Shown here in pieces: positions 1 through 64,000 of a stretch of 64,000 nt of DNA (its first letter is position 1; each line of letters opens with the position of its first letter). The notes under the pieces were generated by a model, which did no database searches, had not been told where the DNA came from, and saw nothing but the letters and a program-made list of their open reading frames with translations. Where the stretch lies: positions 1 through 64,000 of the forward strand of contig NW_024881967.1 of NCBI RefSeq assembly GCF_019059575.1, read 5' to 3'. A program made the position numbers and the translations under genes. Source of the stretch: Amphibalanus amphitrite. Lineage: Eukaryota; Arthropoda; Thecostraca; Balanomorpha; Balanidae.

Positions 1-1856
1 ACACCCCGGGCTCCCCCGCCGAGACCCGAGGCGGCGCCGGGCCCAACAATCGCCCTGATTATAGACCTGTCGGCAGAGCGGCCGCCGTCTATGAATCGGT
101 AATGATTGGGTCGGCCCGCGCCGCGCCGCCCCCGATGCGCAGTTCGAGCCCCGAAGACAGTGGGCGCTGGGTCTCAGATTTGCCGGCCTTTTTCTGTCTG
201 TTCTTGTTGAACAATGTGCAGTTGTGGGACGTGGGTATTGGGGCCGATAGACGCTGCAGCTGCTAGGCTTTGACGCTGGTTATTCTGGAGCTGAGACGGA
301 TGACGACAGGTCGATAGGACGTGTAACACCGGTTGACGCCACTCGGTGTTCTCAGTACCGGATTATGGCACCGACCGACGCGGGAGGTGTCTCGAGGGGC
401 GGGGGGGATGAGAGACGCTGTCTTAGAGGCGAGACTCCGCCAGTTCCCATGCAGCGAGGACCGTTCAGTCTCCCCTGTGGTCCCCATATGTGATCATGTA
501 ATATAGGAACTGTGATCCGATTGAGCTTGATTTGGAATAAGGCCGGTTGTGTTTGTCAGCTTAATTCTAAGTCAAGTTGGTGGTGTGTGCCAGCGTCTTT
601 CCTCCAGTGCTTTTACATGAACATTTCTCACAAATAATACATCATTTGCTTTTCTGTATCAGTCTACTGTTTTTACATGACTTGAGTGAAGTACACAATA
701 AATTGCACTGTTATCTGGTGATCCTAGACCCCACACGGAGTTACATGTGTGTATTACATTTATCAGACTCTGGATCTAGCCTCTGGTGATGAAGATGCTT
801 TATCGAAGTTTTTCTAACATCTGCTTATCCCCTGTTAGAAGGAGGAAAAAGGCAAATGTGTCAGATCAAAAAGTTTCCAGACGGAGGAGATAAAAGTATC
901 TTTTTTATCTTCCCTTACAGCGCAGCGACTAAGTACAGCTTGAAAGCGTCCCTTATTTGCGTTATCTTTCATCGATATCAATAATTAATTTGACAGCGCA
1001 ATTAATTTCAAGAGAAGTTTGGGAAACAAACCACCCACCTCGAAACCATGTTCCGTAACGAGCACACCTAGTTATTTTTATTGAAATCACAAAGTCACGA
1101 ACGAATTTGTCATGGGTGTCCCATTCACATTTTTAGGACTTGGGACTCGGAGGCGCACGGCCATCTCTGGTTTCGTTAGGAAAACATATAACTAACAAAT
1201 TACTGATTGTTATCGCTGCATGCAAGCACTTCGGTTATAAAAGCAATTACTTTAGCTTTCACCCTTTGTGGTGTATGCATCATGCATGTTGGTACGTAGA
1301 ACAGAATTTCTAACTATAATATTAGCGTTTTCAAAATTGTTTGTCGCTAGTTTGCTACTTTGCTTCTTGTCATATAAAACTGTAGAATAAACACTCCATA
1401 TATCTTAACTATGTCTGCTTCTGTATCAGCATATCACACTCAAAATGTCATTAGCCACACCACTTCTCTCTCCACTTTTATTTCCCCTACTTGTATTTTA
1501 ACCATGGAACAGCCCTTGATTTCGTATTTTGCTTTTACGGTAATTGGAAGTTCAAAATAGAAGGCATATAATTGCTTAGAAAATGAATTGAAATGAATAC
1601 ATACATGTCATGCCTTTTAGGTAAAATGAAAAGGGAAAGTAGTTATGATTATTATAAGAAGGTATTATCATAAATTAATTATAAAGAAAGTATCAATATT
1701 TTCAACGCATTTTTACTTGCTTAATTTTGTCAAGCCATGCTGGAAAGTTCCCTTTGCGCCAATAAAAAATTAAATCTAACGGCCTCCCAAATTCAAACGT
1801 GAACAACAGGGACCCCGCTGACAGGGGTGATATTCATAAAATAACCGGGGTAAGTG
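1..1856. other. Non-coding, no gene recognised
   Basis: The first 130 bases are GC-rich and the rest is mostly AT-rich. I see no protein family, RNA gene or repeat structure. The short open frames here have no recognisable motif or splice context. Confidence 0.5.
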
Positions 1857-2300
1857 TGTGCCGATACACGCTCCTCGGCCGCCGTTCCCACGCCATGCAG
1901 AGAATGCCCCCTTTGAGACGACCGTCTGGGGGCGGCGTCTGAACAGCTGCGCGCCGCCCGTCCCAAATAGAGCACGGCTCGGCCTGCCGCGGGGGTGGTG
2001 GGGACAGCCCGCTCCCCGGCCGAGCACTGGTTACCGGAGCCCGCGGCGCGGGGGAGCGGCCGGCAGCTGCGCCCGGGCGTGGGAGTGTCTCCGTTCCCAC
2101 GGCTGCCGCGGACGGCGCGCACCTGGCCCGTGCCGGCCACGGGTCGGCCGACCCCGTGACCCGTGCTGACGGGACGGACTCTAATGGATGCACGGACACG
2201 GCCTCCCCCCGGACACACAGGCGGGCACAAAATAACAGCCGTAATGGACAACAGGCAAAAACGGGCCACCGCGGACGCGCTAGTGCTTACCACCCGCGCT
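1857..2300. promoter_or_regulatory. GC-rich island with three Su(H)-type sites
   Basis: This CpG-rich block in AT-rich surroundings contains TTCCCACG at 1885-1892 and an inverted pair of Su(H)-type sites at 2078-2101. E-boxes flank the pair: GCAGCTG at 2063-2069 and CACCTG at 2120-2125. The order E-box, inverted Su(H) pair, E-box is repeated in the HES promoter at 21,318-21,407. An enhancer role is inference. Confidence 0.45.
2078..2101. promoter_or_regulatory. Inverted Su(H)/CSL pair, 8-bp spacer
   Basis: CGTGGGAG and TTCCCACG face each other across the 8-bp spacer TGTCTCCG. The block matches the pair at 21,341-21,364 at 21 of 24 positions, including most of the spacer. Classical Notch-dimer sites (SPS) use the same head-to-head orientation but a spacer of about 15-17 bp, so this is not a standard SPS. 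Confidence 0.5.
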
Positions 2301-4740
2301 ACTGCTATGCAGGCTCATAGATTACAAAAATTGAGGCTACTGGGCGACCAATAATTAGCTATGATAAGGCTATTGAGAGGCAATAAGTTTGATGCACGAC
2401 TGGCATCATTAGTTATTGGCAAATCTGGTAGGCTATTTCGACCAGGACATATTTTCTGATAAATATGTACGTCCATGATTATGGCGACCATCTGTGTTCA
2501 GCTGATAGATTGTATGTAAACATGCGAATAATTACACTAAATTGAGACAGAATTACTTGGAAGCATCAGGTGGGCACCTACTTTCTTCTGTTTTGCTTTG
2601 CATTTTTGCTTTGCACCTTCTGTTTAATCAGCATATTTTGCGGTGCATCAATATATGTAGTTAGGTCAAAAACAATACAATAACTTGTTAGTGTAAATAC
2701 CTCCTTAAAAAAACGGAAGGTACTGAAGTCGTCATGTTTTTACAATGTGGACTCTCAGTGATATCGGGTCTCCGATGCTTCCCGCGCACCTGTGGTTGCG
2801 CCGCTGTGCTGCGTTACAGTCACCAGATCGTGTGCTGTGGCAGCGTTGCAGTCCCCATTATTACGGCCCTAGGTATAGTCTCTCTTGAAAGTATCGCGAC
2901 TCTGAGGGGAGGGCGCCATCTGTCTCAGCCGCGGTTGGGCGGAAAGTTTGAGAGCCGCTGGTAGCTTTGACCGAGGCCTGACACGCGGTGGCAGCCGGTG
3001 CGGCGGGCGAGGGGAGTGGTTGCGCAGGGATGGGGGGGGGCGGGCGGTCGCCGTGCGGTAACTTGTGATGGCAGTAAGCATGTGGTCAACGGGAGCCACC
3101 CTACTCGTAGAGGATTTTTTGAGATTTGTTTCATTACAAAGTTGAAAATTTGATCCGTCATCGGCACGACTACCTGCTACCACAGGTTTTTGGTATAACC
3201 CAGAAACCAGTGCACGAAGACGAAAAAAATCAGTTGCACCCGCTAACAGAATGCATCCGTGGTTGCAGGTGCACCCGCGAGCGGATTCCAATCACAAAAA
3301 TATATGCTCTCTAGCCACATAGTCCTTTATTTGAACGTGCTCTCTTTTTTAATAAGCCGGCTAGCGAACAGCGACAAAAAATATTGACCGTCCAGCCGTT
3401 TTCTTTTTAAAAGCCTTATTTGATGCCAGGTTACCGCCCCCGCCCCCTCCCATGACCTGTTTACGTCGTTTAGAAGGCCTCTTCAGAGTATGGTTATGAC
3501 GGAAATTTGCTTCGTTGTGATTTTACGTGTTACGCACACTGTGTTAACAGTGATCGGCGCCCACCAAGACAGACCAATGAGCGCCCGACTGGTGAACCCA
3601 AGCGGCGCCGGTATCCGCCTGGGGCGGTGGACGGGGTCAAGGGAGAGCGATACGAGCATGACCCCTGGCCGGCCTCCACCTGTTTCGACCCAGTTGTCAG
3701 CCGCTGGTGCGTGCGTCATACAGCAGTTCTTTTGCCGCTGGCGTATACACGATCACGATCCTATAGGATCGTGTCACAGCGTACGTTTTATGATACAGGC
3801 CATGACCTCACTGCTGGGGTCCTCAAACTGAATGGAATAGTTCGCCGAGCCGGCGCAGCCCGTGAAGCGATACTTTCAAGAGAGACTATACCGGGACCGA
3901 GCGGTACTTCTGTTCAGCGAATATTCGGCCTAGCAATTAACTAAACAAGAGGTCCTTATTCCTAAATCAGGCATTCTGTTTGAGAGCAATTACGATTTGT
4001 AGGACATACAAGTGCCCTTAAGTGTAATTTTCAAAAAAAAATGTTATTTATTTCTTTTTGGGAGCCTTGAAATTATGTGATTAATTTGCTTTTTGGTAGC
4101 CTTAATTTGCTTTTTGGAGCCTTGATTTGCTTTGCTTGTTATGACGCAATGATGTTGTTTATCTCTCTGGCTTGTTTATCTCTCTGGCTTGGCTTTTCCA
4201 TCAAATTAATCGATACTCGGAGCCTCTGTGTTCAATTCTAATAAATAGTTGCTCGGTTTCAATAAACGTAAACATTCTAAATTACCTGTGGTAAGGATCC
4301 CGATGGAGCGTAATAGGGTGGCACAGATCTGATTTCAAAGTAATTACGACGACTATTTTATGCCACATTAGCGTTAGATATTGCTCGTAAATAGCAATAC
4401 AGCATGATTCAGAAGCTGCTCAGAAGCTGTTTATGAATGCAGCACAGTAGTTCGGCCCGTTCGGCTCTCCTGGATGATCGAATACGACCTTGTCTGCTTT
4501 CTCGGCACGCTCTCAGTGCGGCATTCGTTCAGTAAAGCACACACGGCCGCTGTGTTTTCCAGCCGAGCATCTGCTTTCTGTCACGCCCACAGCCCCTGAA
4601 ATAACACGTCTGCTCTCCCGACAATTTGTGGGGCGCTGGACCGTGTTTACACTCCGATCACCGTCCAAAAAAGACTGTCAGTTTACTCTTTTGCCCGCCA
4701 CTTACTCCGGCGGCTAGGCCGTAAATGCGTCAATATTGAC
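2301..4740. other. Non-coding, mostly AT-rich
   Basis: No gene is recognised. Apart from the short repeats at 4054-4192, the only structure seen is a perfect 20-bp palindrome at 3754-3773. The block around 2,980-3,060 is GC-rich without recognisable sites. Confidence 0.4.
4054..4192. repeat. Short imperfect tandem repeats
   Basis: About three copies of a roughly 22-bp unit built on AATTTGCTTTTTGG are followed by two copies of an 18-bp unit containing TTTATCTCTCTGGC. This looks like ordinary minisatellite growth. Confidence 0.6.
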
Positions 4741-5180
4741 GGTGTGAAGGGCATGAGCTAACCCGAATCGGTTGGTGTGTGGAACGGGACGAGACGCGAC
4801 CCTCTGCGACCCAGAAAAACACAAATCTGGGGAGTCGTCCTCGGTTCCCGCTGGCAGTCCGTAGCGTCTAGTGACTCCCCCCAGATCCAATTGCTTCGGT
4901 GGGGGAGTCCGGAGGGCGCGAATCACCGCGGGCTCTTCTTTCGCCGCTGCGCGCCGCCGGTATTTATTTACACTCGGCACGGGGAACTGGGGTCGCTCAG
5001 GGGCCGCGCACATGGGCAGAGGCGTGGGAACGGCGGCGAACTCGGCTCCGTAATGGGGGAAAGGAATGTCGGAGCACAGATGGCCAGCGTGCGCCGCCGC
5101 GCCGGCCGCCGCCGCCGGGCAATCACGTGCAGGCGACGGTCGGTTTTAGGGGCTCACTTTTCAACCCGTAATTAGGGGGA
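4741..5180. promoter_or_regulatory. GC-rich island with one Su(H)-type site
   Basis: CGTGGGAA lies at 5023-5030, followed by CGGCGGC. The same 15-base combination occurs on the minus strand at 1878-1892. CACGTG, a HES-class binding sequence, lies at 5124-5129. No E-box follows the Su(H) site at the 6-bp spacing used further right. An enhancer role is inference. Confidence 0.35.
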
Positions 5181-8100
5181 TGTGTGAGCTTATTTGTTTC
5201 TGACGTAAGGTTCACCCTTCGCTGTCTCACGCAGGGCTTGTGGTCCGTATGGACTTGGTCAAGGTGTCACACTGGGCAAGAGTTGGATAAAACCCGTAGC
5301 GCCGCGTACGCCACGGCCGGTGATCTGAGAGGTCCGTTTCGGGGGGCTATAACCGTTTCTGGTGAGCCGATGTGTGTCAGGGGAGGGCCGGGCTGGCGGG
5401 CACCCGGTGATCATCGGCTGCTGGAGCTCCCAGCTGCGGCCGGAGCAGCGGCCCACAGGAACCACCACTTACCCTCAGACAATGGCACGGACGCCACGGA
5501 AAATCGGTAATACCAGCTCGGGGCGCACCGGCAGTAATTGAGCCCCAGCGGCTCTTCCAATGCAAATGTGGTTGCCAGTGGTGGTTATGCTCTCCAGCTA
5601 CAGGAAAATGCATGTATTTGTGCCATATTCCGAGGGGGATTGCGGTTGCAGGCATGAATCAGAGCCAGCTTCCTTCGAGAAGGGACAGCCTGACCGTTAT
5701 GAGGGCTGGTGTTGCATTTTAAATGGGGCTCTTCTGCGGAAATAACGATGCTTGCTACCATACGCTATATGAGCTAGGAATTAAAGCCAATGTATTGTTG
5801 AGTTATTTTATAATAAGAGGCTGGAAGTGGATATAAGCTTTGAACATTCATGATTGAGGGACATTTTCTCTTTTTACTTACATATTTATTGTTCTTAATT
5901 GTGTATGAGATAGTTCCAAATAGAAAACTTGCGTCAAAAGTGAAACGTTACCTTTTTCATTTATATATGATTACTTAAAAGTTGAAATGTGATTACGTAT
6001 ATCTTTCTTAGTCAATAAATTCTGAATTCCCTGGCTTATCAAATATACATCCGAGACTTTGTTTGCATTGAATCTACTGCATCTTTTGCCTTAGTTGACG
6101 AGCACAAAGCAGTAACCATTTTGTGGTAATTGTTTTATGGCAGCTAATAGCACCGCCCTCTTGCGTGAATAATTACTAATTGTATCAAATGTAGATTGCA
6201 GAACATCTTGTTTCCTGTGCGCACATTGGCTCAGTCGATTTCATCTTATGTTCAAAATGAAACTTAATGAAACCAGATCGCAACCAATTTTCGATAGTTT
6301 GCCCGGGCACTTCTGGCTAAATTGCTCAGGAAATCGGTCATTTGTTCGACTGACATAGGTACGCAACCCATGTGCGGCTCGATCATTAGGCTATGTCTCA
6401 TGTGATATGTCAAAGCTAATGAGCAATAAACGTAAAATTTACTGGCGAAAGAACGCTATGAATAAAAACGAACACCACTTAACTCTTGCTATTGTATGTA
6501 CAATCAAGTGAAGTATCGATAATTTGAAGTTCAATGATCACGCATTTAAGCATGTAAACGGCATCACTCAGAATGAAAGCTTTCATGTTTTATATCTTGC
6601 ATGTAACAAATCACTAAAACTGCCGGCTAAAAGCTTAGTCGTCGTGTAAACTTTGTTGTCACCATTGCCACGCTGCCACACTGCACTAGTTTCAGCAGAC
6701 AGGACGGCGAGGCACTGTCACCACTGTCAACTAAATGTCTCCGTAATAAACCAAATCCAGGCCGAAGAGCGTTCTGTCACCAGCCAGCTGCAGCTTTGTC
6801 ATGTCGTCGTTTCACACGCCGACACCTGCAATGATGTAATACGGTAGTAGGCGTGAGTAACAGCTCATGGAAACTCGATTTAAAGAGCACGAATTAAACA
6901 GTCCCGTTTTAACCACCCAAATGAGAGTTGATGATGCTTGCGAGGGCGCATCTGCAATCTACATGGCCAACTTATGATGTTAAACCCCAAAATTACCCCC
7001 TTGTTGGCTTTACAACGTCGAAACTAACACGACCTGTAATTGCACTGAGCCTTGTCCGAGTCCCCAGCAGCTCAGCGTGGGACGGAGTGGCTACTGCTTC
7101 AGAAAACTATTACCGACGGGCCAATCTTCCTCAGACTTGAGTGCCGGGGGATGAGGGCAATTTCGAGGGGTCGGAGTGCAGTCGGTGTGACCTGTCCACA
7201 CTGCGGTACCGTCAATCAGGGCACAGAGGGCGCCCGACCGTGGGAGCCGCCCGATTGTCTGAGGTAAACTGCCCCCTAATGAGCCTGCGGTCAGAGTGGG
7301 ATGGCCATTGGCCCGCGGCCGGTGGGTGCCTTCATGGCAGGGGAAATGGGGGAGGGACTGTGGCGGGAAGGTGGCGAGACCATGTCGTGAGGCTTCACAA
7401 ATTTTAACGATTGTGCTTTTATGCACTGCCTATATTTGTAGGTGTGTGACCGTGATATCATTTTTACTATTGACTGATCTAGTGGTATGTGTATTTTTAT
7501 CCTCCTTTTGACTGATAAGTGGTTGTATGTACGTTGTACATTTATTACTTACTTAGTGATAGTGCTGTACTGTCCGTGAAAAGCAAAGTATACAAAGCGG
7601 CGTGCATATCTGATTGAAAAATGGCCCCATGAAATACAGATATGTAATATAAGTTCACCCACATTTCAACAAGCCTATAGTATATAGTATATGCAGGTCA
7701 TCTAAGTATGCTCTGTGCTCACAGCTAACTTTGTTGTCATGTTCTCATTGATGGTCTGAACTACCCTTGGTGCTGTTCCCAAATTTGAAATTTTTACATA
7801 TACATATGGTGCTCTTAGCCTGCGAATAGCAGGGCTGAGCACCAGAGGCTCGCCACCTAAGACTGAGAATAAGTATGGCTCACAGAGTCTCACTCTGGTC
7901 TGGTGGGTCGTCTGGGAGGATAATGCTATTATGCTTCACTTGCATTTACACAGCCAGCTGACGGCTGACCAGCGTCTCCATAAAAAGGATGAAGTTAGAG
8001 TCCATGAGCGTGCAACTGACGGCGTAAATGAATGCCCGCATCCGGGCTGACGTACAATTCATGTCATATGTGGGACGTAGGTGAAAGAGGGATCATTTCA

Positions 8101-8690
8101 ATCTTTGTAGAATTTACAGCAGTTCGTTTTTTATGGTTCTGAAATATTTCGTATCATATTTTTTCATGATCCATAGGTGATTAGCATTGGTAAGGAGAGC
8201 GCAAAATGGCTGAAGTGTGGTAAGTGACTTTTGTTTTACCTAATATATTTTCGTTGTGACTATATACGATATCTACATCGCGTAAGCCTTTAACTTTACA
8301 AAATAAGTGCTGACATCCAGACATTCAATTGCTCAGAAAGAAAACATTTTCTTTTGTTTTATTTGCTAAAAAAATGAGACCTGTAGATTACTTGAATGAA
8401 ATCGGTAAAACTCACATTATTTTCCAGTTAGCACCATAGCAAAGGCTACAGCACGTCTATGTTTTGCTGACGCTGCACAATGCACAATGCACATCATACA
8501 TATCCATTTTCAGGTTTCCGTTGGCTTGCCAAGCTTTGGGCAAAGAGCGATTGGTTTAACATTAAAAGCACTTAAATAGGACTGTTTTCACGGACGATGG
8601 GGCGTCTGTAGGTATTCCAAGTGGATAATATGTGTTTCACACACCATTTGTGATTAAGGGCGCCCTCCAATTAAATTGGAAGGAAAACAG
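5181..8690. other. Non-coding, no gene recognised
   Basis: Mostly AT-rich, with a modest GC-rich stretch around 7,040-7,390 that holds one isolated CGTGGGAG at 7239-7246. No exon, RNA gene or transposon end was recognised. Confidence 0.45.
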
Positions 8691-9345
8691 AGTCGGTAGA
8701 CACCGGCAGTTTTGGACTGGAGAGGCGTAAAATCACCCCTTTGGTGCAGGGACGCTCGTTAAGGTCGTTATCGATGGGCGTCCCTGTCACCAGCGGGCGC
8801 CAAACTAATACCCTCGGCCCCATCGGAGCCGACACGGCCGGACAGCCTCTTACCAAACAAACAGCACCCTCCCTCCGCCCCGAAAACAGCGCAGTCGCCG
8901 CGGCCGACCGACCCTCGGTCCCCGCCCCGGCCACTATCGCCGCACTCGGACCCGCCTCAGACCAATTAACCGGCCCGGCTAATTGTGTTTTGTCCCTGGC
9001 GAGCGGTCGGGCCGGACCGGGCGTCACTGCGCCGGCCGTAGATTTATCGCTAATCGTGCCGCCGGGCTGCCCGGCGCCGTGTCGCCACCACAATCACCTT
9101 TTTAAGCGCGGCCGGCCCGGTCAGCTCAACACCTGCCTCTTTTTCCCACGGATCGGCTGATCTGGCGGCGGGCGGCCGGCGGCGCGACGGCTGCCTGCGG
9201 CCGGCTCAGCTCGGTTTACGGTGACGGCTTTGGAGGGCTTACACGGCGCGGTTGCATTGCAGCGGCGGCTTACAGCGAGCGGCGGCTGGGGATGGCGCGT
9301 GGCCGGCACGAGATCGACCGGCACGACCGGTGGGGCCGGCCGCTG
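8691..9345. promoter_or_regulatory. GC-rich island carrying a Su(H)+E-box composite
   Basis: A CpG-rich block bounded by AT-rich DNA. Its main content is the minus-strand composite site at 9130-9150. Open frames across it exist on both strands, as expected of stop-poor GC-rich DNA, and none resembles a known protein. Confidence 0.4.
9130..9150 (-). promoter_or_regulatory. Composite site: Su(H) + N6 + GCAGGTG
   Basis: Read on the minus strand: CGTGGGAA, then AAAGAG, then GCAGGTG. It is one of six sites in the window with the same order, orientation and spacer length. Its spacer shares little with the others, so this copy is unlikely to be a simple duplicate of them. Confidence 0.6.
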
Positions 9346-9500
9346 AGCCAGCGCTGATGTCAGAGGGGTCGGCCCGCTGACCGCTGATGTAAGAGGGGTT
9401 GTCCCGCTGACAGCTGATGTAAGAGAAGTCCTCCGCTGGTGTGAGAGGGGTCTTTGATAATATCAGAGGCTCCTCTGCTGGTAACAGAGAGGTCCTGCCG
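9346..9500. repeat. Degenerate minisatellite, unit about 33 bp
   Basis: Three clear copies and two worn copies of a unit built on GCTGATGTAAGAGGGG sit just right of the GC island. No coding signal. Confidence 0.6.
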
Positions 9501-10740
9501 ATATCAGAAGGGTCTTCACCGCAGTGACCTTAGAGGGTCATGTCGTATTGCTTTCGTGATATCTGATTCATCCTAAACTGTTGTTGCGAAAATTGAAACG
9601 AAAAACAAACGCTAACAACTATGCGAGTGACACAAAATCAAAACTTTTGTTTTGTTTGAAACAAGCTAGTGAACGTTGAATTATGAACAACATATCGTGC
9701 CATTATTGTTGATAAATCCGGCAACGTCTTTGAATGTGGTATTTCTAACTAACAGCTCAGCCCATACCTAACTTCTCCATACCTAACTCCACCTAACTTT
9801 GCGATTTTTTATCTTCCACAGTACATATATAACCTGTGTCATATAATACGAGTAGATTTATATGTCACGATGAGCGGTTTCTAATACGCGCATAAAATGA
9901 CAAAGCTGCGGTCATAAAAGCCCACGCGTGTCAGTCAGATGCCAACCCAACACGTCGCCCACGTGTATTATAGCTGGCGTCTCTTGTCCACATTTCACTG
10001 TGATGACATTTTCCCAGAAAGTCATCACATACGAGCACGACAGCAGCACTCAACTTTAACGTCCGTCGATAATTATCTTGCTGGCGTTCCCTTCCAAACT
10101 ACTCGCTGGAAATTGAGACGCAGCGCCCGTCCCAGCTGTAGCGGCGACCGCAGAAGACAAATCTGTGTTATGGTTAGCCTGTTATCGCCATAGCAGGCCA
10201 GGTGGGCGTCATTACGGCCTGTGTTGCGCTAACTTGCAGTCGTTAGGGACCACACAGATGCACAGTGTAGCGTTTAAATGGAAGATAATTCCACCGGAAG
10301 TGCTCCTTTCTTGCTGACTTGTCTGAGAGAAAGGAGGCCTGGCAGAAAACTGCAATTATGATCCGGTGTAAGATAAATAAAGGCGTCGGGCTATTTATTA
10401 ATAATATATCAACGCACTTGTGAACCTTTTTGAACGCAGTGATCGACACCGTCTCTCACTCCTCGGCCAGAAAGTTTGTTTGACTTGTATAAAAACTGCT
10501 GTTTTAGCATAATCAAGCATGAATCCTAATATTCATATAATTGTCATAAAAAGCGAAGGCACTTGTGTGGTCTTGAACAACTGCTATTTCAGAAAAAGGG
10601 CAGGAAATGCCCAGATGTCTCTGCCGGTCATCAAACGAAGGTAAACCGTTGTTCCCTTCATTTTGCCTCTCGTTGACCGTAGAATGAGTAATAACACATT
10701 ATGTAGTCAAAGTCTGACACACTGCTGAGGAATCTGCAGC
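9501..10740. other. Non-coding, no gene recognised
   Basis: AT-rich. One CACGTG lies at 9960-9965. Nothing else is supported. Confidence 0.4.
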
Positions 10741-11350
10741 TGCGCGTGCGAGTTTCTGAGAACTTCCTGTCCGCTCGGACCCCCACCTTCACTTTTCACG
10801 CCCGAGCTGCGCTGATTCCTCCGAGTCGCCTCAGCGAACAAAGACGCGCTCAGCTTCCGTTTACGTCCAGCTCCGGAGGCGCCCTCCGGAACCGGGGCCC
10901 CTCGCTCAGGAAATTCTCCCAGTCTCCTCCGCTCACCATCTGCCAGCCATTGTTACACTTTCGCAGCGGCGGTGGCGGCGCGCCGCGTTCAAATCCGGCG
11001 CGCCGGCGGTGACGTCACCACGGCAGATCCGTGAGAAAATCGGACAGGTGGTGGCTAGCCGGCCGCACCACCCTTTTATGGGCCCAATCGGCTGCATCAT
11101 TGGCCTCCGCCGGCCGCCGGCGCTGCTTATCTGATGCCGCCCTCAGAATGGTAAACAGCGCCGTGGAGCGATATGCAGGCGATACTGGCGCGGCGGCGGC
11201 GGTGGCGCGGCGCGCTGCAGCTGGCGAGCGCGCGTGACTCACGTGCGTCTTGCACGGGCACGTGCGCCGTGCACGGACAGCGGACATGTGTTAGACGCCG
11301 GGACCGGTCGGACAAATCGCGGCGGCGGGCAGACGAGACGGAGAAAGCTG
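10741..11350. promoter_or_regulatory. GC-rich island with paired CACGTG sites
   Basis: A CpG-rich block with CACGTG at 11,240-11,245 and 11,259-11,264. HES/E(spl) repressors and other bHLH proteins bind this sequence. It has no Su(H) composite. Cis-regulatory function is inference from composition and motifs. Confidence 0.3.
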
Positions 11351-12950
11351 GTACATATCACGTTCTACAGCTCAAAATCGACAGCGGATTTTGGTGAAGC
11401 TCTGATTTCATCTGAAGTGGCCGTCTAGGAACCGCCTTATCAACATTTTAAATAAAAAATGTTTGAATGGCCGCGTATGAAACTGACTAGTGAGCAAGAA
11501 TTATGATCATCGGGAACCACCGGCAACTGGCAAGTATGTACTGCGGAATGTCTTTGTGACTTAATCCCATCTACTTGAAACTTAGAAGCTGAGATGAGTA
11601 TTAACTCAACCTCAAATGAATATGGAACATCTCCACTGCGCGACTAAGCCCTTTGTTCCACGCCATCCGTCTTGTAATAGTTTCATCAGGCGGCTGGTTT
11701 TTACACGTCTGAACAGATAATCTAATGAAAAAACCGCTCGCACGTGAGTCAAAATTAAAGCCCCAAAAGATTTTTTGGCCCGAACACGTCGTAGGCGTCG
11801 TGTCGCTCCACGATGTGCTAGTTCTGACATTTGAAGCCCTTTTTATTCTAGGTAATGTTCCTTTGCCTTCCCCGTTAGATGTCTACCTCGGGTTACCTAT
11901 TCGTTTAATTATGTCTGGTCGAATGGTCTTCATCCAATCTGATGGTAATTTTTCCATTCTCTCTTACCTCATTCCCAAGTAATGGACGGTTGAACTTTCC
12001 GAAACAGGGACATGCTTGAACATATGACATTTCAAGAATAGCGACGAGGGCCTGACTACCGCTGCAGATGTTCGGCAGGTCAGGTTTCTCATCGCACCCA
12101 CGACGGGTTATGGACAGGCTGCAGCTCACGTTTTCGGCTATCTCCGCCGCATGTGTGGATAATTAGCGTCATTTTTGCCCCATGTGCGGCGACTTGTACG
12201 AACACGTGTTGGTTGGTGCTATCAGCACTGTGACAAATGTCGGCGAGGGCAAGTGGGGACTTGCACAAGGAGTTAACACGTTCCGAGAACATGACAGCTA
12301 GAGGAAATTGTGCAATTACTGCAGCACTTCGTTATTATCAAGTGACGTCCACCTGAGCAAATGACATTGCAACAAATAAGACTGAAATTATTATGTTTTT
12401 GCGCTGTCCAAGTGCTTGCTTTAATAGGGGATACATTTGCATAAGAATCCTGTACCTACTACAAAGCGACAGCATGCACGAATAAATGGTGATGCAAACA
12501 ATAAGATACATTTATGCACTTCTCTTAACAATGCTGTGATGATATAGGGCATGAGATGTTTTTCACGGTTGTCGGTTGCCTTATTTTATTTATCTGCCTC
12601 GTATGTGTAAGTACATAGCAGAAATAAATACCTATGTGCAAGCATGTCCAGGTGCGCTTTTGCATTACTTTTCATCAAACTAGGAAACTTCATGAACACG
12701 AACAGCCAATGACTTGCAATTCGTCCACTGACAAAATCCAATCACCATTTGCAGTACCACACCCTCTGTTTCCATTATGTAACCCTGGCTGTGGCTACAT
12801 CCACAATGACTGCTCTCTCTGAATGGCGTCATCAAACAGTAGTCGTAACTCGGTGTTAATGCCACCACCCCATTTCGATCGGTCGAAACTCAAATTCAGC
12901 ACCGTCCGTGAAATTCATATCAGTGCGCCCTCGCACGCAAATCAGCGATT
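11351..12950. other. Non-coding, no gene recognised
   Basis: AT-rich DNA with no supported feature. Confidence 0.4.
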
Positions 12951-13620
12951 TCGATTGCGCCGCCATTGAGATACAGCCGACGAGTCCGGAAGCGGAGTCA
13001 TCGATTTTGTTTCAATTGCGCGGCGTCATCCATTGAGATCGGCGGCGCGGGTGGAGCGTCACGTGCTTCCGTGACGCGCCCCGCCCGCGTCACGGTCACG
13101 CGGGACGTCACGTGCTCGCCACCCGCCGCCCCCGCCGCCGCCGCCGCCCGGCCGAGCCGTGGGAACCGGCGGCAGGTGTGCAGAGGCCAGTCATTACCAG
13201 CGCTGGAGCCCATTCACCGCGACGTGATCGCAATGGGATGCGGCCGGCGGCCCTTTTTCAGAATGACGGTTGCGCGCGGCGCGGCGCGGGCGTGGGACGC
13301 ACGCGGCGCGCCGACCGCGAGTGGGCCTCGCGCGCGAGCTGTGACGCAGCGGTTTGGAGTGGGGGCCGGATGGGCGGGCCGGCGCCGGTCATTGATGAGT
13401 GCTCGGACGGATTAGCGCGCGCAGCACTGCGGTGGGGTTGGTCCGCGGCCACCGGCGCAGGTTCTCAATGGGGAGACCGGCAGCTGGGGCGACCAGCGAG
13501 GTCGGAATGACGACGGACGCGGCGCAAATCGGCCAGACGTGACGCGGCAGAATCGGCGCGGTTTGTCGCCCGGCGCTTCTGTCCCATCTGCTAAGCTGAG
13601 TGCTGCTCTCTGACATGTTT
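12951..13620. promoter_or_regulatory. GC-rich island with CACGTG cluster and composite site
   Basis: CACGTG occurs at 13,060-13,065 and 13,109-13,114 and CACGCG at 13,097-13,102, all class C/HES-type sequences. They lie immediately left of the Su(H)+E-box composite at 13,158-13,178. This mixture would suit an element activated by Notch and proneural factors and repressed by HES proteins (inference). Confidence 0.45.
13158..13178 (+). promoter_or_regulatory. Composite site: Su(H) + N6 + GCAGGTG
   Basis: CGTGGGAA, spacer CCGGCG, GCAGGTG. Both half-sites fit published consensus sequences: YGTGRGAA for Su(H) and RCAGSTG for proneural bHLH dimers. Confidence 0.65.
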
Positions 13621-14410
13621 GGGTCCATCCAGAGCCGCGACCCAGCAGAAGGGGCCAATATTTTCGCCAAATCTGGTTCAAGTGTTGCGTTTTTCAGCGG
13701 CTGAATCCGGCCCTGACAGAAGGATTGGTAAAGCACTGCTCCGTTCAGCCACACGGCAGGCACGAACCGGTGGCAAGTCGTGGCGCATTGGAGGCGAATC
13801 GTGGCGCATGAGTGGCGAATCTGACGCGATCGTGCCCCCAGACATCCGCCCGCATCTCAACGGCGACCCCCGTCGGATCGGTTTGTGCATGGCCTGTCAG
13901 ACAAAGACGGAACATTGCTGTGTGTTCTGACCAAACATATTCGCACTGGTCTGACTTAATGCTACATTTCATCATGCAGTACAGATAGTTTTATTCCCAG
14001 CCTGAGGGCTTATGCCAAAAGCATTTTTTATTGTTTTAAAGTAGGTACTTAACCTTTTTTGGCTCCACAAAGCCATGAAAATAACAGATAAGCCCTAGAA
14101 GTGGCGTTGCTGAATGTGCGCAAATGCAGATGCAAAACGATCATAAATAACAACTCAATCTAGGTCGATTTTGTTCCTTTTCCTTTTGTTCCTTCACAGC
14201 GAACGCCTTTTTCTGCCTTAAAACTTCTTTGAAAAAAATACTCCGAATGTGTCCGCAAACCTTTTTTCGATAAAAATATATGAACAGTGGCCCAGAAACG
14301 ACAACAAACCGCCGCTTGATGCTCGGTAGCCCGGAAGCACCGAAGGGATTCAGAAGTATACTGAGCTAAGACTGACTGGAGGAGCCTCGGGTACACATCA
14401 GCATACAAGT
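13621..14410. other. Non-coding, no gene recognised
   Basis: A transition from GC-rich to AT-rich DNA. Around 13,770-13,820 there is a short internal repeat (GTGGCGCAT and GGCGAATC motifs, twice each). No gene seen. Confidence 0.4.
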
Positions 14411-14567
14411 CACCGCTGAGGACAGGAGCGGTGACGCGGGCTGAGCTGCGCCAGCTCGGGACCGTCTGCCGGCCTCGGCAGCCCGCCCGATACGGGCTGC
14501 TCAGCCGGCGGCGCGTCTCCGTTTACGACACAGCTCGGCCGCATACTAAGCTGCGGCGAGCGTTCAC

Positions 14568-14588
14568 TGTGGGAACCAGCGGCAGGTG
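14568..14588 (+). promoter_or_regulatory. Composite site: Su(H) + N6 + GCAGGTG
   Basis: TGTGGGAA, spacer CCAGCG, GCAGGTG. The spacer differs by one base from that at 13,158. Confidence 0.65.
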
Positions 14589-14794
14589 GGCCGCGAGACG
14601 CTTATCTGATCCCGCGGCGCATTCCTCCGACCAGGGGCGCGTCCCGCCCGCCGCCGCCGAGCCGAGACGACGCGCCGACGACAGCCGGCGACGACGGAGC
14701 GTCGCTGTCGACGACACCCCTGCAGACGCCGCGGATACGGATTCTGAGCAGTAATCGCCACGCACTTTTAGAATGTGGATCGCTCATGATTGTT

Positions 14795-14820
14795 CAATAC
14801 AATACAATACAATACAATAC
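14795..14820. repeat. (AATAC)n microsatellite
   Basis: Five uninterrupted copies of a pentanucleotide inside the GC-rich island. Confidence 0.9.
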
Positions 14821-15546
14821 GCCGACGAAGAGGGTCGGTTTCATGGGAACGGGAGCAGAACTCCGCGTGGGATGATATCTGGCGGTGTGTCGGCTTATCG
14901 GAGCTTTTCCCGCGGTGGTGAGGAAAGTCGGTGGCCGGTGGTGGTGGATCAGCAGGAACAGAAGGATGATTGGCCGTCATTGACGGCTCGGGCAGTCGGT
15001 AATGGGTGTGGGAGAGGCGGCCCGGTGGCTCTCCCAGGCGGTCCGGGTCCGCCCTCCCACCCAGCGGGTCCGCCCCTCGCACTCAGTCCACGATCGGTAT
15101 CGGTCGATCGGACAGCAGACGTCGGCACGGGTTCGGTTTCCACTGGTCTCCCCGGGGCCCTGTCGCTGCCTTGTTGGCCACTCAGGCCGTCCAAACAGCT
15201 TTACCACAAGACAGCTGATGGACAGGAAGACAGGAGGCCCAACAATCACTTCTGCTGTGCAGCTTGCATGCTCTTTGTTACGGGCTGAAATAAAACAATA
15301 TAAAATAACCCTTAGTGCCGTCTCCCCACCCTCTGTCCCGTATCTCTCATCAGTGCACCACCGTTTAGCAATAACGCCACCCTCCGAGCCTCCGTGGAAG
15401 CCCCCTCCCCTCCCGTCCCCACCTCATCAGCGTCTGCAGTCGGCCGGCTTCCTGAGCCGCCCGGCAGCCACCCATATGGACCCTCCGGGGGCGCCCAAAT
15501 CACTCTCGGTTGGCCCTCGGCGCCCGCATGCTCGACCGGCTCGCTC

Positions 15547-15567
15547 CGTGGGAGAATCGGGCAGGTG
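15547..15567 (+). promoter_or_regulatory. Composite site: Su(H) + N6 + GCAGGTG
   Basis: CGTGGGAG, spacer AATCGG, GCAGGTG. First of three composites within 158 bp. It starts exactly 40 bp before the next. Confidence 0.65.
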
Positions 15568-15586
15568 CCGCCGAGGAGGTCCGATC

Positions 15587-15607
15587 CGTGGGAGCCGGCG
15601 GCAGGTG
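15587..15607 (+). promoter_or_regulatory. Composite site: Su(H) + N6 + GCAGGTG
   Basis: CGTGGGAG, spacer CCGGCG, GCAGGTG. The spacer equals that at 13,158. Confidence 0.65.
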
Positions 15608-15683
15608 GAGGCGGCCGCGGCTGTTCGGCGGCCTCCTCGGCCCCCCGCCGGCGCCGCGCCGCCGCCTCTGACCCAGTGGCGGC

Positions 15684-15704
15684 CGTGGGAGTCTGCGGCA
15701 GGTG
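15684..15704 (+). promoter_or_regulatory. Composite site: Su(H) + N6 + GCAGGTG
   Basis: CGTGGGAG, spacer TCTGCG, GCAGGTG. Third member of the 15.5-15.7 kb cluster. Confidence 0.65.
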
Positions 15705-15860
15705 GTGCAGCGCCGCGGCCGTAATCGCGCCCGTGATGCTGCTCCGGATTACACCGATTACGGGTGGATCAAGACGCTGTGCGGGCGCGCCCGGCCGGTC
15801 ACCGTCGCCGGCGGCGGACCGGGCCAGATCGGAGCCTGATTGAGAGGCCGCCGGATTGAT

Positions 15861-18640
15861 GAACTCGCCCGAGAGGGTTGTCACCGATGATGGACGGCCC
15901 CGCTCAGCTGAAGGACGGGTGGAGGACGAGGAACCAGCTGGGATGGCGCGGATTAGGGCTGTTTGTGTGGGGAGTGAGCGCCGTAGCAGATAATTGCGTT
16001 TGTTTGATAGATAAGAAGCTCTCGATCGATGAAAGTGGTGTTAAATCTGAACGGTGACAAGGTGAAGAAGTTATTAGTGAGGCGGTGAAGTGAAAACACG
16101 TTTGTGGAAAACGTTAGCCACAAATTGATTCTTTTTGCCAATGACACAGCCGTCTTGGGGCGTTTTGTTAGCGTTGTTTGGCTTACAATCATACACGGCT
16201 GAAAACATTCCACTTCCAATTAATGAAATTAGGAAAATTAAGAAAATAACCAAACTATGTCCTATATATGTCCTTGTAACGAATACATATCAACAGTCCC
16301 ATCATATATCATAGAAATGAGCGGCTCTGAGTTTTGAATGGCCCCCTATACCCTGAACAACCAGCTGCTCGTCCAAAGTTGGTAAGGAAGCCTCACCTCC
16401 GCCCATTCATTGCGATGGGCTGAAGGATAATGCAGCCGTGTTACCTTACGCCACCTGTCCCATTGCAAAACCGCTGGACATTAGTCCTGCTTACAGCCTG
16501 CCATTCATCTGACAATGTTCAGTGTTGTTCTCTACAAATGATGTCAGCATATAATGTGGCATTTAATTCTAGGACACGACCAAATGCCAGCTGATTCATT
16601 GCGCCGGTCGTCATATGCGTTGACAGGCGAGAAGCGGCATTTTTCACAATTTGCACATTACATAGCTGCTTTTAGCTGGGAAATATGAACGTCAGCTGTA
16701 CTGTACCATATTGTATCTTATAACTTAGTACGGCTGGCTGAGACGCTGCGCTTGTCGTGAAAGGTCTGTTGATTATGTATATTCCGGCGTTTTAATTTTA
16801 GCTGCGTTTTATAGCGGCGTTTTTCGTGAAAAAAAATATGAATAAATAGTTTGCGATTCCAAAAAACCATGATAGGTACTATAAAAGACTTTCACTCAGA
16901 ATGACAGCTTAAAACATGGTAATGTCCTCCAGACCGATCGATACTAAAAAAAACGATATCACTCAGGTCCCGAAAGATTTCAACAGCCCTAACAGTGTTG
17001 AAAAATATGAGAATTGAGGACAAATGATGTTTTGCAACACATCAAGCACAATATAGCCTTCCACATCCAAACTGGGCTCTGCTTAGAACATTGCAATTAT
17101 TCCCATAACTTTGTAGCATGGTATATTTTAAGCGTGGCTGCACATGGGAAATAATCCACAGATCACGCACTAGGTCTCCAGTCAAGGTTCCTTCAAGTCA
17201 GTACTTATATAATCCATCATTCACCTAATGGTGTTACACGCGTAAATACTTTTGCGTGCCGAGTGCGGCTTATCGTGTCACGTATATATCAACGTTCTCT
17301 ATAATCTCCCAAGCTGCACAGAAAACGATTGTTCATTTGAAGGTGTGTCTTGCATATTTACGTATTTAGCTATGCACTGGGGATTAAGGCTGTCACCAAC
17401 CCACTTAGCAGGTCAATCCAATCCGATCCAAGATCAAATATAGGCAGGATTTTGCTTGTCAGGACACTCCCCTTTAACGTTGGTACAGTGGATGTGCGAC
17501 TTCGCTGAAAATTGCTAGAGCCGTTTGATAATTAATTCAACGACAGCTGAACATGAGTCACAAAACAGCCGGCCCATTGATGAAACTTGTATCCATGTGG
17601 AAAAACTGCGAAATAATCCGTTAAGAAAACTTACTATGCGGTATGCATCATGTGCTGGCTTAACATGGCAAAACATGAGCAAAATACCAACTTTTTACCG
17701 AATTCTGAGCCTCTTTTACATTAGTGAGGATTCATAATACCAACAAAATACCAAACTCTTCCTCACTCACTCGTCTCGACTGGCTTGCATATTGTGATTT
17801 GAAAGCTAGTTCTTTTTCAAAAATTTCTTAAGTTTCGTATTTGTTATGTATGAAACACCGAAACGCAAGCCACTAAAACTTGGATTGATCCTCCCCCGTT
17901 GTGACTAGCGTGGCGGTCTTTTTTCGATCACATCACTATTGAGATGCAGGTGGCACCGATACTATCACGCCTGTTGTGGCCACCGTAAATTATACCTTAT
18001 CACAAATCTAAACCCAAGTAACGGCATTCACGACCACGCTCTCAAAGCCAGCGTACTTTGGGTGTAATCTGGCAAATATTGACTGGAGCTGGCCCTCCGA
18101 AATTTACTTAGGTCTACGTACGAGTAGCTGATCAGTGATCAAATAGCATACCTCGACTGGCCTGTGAGTGAAGTTTGTGCAGTGTGCGCCGCGCGTCTCT
18201 ATCAGAACCGATACTCGGCGTGGCTCGGTTCTGGTAAACGTGATTTTTCTCTGCTTTCCACGACCAGCCGATTATTGTGACGTGGCTGAGGCCGAGAATG
18301 CTTGAACGACGCCAGAACAGATGCATTTTAGCATCACATCATGCGAATTTGTGAGCATGAGTCAGTGCGTGTGTGAACGTAAGCCACTCCTATAGACCTA
18401 TCACGTACAGATTAGAGGGCGCAAATTGCGATCGCTGCATTTTTTTTTTTTTGCACTAGCTCTTAGAGTGCGAAACTATAGATATATCACATAGGTAAGC
18501 ACACTTAATGAAGACGCATTGCATTAGAAACCAGATTGACCGCCCCTGATGTTATCATCCACTCAAAATCATTCGTTCTCCGAGGTTTACTCTGCAACAG
18601 ATGATATGAACTTTTTTGGGTAAATGGGTGCCATCACTTG
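15861..18640. other. Non-coding, no gene recognised
   Basis: AT-rich DNA with no Su(H)-type sites noticed and no exon, RNA gene or transposon end recognised. Confidence 0.45.
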
Positions 18641-19480
18641 CATATCACACCAGTCAGCGCTCTTTTCCTGACACTGCCCCCGAACCTTTGTGCCGCTCCT
18701 CTCGATTCCAGGAGAGGAGGCTCGATAAATGCATGCTTTGTTTCCTTCCCTATCAGCTCCCGCAGTTTCCTCTGGTACCCTGCCGCTCTAGTTCCCAGAC
18801 CTGGGGCCGCCGACCCCTGCAGATCCCGGTGTCCCGGCGGTCGGTCGACGCAGGCACGCGGCCTTGCCAGCCGATCGATATCACTGCTCCACCACCGGGC
18901 CCATCGGCACGCGCGTGGGAACCGGCCTTTAAAGCGCTCAATGGCGCCGACACGGGCGCACGTGCCGCTCGCATTCCGGAGCATTGAAGCGCCGGGCGCA
19001 GCACCTGACCCGGTGGAACGCCGCGGGCCGGGCCGGGGGAGCCGGCGCCCCGGGCGTCCCGGCGCCCGGGGCGGCAGCCGGCCCGCGGGGCGCGCGGCGA
19101 CGGCCCGCATTCCGACGCAGGGGACCACACCTGTCGGAATGCGGTCCGGCCGACGCCGTGGGCGCGTCGGAATGCACGCGACAGACGGCCGTCGGTGCTT
19201 TGGAATTCACGCGTGCAAACGTCGGCGTCGGCGTCGTCGTCGCCGGCGTCGGTGTCGAAACGAACAGCGGCAGCTGTGGAGGTGCGGTACGGTGAGCGCG
19301 GATGGCCAGCGCAGGCACCGGTGTCGATATGAGCACCATGAGGTGTTCCCCAAGGCTGCGCGGCCCAAAACTGTGTCAGACGGCTGGTGGGCGGCCTGAT
19401 GGAGCCCGAGGCGGCGGTAAAAAGTGCCTTACTCTCCAGCTGCCACGCACGAGCCGTGAGGCACCTCCTCTTGCTCGAGT
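18641..19480. promoter_or_regulatory. GC-rich island with one Su(H)-type site
   Basis: CGTGGGAA at 18,914-18,921 is followed by CCGGCC, close to the composite spacers, but then by TTTAAAG, so the E-box half is missing. CACGTG lies at 18,959-18,964. Several overlapping open frames on both strands reflect GC composition. Confidence 0.35.
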
Positions 19481-21010
19481 TATGTAAATTACCGGACGCT
19501 ACACAATGGAGCGCGCTGCCAGGTATGCGGCGACTAGCCAGAGCGGTGGGCGGAGAAAGGTAGAAAATTGGGAGATCGGATAAGGCAGGCGTTGGGCGCT
19601 GCGCGAGCCAGGTCCACAGGGTATTTCCTGTCGTGTGAGATCGACTTTTATGGCGTGAAATTGGGTCGATTTACGGCTGATACACATGTAAGCGGGCCGT
19701 TACCTGAGTGGTAGTAATTAGAAGGGACAGCGAATAGTTGGTCAGCCGCACAATGCGTCGGATGACTCGGACCGAACTAGATCACAACACGAAAGGGCAA
19801 TCGAAACGGCCGTTTGACGAATTGCGTTTGGACGTTTGGTATTCGCCGCGGCTGCTTGTGGCTCCATTGTACTGTCAGGTGGAATAAAGCACCGCAAAAC
19901 ATCGCGGCAGATTACTGTGAACGAGATTCATGAGCTTTTTTACAGACGGTGATGTGAAGTCAAACTTTTTGTGCACGTATGGGATGTGTCATACAGACTT
20001 AGCGAGTGCTCGTATGGTAAGGTATGGTATTCTATAATGTAGGTAAATGACTGATTCAAGGTGAAACCGAAAAATTGTGACATTTGGTTCTCCCGTTCTC
20101 TGAAAAAGCGTGCGACTTATATGTGATATTCAGTGTTAAAAAGGAAGAGCAACACGACTAACCTAGCCTGCATTTCGGTGAATGCTTACATCATCTGCTC
20201 AGTGCTTTCAGTGGCCCATTCAGTGTTGTCATTCCAAGCCAAATTGATGGACGGTATTGGTGGCCGCTTAGCATAATCTGCAAGAGACAAGATAGTAGCA
20301 AAATGGTTAGCGACGAGCGGCAAACGCCATACATCGTGACATGAACGGCTATCTATTATTCAGCTAGCCCGGCCCTGCATCCGATCAGCGAAATCATTTG
20401 TCATTTGTCAAATACCGCCGTGTCCCCACACTGTCCAATGATATGTAAGCTTTCTCCAAGAACGATGATATGTGATGTAAGTTGTAGGCCGTGCTGTCCG
20501 ATTATTATGTTCGGTAGTGCAAAAACGTCATTGGCTTATTTTGAGCGTGAAAGCTTGCAATTCAATGGAAAAATAAACGTACAGAGCGAAAAAAGTTAGC
20601 AGACAGTAGGCACTCAGTGACCATTTGCCAGCACCCATACACCTGTTCTGCCAAATTGCTGCAATTCTGAGTTCCGTGCATTTGAGACGGCCCATCGTAT
20701 GTATATTGACATCGTAGGCGTTTGAGATGGCCCACTGTGTCCGTGTCCTACAGAAGCCCGTGGTCAGAATTTATTAAAAATACGTAGGACCTGCCGATTG
20801 TCGAACTCAATATGACTCATCATGATTGTTGTTTAGAGATAACCTTGCCGGCATAGGATTCATGGATATTTCTATTCTTATTTTATTTTCACTGCGCTGC
20901 CATGTGCCGTGTGCGGATGCCACATGGCCGAGGTCAATGAGGAATCTTTCCTCCATAGCTAAGATGGCTCCACGCAAACACCACACATGGCCCGCTAATC
21001 CAGCGCCTGT
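19481..21010. other. Non-coding, no gene recognised
   Basis: AT-rich. Two worn copies of a TTTGAGA-GGCCCA segment lie near 20,680-20,740. No gene seen. Confidence 0.4.
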
Positions 21011-21276
21011 CCTTGTGCTGTCTGTCAGTGGTGCCGCTGTCTTCAGAGGCAACCCTGCGCCCTCATCTCCCCCCTCCCGGCAGCCCGCGTCAGCAGTCAT
21101 CGGAGCCGGCCGAGCGCGCGGTCGGCGCTTTTTCCCGCCGTCTTCGGGACAGCGCCGCGCCGCGTCCCTCCGTCTTCAGGCTCCGTCTCGGGCCGGCCGC
21201 CCGCTGCGCGAGCACTGCACGTGCGCCCTCCCCCTCCCCTCACCCCGCCCCACTATACGGCGCCCCCACTACGCGC

Positions 21277-21307
<31 letters not shown>

Positions 21308-21548
21308 ATCTGGGCGCCAGGTGCGTCGCGCCTCGCGCGCTGTGGGAATGTCTGCGTTCCCACGCCGCGGCGGCCGCCCCCCGCGCGCCGGGCGCCGCGC
21401 GCACCTGGCGGCCGCCGCTTAAAACCGGCCGCCGCCGCCGCCGTCGGCATTACGGTCTGAGCCGGCGAGCGGTGAGGAGCTCCAGCGAGAGAGGCGATAT
21501 CAGTGAGCGAGACACGTGCTGACGAGCGGTGAAACGAACAGAGACGAG
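21011..21548 (+). promoter_or_regulatory. Promoter and 5' UTR of the E(spl)/HES gene
   Basis: This CpG-rich block precedes the start codon. It holds an E-box CAGGTG (21,318-21,323), an inverted Su(H) pair (21,341-21,364), CACCTG (21,402-21,407) and a TATA-like TTAAAA near 21,419-21,424. CACGTG occurs at 21,218-21,223 and 21,513-21,518, suitable for HES autorepression. An initiator-like TCAGTG lies near 21,500. The transcription start is not determined. Confidence 0.6.
21341..21364. promoter_or_regulatory. Inverted Su(H)/CSL pair in the HES promoter, 8-bp spacer
   Basis: TGTGGGAA and TTCCCACG face each other across TGTCTGCG, about 185 bp upstream of the start codon. Promoter-proximal Su(H) pairs are a hallmark of direct Notch targets of the E(spl)/HES family. 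The 8-bp spacer is about half the classical SPS spacing, roughly one helical turn shorter. Confidence 0.6.
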
Positions 21549-22432
21549 ATGGCACCCTGCCAAGTGATCCCTTCGGAGTCGGCGAGCCCCAGCGACTACA
21601 AAAAGGTGAGCATCGGCTGCAGTTTTTTATTACAGCATCTTAAAATCTACTTTTTGCAATTTGTACTTTAAAAATATTTCGAGTTCAATGCTTTGTTCTC
21701 CTTTTACGTTTCAACGCTTAGTTTCACCATTAGTCGCATGGAATTGTTCTCGCCCATTGCCTGCTGTCACTGTTTGCACATTGGACAAGGTCTTGACGGT
21801 CTCTTTCCGCTGTTCCTCAGGTTCTGAAACCTCTGCTGGAGCGTCGGCGTCGGGCGCGCATCAACCGCTGCCTGGACCAGATGCGCGACCTCATGGTGGA
21901 CGCGCTGTCCATGGAGGGCGACAGCGCCGCCAAGCTGGAGAAGGCCGACGTCCTGGAGCTGGCTGTGCGTCACCTTCAGAAGCTGCAGGCGCAGCGGCGC
22001 GCCGCCGCCCCCGCTGCCCCGGCCGCGCCGGCCGCCAGCCCTCAGATCGAGCTGGATCGGTACCGCGCCGGGTTCTCCGCCGCCGCCACCGTCGTCAGCC
22101 GGGCCCTGGCCTTCACCCCTGGCGTGGACGTGGAGCTGGGCACCCGCGTGATGCAGCACCTGGGCAGCTCGTTCCGCGCGCTCGACCAGCGCCGGCTGTC
22201 TGCGCCGCTGACGGTGGAGGTGCCCCAGTTCCGCACCCGGGTGCCGGTGACGGCGTGCCCGGCCAGCCCGGCCGACAGCTGCAGCTCTGGCTACTCGAGC
22301 GGCGCCGACAGCGGTCTCCTCACCGTGGTGACTCCGGTGTCTGCGGCCCCGCGCGCGCCGGCCTCCTCCCAGTGCAGCCCCAGCCCGCTGAACCTGAAGC
22401 TGGGCGACGAGGGTATGTGGCGGCCATGGTGA
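21549..22432 (+). CDS. E(spl): Enhancer-of-split/HES bHLH-Orange transcriptional repressor (two exons)
   Basis: Exons are 21,549-21,605 and 21,821-22,432, giving 222 residues. The 215-bp intron has a GTGAGC donor and a CTCAG acceptor and keeps phase 0. The second exon opens with the basic region (about residues 20-36). This carries the proline typical of Hairy/E(spl) proteins (P23, in KPLLER). Helix-loop-helix follows to about residue 75, containing the family block AKLEKADVLEL. An Orange domain lies at about 98-140. A serine-rich SSGYSSGADSG segment (about 175-185) resembles the phosphorylated tail region of E(spl) proteins. The protein ends in WRPW, the Groucho-binding tetrapeptide. The family acts in the nucleus as Notch-induced repressors of proneural genes. 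Su(H) sites lie in the promoter and K-boxes after the stop. Class and splice sites are seen directly. Orthology to a particular E(spl) member is not established. Confidence 0.95.
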
Positions 22433-22505
22433 ACGGGCTGTCGCAGCTCGGCGCTGCCGGAGGGCTTTCAGAGACTGCCCGGCCATGGGGGCCGAGAGGG
22501 GCGTG

Positions 22506-22529
22506 CTGTGATATTGGGCCGCTGTGATA
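22506..22529 (+). promoter_or_regulatory. Two K-boxes in the HES 3' UTR
   Basis: CTGTGATA occurs exactly twice (22,506-22,513 and 22,522-22,529), starting 74 bases after the stop codon. The K-box (cUGUGAUa) is the known post-transcriptional element of Drosophila E(spl) transcripts, recognised by miR-2/6/11/13-type seeds. Neither a GY-box (GTCTTCC) nor a Brd-box (AGCTTTA) was seen in the next 250 bases. Confidence 0.75.
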
Positions 22530-23580
22530 ACTGTTTGCTTTTTGTGTGCTTTGTTTGTAGTCAAGTTGTTTGTGCAGAGGTGACGTTCAGTTTCATTCAA
22601 GGCTGTACAATACACCTTATGATGTGTGTTATATCATGCTTTTTTAGCTCATGGGTAACTAGAGGATGTAATAAGGGGACGGTCCTCATTGTACGAACAT
22701 AACCGGTACGCCTGCTGAAGCGTATACAGAGCTGCACGATCACGCACCGATACAACAACTATCCGAGAGCGTGACCGCAGCAGAAGGCTAACGTAGGCCG
22801 TAGGTAGGTACAAAAAAGGTTGCATCATGAGAGGAATAATTTTTAATTAACGCGCAACCGACGGACGGGCCACCAGCGCGGGAAGGAATAATGCTTATCA
22901 AAGTTAACGGGTTTAGAAACAACACGTGCATTACATCAACACATCAGGGCAGTCGCACTCAGGACTATCACAGGTTAAATTGAGAGATCCGATTGTGCGC
23001 CATTAGATAATTACGCAAAACATTATTCCCGATTCTCTGCTAAAACGCGGTAACGAGATAACGTCGCGTAGTGCGTACCGAAATCAACCATAACTAATAA
23101 CTATACTGGTTGACAAGACGAGCTCCCTTCCCTAGGCGCATAACCTGAACCAATACCCAGGAAGGACCGTCCGTCGAATACCGGCTACAATCACGGATAT
23201 TTTCGCTGAAGGAGTACATACCTTACCTTTATGATACTAGCAAAAGACAGCGCGAGAGCGTGAATTATCCGATGCAACTGCAACAGCAAGAGTTGGGCAC
23301 AAAATGAGCTTTATAGTCGTCGCGCCCTGAATCCACAATAAACAACAGCAAGGCGATGTTACCGTAACATTTAACATTAACATCGAGCCTAACGTGAAGG
23401 TACCGCCCTATGGAATTCTGAATTCTAAATACTTGTGAGCTAAAAGGAACTTTTTTTGCCAGACTAAGAACTTCATGAAATGATGAAATCTGAGGGGTGA
23501 TTTGAAATCAATAGACCACCCTATTTTAATTGGAGGCTACGTAAACAGCGAAAACAGCTTAAAACAAACAGCGAAAACAG
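22530..23580. other. HES 3' region and non-coding DNA
   Basis: Probable remainder of the HES 3' UTR followed by AT-rich DNA. No clear AATAAA was found close to the K-boxes, so the transcript end is not placed. No other gene seen. Confidence 0.4.
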
Positions 23581-26487
23581 CTGGCTTTTGGTTTTAAGCC
23601 AGCTCATGGTACTGATATGGCAATATATGCAGTCAAAGAAATTTCAGATTATTACCTTAGAAACAATAGTGCCGTGTATGTTTGTTTTCTGGATGCATCA
23701 AAAGCTTTTGATAGAGTGAATCACTGGAAACTCTATGACAAACTTTTAAAGCGTGGAATTGATAAAAGCCTCGTTAAACTTCTAGTTGAATGGTACGGTA
23801 CTCAGCTTTTTCACGTCAAATGGGGTGGTGTCACAACTGGCGGTTTTAATGTAAGTAACGGCGTGAGGCAGGGAGGTATACTTTCCCCCTTCATGTTCAA
23901 TGTGTATATAGACTCTCTTTCTTCAGCACTGGATGAAACTGGCGTTGGCTGCCGTTATTTAGGCAGCATGAATCACATTGCTTATGCTGATGATGTCATA
24001 CTTCTTTCGCCATCTCACCATGGCTTGCAAGTGCTCTTGAATACTTGCGAACGATTTGCAGAGGAGTATGATATCAAGTACAACCATGGGCGGCGCCACC
24101 GGGGGGGACGGGGGGGACAGGTCCCCCGCTATCGAAAGTTAGGGGGGTACAGTACCCCCCTATCGGCGAGGCCCGTTCAGTTGTTGATAATAATGCATTG
24201 TAGAGTTATCCGTCGCATTTAATGCATCGTTTGTTAATCAAGGCAGGTTCTGAATAAGATTGCTGTTGGGATGTATCGCAGGGGGTCCTGGCCATCTGCA
24301 AAAGGTGTGGAGCTGTGATGCCTGTAGTTATAAGGTAATCGGCAGGGCCTCGGGGATCGTGCCCCCCCCTTTTTGGGGCGCCAGGCAGGGTTATTACCTC
24401 CCCACCCCACTGCCAGACCCCATTGCCGACAAAATCAAGTTCACTGAAATTCCATAGATTTCCGTTACTATATGGATATTTTCCATTCCTAATAAGTCAA
24501 ATTCAAGCATGGCAGTTATACCACAGGAACCATTTGAAATCTATGCCATTTAACCCCAGCACTTGTGGGGAGAAGTGTTCGGATAGATCACAGGCACGAC
24601 CAAAAAAGCACGCAGTAAGTAGCACAAGACCATATAATTGGATAGCATCGGCTCCCTCTCGTCAAGGGGTTCGATAGCACTCGTTTTTTTCTGCAAAACT
24701 AAGTTCGGTCGGCGGCCGAACGGCTGGGGGTCTAATCGAGCCCCCCACCCCTCCCCTTCTTACGTCAGCGGCTGTGAAAATGCCATTACCAGCTGTTGAA
24801 ACATGGCAGTTGCTTTTGCATGAGTGCACGAAAGGGTTTTAGGTACGTGAGACGTGAAAGGTTCTACATGAAAATTGAGATAACCCAGCTTATCAAATTG
24901 TGCTCACTGTGGTGCGCTCGGTTTTACCTTGACTGGTCTTTGAATTCTGGGGTGAAACAGACCAGTCAAGAAACCTGTTCCATAAGGAGAGCCACTAATG
25001 CTAAAGAGATGAGGGATGAGGTTTCCGGAGACCTTCATTACCTCCCAAAGGGTGTACCCCGCCATTTGCCAATCCCTGCTGTATAGGTAGTTGTTACGAT
25101 TGGAGAGTGAATATGAGAACGATACAGGTCGTGCCAGCTCGATCATGACGAACACAATGGTGCCGACATCACAGCTCTACTGCCATTTTTGACGAAGTTA
25201 ATCAACAAGGACCGGAATCCTACCCTGGGGCATTTCACCTGCAGAGGTCGCCGGACCTGAGACCCTTTCACTCATTTTTTTTTTCAACGGTGCATGCGCT
25301 CGTTTTTCCCGCGAAGCTCTTGGCAAGTAAAATCCATCAGAAAGTGTGATCAAATAACGGTTGGTGACCTTCCATGACCTAGCATGACCTTTTGAGTGCC
25401 CACCGATGACATGACCACTGGGCACTGACAACTAGCCATTAGCTGCACCCTGCCCGTTGCATATGGATCAGGTGGTGATGTCATGATTCTGAAATTATAT
25501 TGCAGTTTTGGCGCACTTGTCAGAGCAGAAGACATTCCCACTTTTCCTCCATGACTATATAATGGTGAAGCCCTGAAGCTGACCAGACGTAAGATCGAAA
25601 ATTTGAAAGTACGAAACGTAAGAATAGTTGGCACTGCTACTCATACCTAAGCAATTCGCAGCTTGTAGGAAACCAGCTTTGAGTTGGCAAGACTGCAAAT
25701 TTTGATTTAGAGGCAAGGATGCTGGAAAAGGTGATCGATCTTAGGTGTCCTAGGATAAGTTTGGAAACAGGATGCACCATTCGATGTGTTTTGGGCTTTG
25801 CCAAGTTTCGCGGCGTTACGTGCCTCGTTTTTTTGCATACACGATCAGTATCTACTTTTGGGATTTTCGAGTTTCGGTCCCCGTCCCCCCCTATCGAAAA
25901 CCCGTGGCGCCGCCCCTGAGTACAACACGAAGAAAACTGTATGCTTGATTATGCGTCCAAAGGCTTTGAAAAATCTTAAAACTCCTGAGCTGTCTCTTTG
26001 TGGCACAATATTAAGAGTTGTAAGTGAGTACAAATATCTTGGTTACTTCATGACTGACAATGTGCGTGATGATCTTGAGATTCAGCAGCAATATCGTATG
26101 CTGTGCTGTAGAACCAATTCGCTCATTCGCAAATTTGGCATGTGTACGTATGCTGTGAAAAAGTATTTATTCACGACCTACTGTGCTTCTGTGTACTGTG
26201 TTCACTTGTGGCGTGCTTATAGTGCTGCGGTTATAAGAAAATTCAAAGTGTGTCTTAACAATGCTGTCAGAATATTCTTTGGCTACTCCAGGTTCTGTAG
26301 CGCTTCGTCTATGCATGTGTGTGAAGGATTAGATAATTTTGACGTGATGTACCGAAAAGCAGCATGGGGTTTCATGCAGCGTTTAGATGCATCCACCAAC
26401 GCGATCATCAATGTCCTGGTTGACAGTGACATACGCCGGCGATCACCGCTAAGAGCGGCATGGAATGATGCTCTGGGAGTGCCATGA
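23581..26487 (+). pseudogene. 5'-truncated non-LTR retrotransposon RT, split by a DNA transposon
   Basis: The left part (to 24,084) and right part (from 25,927) read in one frame once the 24,085-25,918 insertion and one copy of its 8-bp duplication are ignored. The left part has reverse transcriptase blocks: FLDASKAFDRVNH, GVRQGGILSPFMFNVY and the catalytic YADD at about 23,985. The right part has the RT thumb region and C-terminal domain, ending at a stop at 26,485-26,487. No endonuclease or ORF1 was found to the left, so the copy is 5'-truncated. Apart from the insertion I see no stop or frameshift, so it was probably young when hit. Clade not assigned. Confidence 0.8.
24085..25918. mobile_element. 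Non-autonomous hAT-like transposon, 1,834 bp
   Basis: Ends are CATGGGCGGCGCCAC on the left and, read inward on the opposite strand, CAGGGGCGGCGCCAC on the right. AGTACAAC is duplicated on both sides (24,077-24,084 and 25,919-25,926). CAGGGG termini and an 8-bp target duplication are diagnostic of the hAT superfamily. No transposase frame is present, so it would need one in trans. The interior has several TGACCT motifs around 25,360-25,400. Confidence 0.85.
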
Positions 26488-26532
26488 ATCTTCATGTTAT
26501 GTAGCATTGGACTAAGTGTCTGTAAATACAAA

Positions 26533-26632
<100 letters not shown>

Positions 26633-26899
26633 CTGCTGAGTGCTGCGCATCGCAATAAAATTTTACAATGATGTATAGGATACGGGTTCGGACTTCCGAT
26701 ATCCGAGTTACAGTGAAATCGCTTTTATCATAGGTATTGACTATTGGTGGGGAATAAATGCTTTGCCCACGCCAGCCCACGCTTATAGAGAGCTTCCAAC
26801 AATCCGTGAATAAAACCTAAATAGGGCACAGGTTGCTAGTTGCATGGTTTAGGCACCTACGCGTTTCTAGAAACTCGTGATTTTCGACTGTACGCAAAA

Positions 26900-27560
26900 T
26901 GCTTATTACGGAGCGAGCGAAGCGAGCGTAGTCTTTCCTTAGATTAACGGAAATTTCTGAGTATGAGCGGCCGGCCGGCCGGCCGTGGTCACGCTTTTGC
27001 GACGCTTATATCTCAGCAACCACTTGACCGATTTACACGCGGTAATTTTTGTAGGGTAGCTTCATTCCTTCTACCAAGTATTGGACTATTCCCGATGCAT
27101 GTGGGTGACCCCTTATGCACGTGCCACGTGCAAAACGAAGAGGTGTCACTTTTGTAATTGTTGCAATATCTCGGTAACTACTTGGCCGATTGCGCTGAAA
27201 GTTGGCATGCAGGTAGGCACCCTCTAGGCAATGCATATCCATGTGCCAGAGTTGGGGTGCTGCTGCACGTGCGCACGTGCAGGGGTCGATTCCAGATCTC
27301 GAGAACGGCTGGACCGATGGCGCTCAAATTTGGTACATGGTTAGGGACCGGTTAGTAGGGTGCAGTGCAAAAGTCAGTTGGGACCCATTTTGCACGTGCG
27401 CACGTGCAGGGTGCCGCTTCCAGATCTCGAGAACGGCTGGGCCGATTGTGCTCAAATTTGGCACATCGCAAGAGACCGGTTAGTAGGGTGCCGTGCACAA
27501 GTCAGCTGGAGGTACCCCCTCGAAATTTCGCACGTGCAAGGCTCACCCTCTCGCTCGCTC
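26900..27560. repeat. Tandem array with about 128-bp units
   Basis: At least four related segments share a core of the form GAACGGCTGGNCCGAT then CTCAAATTTGG. The two clearest are 127 bp apart (27,293 and 27,420). The block is bordered by GAGCGAGCGAAGCGAGCG on the left and a related CTCGCTCGCTCC on the right, and includes a GGCC-rich palindrome at about 26,969-26,986. Probably transposon-derived, class unknown. Confidence 0.65.
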
Positions 27561-27667
27561 CGTTAGTCGCCCCAAAAGGCGTTATACTGGTAAATTATAA
27601 TCAACCATATCAATACCGGTTACATACCTACGTTAATGCGTATGAAACAATTGAAATAACAAAATAG

Positions 27668-28613
27668 TAGGGGAAAGTGGGGTAAGACGGGCACCTTAAC
27701 TTTGGAGCCATTTTTCGGCCGGTTAGAAACATCATAGAAACGGGAAACTGAGTGAAAACCTTTTACAGACATTTTACTTCCATTTGCCAGAAGATGAGAC
27801 TTAGACCTGACTCAACAAATAAACTGCAGCTATTTTTGCAAAACCTTGCAAAAACCCATCTTACCCCACTCCATGGGGTAAGACGGTCACATGGGTAGGG
27901 CAAGACGGCCAGCTTCTTTCACCGACCAGCACAGCTCGCAGCAAATGCCCGAGATTAGCCGCATTGATACAGTCGCTCGTTGGTCTCAAGTGCTTCGGAA
28001 ATGGCAGTATACGAGATTCGTGCAGAAGGCGTATACTCGTATATAGGCCCTAGTTCAGAAGCCATGTAGAGCCGTTTTTCACATTCATTATTCGAGAATA
28101 AACTGTGCCGAAGGAATATTGCTAACATGTCTGTGAGTATCGGAATCGAACATATTCTTATCAGAAATGCTTCTTTTTTCCTACAGCAACAAAAATATTT
28201 TTACCATTACAGACCCATCGGATTCATAGTTGCCCGTCTTACCCCAAACTCAATGTCAGAAGTTCAGCACGATTTTTCTCTGTGGACAATTTGATGCAGA
28301 CAAAGCAAATCCGCGGTGAATGAACACTGGAGGCATATGAGTGTGCCACAAGTGATTGCCAGTTTTTAACTCTATAGTGCTGCACACAAAAGCTTGCACA
28401 ATACATTATGAATGTTTTCAATGAAATGAGTGTTTTAAAGAAATCAAAATAAAAGATTATTGACCGAACACAAATTCACCAGACTTCAATGGCGGTGTGT
28501 AGTGGGAAAGGCTATTCTGGTCCTAATTTTTCTCGCTCGTAGCGCTATTGGTTTGGTCTGCAGAGGGGGTGCCCGTCTTACCTACCTTGACCGTCTTACC
28601 CCACTTTCCCCTA
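27668..28613. mobile_element. TIR DNA element (MITE-like), 946 bp
   Basis: Both ends carry the inverted sequence TAGGGGAAAGTGGGGTAAG, extending to about 22 matching bases. Further GGGGTAAGACGG copies in both orientations lie inside (about 27,855-27,910 and 28,230). No transposase. The target duplication is not clear, so the superfamily is left open. Confidence 0.75.
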
Positions 28614-31600
28614 CCTAGGTACTCACATCGAAAAAGAAACAAAACGGAGCGAGTGGCTGGCATAAATCAAGCACAAAGCGAAGGCTGTAGCACAGTTTGA
28701 AACACCATAACCGGCCGGTATCGAAAAGCAGCGTTATTTAAAAATGACTGAAATTAGTAAACTCATTCATTAAATGCTCATTGCTCAACCAGCATAGAGG
28801 CGGGTAATAAGCTGAATCCCTACACACTCACAAACATTTAGACGGCAGGGCCCAGAGAAAGCCAATAGAGGGCTGAGGGCATAAATACGCCTGCCACGTC
28901 ACAATACTAATGCCTAAATGGGAAAGCTGACGGGTAAATAATAGGTACAGTTCATCATTCAATGGGCGATTAGCGTTGGCAATGCATCGTGATATTCACA
29001 TAATCCGTGTTCGCTGTAGCTATCGCATCCTCTGTAAGCAAAAATCAGAGCAAGATATCCTCACTGATTTTCACTAAGTGCCCGGATATGTTCTGGTTGC
29101 ATAACATGCCGTGCTATGTCACTGCACATTGTCCACATGTGCTGTCCTGCATGGTGACACCCTCATGAGCAAGGAACATTTATTTTCTCCCATTACGTGG
29201 GCCATCACGATAACCGAGCTCTCCCAGCTGAAACTTCCAGGTCATCATATCACATGTGCACCTCGTGCCCCTGACCGGGTCGGAGTCCGCCGCATTGCAC
29301 CACCAGCTCCTCGCTTTCAGTGGAAATTTCGCGGCCGAATTTCGTTTCCGCGGCGTTTCCTACAATGCGCATCTCCTGACCCAGAGGAGACCAGCTGGGC
29401 GGAACCGGCAGCTCCGTCCATTTCTGGTGGGCCGCTCCAGTGCCGCCTCACGGGTCACGCAACGTCAGCGGGGAATAAGGAGCCCTGAATGTGACTCCTC
29501 CGGCACGCCTCTGCACTCCGCACCACGCAGTGACTCGGGAGTGTGCAATGTCTTATTAGTATAAATGACAGCGCCAGACGAGAACAGTATGAGGTTCATT
29601 GTCATCAGAGCCGGGAATATGTGGGTAGGTGAATCCGAACTCGGGCCGGGTCAAATCCCGGCCGAGTGCGAATAAAAGCCGCACTGACGCTTCCCGTCCT
29701 TACGAACCCAGGCCAATTCCATTCTTTCTTTAAATGGAGTCAGTTTTAGCAGCTCCAGGGAGAAAGACGCCCAACAGATCAGAGTTGCCTTTTGCATAAT
29801 TATCAAGTAATCGCCCAAAAACGTACCTATATTTACCTTCCTGAACAGTTATAGGAGTCGTTCGTGCTAACTGATAGTCTCAAAATTTATGTGAAGACTA
29901 GAAGACTATGTGAAGACGGTAGAAGTCATACTCAAAAGCTTGAGCTTAGAATTGTACAATATTGATTCAACCTTGCTAGATAAAGGCAATTCCTTTCACC
30001 ATGATGAATAGACGCATTGTTGTATTGGTCGGAAGTTGAACGGTGACTGAGCAAGCTCTGACAATTTCTCCGATGATTTCAACCCCTGATTTCATTTCAG
30101 CGCTAATTTCGTATGACCACGAACACGTAGCCATTCTTTTATGATCACATCCACTAAAATCGTAATTGGGTTGACCGTAAATTTTCTAAAAAGCTGCCCG
30201 TCCTCCTCACAAATCACACTATCACTGACAGTGGGCCGGCCTGTCAGTCGGCCGTTGACGGCCTGACGAGCCGCCACATCGGACAGATCAGTCTCCGCAC
30301 TGACAGTCTGTCAGGGTTTGACGGCTCACTCGCCTGGCCAGCTGAGCCGCGGCGAAACTTTGATGGACTCAGCCGCTCTGAAGTACCGTGCACAGTGTGC
30401 AGCAGGATGACAAAAAGAACGCTATCAGCTTTGTTTGAAAATCATATCGCAAGACATACCACTTCAATCAAGCGGTGAGTCTATGTCTATTGGCCACTCG
30501 GCGTTGGACAATAGGGAACACCTGCGGCGTCCTCCGGCCAGTTTCCCATTTTTATTGATAACGTAATGAATTCGGACTCTGTACTGTGGCTTTCGGCAGA
30601 GACCATTGGTATACCCGATACCGCCTTTTCATTTCTACCTACAGAAATGGGTATTTGATTGCTTGATTTGTTCACGATCTGCAGCAATGAACAATCCCGT
30701 TATTTTTTTCGCCGTTCGTTGCTCATCTAATCAGCGATCGCGCATGTCATACACGGATGGATCCGTTTGCAGAAGAACAAAGTACAGCGCGCAGTACAGC
30801 GTACAGCCGCTGCAGCGGCTGGCAATTTGTTGAGGTGGGCTGTTGAGGATGCCGTGTTTAGTCATTGACAAATAAACAAATGCTGAAAACAAAATTACAA
30901 CCCAAAACAGCGGCACCTCTGGCGCCATACTCGCCAGCAACCGTACAAAGCTTAACCATCTGCCGTCTGCGATCCCAAACTTCAGTCTACACAACATAAA
31001 AGTCATAAAGCAGCTTGCTGTGTATTCCGAAACTGACGTCAACAATGGCACATCAAGCCGGCGACTGGCGTCTCACTGGCACACCAGTTTGCGTCAATCT
31101 GGCTTCTGATGATCATGGACTCATCGGAGTCTCGGACTGGCTCAAACTCTCATCAGAATAAGATCGGTAACATCGGAATACCATTCAGCGGTAGATAATA
31201 GATATACATCGGAGTAACAAATGTCAACAAAATGCATCGCACTCTGGGCTCGGGACTCTGCGTACGTGACAAGATGACGTGTGACGAAGCTGAATTCTGA
31301 AGACATTGACGCGGAGACAAATGTCTGCAGCATAGGAACGATAAACACGCATACATTATCAGGAAAACTTCGGCGGGGTTCAATATTTGAGCGGCTTCGT
31401 TTGATTATCGTTCGCTCTGATTGCAGATGGAACACTAGTCATTGGACATCGGAAATAATTGTCAAAAGAACGTCGAGGCACGATTTTCGTGGAAAAGAAT
31501 CGCTATTCTGTCTTTGTAGTTACAGCACAATCTATCAAAAACGTTCACTCAATAGCCCGAGGAACCTAATGCCCAATGCGGACAGACGTAAAAGTACCAG

Positions 31601-32420
31601 CATGACGGGACTCGACAAAACAATATCAAACATGTGAATACTCGAGAAAATAATCCGATAGGCACGCAAAAGGAGCATCGGCATAGTATAGAAACTTGTC
31701 TTTTTGGGAGAAACTGTCTTTTTACAGACTAGACTACGTTATCCTATGAACACAATGTTATACGACTGGGCGTAGGAACGTTAAAAAGAAACGGCACTTA
31801 CCGGGAATAGAGAACAAACACTTCAATAAACCTCCTTAAAACGAAGCACACTCGTTCACAAAGGAATCCAACAACCCAAAACCACACAGCCTTAGTACAC
31901 AACTCAAGCTCTACAAAAGCAAATGTTAGCATTAGCATTAGCATTAATCCTACTGACGCCTATAAATCGAATGGCGCCTAAGCATGCCATTCTCATAACT
32001 ACCAGCACAACGATCTTACAACGCTACCATTCGCTTGCAATATACATATATTCCCGACCGGGGCTGGGAAATTACATACAATACCCGCAATGGTTTTAAG
32101 TACTTGCGCATGATTGGCATAATTATTTGTCGGCCATTATTGACCGCGCATGGTACATCGCAAATAGATTTAGCAAGCATACATCCATATTGGTCCAAAC
32201 ATTGAAAGCACATAGTTGACGAGACAAATGCATGGAGAATTGGAACAAAACATATTGCATTGCATCGGAACTGCTCGAGTAAATATTTATCATGCAGTAT
32301 ATAATATCAAAAGGAAATATGGCAAGTTATTTTCCACTCTCCCCGGCACGCGGCACAAGGTTCCCAGCACAATCATCCTGCCTCGAAACCGTCAGCCTGT
32401 GCCCATCGCTCTGCCGGAGC
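28614..32420. other. Non-coding, no gene recognised
   Basis: Mixed-composition DNA between a MITE and the HDAC6 stop codon. A TTAGCA hexamer is repeated near 31,924-31,945. The HDAC6 3' UTR must lie at the right edge, but I could not place a polyadenylation signal. A T-arm-like segment near 29,650 lacks the rest of a tRNA. Confidence 0.4.
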
Positions 32421-35400
32421 TCAGTGGAAGGGCTCGTAGGTGGAGGGCTTCCTCCCCTCCAGCGCTGTCTCAGGCACCCTCTTCATCTCGGCCAGTGCCG
32501 GCCAGTGCTGCCTCTGGCGGCGCAGCGCGCGGCGCAGGTTCGCCAGCGCGGCGAGAGATGGCGCGCCGAGCGGCGGCAGCGGCCGCGGCGGCCGGCCCAG
32601 CAGCGGCGGCAGACAGGCGTCCGAGCCGACCACCACCAGCCGGCCGCCGGCCAGCGCGCGGAGGTGGTGGGTGACGTGCTCCGCCAGCGCGGCCGACTCC
32701 GGCGGCACGGCCGGGGCCAGCAGCAGCACCAGCTGCGGGCACAGCTGGTAGGCCAGCGGCAGCAGCAGCTGCGTCAGCAGCGCCACAGCCTCGCCGGACT
32801 CCCAGCTGACGTCCGGGGACGGCGACTCCAGCATCAGCGGCGTGCGGATCCGGTCCGCGCCCGCCCACGAGAGCTGAGAGAGGCGCAGAGAGACGCGGGG
32901 GTCAGCTGGAGGGCCGCCGAAACACACAGCGCGCTAAGGTGATTCGAGACAGAGCCCAGAGAAAGGACACTGGGTCACCGAAGGAGCCATTAAAACAAAG
33001 ACCCGCTAAAGGATGAAGCAGAGGACAAGTTGAATGCATCGACGACAGGGGGCAGCAGCTGCAGCTTCCGCAGCCACTTGGGGTTGGCAATCACAGGACA
33101 AAAGACTCCGCGACTGCTTACCAGCGGCTCGACGGTCGGCGACAGTTCGGCGGTGGTCTTCTGATCGTGGTGCAGGTTCACCACCTCACAGCCGCCGCCA
33201 GAGATGGTCAGAACCACGGCCTCGGCGTCCGAGGGACAGGGCACCATCAGACCCCAGTCGGGAGCCACTGGGGGAGAGATAGAGGTGACATACAGAGGTC
33301 AGTGAGACTGGGCACCATCAGACCCCAGTCGGGAGCCACTGCGGGGGAGAGGTTACAGTCAGAGGTCAGAGACAGGGCACCATCAGACCCCAGTCGGGCG
33401 CCACTGCGGCGAGAGGGGTAGAGGTCAGGGTCAGTGGGAGGCTGCTTCATCCGATGATGTAGCTTCTATGCCGTCAACTTGCAACACGAACCGCAATACA
33501 AAAAAAAAACAGCTGTTCCGACTTCCGAGATATTTCGCATCAATTCACATTGAGATTTTCTTTATCTAAAACCTTTGCTGTCCCCTAACCAACCTCACGA
33601 ATGATAACATAGTGGGTGTAAAATGTAAATACAACACGATCAGACAGCTCGCCCTAACCACCGACCAGTCCCCCGCGCCGCTGTCGCAGCCTTCCCACAC
33701 TGACCGCAGAGTGGCGAGTCTCTCCAGTCGACCACCAGGAGGCGCTGACAGCGGGAGAGCGCGTGTCGCGCCGCGGCCGGTCCGTCCGGCTCGATACAGG
33801 CACAGAAGCCGGCCACGGCCCGATCTTCCAGCACGGCGTCAATGGCCTGGGGGTGCGGCACAGGGGCTGGTTATCAGAGGGCACTGACGTGATACACAGG
33901 GCGGAGGGGAGCGGGAGGACAGCAGTCTGCTGACCAGGGCTGAGGGGTGAGAAGAAAAGAAATCACACACAGCTTAAAAACAAAGAAAGAAATTTCACAC
34001 ACAGTTTGATTGATTGCGTGTTTGCAACTACGATAACTGAACAATGGAAGATGGGCATATAACTCGTAACATACACGCATAAACCAATAACGTTTGAACG
34101 TCGCGGCCCGTCCGAGTCCATCTGTTCCCTCCGTCTGACCTCAGTGATTCCATCTTCCTGACAGGCGTCTGCTCCGCCGCCGACCTCCAGGCAGCCCTGC
34201 ATGAGCGCCGCCACAGACTCGGAGCGGATCACACTGTAGAGCAGGAGAGGGTTAGATGGGATATTGTACAGTCCCGTCCTCCAGCCAGCCCTGCATGAGC
34301 GCCGCTACAGACTCGGAGCGAATCACCCTGTAGAGCAGGGGAGGGTTAGATGGGATATTGTACTGTCCCGTCCTCCAGACAGCCCTGCATCAGCGCCGCC
34401 ACAGACTCGGAGCGAATCACCCTGTAGTACGGTACGGTACAGCCGGGTAGGCGTCAGCGGAGTGTCGTACAGATAGGGGAACCAACATCTACACAATTAA
34501 TTGTATACGTATTCAAAGCAAACATTCAATATGAACTCAATTATGTTTACTAATGCACACCGTACAAACGTGGTAATTCAAAGCGCGGTGACCTAAAAGG
34601 GCTTGGCGCTGAGCCACTCACCCGTTCATGGGGTTGGGATGATGGTGGTGCGTTTTGGCCACCACCAGACGACACGGGGCCACAGTTAGGTCGGTATCTG
34701 TGGAACGGAACGACCGTCACAAGCGGGCATTGAGACACCAGCAGATGACACGGCAAAACAGACAGATTCGTATCTGAAGAACAGAGCAAACGTCACAGGC
34801 GAGTACCAGTGACTGAGTTAGTCTGTATATACATATTACATAATGCTTACAGGGCAATTGCACTACCCGAAACGTCCACTGCGACCACTGCACTTCAGGG
34901 TCGAATGGGGCTATCATTCGGAGATTCTTTCCTCAAAATGCTTACGAAAACACCCACAGTGTTTACGCTTACACCCTTGACGTATCTACTGATAAACCAG
35001 TACAGTCCCGACAATGAGAAAACTCCCTTACACCACTAGTGGCGTTCGATCCGGTCCATCCTGCCCAATCGCGGCGGTGTTAACTGGGCGAGACACGGCG
35101 ACACGGACCGGCGGGCGCTGATAATCGGACAGCTCAACATCCAATCGTTAAAGCCCAAACTACCGGATCTGCGTGCGGTGATCAAAGATGTATACGGTTT
35201 TCACATACTCGGGCTATGTGAAACTTGGCTTTCCACCAACACCCCGAGCCGACTGCTGAATGTCCCGGGCTATCAACTCTACCGCGCCGACCGCCCTAAA
35301 CAGAGCAAGTTAGCGGCAGGCCACGGCGGTGTAGCAATTTTGGCGCAAGAAACACTCAAGGTTGTGATATTGCCCACACCAGTGACAGAAAATCAAGAAC

Positions 35401-38400
35401 AGTCGAATTTGGAGATAATCTGGGCGCAGATACAGTCGGGAAATGGTCGGCAGATCCTGTTCGCATCAGCTTACAGACACCCCACCAACACGGTACATCA
35501 AGTAACTGCAGACCTAGATGACCTGAACGCCCAGTTAAACTACATGATGACAGCTCACCCACGCAAGCATGTGATACTGTCAGGTGACTTTAACGCGTGT
35601 CTACTGAAGAACAAATCACCGGGCGTCAGACTAATGGAAGTGTTGCGCTTGAACGGCCTAGTGCCTGTCAATTTGAAAAGGCCAACATACCGACCAGCTG
35701 CCTCATTGATTGACGTTATCGCAACTAGCCAGAGCGGAAACGTTGTGAGATCCGGTGTTACTCGGTGCCATTTAGGAGGCCCGCACGACTACACTAGGAT
35801 AATGATACGACAAAACTGCAAGAGCCGCGCCCACAGAAGTGTCTCTATCCGAAAGCGTTGCCTGGGCAGCGTTGACTCAACCGAGTTCAATGTCTACTTG
35901 TCGCGCATTGACTGGAACGGGGTGTGGCTGAGTGGCAGCACTGAGGCGGCGTGGGAGTCATTTGTGGCCGTGTTTACCCGAGCCTTGGACACGGTAGCAC
36001 CGATACGGCGAGTGCGGGTGAGACCACAGGGGGCGCTACCTGTGACCGCGGCTACCCGTGACCTGATGGCCAGCCGGCGCCGTGCGCTCACAGATACATC
36101 GGCCGCCGGACGCGAGCGGTACAAGGCTCTCAACCGCCAGTGCCGAGCCGCAATCAGGTCAGACGAGGCCTCCTATCTAGAGAATGAGTGCAAGAAAGCA
36201 GGTCCTGCAAAAATGTGGCGTGTGTTGAAGCCGATTATAGGCGACAAAAAGGGAGCTTGTGATGTACCGCACGTCACACCAAACGCACTAAATGCATTCT
36301 TCTCTCAGATGGGGCGAGAGACTGCCAATAGCGTGCCAGTACCGTCTCGCACCCAGCCGGTGAGACTGCCACGGGTCCATACCTGTCAGTTTAAGGTGGA
36401 TACTGTGGACATTGATACGCTGATGACTGTCGTGCACAGCATGAAACCATCGACAGCCACGGGTCTTCAGGGTATAAGTGTGCAAATGATGCAGAAATTC
36501 TTTTATGGTATCGGGCCTGTCTTGCTCAATATTATCAACTCTAGTCTGTCTAGTGGCGAAATACCAACGGCATGGAAACATGCAGTCATCACACCGTTAC
36601 CCAAAACACCCAAACCGTCGCAACCGTCTCAGTATCGCCCTGTGTCTGTACTGCCAGCTCCAATGAAAGTGATTGAGCGCGTCGTGCAGCAACAGCTGGC
36701 TCAATACTTCAGAGACAACGGTCTGTTCACACACCACCAGCATGGCTACAGGGCGTCGCACTCTACAGAGACCGCTTTAGCTGTAGTGACTGAGCGCATT
36801 TATCGAGCGATGGACGGAGGCAGTGTTAGCATTTTAGTGTTGCTCGACCTGTCTAAATGTTTTGACAGCGTAGACCACCAGCGATTACTCACGAAGCTAG
36901 CACTGTATGGCATCGATGTGACTTGGTTCGCGAGCTACTTGGCCGGCCACTCTCAACAGGTCAAAGTCAGTGCGGGTGAGGGAGAGCCGATCATGTCCGA
37001 CACTTTACCCAATGACAGCGGTGTATCTGTATACCAGGGCGGTTCTCTTAGTTGTATTCTATACGCCATCTATGTGAATGATATTGGGCTTTACGTTGAT
37101 GATGTAGAAGTTATTCAGTTTGCAGACGATACCCAACTTCTTATAACCGGACCAAAGAAACATCTTAACGCGATGATCACAACTCTCGAACGCGCTCTCG
37201 ATCAACTCGCAAATTGGCTCAATGAAAACCGGCTGAAGGTCAATGCCGCGAAAACGCAAATGATACTTTTCGGAACGAGGGCGATGCTGAAAAACCAGCC
37301 GAAGATATCGGTAAACTTCTGCGGCACAGCCATCGAGGAATCCCGCGTAGTTAAGAATTTAGGACTTTATATGGATAGGCACCTGACATACGTAGATCAT
37401 GTAGACCACGTGGTAGGAAAATGCAGTGGCATTCTGGTTGCGCTGACGCATGCAAAGCATAGCCTTCCAAAAACCTCGCTCAAGCCACTGGTCAGCGCTC
37501 TGGTTATGTCTGCCGTTAGATACTGTTTGTCCATCTATAGCACGTGCACAAAAACAGAACTCCATCGCATACAGAAAATCATACATTTTGGAGCGAGAGT
37601 GGTCAGCGGAAAGAAAAAGTTTGAACATATTTCTGGAGTGCTCAAAGACCTTAAATGGCTAACAGCATCTCAACTTGCTCAATACCACCGCGTCCAGATG
37701 GTCAGCAAAGTGCTGGCATCAGAGCTTCCCCAGGCATTACACGATATTATCACGGACGCAGACCGCCAGCACGAACACGACCACCAGACACGACAGAACA
37801 ATCGGCTGAGACTACCAGCCATTCGAACAGAGACTGGTAGGCGCCAGCTTGCGTACAGTGGCGTACAAATGTACAATGATGTGTGCCAGGGCAGAAGAGA
37901 TCACGACTCATTCAGGAAAGCACTCTACCGATTTGTACGGCGTGAACCGGACTAAAGAGTTAAGCCATGCGTGTATGCATGTGTCTCCAATTTTATGTGG
38001 ATGGATGTTGGTGTGTGGTACATGTGTTATCCTATTTTTAGTGCAATTTTACCAACCGGACGTGCGCAAGTGAAAACCCGAAATTGTCGGATCTTGAGCG
38101 AAATAAATGTCTATGTCTATGTCTATCCCTTCACCCACCCCTGTTCCCACCCCACCGTCCCCTCCCTGTTCCTCACGCACCCTCTCTGAGCTGGTCGAGC
38201 TCCCGCCGGTAGCGCTCCTTCTCCTCCTCGCTCTGTACGGGACACGCGCCGATCGTGGGGTAGGTGGCGTCGGCGGGCGGCGGGTCGCCGCGGTACTCCA
38301 CCACCGGTATGTGCTGGTCGGGGGCCGCCGACGCGCCGCCCCCGCCGCCGCCCCCGCCCGGGGCCGGGTGGTACGTGTCGTACAGCGTCAGGAAGCCCCA

Positions 38401-41400
38401 GCTGCGCCGCTGGGAAGACACCACGTTCAGAATGGTCTCCTCCACACTGAAATGTGGGTACAGAATGAGAGATTAGACAAGACAGACAGGACCGAGGGTG
38501 GTTCTCGTCAATACATTCGATGCCATGAGTTAAAACATGGCATCGAAAAAAAGTAACATCATGCGACGTTGGTTGTTAACAAGTCGTATGGATAAGCCTT
38601 CGACTTTTTCCCTCGCATCATCCCAGGTGTTGCCCTATAATTCCAAGTAAATGGGTCAGCATTTCCCTCAGCCCTAGCCGCTTGATACAATCCATCATAT
38701 CTCTCCCACCAGCGTCTCTCAGTTGTCCTGCCGCCTCTCAATATTCCATCCTCTGGACGGACACACAGCGGTTCCCAGTCTGACCTGTCGCAGGGCGGCA
38801 GCAGGGCCGGTAGCGGCGGCGGCGGGTCACCCAGCAGCGCGCGCAGGGTGAGCGCGGCCGACTCGGCCAGCGAGGACAGGCAGTAGCCGCCCTCCAGAAC
38901 GACGGCCAGCCGGCCAGACGCCAGGCTCATCAGAGAGTGAGTCAGGTGCGCGAAACAGGCCGGCGATACCCGCATCTCACCCTGGGGGTACCGAGCCGGA
39001 GGGGAAAGGTTAGAAGTCAACAGGGCGGCGGAAGAGGTGCAAGCGGTGGTACAGAGCTCAAAATGATACATTAATGTCAGGTAATGAATACAAAAGCTCT
39101 CATATATAAGCCGAAAGCTTGATGGATACACGCAAAAGCAGCGAATCAGATATGAACCAAATTGAAGAAAGTCAGTAGTTCAAAAGTCCATTGAAGCGTT
39201 CTTGCTGGGATAATCATTTACCTTATTAGTGATTATGTGCATTGTAAGCAAAACGTCACCGATCCCGTCACCAGAGCCGCAAAAAGTTGACCAGATTATT
39301 TAAAGCCTCACCTGGGGACATCCGATTGCCGCGTCGTACCCAGCCGAGACCAGCACAACATCCGGCGCAAACTGAAACACGACGGGGCAGACAGCGGTTC
39401 ATACTTTGTCCTCATGTGTCAACTGCAGAGCAAAGGCTACACTCACAAACACGCACATACACTACTCTACCCCCTTTCTCCACCCTTTCCCCTCCCCTCC
39501 TCACCTCATAAGCGGCGGGCAGCAGTAGTCTGTGCCAGATGGCCAGGTAGTCCTGGTCCTCCATGCCGGTGCCATTGAGAGGCACGTTCCAGTTCAGACC
39601 CAGGCCGGGGCCGTCGCCCACGCAGTCGTACTCTCCTTCCCGCAGGCCGGGCCAGAACTCACCGTGCTCGTATCGGTGCACGGAAAAGTACATCACCCTG
39701 ACAGAGATGTGAGAGAATAGTCACAAGGGGTGCCGCAAGAGGAGCGATGTCAGTCTCAGATGTTGATATACGCCCATAAGGTCCATGAACTATTCCTTCT
39801 CTGATGGTGAGCTGGTATAAAATCAATGCAGTTAATAAAAGTACTAGTTCACAGAAGGTGTACAATTGTCTGCAGAGCTACAAAAAGACACAAAGAATCT
39901 TTTCTCACAATGGATGAAGTCATTTCACTCCCCCCAAAAGTCACCATCAGCCCTGACCGACCTGTCGTCGTCATAGAAGGCGCGCTGGGTGCCCTGGCCG
40001 TGGTGGACGTCCCAGTCCACAATGAGCACCTTGAGCCGACGCTGGGCCGCGCGCAGTGCTGCCAGCGCCACGTTGTTGAAGTAGCAGTAGCCGTTGAACT
40101 CAGAGGGCCCCGCGTGGTGGCCCGGTGGCCTGAGAACCGGCAGAGGGTGGGGCGGGTTAGAGAACATGAGGATTGGAGATCGGGAGGGGTATCAAAGCTG
40201 GGGCTGAGTGATAATCGTACAGAGATGATAAATCCAGTTATCTGGTGATTTGGGATATGCTATAAATTGTGTGTGACGAATCTCCTCCAAAAAGATGCTG
40301 TAATGTCTAAACAAAACGATAAACATAAAGCCTACCATGGTGTATCATCCAATTCATAAAAAAACCAGTCGTTAAAAATCTACAGACACGTTTGTAACTC
40401 ACCTGAACTCACATCCCACCCTTCTACCAAACCATTCATGTCCCTACCTTAGTGTCATACTAAACCCCGTTTTAACTCTATTCCGTATCCGATCATAGCC
40501 CCATCAACACTAGATGAGATCGGACTCGCAATCACCTCAGATAAACTTCCCCGTACCGTAATGTATCCCGCCCATAATCCTGATTAACCCACCCTGTGCT
40601 CGGCCCAGTCCCATCCCACCCCTAGATTGAAGCTTCCCGTTCCTCCTCCTCACCTGATAATCGCCATCCCGTTTCTGACTGTGCCGTCAATGACGGCATC
40701 CACCAGACTCAGCGTGGAGCCGGCAGACAGCAGCGCAGCCTTGTACGTGGACTGGGGTGCGGTGACGGGGCACAGACAGCGGAGGGTGGGGTGTTAGTTT
40801 AGCCGACAGGGCGGGGGAGAGTGGCACGGGACACTGCTAGAGACAGAAACACTGCACTCTAAAAAAGACACTCTGCATGTCTCACACCTGCTCTAAGTAC
40901 TAAGTAGACACCGTCCAGCGTTCCAATGCACTCACCGGGTGAAAGAAGACGGTGTCGTACTTGGACGAGAGCTGTTGCAGCGCCTCGACGTCGCGACAAC
41001 CACTGGTTCCGGCGGCCGTCGACAGATGGCTCTGCGTGTGAAACATGAGCAGCTCGGCCTCGGTGGCCGGCCGGCACGGGAGGCGTTCACAGCGCTCCAT
41101 CAGACCGAGCTCCCGACACCTGAGGTCGGTAAATGGTCAGGTCACGGTCATGACTCATCCCACGGCGCATGACCTGCTGCGACTGACAGGTTACATGGCT
41201 ACACGTTACGTTACATTTCACGACACCTGACATCGAGATAAAGCACAGATCAGCGGCCCAGTCGGTCACATCTGAAATACGAGACATGCTGATATGTACG
41301 AACTCACAATGAAGTGTGACCAAAATACGCATAAACCTGAAACCTCAATACAAAGTACTAGTACAGTGATCCTGTACAAAGCCCACACTCCCTGTCACCC

Positions 41401-41546
41401 AATCCTCACCTTCCCAGGACAGACCGCAGCCGCTCGGGACACTCCTCGAACTCGGGGTCCCAGAGACAGCGGTGCTGCAGCATCAGCTCCTCGTCGTAGA
41501 GCAGGCCCGTGGCGACGGAGCGCACCGCCGGGAACAGATCATCCAT
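32421..41546 (-). CDS. HDAC6: HDAC6-like deacetylase: intact first domain, decayed second domain, no zinc finger (13 exons)
   Basis: Exons (minus strand): 41,546-41,410; 41,119-40,936; 40,751-40,654; 40,129-39,962; 39,697-39,505; 39,371-39,312; 38,981-38,785; 38,446-38,181; 34,697-34,622; 34,233-34,140; 33,846-33,705; 33,267-33,122; 32,873-32,421. All junctions are GT-AG, every phase agrees, and the total is 737 residues. The start has a strong GCCATGG context. Domain 1 (about 10-345) keeps the class II catalytic set: RPPGHH (H144, H145), zinc ligands D180, H182 and D273 ([15 protein letters not shown]), and Y313 (EGGY). The gatekeeper position is Q280. The linker carries [12 protein letters not shown] and CPVQSEE, as in insect HDAC6 (from memory). 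Domain 2 (about 438-737) keeps the fold outline, with VVDWRDSPL and a leucine-rich LLLPLAY segment, but lacks the HH pair, zinc ligands and EGGY tyrosine. No ubiquitin-binding zinc finger. The layout resembles HDAC10. Likely a cytoplasmic deacetylase; substrate unknown. Confidence 0.88.
33241..33408 (-). repeat. Tandem copies of the exon-12 acceptor region
   Basis: The polypyrimidine tract, acceptor and first coding bases of exon 12 occur three times, with copies starting at 33,241, 33,312 and 33,377 (spacings 71 and 65 bp). Only the 3'-most copy in transcription order (acceptor at 33,268) leads into the full exon. The other two are decoy acceptors. Confidence 0.75.
34140..34430 (-). repeat. 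Tandem copies of exon 10 with acceptor, 94-bp period
   Basis: Three copies start at 34,184, 34,278 and 34,372. Each holds a pyrimidine-rich tract or TACAG acceptor and the exon segment for [16 protein letters not shown]. Only the copy at 34,140-34,233 has a donor (GTCAGA) and keeps the frame. The other two run on to GACGGGAC and an in-frame stop in the pyrimidine tract. Confidence 0.8.
35036..38126 (+). mobile_element. CR1/L2-like LINE with endonuclease-RT frame
   Basis: One open frame runs from just after a TAG near 35,035 to the stop at 37,953-37,955. It begins with the apurinic endonuclease core (LNIQS, LCETWL, SGDFNA, PHDYTR) and continues into a reverse transcriptase ([27 protein letters not shown], catalytic FADD near 37,118) and a C-terminal region. 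No ATG lies in frame before the endonuclease domain and no ORF1 was recognised. The copy is therefore 5'-truncated or begins differently. After about 150 bp of 3' UTR it ends in ATGTCT repeats (38,107-38,126), the short-repeat tail expected of CR1/L2 rather than poly(A). It lies antisense in HDAC6 intron 8, ending 54 bp from the exon-8 donor. Confidence 0.85.
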
Positions 41547-44074
41547 GGCCGCCGCCCTCAGCGCAACGAGATGACGAGTGGACTGACAGCTAGCGACCTT
41601 CCAGACAGTGAGAAAAACAAGTCATAACTCATAACAATGTCACAACAACATCCAGTCGGCATGTCGTGCTAAGTCGGGGTAGATTTCATGTCATTGGGAT
41701 AGAAAGAGGTTGGAATCAATGGGGATACTGGATACAGCACGGGGTACTGATTGAATGAGCCCAGGGATTCTGGTATCGGTGGTAAAAATGGGTTATGAAT
41801 CGGGTAAGGAGAAGAAAGTTGGGAAAAGGTTGTTAGTCAAAACATACTATCTCTTTAACACTACATTATACATAATGTATTCTCTATCGTTGAATATTTA
41901 CAAAAATGCGGATTATCCCAATGATGACTATACGCTATCATCTATAGCAGTCCACTCGACACAGCTCCCACGCACCACCACAGGCAAACCACAACAGTAC
42001 CACTCAGCCAGCGCTTTTATGCGGGCTCGGCAGGCGCAAACCCGCGTCTGCGACCGATTCCCTGAAAATCGAGATCATTCTCGCCGCTCACTCCAGCAAT
42101 AATAAACAAACCCGGCAATAATAAACACGAGATGGGGTCAGAGTCCATACTAATCCCCACCGACCAGGGTGGAGCGGCCAGATTTGGAGTCCGGACAATT
42201 TCCGGCGAAAAAAAGCGACTCAAAAGTTATCAATTCAATATATTGAGGTATGGGGAGACTAGACACCTTACCTACCCTATCACCTATGCCCCTATGCCCT
42301 ATTTGTGTTTTACCTAAAATCATTGGTTTTTCAGGTTTAAGATATGTAGTTCAAACGCCAATGAGCCGATATAGATTTAAACCAATTTGTTTAAACATAC
42401 TGTTTCACGGTTCCCAGGATTTATGATGACATTCTTCAGCACGCCTGTAGGGCCTTTGATGGTGAACTGTTCTTGCGTGTGGCACGGCACATCGGGTATG
42501 TGGAATGTGGATAGCTTATGCTTCCTGGAATTGGTCCGTAGACATTGGACGAGGCATGTTTCTGGTCTCAGTAACCTAGACTATCAGATCCAGATGTCAA
42601 CTAATCAGATTTCGACCAATGAGTCAGACCCTGTTTCAGAGCAGTAGGTACTCCAACCACCACAGACTCCTATGACCACAAGCTGACAGGGTATGCGAAC
42701 TGCGGTGCTGGAAACTCTTCTACAGTAAATCAAACCATCCAATATGTTTGTGCTTCAGCAGCCTTCTCTGGAACTCAAAGCCACCAGTAAAAGTTACCTC
42801 ATATCCAGGGCACAACAGACATACAAGGTAGATCCTTTAATGTCCATTATATCTACTAATTTTACAATCATATGACCATCCTCATAGGATGAGGATCCCT
42901 GGGATCCACATTCTGGAGTCTAAGATGATCAAAAAGAGTCCTTACTTATGCAAAGGAAATTTACACTACCTAGGGGTACATACTCTATGAATTAAACTTG
43001 AAATGCAGAGCACAATAAAAGCAAAAACTTGATAATCTTTGTAATGCAGGTAAATTTTGCACATTGGCATGTGCATCGTAACCCAATGTGCATAGCATCC
43101 TGGATCCTTGATATCACGCTTCTGAAACTGCAAATGTTATTCTTCATGGACCACAAGGCACGAGCATGTCAAAACACATCTACATCACCGACACATTTTT
43201 CGTCATGCATAAAACTTCCACCAAAAGCATCAATCAAGGTGTAAGAAAGCAAATACCCCTCTTTTCTCTATCTTGTATGCTTCAGCTTGGTTCATAATGA
43301 AAAAAGCCTTACTTTGAGGTCCTTAATTTCACTTGACTGAACACCTATAAAAATCTTGAGCCTCTTATCTCAATGCACCAGTGTCAGTGTGGAGCTGAGC
43401 CTCTACGTAGTGCCCGGTGACCGGTGTCAATGCCCATCCCCTATAACCCCATTCCTCCTTCGTTTGACCTCCACGCACGGACAGACACGCGCGCGCAAAC
43501 GCAGCACCGGCCCCGGCCACAACTTTTGCTCTCGAGCATGCAAAGTTCATTACCGTTTCAGTCCCCGTTTCAGTCTGCCCCCCTCGAGTCTGCCCACATG
43601 CAAACCATGCACTTTGCCATATTTATGATATTACCTATCCTCTCCTCTGTCCCCTTACCTCTGATTTTTTTTTTTTTATAAAACAAAAACAAAATTGAAA
43701 CAGAGACGTCGTCACTCACAAACAACCGAAGAGACAAGAAAGCAGGAATTTTGTTCAAACGCATCGTAAGCGATTGTAAATCTGGCTTGTGTAAGCCAAT
43801 CACCACTCACCAGGCAATGCATTGAGTCGACTGTCGAGTTATTAACAATTAACATAGTGCCTTATTGCAGTGCCATTAGATTCAGTAAATAGCCTCGTTA
43901 TTCATGAAATTAGTTCATCTGATATAAAAATGAATGAGTTTGAATCATAATTATATAATGCAAATGTTTCACAAACCGTCACTTGCGGATGGAGCTATTT
44001 ACGAACATTATTAGAACATGGAATGATCTTGTCGACATTATTGACGCTAATGCTACAAAACAATGGCATGCACT

Positions 44075-44076
<2 letters not shown>
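41547..44076. other. HDAC6 upstream region and non-coding DNA
   Basis: The HDAC6 5' UTR and promoter should lie near 41,547-41,700 (minus strand). No TATA box or upstream exon could be supported. The rest is AT-rich with no recognised gene. Confidence 0.4.
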
Positions 44077-44367
<291 letters not shown>

Positions 44368-44705
44368 CTGAACTTCGACGTGCGACGAGTAGTTTGATGC
44401 ATGCCAGGGGCAGGCTCGGCGAGAAAGGGGGGACTAATTGTCTGATCTACCGGATGGCGGATGATTGCGCGAAAAGAGGAACAGAGTCGCGGGCCGCGGG
44501 TACGTGGCTATGGGAATACAGGCAATTGCATAGATTGAGATATGCAGACTGAGACATGTATTTCAAACTTCAACTTTCGACTCAGACGCAATTATAAAAT
44601 GTTGACTGTAGGCAGAAATACTGATATATGGCAGCGCACTTACTTCAATATGGTAGCTCCGGCCTGCGACGAAATATGCGTCACCTTCGCTGCCCAACCG
44701 TAACC

Positions 44706-45310
44706 GGACAAATCTTCGTATGGCAATTCTTCGTCGCGCAATTCCTCGTCCGCATTTCTTCGTCCGCAAATCTTCTTCGACGCATTTATTCGTGTCGCAT
44801 AACTTCGTCTCGCATTTCTTCGTAAGCGCAAATATTCGTAGCGCATTTTTTCGTATCCGCATTTCTTCGTACGCGCATTTCTTCGTCAAGCATTTTTTCG
44901 TCCACGCATTTCTTCGTCTACGCAAATCTTCGTCCGCATTTCTTCGTCCACGCAAATCTTCGTCTGCGCATATCTTCGTCCGCAAATCTTCGTCCACGCA
45001 AATCTTCGTCCGCAAATCTTCGTCCGCATTTTTTCGTCCACGCATTTCTTCGTCTACGCAAATCTTCGTCCGCATTTCTTCGTCCACGCAAATCTTCGTC
45101 CCGGCAAATCTTCGTCCGCAAATCTTCGTCCGCAAATCTTCGTCCGCAAATCTTCGTCCGCAAATCTTCGTCCGCAAATCTTCGTCCGCATTTTTCGTCC
45201 ACGCATTTCTTCGTCCACGCAACTCTTCGTCCGCAAATCTTTGTCTGCGCATATTTTCGTCCGCAAACCTTTGTCTGCGCTATTTTCGTCTCCGCAAACA
45301 TTCGTCCACA
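44706..45310. repeat. Tandem 13-16-bp repeat array, left arm
   Basis: Dozens of units of the form TTCGTCCGCAAATC or TTCGTCCGCATTTC vary in the two to four bases around the C/G core. They give repetitive Arg-Arg-Phe-Ala-Asp and Ser-Ser frames on the two strands, which I read as artefacts. Confidence 0.85.
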
Positions 45311-46036
45311 AATGTGGTTCAATAAAATCATGAAGAAATATCAGACCATCAAGTGATTGACGAATTTAATGCATGGAATGGATGATCGAAACTTTTGAAG
45401 TCAGGTAGATGAGGTCTGTCAGGTGAAGCTATTGTATTTGGGAGCCGATAATTGTAACATTCCATATCATTTGTGTCCCGGGCATTCTTTTTTTTCGCGG
45501 TCGATGAATGACAATATAATCTCTTGTACCCTCGCCGGCATAGGCGGCGGAACGGGGAGGGCACCGGGGCACCGTTCCCCTCTTTAATTTTGGCCTTTTA
45601 ACAGTAGCCCTATGGCCGTTGCATGGAAAGAATGGGACTAAAAGTCGGCAGTGCCGTGCCCCCCCCCCTAATTGAAGGTGTTCCGCCGCTACTGCTCGCC
45701 GGACCTATTTGTTTTCTACATACACGCCGGCCGAGGGGGGGGGGGGCGGGTACGACCCCCCCCCCATCGCCGTTTCGCCACTGGTGGTGCTAGCGCGTCG
45801 CGGAAAAAACGAGCGTGTGCGCCGTTACGAGACGCAGAGATTAATACCCGATTTTAAGGCCTTCTAGGTCAGGGGTCGGCTTACGGCCCGCGGGCCGGAT
45901 CCGGCCAGGAGGGTGACGGTTGGATCCGGCCCGCGACCATCTGACGTCCGGCCCGCGCAAGTTTTGTCTAGAAGTAGAATTAGACAAAAACACCCGCAAA
46001 TGGTGTTTATAAACTCATGAAGTGTGCGAAGGAAGA

Positions 46037-46432
46037 TGTAGTGTAAATTCGGAATTAGGAAGTTCGTGACAATTGTTGTAGTGTTAATTCGGAATTAGGA
46101 AGTTCATGACAATTGTTATGTTGCCATGGCAACCAGATCAAGGAGCCTGACTTATTGATGTGTTGGTGAGCTCTGATTGGCTAGGCCCTAGAATTCAGGG
46201 CTTTTGCCGAAGGGGATTGGTGGAGAGGTCAAAATCGGGGTTCACTGGCAGTGGGGGAGCAGTGCGGTGGGAGCAGCGAAGGCGAACGGCAGGTCGGGGA
46301 GTCCAGGGATGGAATGGTGTCGTTATTGGGGAGTTCCAGCCCTCTGTGAAGTGCGACTACTTTTGTGTTAACATCGCTTGATATTGACAATAATATCTAT
46401 CTTTTATCTAACTGGCTGTGAAATCGACCACA
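46037..46432 (+). repeat. 5' LTR
   Basis: It begins TGTAGTGT and ends CGACCACA. An internal direct repeat of about 44 bp (TAATTCGGAATTAGGAAG type) lies at its left end. By function it contains the element's promoter and polyadenylation signals, which I did not map. Confidence 0.92.
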
Positions 46433-46450
46433 AGCTATTTCGGCTTTACA

Positions 46451-47236
46451 ATGGCAGTGAGAATTGGTGATGCCGGAGATTTGGATCTGCGTTTGGTACC
46501 AGAATTCGATGGAGTTTCTCAAGACATCGCTGAATGGATAGATAAATTGGAGCTGGTGTGCCGTCTGAAAGGAGTGGAAAGCCAGGAGAGCGTCATTCCC
46601 CTGCGACTCACAGGAGGTGCATTCAGCGTGTACCAGCAGCTGGATGAAGAAAGCAAAAACGATGCGAAAAAGATTAAAGAAGCTTTGTTTACCGCTTTTG
46701 CTGCCGACAAATTCTCGGCGTTCGAGCAGTTCGTGGCTCGCCGGCTCAGAGCGAATGAATCAGTAGACGTCTACTTAGCCGACTTGCGTCGTCTGTCACG
46801 GCTGGCCGGAGGAGTAAACGACGGCGTCCTTGCCTGTGCCTTCGTAGCCGGATTGCCTGAAGAAACGCGTCACGCGCTGAGGTCGGGTTCTCGAATGGAA
46901 TCACTGGATCTCGCTCAAATTGTGGCTCGCGCTCGTGCGCTGATGGCTGACTACACGACGGTGGCCGCGGTGGCCCAACGGCCCGGCCAAGCGCCTATGT
47001 TGAACGGCGGAGCCAAGCGGGAAGGGCCGGTACTATGCTTCATATGTCGGCGCACTGGTCACCTGGCTAGACAGTGCCGGACAGGGAGGAGCCGAGGAGC
47101 CTGTTTCAGCTGCGGCCAGTTTGGACACTTCGCTGCTAAGTGTCCGGGAAACGGAAACGGAGAGGAAGCCTCAGCGCCAGCCTCCTCTCCCGGCCTCGCG
47201 TTAGTGGATCCCTGCCGCTCCGGCGCTTGTCAGTAA
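46451..47236 (+). CDS. gag: gag of the LTR retrotransposon
   Basis: The first ATG (46,451) lies 18 bp after the 5' LTR. The 261-residue product has a capsid-like N-terminal part and two CCHC zinc knuckles near the C-terminus: CFICRRTGHLARQC at about residue 196 and CFSCGQFGHFAAKC at about 218. These bind RNA for packaging. The pol frame overlaps the end of gag in the -1 frame, beginning at 47,140. A slippery heptamer lies just after the second knuckle. Gag assembles the cytoplasmic particle in which the element is copied. Confidence 0.9.
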   Translation: MAVRIGDAGDLDLRLVPEFDGVSQDIAEWIDKLELVCRLKGVESQESVIPLRLTGGAFSVYQQLDEESKNDAKKIKEALFTAFAADKFSAFEQFVARRLRANESVDVYLADLRRLSRLAGGVNDGVLACAFVAGLPEETRHALRSGSRMESLDLAQIVARARALMADYTTVAAVAQRPGQAPMLNGGAKREGPVLCFICRRTGHLARQCRTGRSRGACFSCGQFGHFAAKCPGNGNGEEASAPASSPGLALVDPCRSGACQ

Positions 47237-50223
47237 ACGGGAGTCAGCGCACGGTTTTGATCGACACCGGCTGCTCTAGAAGCATCGTACACGCCTCAGC
47301 CTGTACCGACTGGAAACGGCAGCGTGAGAGTGTTTTCACTGTGAGCGGTGAGCGGAGTGAGTGCGACGGAGTAGGGCAGGTCTCGGTGCGTTTGGACAAT
47401 GGTGCAGAGGCTCACATTGACTCGCTGGTTGTTGGAGAGAAGCCGCTGGGCCTTGACATGATCCTGGGAATGGACGGCATAAAAGCCCTCGGTGGCGTGA
47501 CCGTTCTGTCGGAGAGGCAGTGTCAGTTTGGTGTCGAAACAGAAGCTGCAATTACAGCAACGGCTGTGATGGAAATCGATGAGTCGGACTTCAGAGTCAA
47601 CTATAACGAGAGAGACCGAAAATGGACTGTAACATGGAAGTGGAACGATGAGAAGGGACCAAAGGAACTAAGAAACACGGTAGCAGAGTATCGGATGGCG
47701 CCGACCGCCAGGGACAAGTATCAAGAGGAAGTGGAGGAGTGGGTATCCAATGGCTGGCTGATACCTTACAACGAGGAGGAGCATGGACCTGTGCGAGGAA
47801 CCGTGCCACTGATGGCAGTCGTTCAGCCCAACAAAGAAAAAGTGAGGCCTGTGATGGATTTTCGCGAACTGAACGAGTACGTGACAACCCACACGGCCGA
47901 CGCCGATGTGTGCGCCCACAAGTTGCGTGAGTGGCGGCGGAAGGGGACAAACGTCGCACTCATCGATCTGCAGAAGGCATACCTCCAGATTCACGTTCAC
48001 AGATCGCTGTGGACGTACCAGACGGTCGTCTTTGGAGGGAAACGGTACTGCTTGACCAGACTCGGGTTTGGGCTGAAATCAGCACCACAGATCCTGAAAA
48101 GGGTGGTCGCCACCGTGCTGAACCGCGACGAGAAGATCCGTGACGCAACATCGCCATATATGGACGATATCTTCGTGGATGAGAGTGTGGTCAGCGCCGA
48201 GCGCGTTGAGGACCACCTGCGTCAATATGGGCTCGAATGCAAGCCCGCAGAACGCGTGAGTGGCAATGGAGCTCGTGTGCTCGGACTTCGTGTCCGAGAG
48301 GAGGGAGAGCGGCTGAGATGGGAGCGTGACAATGAGATGGGACAGATTCCGCAGCGCCCGACACGCCGAAGTGTATTTTCGTTGTGCGGGCGGCTGGTAA
48401 GTCACCTACCAGTCTGTGGCTGGCTACGAGTCGCCGCCTCGTTTGTGAAGAGAAGAGCCAATGCCGTAACGGCGGCATGGGATGATCCGGTCGAAGACCC
48501 CCAGGTCTTGGAGATGATGAGCGAGATGGTGAGCCGAGTACGGGAGAACGACCCGGCTCGCGGCCGATGGGACGTCTCTGGCGACGCGGCTACTCTCTGG
48601 GTGGACGCCAGCTCAGTGGCTCTCGGAGCGGTACTGGAGGTGAACGGTGACGTCATAGAAGACGCGAGCTGGCTCAGGAAGGACGACTGCGGCCACATCA
48701 ATTTGGCAGAGCTGGAAGCAGTCCTGAAAGGCCTGAACCTGGCGGTAGCGTGGGATATGAAGGATATCCGTTTGATGACCGACTCGCAAACCGTATTCCA
48801 CTGGCTGTCTGACGCGCTATCGGGGAAGGCTCGGATCAAAACGAAAGCGGCCAGTGAGCTTTTGATCCGCCGACGTCTTCAAACGATCACTTCCATCGCT
48901 GAGGAGTACGACCTCAGAATAGACGTCCACTTCGTGCCGTCTGCAGAAAATAAAGCGGACAGCTTGACCCGAGTGCCTAACAGGTGGCTGAAAAGAAAAG
49001 AAGTCGGTGATTCGGTATGTGCTGCTGTCGGGGAACTGACGTCAGCAGAGGTGACGCGCATCCACGAGATAGTCGGACACCCTGGGATTCGGCGCACCCT
49101 GTACTTCTGCCGCAGAAAGTCGCCAACAGTGTCGCGAAAAATGGTACAAGGCGTGGTGCGCCGCTGCATTAAGTGCCAGTCAATTGACCCTGCACCGGCT
49201 ACGTGGCCCAGAGGCAAGCTGAGCGTGGAGACTGTGTGGTTCAGAGTGGGCGTGGACGTGACGCACGTGCAAGGAAGTCACTATCTAAGCATGATAGATT
49301 GCGGACCATCACGCTTCGCGATCTGGAAGAGGCTGATTCGTCAGGACGCAAGGAGCATGATTCAGCAGCTCGAGCTGGTTTTCCTGGAGCGAGGTGCGCC
49401 AAAGGAGCTGCTGATCGACAACTACCCAGCCTTTCGAGCCTCCGCGTTCTGCGAGTTTGCAGAGAGGTGGGGCATCAAGATCATCTTCAGATGTGCCCAT
49501 TCTCCAAGTGGAAACGGCATCACCGAGCGGTGCCATCGAACGGTGAAGACCATCGTTGCACGCTCAGGCTGCAGCGTCATGGAGGCTGTCAACCTGTACA
49601 ACATCACACCGAAGGATGATGTGGATGCTGGCTCTGCACCGGCGAACATGGTGTACTCGTACGAGGTTCGAGTGCGCGGAATTGGTGGAGACGATGAGCA
49701 GAGCCCCGGGCAGGTGATATCCTGTCGGTACAGCATCGGCGACAGGGTGTGGATCAAGGATCCTAGCAGGCGATGCGATGTACCGAGCGCCAAGGGCACG
49801 GTGACGCAAGTGCTGTCCGTTCAATCGGTTGAAGTGGACGGCATTCCGAGACACGTCAGAGATCTGCGCCACGTCACAGACCAGGGCCCGGATCGGGCGG
49901 CCGCTCCAGCGCCGCACAGCGACCGTGACGACGGGCCGCTGCTGATCTCAGTACAGCAGCGCAGAAGAGCTCTGGGAGGAGCAGAAAATGACTCAGAGCC
50001 ACAGCATGGACATGTGCGGGACGCAGACGGTCCAGACGAAACAGAAGTGGAAGAGGACAGTTTCGCGCAAAACGAGGACACTCAAGCAGATAGGGACGGA
50101 GGACTGACGCAAGTAGAAAGGACTGGTCTCAATGGAACACGCACAGCGGAGCCACCACCGGCCCTGAGGAGAAGCACGAGGAGGCGGCAGACCCGAGATA
50201 TATGTAGTTGTGATCAGTTATGA
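47140..50223 (+). CDS. pol: pol of the LTR retrotransposon: protease, RT, RNase H, integrase
   Basis: This frame is open from the TAA at 47,137-47,139 to the TGA at 50,221-50,223 and has no ATG of its own near the start, so expression by -1 frameshift from gag is expected. In order: aspartic protease LIDTGCSRS (near residue 42); reverse transcriptase with VMDFRELN and catalytic YMDD near residue 340; RNase H with WVDAS near 486 and a LAELEAVLKGLNLA helix; integrase with an HHCC zinc site (HEIVGHPG, CIKC), then catalytic D near 705 (VGVDVTH), D in LIDNYPAF and E in GITERCH near 795; and a C-terminal tail. All key residues are present. The frame ends only 11 bp before the 3' LTR. Confidence 0.92.
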   Translation: MSGKRKRRGSLSASLLSRPRVSGSLPLRRLSVNGSQRTVLIDTGCSRSIVHASACTDWKRQRESVFTVSGERSECDGVGQVSVRLDNGAEAHIDSLVVGEKPLGLDMILGMDGIKALGGVTVLSERQCQFGVETEAAITATAVMEIDESDFRVNYNERDRKWTVTWKWNDEKGPKELRNTVAEYRMAPTARDKYQEEVEEWVSNGWLIPYNEEEHGPVRGTVPLMAVVQPNKEKVRPVMDFRELNEYVTTHTADADVCAHKLREWRRKGTNVALIDLQKAYLQIHVHRSLWTYQTVVFGGKRYCLTRLGFGLKSAPQILKRVVATVLNRDEKIRDATSPYMDDIFVDESVVSAERVEDHLRQYGLECKPAERVSGNGARVLGLRVREEGERLRWERDNEMGQIPQRPTRRSVFSLCGRLVSHLPVCGWLRVAASFVKRRANAVTAAWDDPVEDPQVLEMMSEMVSRVRENDPARGRWDVSGDAATLWVDASSVALGAVLEVNGDVIEDASWLRKDDCGHINLAELEAVLKGLNLAVAWDMKDIRLMTDSQTVFHWLSDALSGKARIKTKAASELLIRRRLQTITSIAEEYDLRIDVHFVPSAENKADSLTRVPNRWLKRKEVGDSVCAAVGELTSAEVTRIHEIVGHPGIRRTLYFCRRKSPTVSRKMVQGVVRRCIKCQSIDPAPATWPRGKLSVETVWFRVGVDVTHVQGSHYLSMIDCGPSRFAIWKRLIRQDARSMIQQLELVFLERGAPKELLIDNYPAFRASAFCEFAERWGIKIIFRCAHSPSGNGITERCHRTVKTIVARSGCSVMEAVNLYNITPKDDVDAGSAPANMVYSYEVRVRGIGGDDEQSPGQVISCRYSIGDRVWIKDPSRRCDVPSAKGTVTQVLSVQSVEVDGIPRHVRDLRHVTDQGPDRAAAPAPHSDRDDGPLLISVQQRRRALGGAENDSEPQHGHVRDADGPDETEVEEDSFAQNEDTQADRDGGLTQVERTGLNGTRTAEPPPALRRSTRRRQTRDICSCDQL
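47146..47227 (+). promoter_or_regulatory. Predicted -1 ribosomal frameshift signal (gag-pol)
   Basis: The heptamer GGGAAAC (47,146-47,152) is in the correct phase (G GGA AAC in gag). Six nucleotides later comes a perfect 8-bp stem, GGAGAGGA (47,159-47,166) with TCCTCTCC (47,183-47,190). The loop sequence AGCGCC (47,173-47,178) can pair with GGCGCT (47,222-47,227) to form an H-type pseudoknot. Heptamer, spacing and structure all fit the retroviral rule. Function is inference. Confidence 0.75.
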
Positions 50224-50225
50224 TC

Positions 50226-50234
50226 AGGGAGGAG
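50226..50234 (+). promoter_or_regulatory. Polypurine tract
   Basis: AGGGAGGAG lies directly against the 3' LTR, where plus-strand DNA synthesis is primed in LTR retroelements. Confidence 0.75.
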
Positions 50235-50630
50235 TGTAGTGTAAATTCGGAATTAGGAAGTTCGTGACAATTGTTGTAGTGTTAATTCGGAATTAGGAAG
50301 TTCATGACAATTGTTATGTTGCCATGGCAACCAGATCAAGGAGCCTGACTTATTGATGTGTTGGTGAGCTCTGATTGGCTAGGCCCTAGAATTCAGGGCT
50401 TTTGCCGAAGGGGATTGGTGGAGAGGTCAAAATCGGGGTTCACTGGCAGTGGGGGAGCAGTGCGGTGGGAGCAGCGAAGGCGAACGGCAGGTCGGGGAGT
50501 CCAGGGATGGAATGGTGTCGTTATTGGGGAGTTCCAGCCCTCTGTGAAGTGCGACTACTTTTGTGTTAACATCGCTTGATATTGACAATAATATCTATCT
50601 TTTATCTAACTGGCTGTGAAATCGACCACA
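50235..50630 (+). repeat. 3' LTR
   Basis: A 396-bp copy of the 5' LTR with no difference found by eye, followed by the GAAGA target duplication. Confidence 0.92.
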
Positions 50631-51109
50631 GAAGAACTACTGTGCCAAAGCACATTTAAGTCACTTTTATATCGGAGTCGATTTCTGAAGGAACCGCGGG
50701 CCGGAACACGATGTAAGTCGCTGATACCAGCCGCGGGCCGGACGTCAGATGGTCGCGGGTCGGATCCAACCGTCACCCTCCTGGCCGGATCCGGCCCACG
50801 GGCCGTAAGCCGACCCCTGACCTAGAAGGCCTTAAAATCGGGTATTAATCTCTGCGTCTCGTAACGGCGCACACACTCGTTTTTTCCGCGACGCGCTAGC
50901 TCCACCAGTGGCGAAACGGCGATGGGGGGGGGGGGTCGTACCCACCCCCCCCGGCCGGCGTGTATGTAGAAAACAAATAGGTCCGGCGAGCAGTAGCGGC
51001 GGAACACCTTCAATTAGGGGGGGGGGGGGGGCACGGCACTGCCGACTTTTAGTCCCATTCTTTCCATGCAACGCCCATAGGGCTACGTCTGTTAAAAGGC
51101 CAAAATTAA

Positions 51110-52150
51110 CCCTCGCCGGACCTATTGGTTTTCTACATACGCGCCGGCCGAGGGGGGGGGGGGGCGGGTACGACCCCCCCCCTCGCCGTTTCGCCCCTGG
51201 TGAAGCTAGCGCGTCGCGGAAAAAAACGAGCGTGTGCGCCGTTACGAGACGCAGAGATTGGTACCCGATTTTAAGATCCTAGGTCAACCGGTGACCTCTG
51301 AGGTCAGGTCAAGTGCCCCAGGGTACGGTTCAGTTTTTGGTGAATAACTTCGCAAAAAACGGCCGCAGAGCCGCGATTTTGGCAGCATCGTGTTCGCCTC
51401 GCTCAGGCGCGTCGAATGATATACTTTTTGTCCGGGTCAGGTCAACTTGGGGCGTTGACCTCAGGTCAAGGTCAGGTCAGCACCCCCAGGTCACGAAGTT
51501 GGTCGAAAGGGGTCATGTCGCATATCATTCGATTCGGCAGGTCTTCCTGAGTCCATTGGTGGCCTTCTCGACTCGCTAGCTCAATTTGATCAAGAGTTAT
51601 TGACGAAAAACTAATATGACCTTGATGACGTCATAAATGACGTCACGCAAGGTCAACATTGCAAAAGTGACGCATCTAACCTTGCAAGGAGTGCATCAAA
51701 TCACGATTCTGTGTGCTTTAGATAGTTGGAGATCGTTCCCGGCGCCAGAATAGCAGTTTGAATTTTTCCCCATTGACTTATATAATGGTGAGGTCACGAA
51801 AATGACCTGACCTCATATGACCTTTAGGAAAAATCCGAGATATACAAGTTGTGAGACTCATAATGGATACTAGATCCTGCAAGTTTCATTTCCCTGTGAC
51901 ATCTCCTCTGGCAGTGAGGGCGTTGCGAAGTTGCGACATCTGAAGACCGTGCAGAGGTTCACTTATGACGTCATAGGTCAGTGACCTGACCTGACCCAAA
52001 AATGCGGTTGGTGTCAAAAGATGCGGCTTGGATCAAAGGTCAGGTATGCCAAGTTTCAGCTCTCTATCGCCAGCGTGTTCGGAGCTATCTCGAAAAAACC
52101 CTATGGGGGGGGGGGGCGGCACCCGCCCCCCCCCCCTCGGCCGGCGAGGG
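51110..52150. mobile_element. piggyBac-like non-autonomous element, 1,041 bp
   Basis: Termini CCCTCGCCGG and the inverse CCGGCGAGGG are flanked by TTAA on both sides (51,106-51,109 and 52,151-52,154). TTAA duplication with CCC ends is the piggyBac signature. The opposite foldback arm keeps the empty site with a single TTAA at 45,584-45,587, confirming the boundaries. No transposase. The interior is unusually rich in AGGTCA half-sites. Confidence 0.82.
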
Positions 52151-52429
52151 TTAAAGAGGGGAACGGTGCCCCGGTGCCCTCCCCGTTCCGCCGCCTATGC
52201 CGGCGAGGGTACAAGAGATTATATTGTCATTCATCGACCGCGAAAAAAAGAATGTCCGGAACACAAATGATATGGAATGTTGCAATTATCGGCTTCCAAA
52301 TACAATAGCTTCACCTGACAGACCTCATCTACCTGACTTCAAAAGTTTCGATCATCCATTCCATGCATTAAATTCGTCAATCACTTGATGGTCTGATATT
52401 TCTTCATGGTTTTATTGAACCACATTTGT

Positions 52430-53031
52430 GGACGAATGTTTGCGGAGACGAAGATGGCGCAGACAAAGGTTTGCGGACGAAAATATGCGCAGACAAAAAT
52501 TTGCGGAGGAAGATTTGCGTGGACGAAGAAATGCGTGGACGAAAAATGCGGACGAAGATTTGCGGACGAAGATTTGCGGACGAAGATTTGCGGACGAAGA
52601 TTTGCGAACGAAGATTTGCGGACGAAGATTTGCCGGGACGAAGATTTGCGTGGACGAAGAAATGCGGACGAAGATTTGCGTAGACGAAGAAATGCGTGGA
52701 CGAAAAAATGCGGACGAAGATTTGCGGACGAAGATTTGCGGGGACGAAGATTTGCGGACGAAGATATGCGCAGACGAAGATTTGCGTGGACGAAGAAATG
52801 CGGACGAAGATTTGCGTAGACGAAGAAATGCGTGGACGAAAAAATGCTTGACGAAGAAATGCGCCGACGAAGAAATGCGGAAACGAAGAAATGCGCTACG
52901 AATATTTGCGCTTACGAAGAAATGCGAGACGAAATAATGCGACACGAATAAATGCGCCGACGAAGATTTGCGGACGAAGAAATGCGGACGAAGAATTGCG
53001 CGACGAAGAAATGCCATACGAAGATTTGTCC
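52430..53031. repeat. Tandem 13-16-bp repeat array, right arm
   Basis: The inverted counterpart of 44,706-45,310, with nearly the same order of unit variants. This indicates copying by inversion or gene conversion between arms, not independent growth. Confidence 0.85.
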
Positions 53032-53221
53032 TGAGCCCTGTTCGCTCGCTGTTTTTATATCAGCGTGCTGTCGGTTTTCCCCATATAAGGAATGTAACGG
53101 AAGTTGGCACAGATTCAGCACAGATTCAGCACAGCACAGATTCGGTAGGGGGAAAAAAGGCCCCGGTAGAGGGAAACCTTTATGACCCGTTTTCCCCTAG
53201 AAATGACGTCACAAAGAGGTA

Positions 53222-56200
53222 AAAATGGGTATCAATCGAAAGCTCTCGTTTACCCAGAAACAGTCCTGCAGGAAAATTCCACTTTTTTTCCCATAGGAAA
53301 GTTTTTACGGGAAAATCAAAATTTCGGGTCAATAGGGGGTCCCCCCCGATTTCGTTCAAAATCGGCACACAGGTGCCCCACCACCAGCCGAGAAACTTTT
53401 CCCAAAACGGTCCCCGTTGCATTGACGTTTAAGGCCCGTAAAGCCCCCTAGACTCGTAAAATATCCGTAAAATCGCCTTTGTACGGACAAAAAAGTGGTG
53501 CTATGGTAAAAATGGGTATCAATCGAAAGCTCTCGTTTACCCAGATACAGTCCTGCAGAAAAATTCCACTTTTTCCCCATAGGAAAGTTTTTACGGGAAA
53601 ATCAAAATTTTGGGTCAATGGGGGGTCCCCCCCCGATTTCGTTCAAAATCGGCACACAGGTGCCCCACCACCAGCCGAGAAACTTTCCCCAAAACGGTCC
53701 CCGTTGCATTGACGTTTAAGGCCCTTAAAGCCCCGTAAACTCGTAAAAAATCCGTAAATTCGCCCTTGTACGGCCAAAAACGGGACGCTAGGGTAAAAAT
53801 GGGTATCAATCGAAAGCTCTCGTTTACCCAGACACAGTCCTGCAGGAAAAGTCCACTTTTTCTCCATAGGAAAGTTTTTACGGGAAAATCAAAATTTCGG
53901 GTCAATGGGGGGTCCCCCCCGATTTCGTTCAAAATCGGCACACAGGTGCCCCACCACCAGCCGAGAAACTTTCCCCAAAACGGTCCCCGTTGCATTGACG
54001 TTTAAGGCCCGTAAAGCCCCCTAGACTCGTAAAATATCCGTAAAATCGCCTTTGTACGGACAAAAAAGTGGTGCTATGGTAAAAATGGGTATCAATCGAA
54101 AGCTCTCGTTTACCCAGATACAGTCCTGCAGGAAAATTCCACTTTTTCCCCATAGGAAAGTTTTTACGGGAAAATCAAAATTTTGGGTCAATGGGGGGTC
54201 CCCCCCCGATTTCGTTCAAAATCGGCACACAGGTGCCCCACCACCAGCCGAGAAACTTTCCCCAAAACGGTCCCCGTTGCATTGACGTTTAAGGCCCTTA
54301 AAGCCCCGTAAACTCGTAAAAATCCGTAAATTCGCCCTTGTACGGCCAAAAACGGGGCGCTAGGGTAAAAATGGGTATCAATCGAAAGCTCTCGTTTACC
54401 CAGACACAGTCCTGCAGGAAAAGTCCACTTTTTCCCCATAGGAAAGTTTTTACGGGAAAATCAAAATTTCGGGTCAATGGGGGGTCCCCCCCGATTTCGT
54501 TCAAAATCGGCACACAGGTGTCCCACCACCAGCCGAGAAACTTTCCCCAAAACGGTCCCCGTTGCATTGACGTTTAAGGCCCGTAAAGCCCCCTAGACTC
54601 GTAAAATATCCGTAAAATCGCCTTTGTACGGACAAAAAAGTGGTGCTATGGTAAAAATGGGTATCAATCGAAAGCTCTCGTTTACCCAGATACAGTCCTG
54701 CAGGAAAATTCCACTTTTTCCCCATAGGAAAGTTTTTACGGGAAAATCAAAATTTTGGGTCAATGGGGGGTCCCCCCCGATTTCGTTCAAAATCGGCACA
54801 CAGGTGCCCCACCACCAGCCAAGAAACTTTCCCCAAAACGGTCCCCGTTGCATTGACGTTTAAGGCCCTTAAAGCCCCGTAAACTCGTAAAAAATCTGAA
54901 AATTCGCCCTTGTACGGCCAAAAACGGGGCGCTAGGGTGAAAATGGGTATCAATCGAAAGCTCTCGTTTACCCAGACACAGTCCTGCAGGAAAATTCCAC
55001 TTTTTTCCCATAGGAAAGTTTTTACGGGGAAATCAAAATTTTGGGTCAATGGGGGGTCCCCCCCGATTTCGTTCAAAATCGGCACACAGGTGCCCCACCA
55101 CCAGCCGAGAAACTTTCCCCAAAACGGTCCCCGTTGCATTGACGTTTAAGGCCCGTAAAGCCCCCTAGACTCGTAAAATATCCGTAAAATCGCCTTTGTA
55201 CGGACAAAAAAGTGGTGCTATGGTAAAAATGGGTATCAATCGAAAGCTCTCGTTTACCCAGATACAGTCCGGCAGAAAAATTCCACTTTTTCCCATAGGA
55301 AAGTTTTTACGGGAAAATCACAATTTTGGGTCAATGGGGGGGTCCCCCCCGATTTCGTTCAAAATCGGCACACAGGTGCCCCACCACCAGCCGAGAAACT
55401 TTCCCCAAAACGGTCCCCGTTGCATTGACGTTTAAGGCCCTTAAAGCCCCGTAAACTCGTAAAAAATCCGTAAATTCGCCCTTGTACGGCCAAAAACGGG
55501 ACGCTATGGTAAAAATGGGTATCAATCGAAAGCTCTCGTTTACCCAGATACAGTCCTGCAGGAAAAGTCCACTTTTTCTCCATAGGAAAGTTTTTACGGG
55601 AAAATCAAAATTTTGGGTCAATGGGGGGTCCCCCCCGATTTCGTTCAAAATCGGCACACAGGTGCCCCACCACCAGCCGAGAAACTTTCCCCAAAACGGT
55701 CCCCGTTGCATTGACGTTTAAGGCCCTTAAAGCCCCGTAAACTCGTAAAAAATCCGTAAATTCGCCCTTGTACGGCTAAAAACGGGGCGCTAGGGTGAAA
55801 ATGGGTATCAATCGAAAGCTCTCGTTTACCCAGACACAGTCCTGCAGGAAAATTCCACTTTTTTCCCATAGGAAAGTTTTTACGGGAAAATCAAAATTTT
55901 GGGTCAATGGGGGGTCCCCCCCGATTTCGTTCAAAATCGGCACACAGGTGCCCCACCACCAGCCGAGAAACTTTCCCCAAAACGGTCCCCGTTGCATTGA
56001 CGTTTAAGGCCCGTAAAGCCCCCTAGACTCGTAAAATATCCATAAAATCGCCTTTGTACGGACAAAAAAGTGGTGCTATGGTAAAAATGGGTATCAATCG
56101 AAAGCTCTCGTTTACCCAGACACAGTCCTGCAGGAAAATTCCACTTTTTTCCCATAGGAAAGTTTTTACGGGAAAATCAAAATTTTGGGTCAATGGGGGG

Positions 56201-59200
56201 TCCCCCCCGATTTCGTTCAAAATCGGCACACAGGTGCCCCACCACCAGCCGAGAAACTTTCCCCAAAACGGTCCCCGTTGCATTGACGTTTAAGGCCCGT
56301 AAAGCCCCCTAGACTCGTAAAATATCCATAAAATCGCCTTTGTACGGACAAAAAAGTGGTGCTATGGTAAAAATGGGTATCAATCGAAAGCTCTCGTTTA
56401 CCCAGATACAGTCCTGCAGAAAAAGTCCACTTTTTCCCCATAGGAAAGTTTTTACGGGAAAATCAAAATTTTGGGTCAATGGGGGGTCCCCCCCGATTTC
56501 GTTCAAAATCGGCACACAGGTGCCCCACCACCAGCCGAGAAACTTTCCCCAAAACGGTCCCCGTTGCATTGACGTTTAAGGCACTTAAAGCCCCGTAAAC
56601 TCGTAAAAAATCCGTAAATTCGCCCTTGTACGGTCAAAAACGGGGCGCTAGGGTAAAAATGGGTATCAATCGAAAGCTCTCGTTTACCCAGACACAGTCC
56701 TGCAGGAAAAGTCCATTTTTTCCCCATAGGAAAGTTTTTACGGGAAAATCAAAATTTCGGGTCAATGGGGGGTCCCCCCGATTTCGTTCAAAATCGGCAC
56801 ACAGGTGCCCCACCACCAGCCGAGAAACTTTCCCAAAAACGGTCCCCGTTGCATTGACGTTTAAGGCCCTTTAAGCCCCGTAAACTCGTAAAAAATCCGT
56901 AAATTCGCCCTTGTACGGCCAAAAACGGGGCGCTAGGGTGAAAATGGGTATCAATCGAAAGCTCTCGTTTACCCAGACACAGTCCTGCAGGAAAATTCCA
57001 CTTTTTTCCCGATTTTGAACGAAATCGGGGGGGACCCCCCATTGACCCAAAATTTTGATTTTCCCGTAAAAACTTTCCTATGGGGAAAAAGTGGAATTTT
57101 CCTGCAGGGCTGTATCTGGGTAAACGAGAGCTTTCGATTGATACCCATTTTTACCATAGCACCACTTTTTTGTCCGTACAAAGGCGATTTTACGGATATT
57201 TTACGAGTCTAGGGGGCTTTACGGGCCTTAAACGTCAATGCAACGGGGACCGTTTTGGGGAAAGTTTCTCGGCTGGTGGTGGGGCACCTGTGTGCCGATT
57301 TTGAACGAAATCGGGGGGGACCCCCCATTGACCCGAAATTTTGATTTTCCCGTAAAAACTTTCCTATGGGGAAAAAGTGGACTTTTCCTGCAGGACTGTG
57401 TCTGGGTAAACGAGAGCTTTCGATTGATATCCATTTTTACCATAGCGCCCCGTTTTTGGCCGTACAAGGGCGAATTTACGGATTTTTTACGAGTTTACGG
57501 GGCTTTAAGGGCCTTAAACGTCAATGCAACGGGGACCGTTTTGGGGAAAGTTTCTCGGCTGGTGGTGGGGCACCTGTGTGCCGATTTTGAACGAAATCGG
57601 GGGGGACCCCCCATTGACCCGAAATTTTGATTTTCCCGTAAAAACTTTCCTATGGAGAAAAAGTGGAATTTTTCTGCAGGACTGTATCTGGGTAAACGAG
57701 AGCTTTCGATTGATACCCATTTTTACCATAGCACCACTTTTTTGTCCGTACAAAGGCGATTTTACGGATATTTTACGAGTCTAGGGGGCTTTACGGGCCT
57801 TAAACGTCAATGCAACGGGGACCGTTTTGGGGAAAGTTTCTCGGCTGGTGGTGGGGCACCTGTGTGCCGATTTTGAACGAAATCGGGGGGGGACCCCCCA
57901 TTGACCCGAAATTTTGATTTTCCCGTAAAAACTTTCCTATGGGGAAAAAGTGGACTTTTCCTGCAGGACTGTGTCTGGGTAAACGAGAGCTTTCGATTGA
58001 TACCCATTGTTACCCTAGCGCCCCGTTTTTGGCCGTACAAGGGCGAATTTACGGATTTTTTACGAGTTTACGGGGCTTTAAGGGCCTTAAACGTCAATGC
58101 AACGGGGACCGTTTTGGGGAAAGTTTCTCGGCTGGTGGTGGGGCACCTGTGTGCCGATTTTGAACGAAATCGGGGGGGGGACCCCCCATTGACCCAAAAT
58201 TTTGATTTTCCCGTAAAAACTTTCCTATGGGAAAAAAGTGGAATATTCCTGCAGGACTGTGTCTGGGTAAACGAGAGCTTTCGATTGATACCCATTTTTA
58301 CCCTAGCGCCCCGTTTTTGGCCGTACAAGGGCGAATTTACTGATTTTTTACGAGTTTACGGGGCTTTAAGGGCCTTAAACGTCAATGCAACGGGGACCGT
58401 TTTGGGGAAAGTTTCTCGGCTGGTGGTGGGGCACCTGTGTGCCGATTTTGAACGAAATCGGGGGGGACCCCCCATTGACCCAAAATTTTGATTTTCCCGT
58501 AAAAACTTTCCTATGGGGAAAAAGTGGAATTTTCCTGCAGGACTGTATCTGGGTAAACGAGAGCTTTCGATTGATACCCATTTTTACCATAGCACCACTC
58601 TTTTGTCCGTACAAAGGCGATTTTACGGATATTTTACGAGTCTAGGGGGCTTTACGGGCCTTAAACGTCAATGCAACGGGGACCGTTTTGGGGAAAGTTT
58701 CTCGGCTGGTGGTGGGGCACCTGTGTGCCGATTTTGAACGAAATCGGGGGGGACCCCTTATTGACCCGAAATTTTGATTTTCCCGTAAAAACTTTCCTAT
58801 GGGGAAAAAGTGTTCTTTTCCTGCAGGACTGTGTCTGGGTAAACGAGAGCTTTCGATTGATACCCATTTTTACCCTAGCGCCCCGTTTTTGGCCGTACAA
58901 GGGCGAATTTACGGATTTTTTACGAGTTTACGGGGCTTTAAGGGCCTTAAACGTCAATGCAACGGGGACCGTTTTGGGGAAAGTTTCTCGGCTGGTGGTG
59001 GGGCACCTGTGTGCCGATTTTGAACGAAATCGGGGGGACCCCCCATTGAACCGAAATTTTGATTTTCCCGTAAAAACTTTCCTATGGGGAAAAAGTGGAC
59101 TTTTCCTGCAGGACTGTGTCTGGGTAAACGAGAGCTTTCGATTGATACCCATTTTTACCCTAGCGCCCCGTTTTTGGCCGTACAAGGGCGAATTTACGGA

Positions 59201-62200
59201 TTTTTTACGAGTTTACGGGGCTTTAAGGGCCTTAAACGTCAATGCAACGGGGACCGTTTTGGGGAAAGTTTCTCGGCTGGTGGTGGGGCACCTGTGTGCC
59301 GATTTTGAACGAAATCGGGGGGGACCCCCCATTGACCCAAAATTTTGATTTTCCCGTAAAAACTTTCCTATGGGGAAAAAGTGGACTTTTTCTGCAGGAC
59401 TGTATCTGGGTAAACGAGAGCTTTCGATTGATACCCATTTTTACCATAGCACCACTTTTTTGTCCGTACAAAGGCGATTTTACGGATATTTTACGAGTCT
59501 AGGGGGCTTTACGGGCCTTAAACGTCAATGCAACGGGGACCGTTTTTGGGAAAGTTTCTCGGCTGGTGGTGGGGCACCTGTGTGCCGATTTTGAACGAAA
59601 TCGGGGGGGACCCCCCATTGACCCAAAATTTTGATTTTCCCGTAAAAACTTTCCTATGGGGAAAAAGTGGACTTTTTCTGCAGGACTGTATCTGGGTAAA
59701 CGAGAGCTTTCGATTGATACCCATTTTTACCATAGCACCACTCTTTTGTCCGTACAAAGGCGATTTTACGGATATTTTACGAGTCTAGGGGGCTTTACGG
59801 GCCTTAAACGTCAATGCAACGGGGACCGTTTTGGGGAAAGTTTCTCGGCTGGTGGTGGGGCACCTGTGTGCCGATTTTGAACGAAATCGGGGGGGACCCC
59901 CCATTGACCCGAAATTTTGATTTTCCCGTAAAAACTTTCCTATGGGGAAAAAGTGTTCTTTTCCTGCAGGACTGTATCTGGGGAAACGAGAGCTTTCGAT
60001 TGATACCCATTTTTACCCTAGCGCCCCGTTTTTGGCCGTACAAGGGCGAATTTACGGATTTTTTACGAGTTTACGGGGCTTTAAGGGCCTTAAACGTCAA
60101 TGCAACGGGGACCGTTTTGGGGAAAGTTTCTCGGCTGGTGGTGGGGCACCTGTGTGCCGATTTTGAACGAAATCGGGGGGACCCCCCATTGAACCGAAAT
60201 TTTGATTTTCCCGTAAAAACTTTCCTATGGGGAAAAAGTGGACTTTTCCTGCAGGACTGTGTCTGGGTAAACGAGAGCTTTCGATTGATACCCATTTTTA
60301 CCCTAGCGCCCCGTTTTTGGCCGTACAAGGGCGAATTTACGGATTTTTTACGAGTTTACGGGGCTTTAAGGGCCTTAAACGTCAATGCAACGGGGACCGT
60401 TTTGGGGAAAGTTTCTCGGCTGGTGGTGGGGCACCTGTGTGCCGATTTTGAACGAAATCGGGGGGGACCCCCCATTGACCCAAAATTTTGATTTTCCCGT
60501 AAAAACTTTCCTATGGGGAAAAAGTGGACTTTTTCTGCAGGACTGTATCTGGGTAAACGAGAGCTTTCGATTGATACCCATTTTTACCATAGCACCACTT
60601 TTTTGTCCGTACAAAGGCGATTTTACGGATATTTTACGAGTCTAGGGGGCTTTACGGGCCTTAAACGTCAATGCAACGGGGACCGTTTTTGGGAAAGTTT
60701 CTCGGCTGGTGGTGGGGCACCTGTGTGCCGATTTTGAACGAAATCGGGGGGGACCCCCCATTGACCCGAAATTTTGATTTTCCCGTAAAAACTTTCCTAT
60801 GGGGAAAAAGTGGACTTTTCCTGCAGGACTGTGTCTGGGTAAACGGGAGCTTTCGATTGATACCCATTTTTACCCTAGCGCCCCGTTTTTGGCCGTACAA
60901 GGGCGAATTTACGGATTTTTTACGAGTTTACGGGGCTTTAAGGGCCTTAAAGGGACCCTCCCACCTTCAAAAAAGTTAATGAATTGGCATGAAAGTGATG
61001 TCGCTCGGTTCAGAAAGAGCAAAAACGAATATCTACCAAATTTCATCGAAAAATATTCACCGGTTTTCAAGATATTAGACTTTTACTTTTGTTTACTTTT
61101 TGGGATCTCCGCTGTTCCTAGCGACTTTATTTGAAAGTGCGGCATTTGTTGCGCGCAAAGCAGCATATACCACCACGTGCTACAAAACGTTTTAGTCAAA
61201 CATTTAACGGACGTTCGAAAGCCTGATGACGTCATCAGATTCCCGTAATGGTTAAGAGATAGGGACCACGCTGGTCCCACCCTGCAAGTAAAGGGAAGAA
61301 ATTTCTTGAACACCATAAAGCTGCGGGGGTTGCGACCAGGATAAATGGTGGTTTCTGAGCCTGGCCGCAAACTTGGCTATCTCAACTCAAAACTAATGTT
61401 AAGGTGGGAGGGTCCCTTTAAACGTCAATGCAACGGGGACCGTTTTGGGGAAAGTTTCTCGGCTGGTGGTGGGGCACCTGTGTGCCGATTTTGAACGAAA
61501 TCGGGGGGGACCCCCCATTGACCCAAAATTTTGATTTTCTCGTAAAAACTTTCCTATGGGGAAAAAGTGGACTTTTTCTGCAGGACTGTATCTGGGTAAA
61601 CGAGAGCTTTCGATTGATACCCATTTTTACCCTAGCGTCCCGTTTTTGGCCGTACAAGGGCGAATTTACGGATTTTTTTACGAGTTTACGGGGCTTTAAG
61701 GGCCTTAAACGTCAATGCAACGGGGACCGTTTTGGGGAAAGTTTCTCGGCTGGTGGTGGGGCACCTGTGTGCCGATTTTGAACGAAATTGGGGGGACCCC
61801 CCATTGACCCAAAATTTTGATTTTCCCGTAAAAACTTTCCTATGGGGAAAAAGTGGAATTTTTCTGCAGGACTGTATCTGGGTAAACGGAAGCTTTCGAT
61901 TGATACCCATTTTTACCATAGCACCACTTTTTTGTCCGTACAAAGGCGATTTTACGGATATTTTACGAGTCTAGGGGGCTTTACGGGCCTTAAACGTCAA
62001 TGCAACGGGGACCGTTTTGGGGAAAGTTTCTCGGCTGGTGGTGGGGCACCTGTGTGCCGATTTTGAACGAAATCGGGGGGGACCCCCCATTGACCCGAAA
62101 TTTTGATTTTCCCGTAAAAACTTTCCTATGGGGAAAAAGTGGACTTTTCCTGCAGGACTGTGTCTGGGTAAACGAGAGCTTTCGATTGATACCCATTGTT

Positions 62201-62490
62201 ACCCTAGCGCCCCGTTTTTGGCCGTACAAGGGCGAATTTACGGATTTTTTACGAGTTTACGGGGCTTTAAGGGCCTTAAACGTCAATGCAACGGGGACCG
62301 TTTTGGGGAAAGTTTCTCGGCTGGTGGTGGGGCACCTGTGTGCCGATTTTGAACGAAATCGGGGGGGACCCCCCATTGACCCAAAATTTTGATTTTCCCG
62401 TAAAAACTTTCCTATGGGAAAAAAGTGGAATTTTCCTGCAGGACTGTGTCTGGGTAAACGAGAGCTTTCGATTGATACCCATTTTTACCT
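53222..62490. repeat. 286-bp tandem repeat array, inverted at 57,010
   Basis: About 13 units lie on the left and 17 on the right. Units are of two kinds, told apart by AAAAAGTGGTGCTATGG (A) and AAAACGGGGCGCTAGGG (B) near the TGTACGG landmark. All share a GC palindrome, GGGGGTCCCCCCC, and the block ATCAATCGAAAGCTCTCG. Open frames occur on both strands because the unit is poor in stops. 286 is not a multiple of 3, so the frame changes at each unit. I do not regard them as genes. Confidence 0.92.
60951..61417. mobile_element. 467-bp MITE with TTAA duplication inside the 286-bp array
   Basis: Termini AGGGACCCTCCCACCTT (17-bp inverted repeat) lie between TTAA copies (60,947-60,950 and 61,418-61,421). 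Removing the element and one TTAA restores a normal 286-bp unit. The ends differ from the element at 51,110, so it is a second TTAA-targeting family. No transposase. Confidence 0.85.
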
Positions 62491-62623
62491 GTTTGTGACG
62501 TCATTTCTAGGGGAAAACGGGTCATAAAGGTTTCCCTCTACCCGGGCCTTTTTTCCCCTACCGAATCTGTGCTGTGCTGAATCTGTGCTGAATCTGTGCC
62601 AACTTCCGTTACATATATAAGGA

Positions 62624-62822
62624 AGTTATTGCTGGCGCGGCTTGGCCTCTCATTGGTCTAGCGAATAGACCACTTGAATTCGACCAATGAGGAGCCAAGA
62701 AATAGCAGCATGGTCGCAGCCTGCTGATAAATAAACGGGGTGCGAACAGAGCTCTGGAATCCTGGGCCCTGTTCGCTCGCCGTTTTTATATCAGCGTGCT
62801 GTCGGTTTTTCCCATATAAGGA
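62624..62822. other. Host segment between two foldback elements
   Basis: About 200 bp with an imperfect inverted repeat (CTCATTGGTC and GACCAATGAG, near 62,650-62,695). Its last 59 bases (62,764-62,822) repeat those at 53,033-53,091, ending in CCATATAAGGA. Both copies are therefore followed directly by a foldback element. No gene seen. Confidence 0.6.
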
Positions 62823-63997
62823 ACGGTCGTCAAGTTAGATGTAAGTGAATCCTAATCTATAATCTAAGATTCGGAATCAGGTGAGCCCCTACGATTTGGA
62901 CCAAACTTGGTCAGTGGATAGTACGTAACGTCCTGATTACGATGCACCCAAAATCTAAGCTCGGCCCGCCATATTTACGAAGTTACGGATGTTTGAATTT
63001 CAAGGTCATTCGGGAGAGCCCCTGCGATTTCCGTCAAAATTTGTGTACGGACACTCTAGATGCTCCTCATTACGAATATCACAAAATTTAAGCTCGGCCC
63101 GCCATATTTACGAAGTTACGGAGGTTTGAATTTCAAGGTCATTTGGGTGAGCCCCTGCGATTTCCGTCAAAATTGGTATACGGACATATTACATCCTCCT
63201 CATTACAAATATCATAAAAGTTAAGCTCGGCCCGCCATATTTTTCAAGTTACGGAGTCACAAATTTACGGAATTTCAAGGTCATTCGGAGAGCCCCTCCG
63301 ATTTTCGTCAAAATTTGTATGCGGACACATTACATGCTCCTCATTACGAATATCGTAAAAGCTAAGCTCGGCCCGCACTATTTCAAAAGTTACTGACGTT
63401 TGAAACTCACTGAAATTCAAACATCTCTAACTTTTGAAATAGTGCGGGCCGAGCTTAGCTTTTACGATATTCGTAATGAGGAGCATGTACTGTGTCCGCA
63501 TACAAATTTTGACGAAAATCAGAGGGGCTCTCCGAATGACCTTGAAATTCCGTAACTTTGTGACTCCGTAACTTGAAAAATATGGCGGGCCGAGCTCAAC
63601 TTTTATGATATTTGTAATGAGGAGGATGTAATATGTCCGTATACCAATTCTGACGGAAATCGCAGGGGCTCACCCAAATGACCTTGAAATTCAAACCTCC
63701 GTAACTTCGTAAATATGGCGGGCCGAGCTTAAATTTTGTGATATTCGTAATAAGGAGCATCTAGAGTGTCCGTACACAAATTTTGACGGAAATCGCAGGG
63801 GCTCTCCCGAATGACCTTGAAATTCAAACATCCGTAACTTCGTAAATATGGCGGGCCAAGCTTAGATTTTGGGTGCATCGTAATCAGGAAGTTACGTACT
63901 ACCCACTGACCAAGTTTGGTCCAAATCGTAGGGGCTCACCTGATTCCGAATCTTAGATTATAGATTAGGATTCACTTACATCTAACTTGACGACCGT
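62823..63997. mobile_element. Foldback element 3: near-perfect palindrome, 1,175 bp
   Basis: Termini ACGGTCGTCAAGTTAG are exactly inverted. Arms of about 575 bp meet near 63,410 with a short unpaired centre. Each arm holds about four copies of a roughly 120-bp unit containing GCTCGGCCCGCCATATTT and TTTCAAGGTCATT. ATATAAGGA precedes the left end (62,814-62,822). The window stops three bases after the right end, and those bases (ATA) fit a second copy. No protein coded. Confidence 0.85.
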
Positions 63998-64000
63998 ATA

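Follow-up and report, generated by a model that had tools for sequence, protein, structure and literature searches.

We analysed a single locus, a window of 64,000 nt from Amphibalanus amphitrite (NW_024881967.1). The nearest identified gene in the region of interest encodes an E(spl) mbeta-like protein of 222 aa, a repressor of the bHLH-Orange-WRPW type. Conceptual translation placed its coding exon 1 at 21549..21605 and exon 2 at 21821..22432, both on the plus strand. The second exon carries the HLH domain (PF00010, 4.3e-13), the Hairy_orange domain (PF07527, 6.6e-10) and the C-terminal WRPW, with which the translation ends. The 222-aa product matches the A. amphitrite 'enhancer of split mbeta protein-like'; a scan of viral contigs with the protein gave no match. 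To look for a second gene in 1-21 kb, six-frame pattern scans for WRPW-, FFW- and Bearded-like motifs were made, and these returned three matches in the window, namely the WRPW of the E(spl) gene (22418), a WRPW at 15677 that was taken as chance and a weak match at 20682 on the minus strand.

In flies, genes of the E(spl) kind are turned on by Notch signalling. A head-to-head Su(H) pair (21341..21364; TGTGGGAA-tgtctgcg-TTCCCACG) precedes the start codon of the barnacle E(spl) gene by approximately 185 bp, and another is located at 2078..2101 (CGTGGGAG-tgtctccg-TTCCCACG). No other head-to-head pair spaced by 0-25 bp occurs in the window; the two have 8-bp spacers instead of the canonical 15-17, and neither coincides with one of the composite sites described below. 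TGTGAT, the K-box hexamer (as defined in PMC3261227), occurs twice directly past the E(spl) stop codon (at 22507 and 22523; 22507..22528, plus strand) and 24 times on the plus strand of the whole window. In flies, the 3′ UTRs of E(spl) genes characteristically carry K boxes.

A sequence-only reading of this DNA had noted six composites of the form YGTGGGAR-N6-GCAGGTG at 9130 (minus strand), 13158, 14568, 15547, 15587 and 15684. A rescan of the window recovered all six with exactly the coordinates, order, orientation and spacer length claimed. The count of six holds for this pattern; the published Su(H) and proneural consensuses give seven, adding a site at 11030 that matches both. The composites, located 5.8-12.4 kb upstream of the E(spl) bHLH-Orange gene, are 9130..9150 on the minus strand (CGTGGGAA-aaagag-GCAGGTG) and, on the plus strand, 11030..11050 (CGTGAGAA-aatcgg-ACAGGTG), 13158..13178 (CGTGGGAA-ccggcg-GCAGGTG), 14568..14588 (TGTGGGAA-ccagcg-GCAGGTG), 15547..15567 (CGTGGGAG-aatcgg-GCAGGTG), 15587..15607 (CGTGGGAG-ccggcg-GCAGGTG) and 15684..15704 (CGTGGGAG-tctgcg-GCAGGTG). 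In all seven, both halves fit the published consensuses, a proneural A site (RCAGSTG) being closely associated with a Su(H) site whose final base is G rather than A in three cases. Measured between centres, the E-box and the NYTCCC half of the Su(H) site are 12 bp apart in every composite. Two weaker matches in the N6 register (17007 and 40414) failed the consensuses and were left out of the count.

The arrangement is far from what chance would supply. On two strands of 64 kb, 0.0005-0.0007 composites are expected from whole or local base composition, and 0.002 under an order-3 Markov model trained on GC-rich 300-bp stretches. The earlier estimate of about 0.0005 was thus correct, and GC-rich islands cannot explain six sites. 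Under the strict patterns the window contains 18 Su(H) sites and 14 E-boxes forming eight pairs no more than 60 bp apart; six of these fall in the N6 bin and the remaining two are cross-pairs among clustered sites. With the published consensuses the N6 bin holds 7 pairs, compared with a mean of 0.06 over the 103 other spacing and orientation bins. When each E-box was shifted at random within 60 bp and given a random strand, 100,000 rounds never produced a bin of 5 or more and produced a bin of 4 once. Moreover, a motif-blind search of region 1-22600 for gapped pairs of an exact 6-mer and 7-mer (gap 3-15, at least four copies) returned 14 pairs, all of them the Su(H)-E-box composite, and none on two block shuffles of the region. 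Because of the low null expectations, the jitter result and the empty shuffles, a chance origin was rejected. In viral contigs used as a control, N6 was not favoured (N5, at least 120 matches; N6, 78; N7, 49), and no stretch held two matches among the matches listed, which included 80 of the at least 120 N5 stretches. The Notch/proneural context proposed from the sequence gains support from the motif-blind search together with the nearby E(spl)-type gene, the Su(H) pairs and the non-repeat nature of the sites.

The choice of E-box is equally uniform. Of the window's 24 YGTGRGAR sites, seven are paired with an E-box at N6, every one of these boxes being RCAGGTG in a single polarity, and none of the 24 has CAGCTG or a reversed CACCTG at this position; the plus strand of 1-22000 contains 21 CAGCTG, 13 CAGGTG and 11 CACCTG. 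Snail-type zinc fingers prefer CAGGTG. The RCAGGTG boxes (7/7, with CAGCTG in 0/7) would therefore also suit a zinc-finger repressor of the Snail/Scratch or ZEB type, likewise RCAGGTG-binding, acting beside Su(H). We consider this very unlikely, since Ac/Sc proteins also bind CAGGTG with high affinity and the box is common in E(spl) enhancers (PMC2529316). Contact of Su(H) with Daughterless (Da) is documented (PMC2686717), whereas the literature consulted, sought on other questions, gave no Snail-Su(H) contact.

The sequence-only reading had described spacers that vary in sequence and not in length. The constant length was confirmed, with N6 in 7/7, whereas the spacer sequence proved not to be free. 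Spacer position 6 is G and the base preceding the Su(H) site (-1) is C in all seven composites. Such fixed bases outside both cores could point to one unrelated factor, such as an insulator protein or one with several zinc fingers, reading the 21-mer as a long split motif. That both halves fit the published Su(H) and proneural consensuses, and that the composites neighbour an E(spl) gene accompanied by Su(H) pairs, makes this proposal hardly credible.

Copies of one scattered repeat family, a possibility raised along with the original six sites, were looked for around the composites. Ungapped flank identity over 60 bp per side reached at best 0.40 among the 21 pairs, within the range of shuffled sequence (mean 0.31, maximum 0.47), and neither blastn nor the ungapped comparison revealed flank homology beyond short or GC-rich stretches. 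A scattered repeat family or transposon was ruled out because the copies have no homologous flanks. A subtler alternative is that the sites descend from one small composite by local copying or micro-conversion, so that N6 reflects common origin and not a structural requirement. Two spacers, CCGGCG and AATCGG, are each used twice, and blastn aligned 15586-15624 with 15683-15722 (82.5% over 40 bp), 13118-13183 with 15640-15710 (76% over 71 bp) and the 13158 stretch with 9129-9184 (78.6% over 56 bp). On inspection, however, what aligns is the element itself together with GC-rich sequence, flank identity does not exceed that of shuffled sequence, and the seven composites show at least four spacer classes. 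Furthermore, erased flanks with both boxes retained would themselves imply selection on the boxes. Descent as the source of the spacing is therefore unlikely, although the repeated spacers and short inter-site alignments leave room for some local copying, including duplication of single sites.

Other origins of the motif were also considered. The N6 spacing sets both halves in one frame as W-E-x-x-A-G; a protein-coding origin was rejected because the clustered sites at 15547, 15587 and 15684 occupy three different frames. Splice donors (CAG/GTG) were ruled out by inspection, as GTRAGT follows none of the seven sites. The search for structured RNA gave no Rfam match at gathering score, and no tRNA was found.

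Given the sites, their one spacing and polarity, their non-repeat nature and the gene context, we favour, with a probability of about 0.58, the reading that the composites are distal proneural-cluster modules of the E(spl) gene, on which Su(H) and a Da-containing bHLH heterodimer are bound in fixed register. Each composite would accommodate one Su(H) molecule and, adjacent to it, one Daughterless-containing proneural heterodimer, the 12 bp between E-box centre and NYTCCC-half centre setting their helical register. The asymmetric CAGGTG core in constant polarity implies that the same heterodimer subunit would face Su(H) each time, and recurrence with exactly six bases between the boxes suggests contact between the two proteins on the DNA. 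We infer the identity of these proteins, their contact and the action of the modules on the E(spl) gene. Default repression by Su(H) is known from fly work. The composites may serve the mbeta-like gene at 21.5 kb as several distal modules for lateral inhibition: the bHLH dimer would activate in proneural cells, Su(H) would keep the gene down without signal and, with the Notch intracellular domain (NICD), Su(H) would contribute synergy via the Da-Su(H) contact. According to PMC2686717, Su(H) is bound directly by the N-terminus of Da, which acts in synergy with NICD on E(spl)m8; this synergy needed the paired Su(H) sites to be oriented as inverted repeats. With one Su(H) site removed, m8 is repressed by Notch (PMC3261227). 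In view of this orientation requirement and of the repressed one-site m8, the single-S composites could be repressive or Notch-independent elements.

The composites bear on whether Notch enhancers follow a fixed grammar or are flexible site clusters. Seven sites of one spacing and one polarity would amount to a natural spacing experiment, and the composite would provide a simple 21-bp probe for cooperative Su(H)-bHLH binding and its structure. As a tentative extension, Notch might use a third cis-code in addition to lone CSL sites and head-to-head pairs: CSL-bHLH composites restricted to one spacing and one E-box polarity, and recognised by Su(H) and Da/proneural proteins already assembled into a complex. 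Such composites would be employed several times over at the barnacle E(spl) gene, which also uses the non-canonical 8-bp Su(H) pair, and perhaps in other crustaceans.

Among known systems, the SPS+A modules of Drosophila E(spl) genes such as m8 share with the composites identical consensus sequences and a location upstream of a bHLH gene of the E(spl) group, where Su(H) sites occur together with proneural A sites. An SPS+A module is defined by two Su(H) sites placed head to head at about 15-17 bp (PMC8494340 and PMC3261227), whereas the barnacle composite has a single Su(H) site. Its A site is locked at N6, while the fly A site may be hundreds of bases off; in m7 its distance to the Su(H) pair is 232 bp in Teleopsis and 405 bp in Drosophila (PMC3261227), so close fixed spacing is not general. 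Lacking a second Su(H) site, the composites do not qualify as SPS+A. Also related are the single-S + A modules of Bearded-family/E(spl) genes such as malpha, which combine monomeric Su(H) with proneural sites and default repression with activation; we know of no fixed S-A spacing in them.

In box order and E-box polarity the barnacle composites may resemble the vertebrate PTF1 site; a CANNTG and a TTTCCC-type box stand at a fixed distance in each. In the vertebrate PTF1 complex (Ptf1a-E protein-RBPJ/RBPJL), a bHLH dimer and CSL occupy one bipartite composite, where both E-box and RBPJ box are needed at a critical spacing (PMC2586380). A Notch-independent Ptf1a/Fer1-Daughterless-Su(H) trimer needing both boxes at set spacing would account for the fixed distance, but appears unlikely. 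The centres are 12 bp apart in 7/7, instead of one or two helical turns (about 10.5 or 21); by nominal helical geometry, and leaving PTF1's real tolerance aside, this is 1.14 turns or 51 degrees past one turn. Unlike PTF1 sites, the composites have the full YGTGRGA Su(H) site (7/7), the exact TTTCCC TC-box occurring in one (9130), and they lie beside a presumed Notch target, the E(spl) gene with its Su(H) pairs. In open-licence literature of partial coverage we met no fixed Su(H)-E-box spacing besides PTF1, which is weak evidence. Rigid CSL-bHLH coupling, for which the sequence-only reading knew no 6-bp example, has a precedent in PTF1 and a counterpart in the Da-Su(H) contact.

Direct scanning of the window for the strict composite of Su(H) site, 6-bp spacer and E-box (YGTGGGAR-N6-GCAGGTG) returned exactly six matches, at 9130 on the minus strand and at 13158, 14568, 15547, 15587 and 15684 on the plus strand, confirming the places, order, orientation and spacing given in the sequence-only reading. 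With the published consensuses YGTGRGAR and RCAGSTG, the last Su(H) base being widened from A to R as in that reading, a seventh composite was found at 11030 (CGTGAGAA aatcgg ACAGGTG). The strict halves, 18 Su(H) sites and 14 E-box sites in the window, form eight pairs no more than 60 bp apart. Six of these show the N6 spacing in a single orientation, and the remaining two (46 bp downstream and 19 bp upstream) are cross-pairs between clustered sites. Using the relaxed consensuses, seven sites fell into the N6 bin, whereas the 103 bins defined by any other order, orientation or spacing (0–25) averaged 0.06.

Base-composition nulls, whole or local, gave 0.0005–0.0007 strict composites in the window on both strands, in agreement with the earlier chance estimate of about 0.0005. 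Expected numbers for both strands were 0.0006–0.0009 under Markov models of the window and 0.0009–0.002 under models trained on GC-rich stretches. When E-boxes were jittered within 60 bp and their strand was drawn at random, the largest bin in 100,000 rounds held 1 to 4 sites (4 once) and never five or more. Near misses at N6 (one with one mismatch, four with two) were not in excess over other bins. At one mismatch the top bin was the S-N7-inverted E-box arrangement with 4 sites, which we take to be the same sites on the opposite strand; at two mismatches inverted arrangements at 20–23 bp reached about 26–32 sites, taken to be simple repeats. A motif-free count of exact 6-mers and 7-mers with 3–15 bases between them, low-complexity words omitted, revealed 14 gapped word pairs present at least four times in 1–22600, and all 14 corresponded to the composite. 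Neither of two block-shuffled controls of this count contained a pair at four or more copies. In viral contigs, CGTGGGAR-Nx-GCAGGTG, the closest pattern permitted, matched at least 120 stretches with an N5 spacer (80 listed), 78 with N6 and 49 with N7, with a single match per stretch among the matches listed. Unrelated DNA thus neither favours N6 nor clusters composites.

Any CANNTG occupies the N6 place at seven of the 24 YGTGRGAR sites of the window and at none of the other 17. It is RCAGGTG in one polarity in all seven cases, six of which were originally found using a motif requiring CAGGTG. Since the plus strand of 1–22000 carries CAGCTG 21 times and CACCTG 11 times, besides 13 CAGGTG, it is noteworthy that the composites include neither CAGCTG nor the reversed core. 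The claim that spacers vary at fixed length held for length, N6 in all, and was too broad for sequence, which is partly constrained: the sixth base is always G, CCGGCG is common to 13158 and 15587, and AATCGG to 11030 and 15547. This G and the C preceding every Su(H) site (7/7) each have an uncorrected p of ~0.002 given flank composition, each as a single column of 36 examined. Two single Su(H) sites, 1885–1892 (minus) and 5023–5030 (plus), have CGTGGGAA-cggcgg in common and lack an E-box at N6.

Each composite with 150-bp flanks was compared with the window by blastn (E up to 0.01). Non-self matches were short stretches covering the element and GC-rich low complexity; among those between sites were alignments of 13158 with 15587 (27 bp, 92.6%), with 9130 (56 bp, 78.6%) and with 15684 (71 bp, 76%), and of 15587 with 15684 (40 bp, 82.5%). 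Ungapped comparison of the 60-bp flanks in 21 pairs gave a top identity of 0.40 versus 0.31 ± 0.04 after shuffling (maximum 0.47). Because matches were short or GC-rich and flank identity lay within the shuffled range, a scattered repeat family was ruled out. Local duplication could have generated composites, above all 15587 and 15684. A protein-coding origin was rejected, as three clustered composites occupy three reading frames.

Elsewhere in the window, a long ORF at 35040–37955 is of non-LTR retrotransposon type with endonuclease and reverse transcriptase domains. Foldback-like inverted arms at 44706–45494 and 52243–53031 (789 nt, 97% complementary, 14–16 bp tandem units) enclose gag/pol-like ORFs (46412–50223) with CCHC, reverse transcriptase and RNase H-like domains and an integrase core scoring just under the cut-off; these ORFs have a separate inner pair of 202-nt inverted repeats (45756–45957 and 50732–50933). 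A tandem array of a 286-bp unit spans 53218–62489 in three blocks, its consensus unit switching orientation at about 57010.

The composites lie in islands of 66–77% GC and precede, by 5.8 to 12.4 kb, the start codon of an E(spl) gene on the plus strand (coding exons 21549–21605 and 21821–22432), whose product carries HLH and Hairy_orange domains and a terminal WRPW. With 222 aa and 100% after rounding (one residue differs), the top match of this protein was 'enhancer of split mbeta protein-like [Amphibalanus amphitrite]'. At 184 aa and 78%, a further A. amphitrite record (P0007) is the shorter of the two and diverges in its initial and middle parts; the closest other named species was Pollicipes pollicipes (82%). 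These matches place the origin of the window in A. amphitrite or a very close relative. Past the stop codon there are two K boxes. Pattern searches and inspection by eye of ORFs of at least 110 aa identified no genes in 1 to 21 kb. Downstream of the E(spl) gene, a minus-strand ORF (38559–39179) weakly matched histone deacetylase (25 bits, cut-off 27.9). The surroundings of the composites, out to about 100 bp, contain no further CASSTG E-box; the remaining E-boxes there are one CATCTG, one CATATG and two CACGTG. The CACGTG boxes at 13060 and 13109 (TCACGTGCT), which precede the 13158 composite by about 100 and 50 bp, may be sites of E(spl)/Hairy-type or of class B bHLH proteins.

Two head-to-head Su(H) pairs with 8-bp spacers were detected, one in the E(spl) promoter (21341–21364) and one at 2078–2101. 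Their spacers are nearly identical (tgtctSCG), and both pairs have an E-box upstream and the identical 13-mer GCGCGCACCTGGC downstream. Canonical pairs are described as 15–17 bp apart (PMC8494340); the Glossina mgamma pair is given as 7 bp (PMC3261227), and we counted 7 bp in the dpn pair as printed in PMC2529316. The 8-bp pairs may represent non-canonical Notch dimer sites, or a promoter module that the E(spl) gene has in common with some second gene.

On composites with the sites, spacing, polarity and gene context established here, the left half would be bound by Su(H) and the right half by a Daughterless (Da) heterodimer. A requirement for one bHLH subunit to face Su(H) would predict such an asymmetric E-box with a single polarity and spacing. 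PMC2686717 describes direct binding of Su(H) by the Da N-terminus, which m8 also requires for synergy between Da and the Notch complex. In fly m7 the reported distance from Su(H) to the A site, the proneural E-box, is 232 bp in Teleopsis and 405 bp in Drosophila (PMC3261227), so that the N6 lock would be an extra feature. Two reports count against such a mechanism: synergy required that paired Su(H) sites be oriented as inverted repeats (PMC2686717), and m8 minus one site was repressed by Notch (PMC3261227). In view of these, the composites might instead be default-repression or Notch-independent elements.

The composites resemble the fly SPS+A code in their A site but lack its paired Su(H) sites 15–17 bp apart. 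Like vertebrate PTF1 sites, they combine a bHLH box with a CSL box at a set distance, and their order, strand relation and polarity presumably agree with those of known PTF1 sites. The distance, however, is 12 bp (1.14 turns) instead of one or two turns, and one of the seven contains TTTCCC; the composite is not classed as a PTF1 site. Apart from PTF1, no fixed Su(H)–E-box spacing was met in the open-licence literature, which is a weak negative. By analogy, the composite may nevertheless work in a PTF1-like manner, with a bHLH dimer and CSL assembled on one rigid element.
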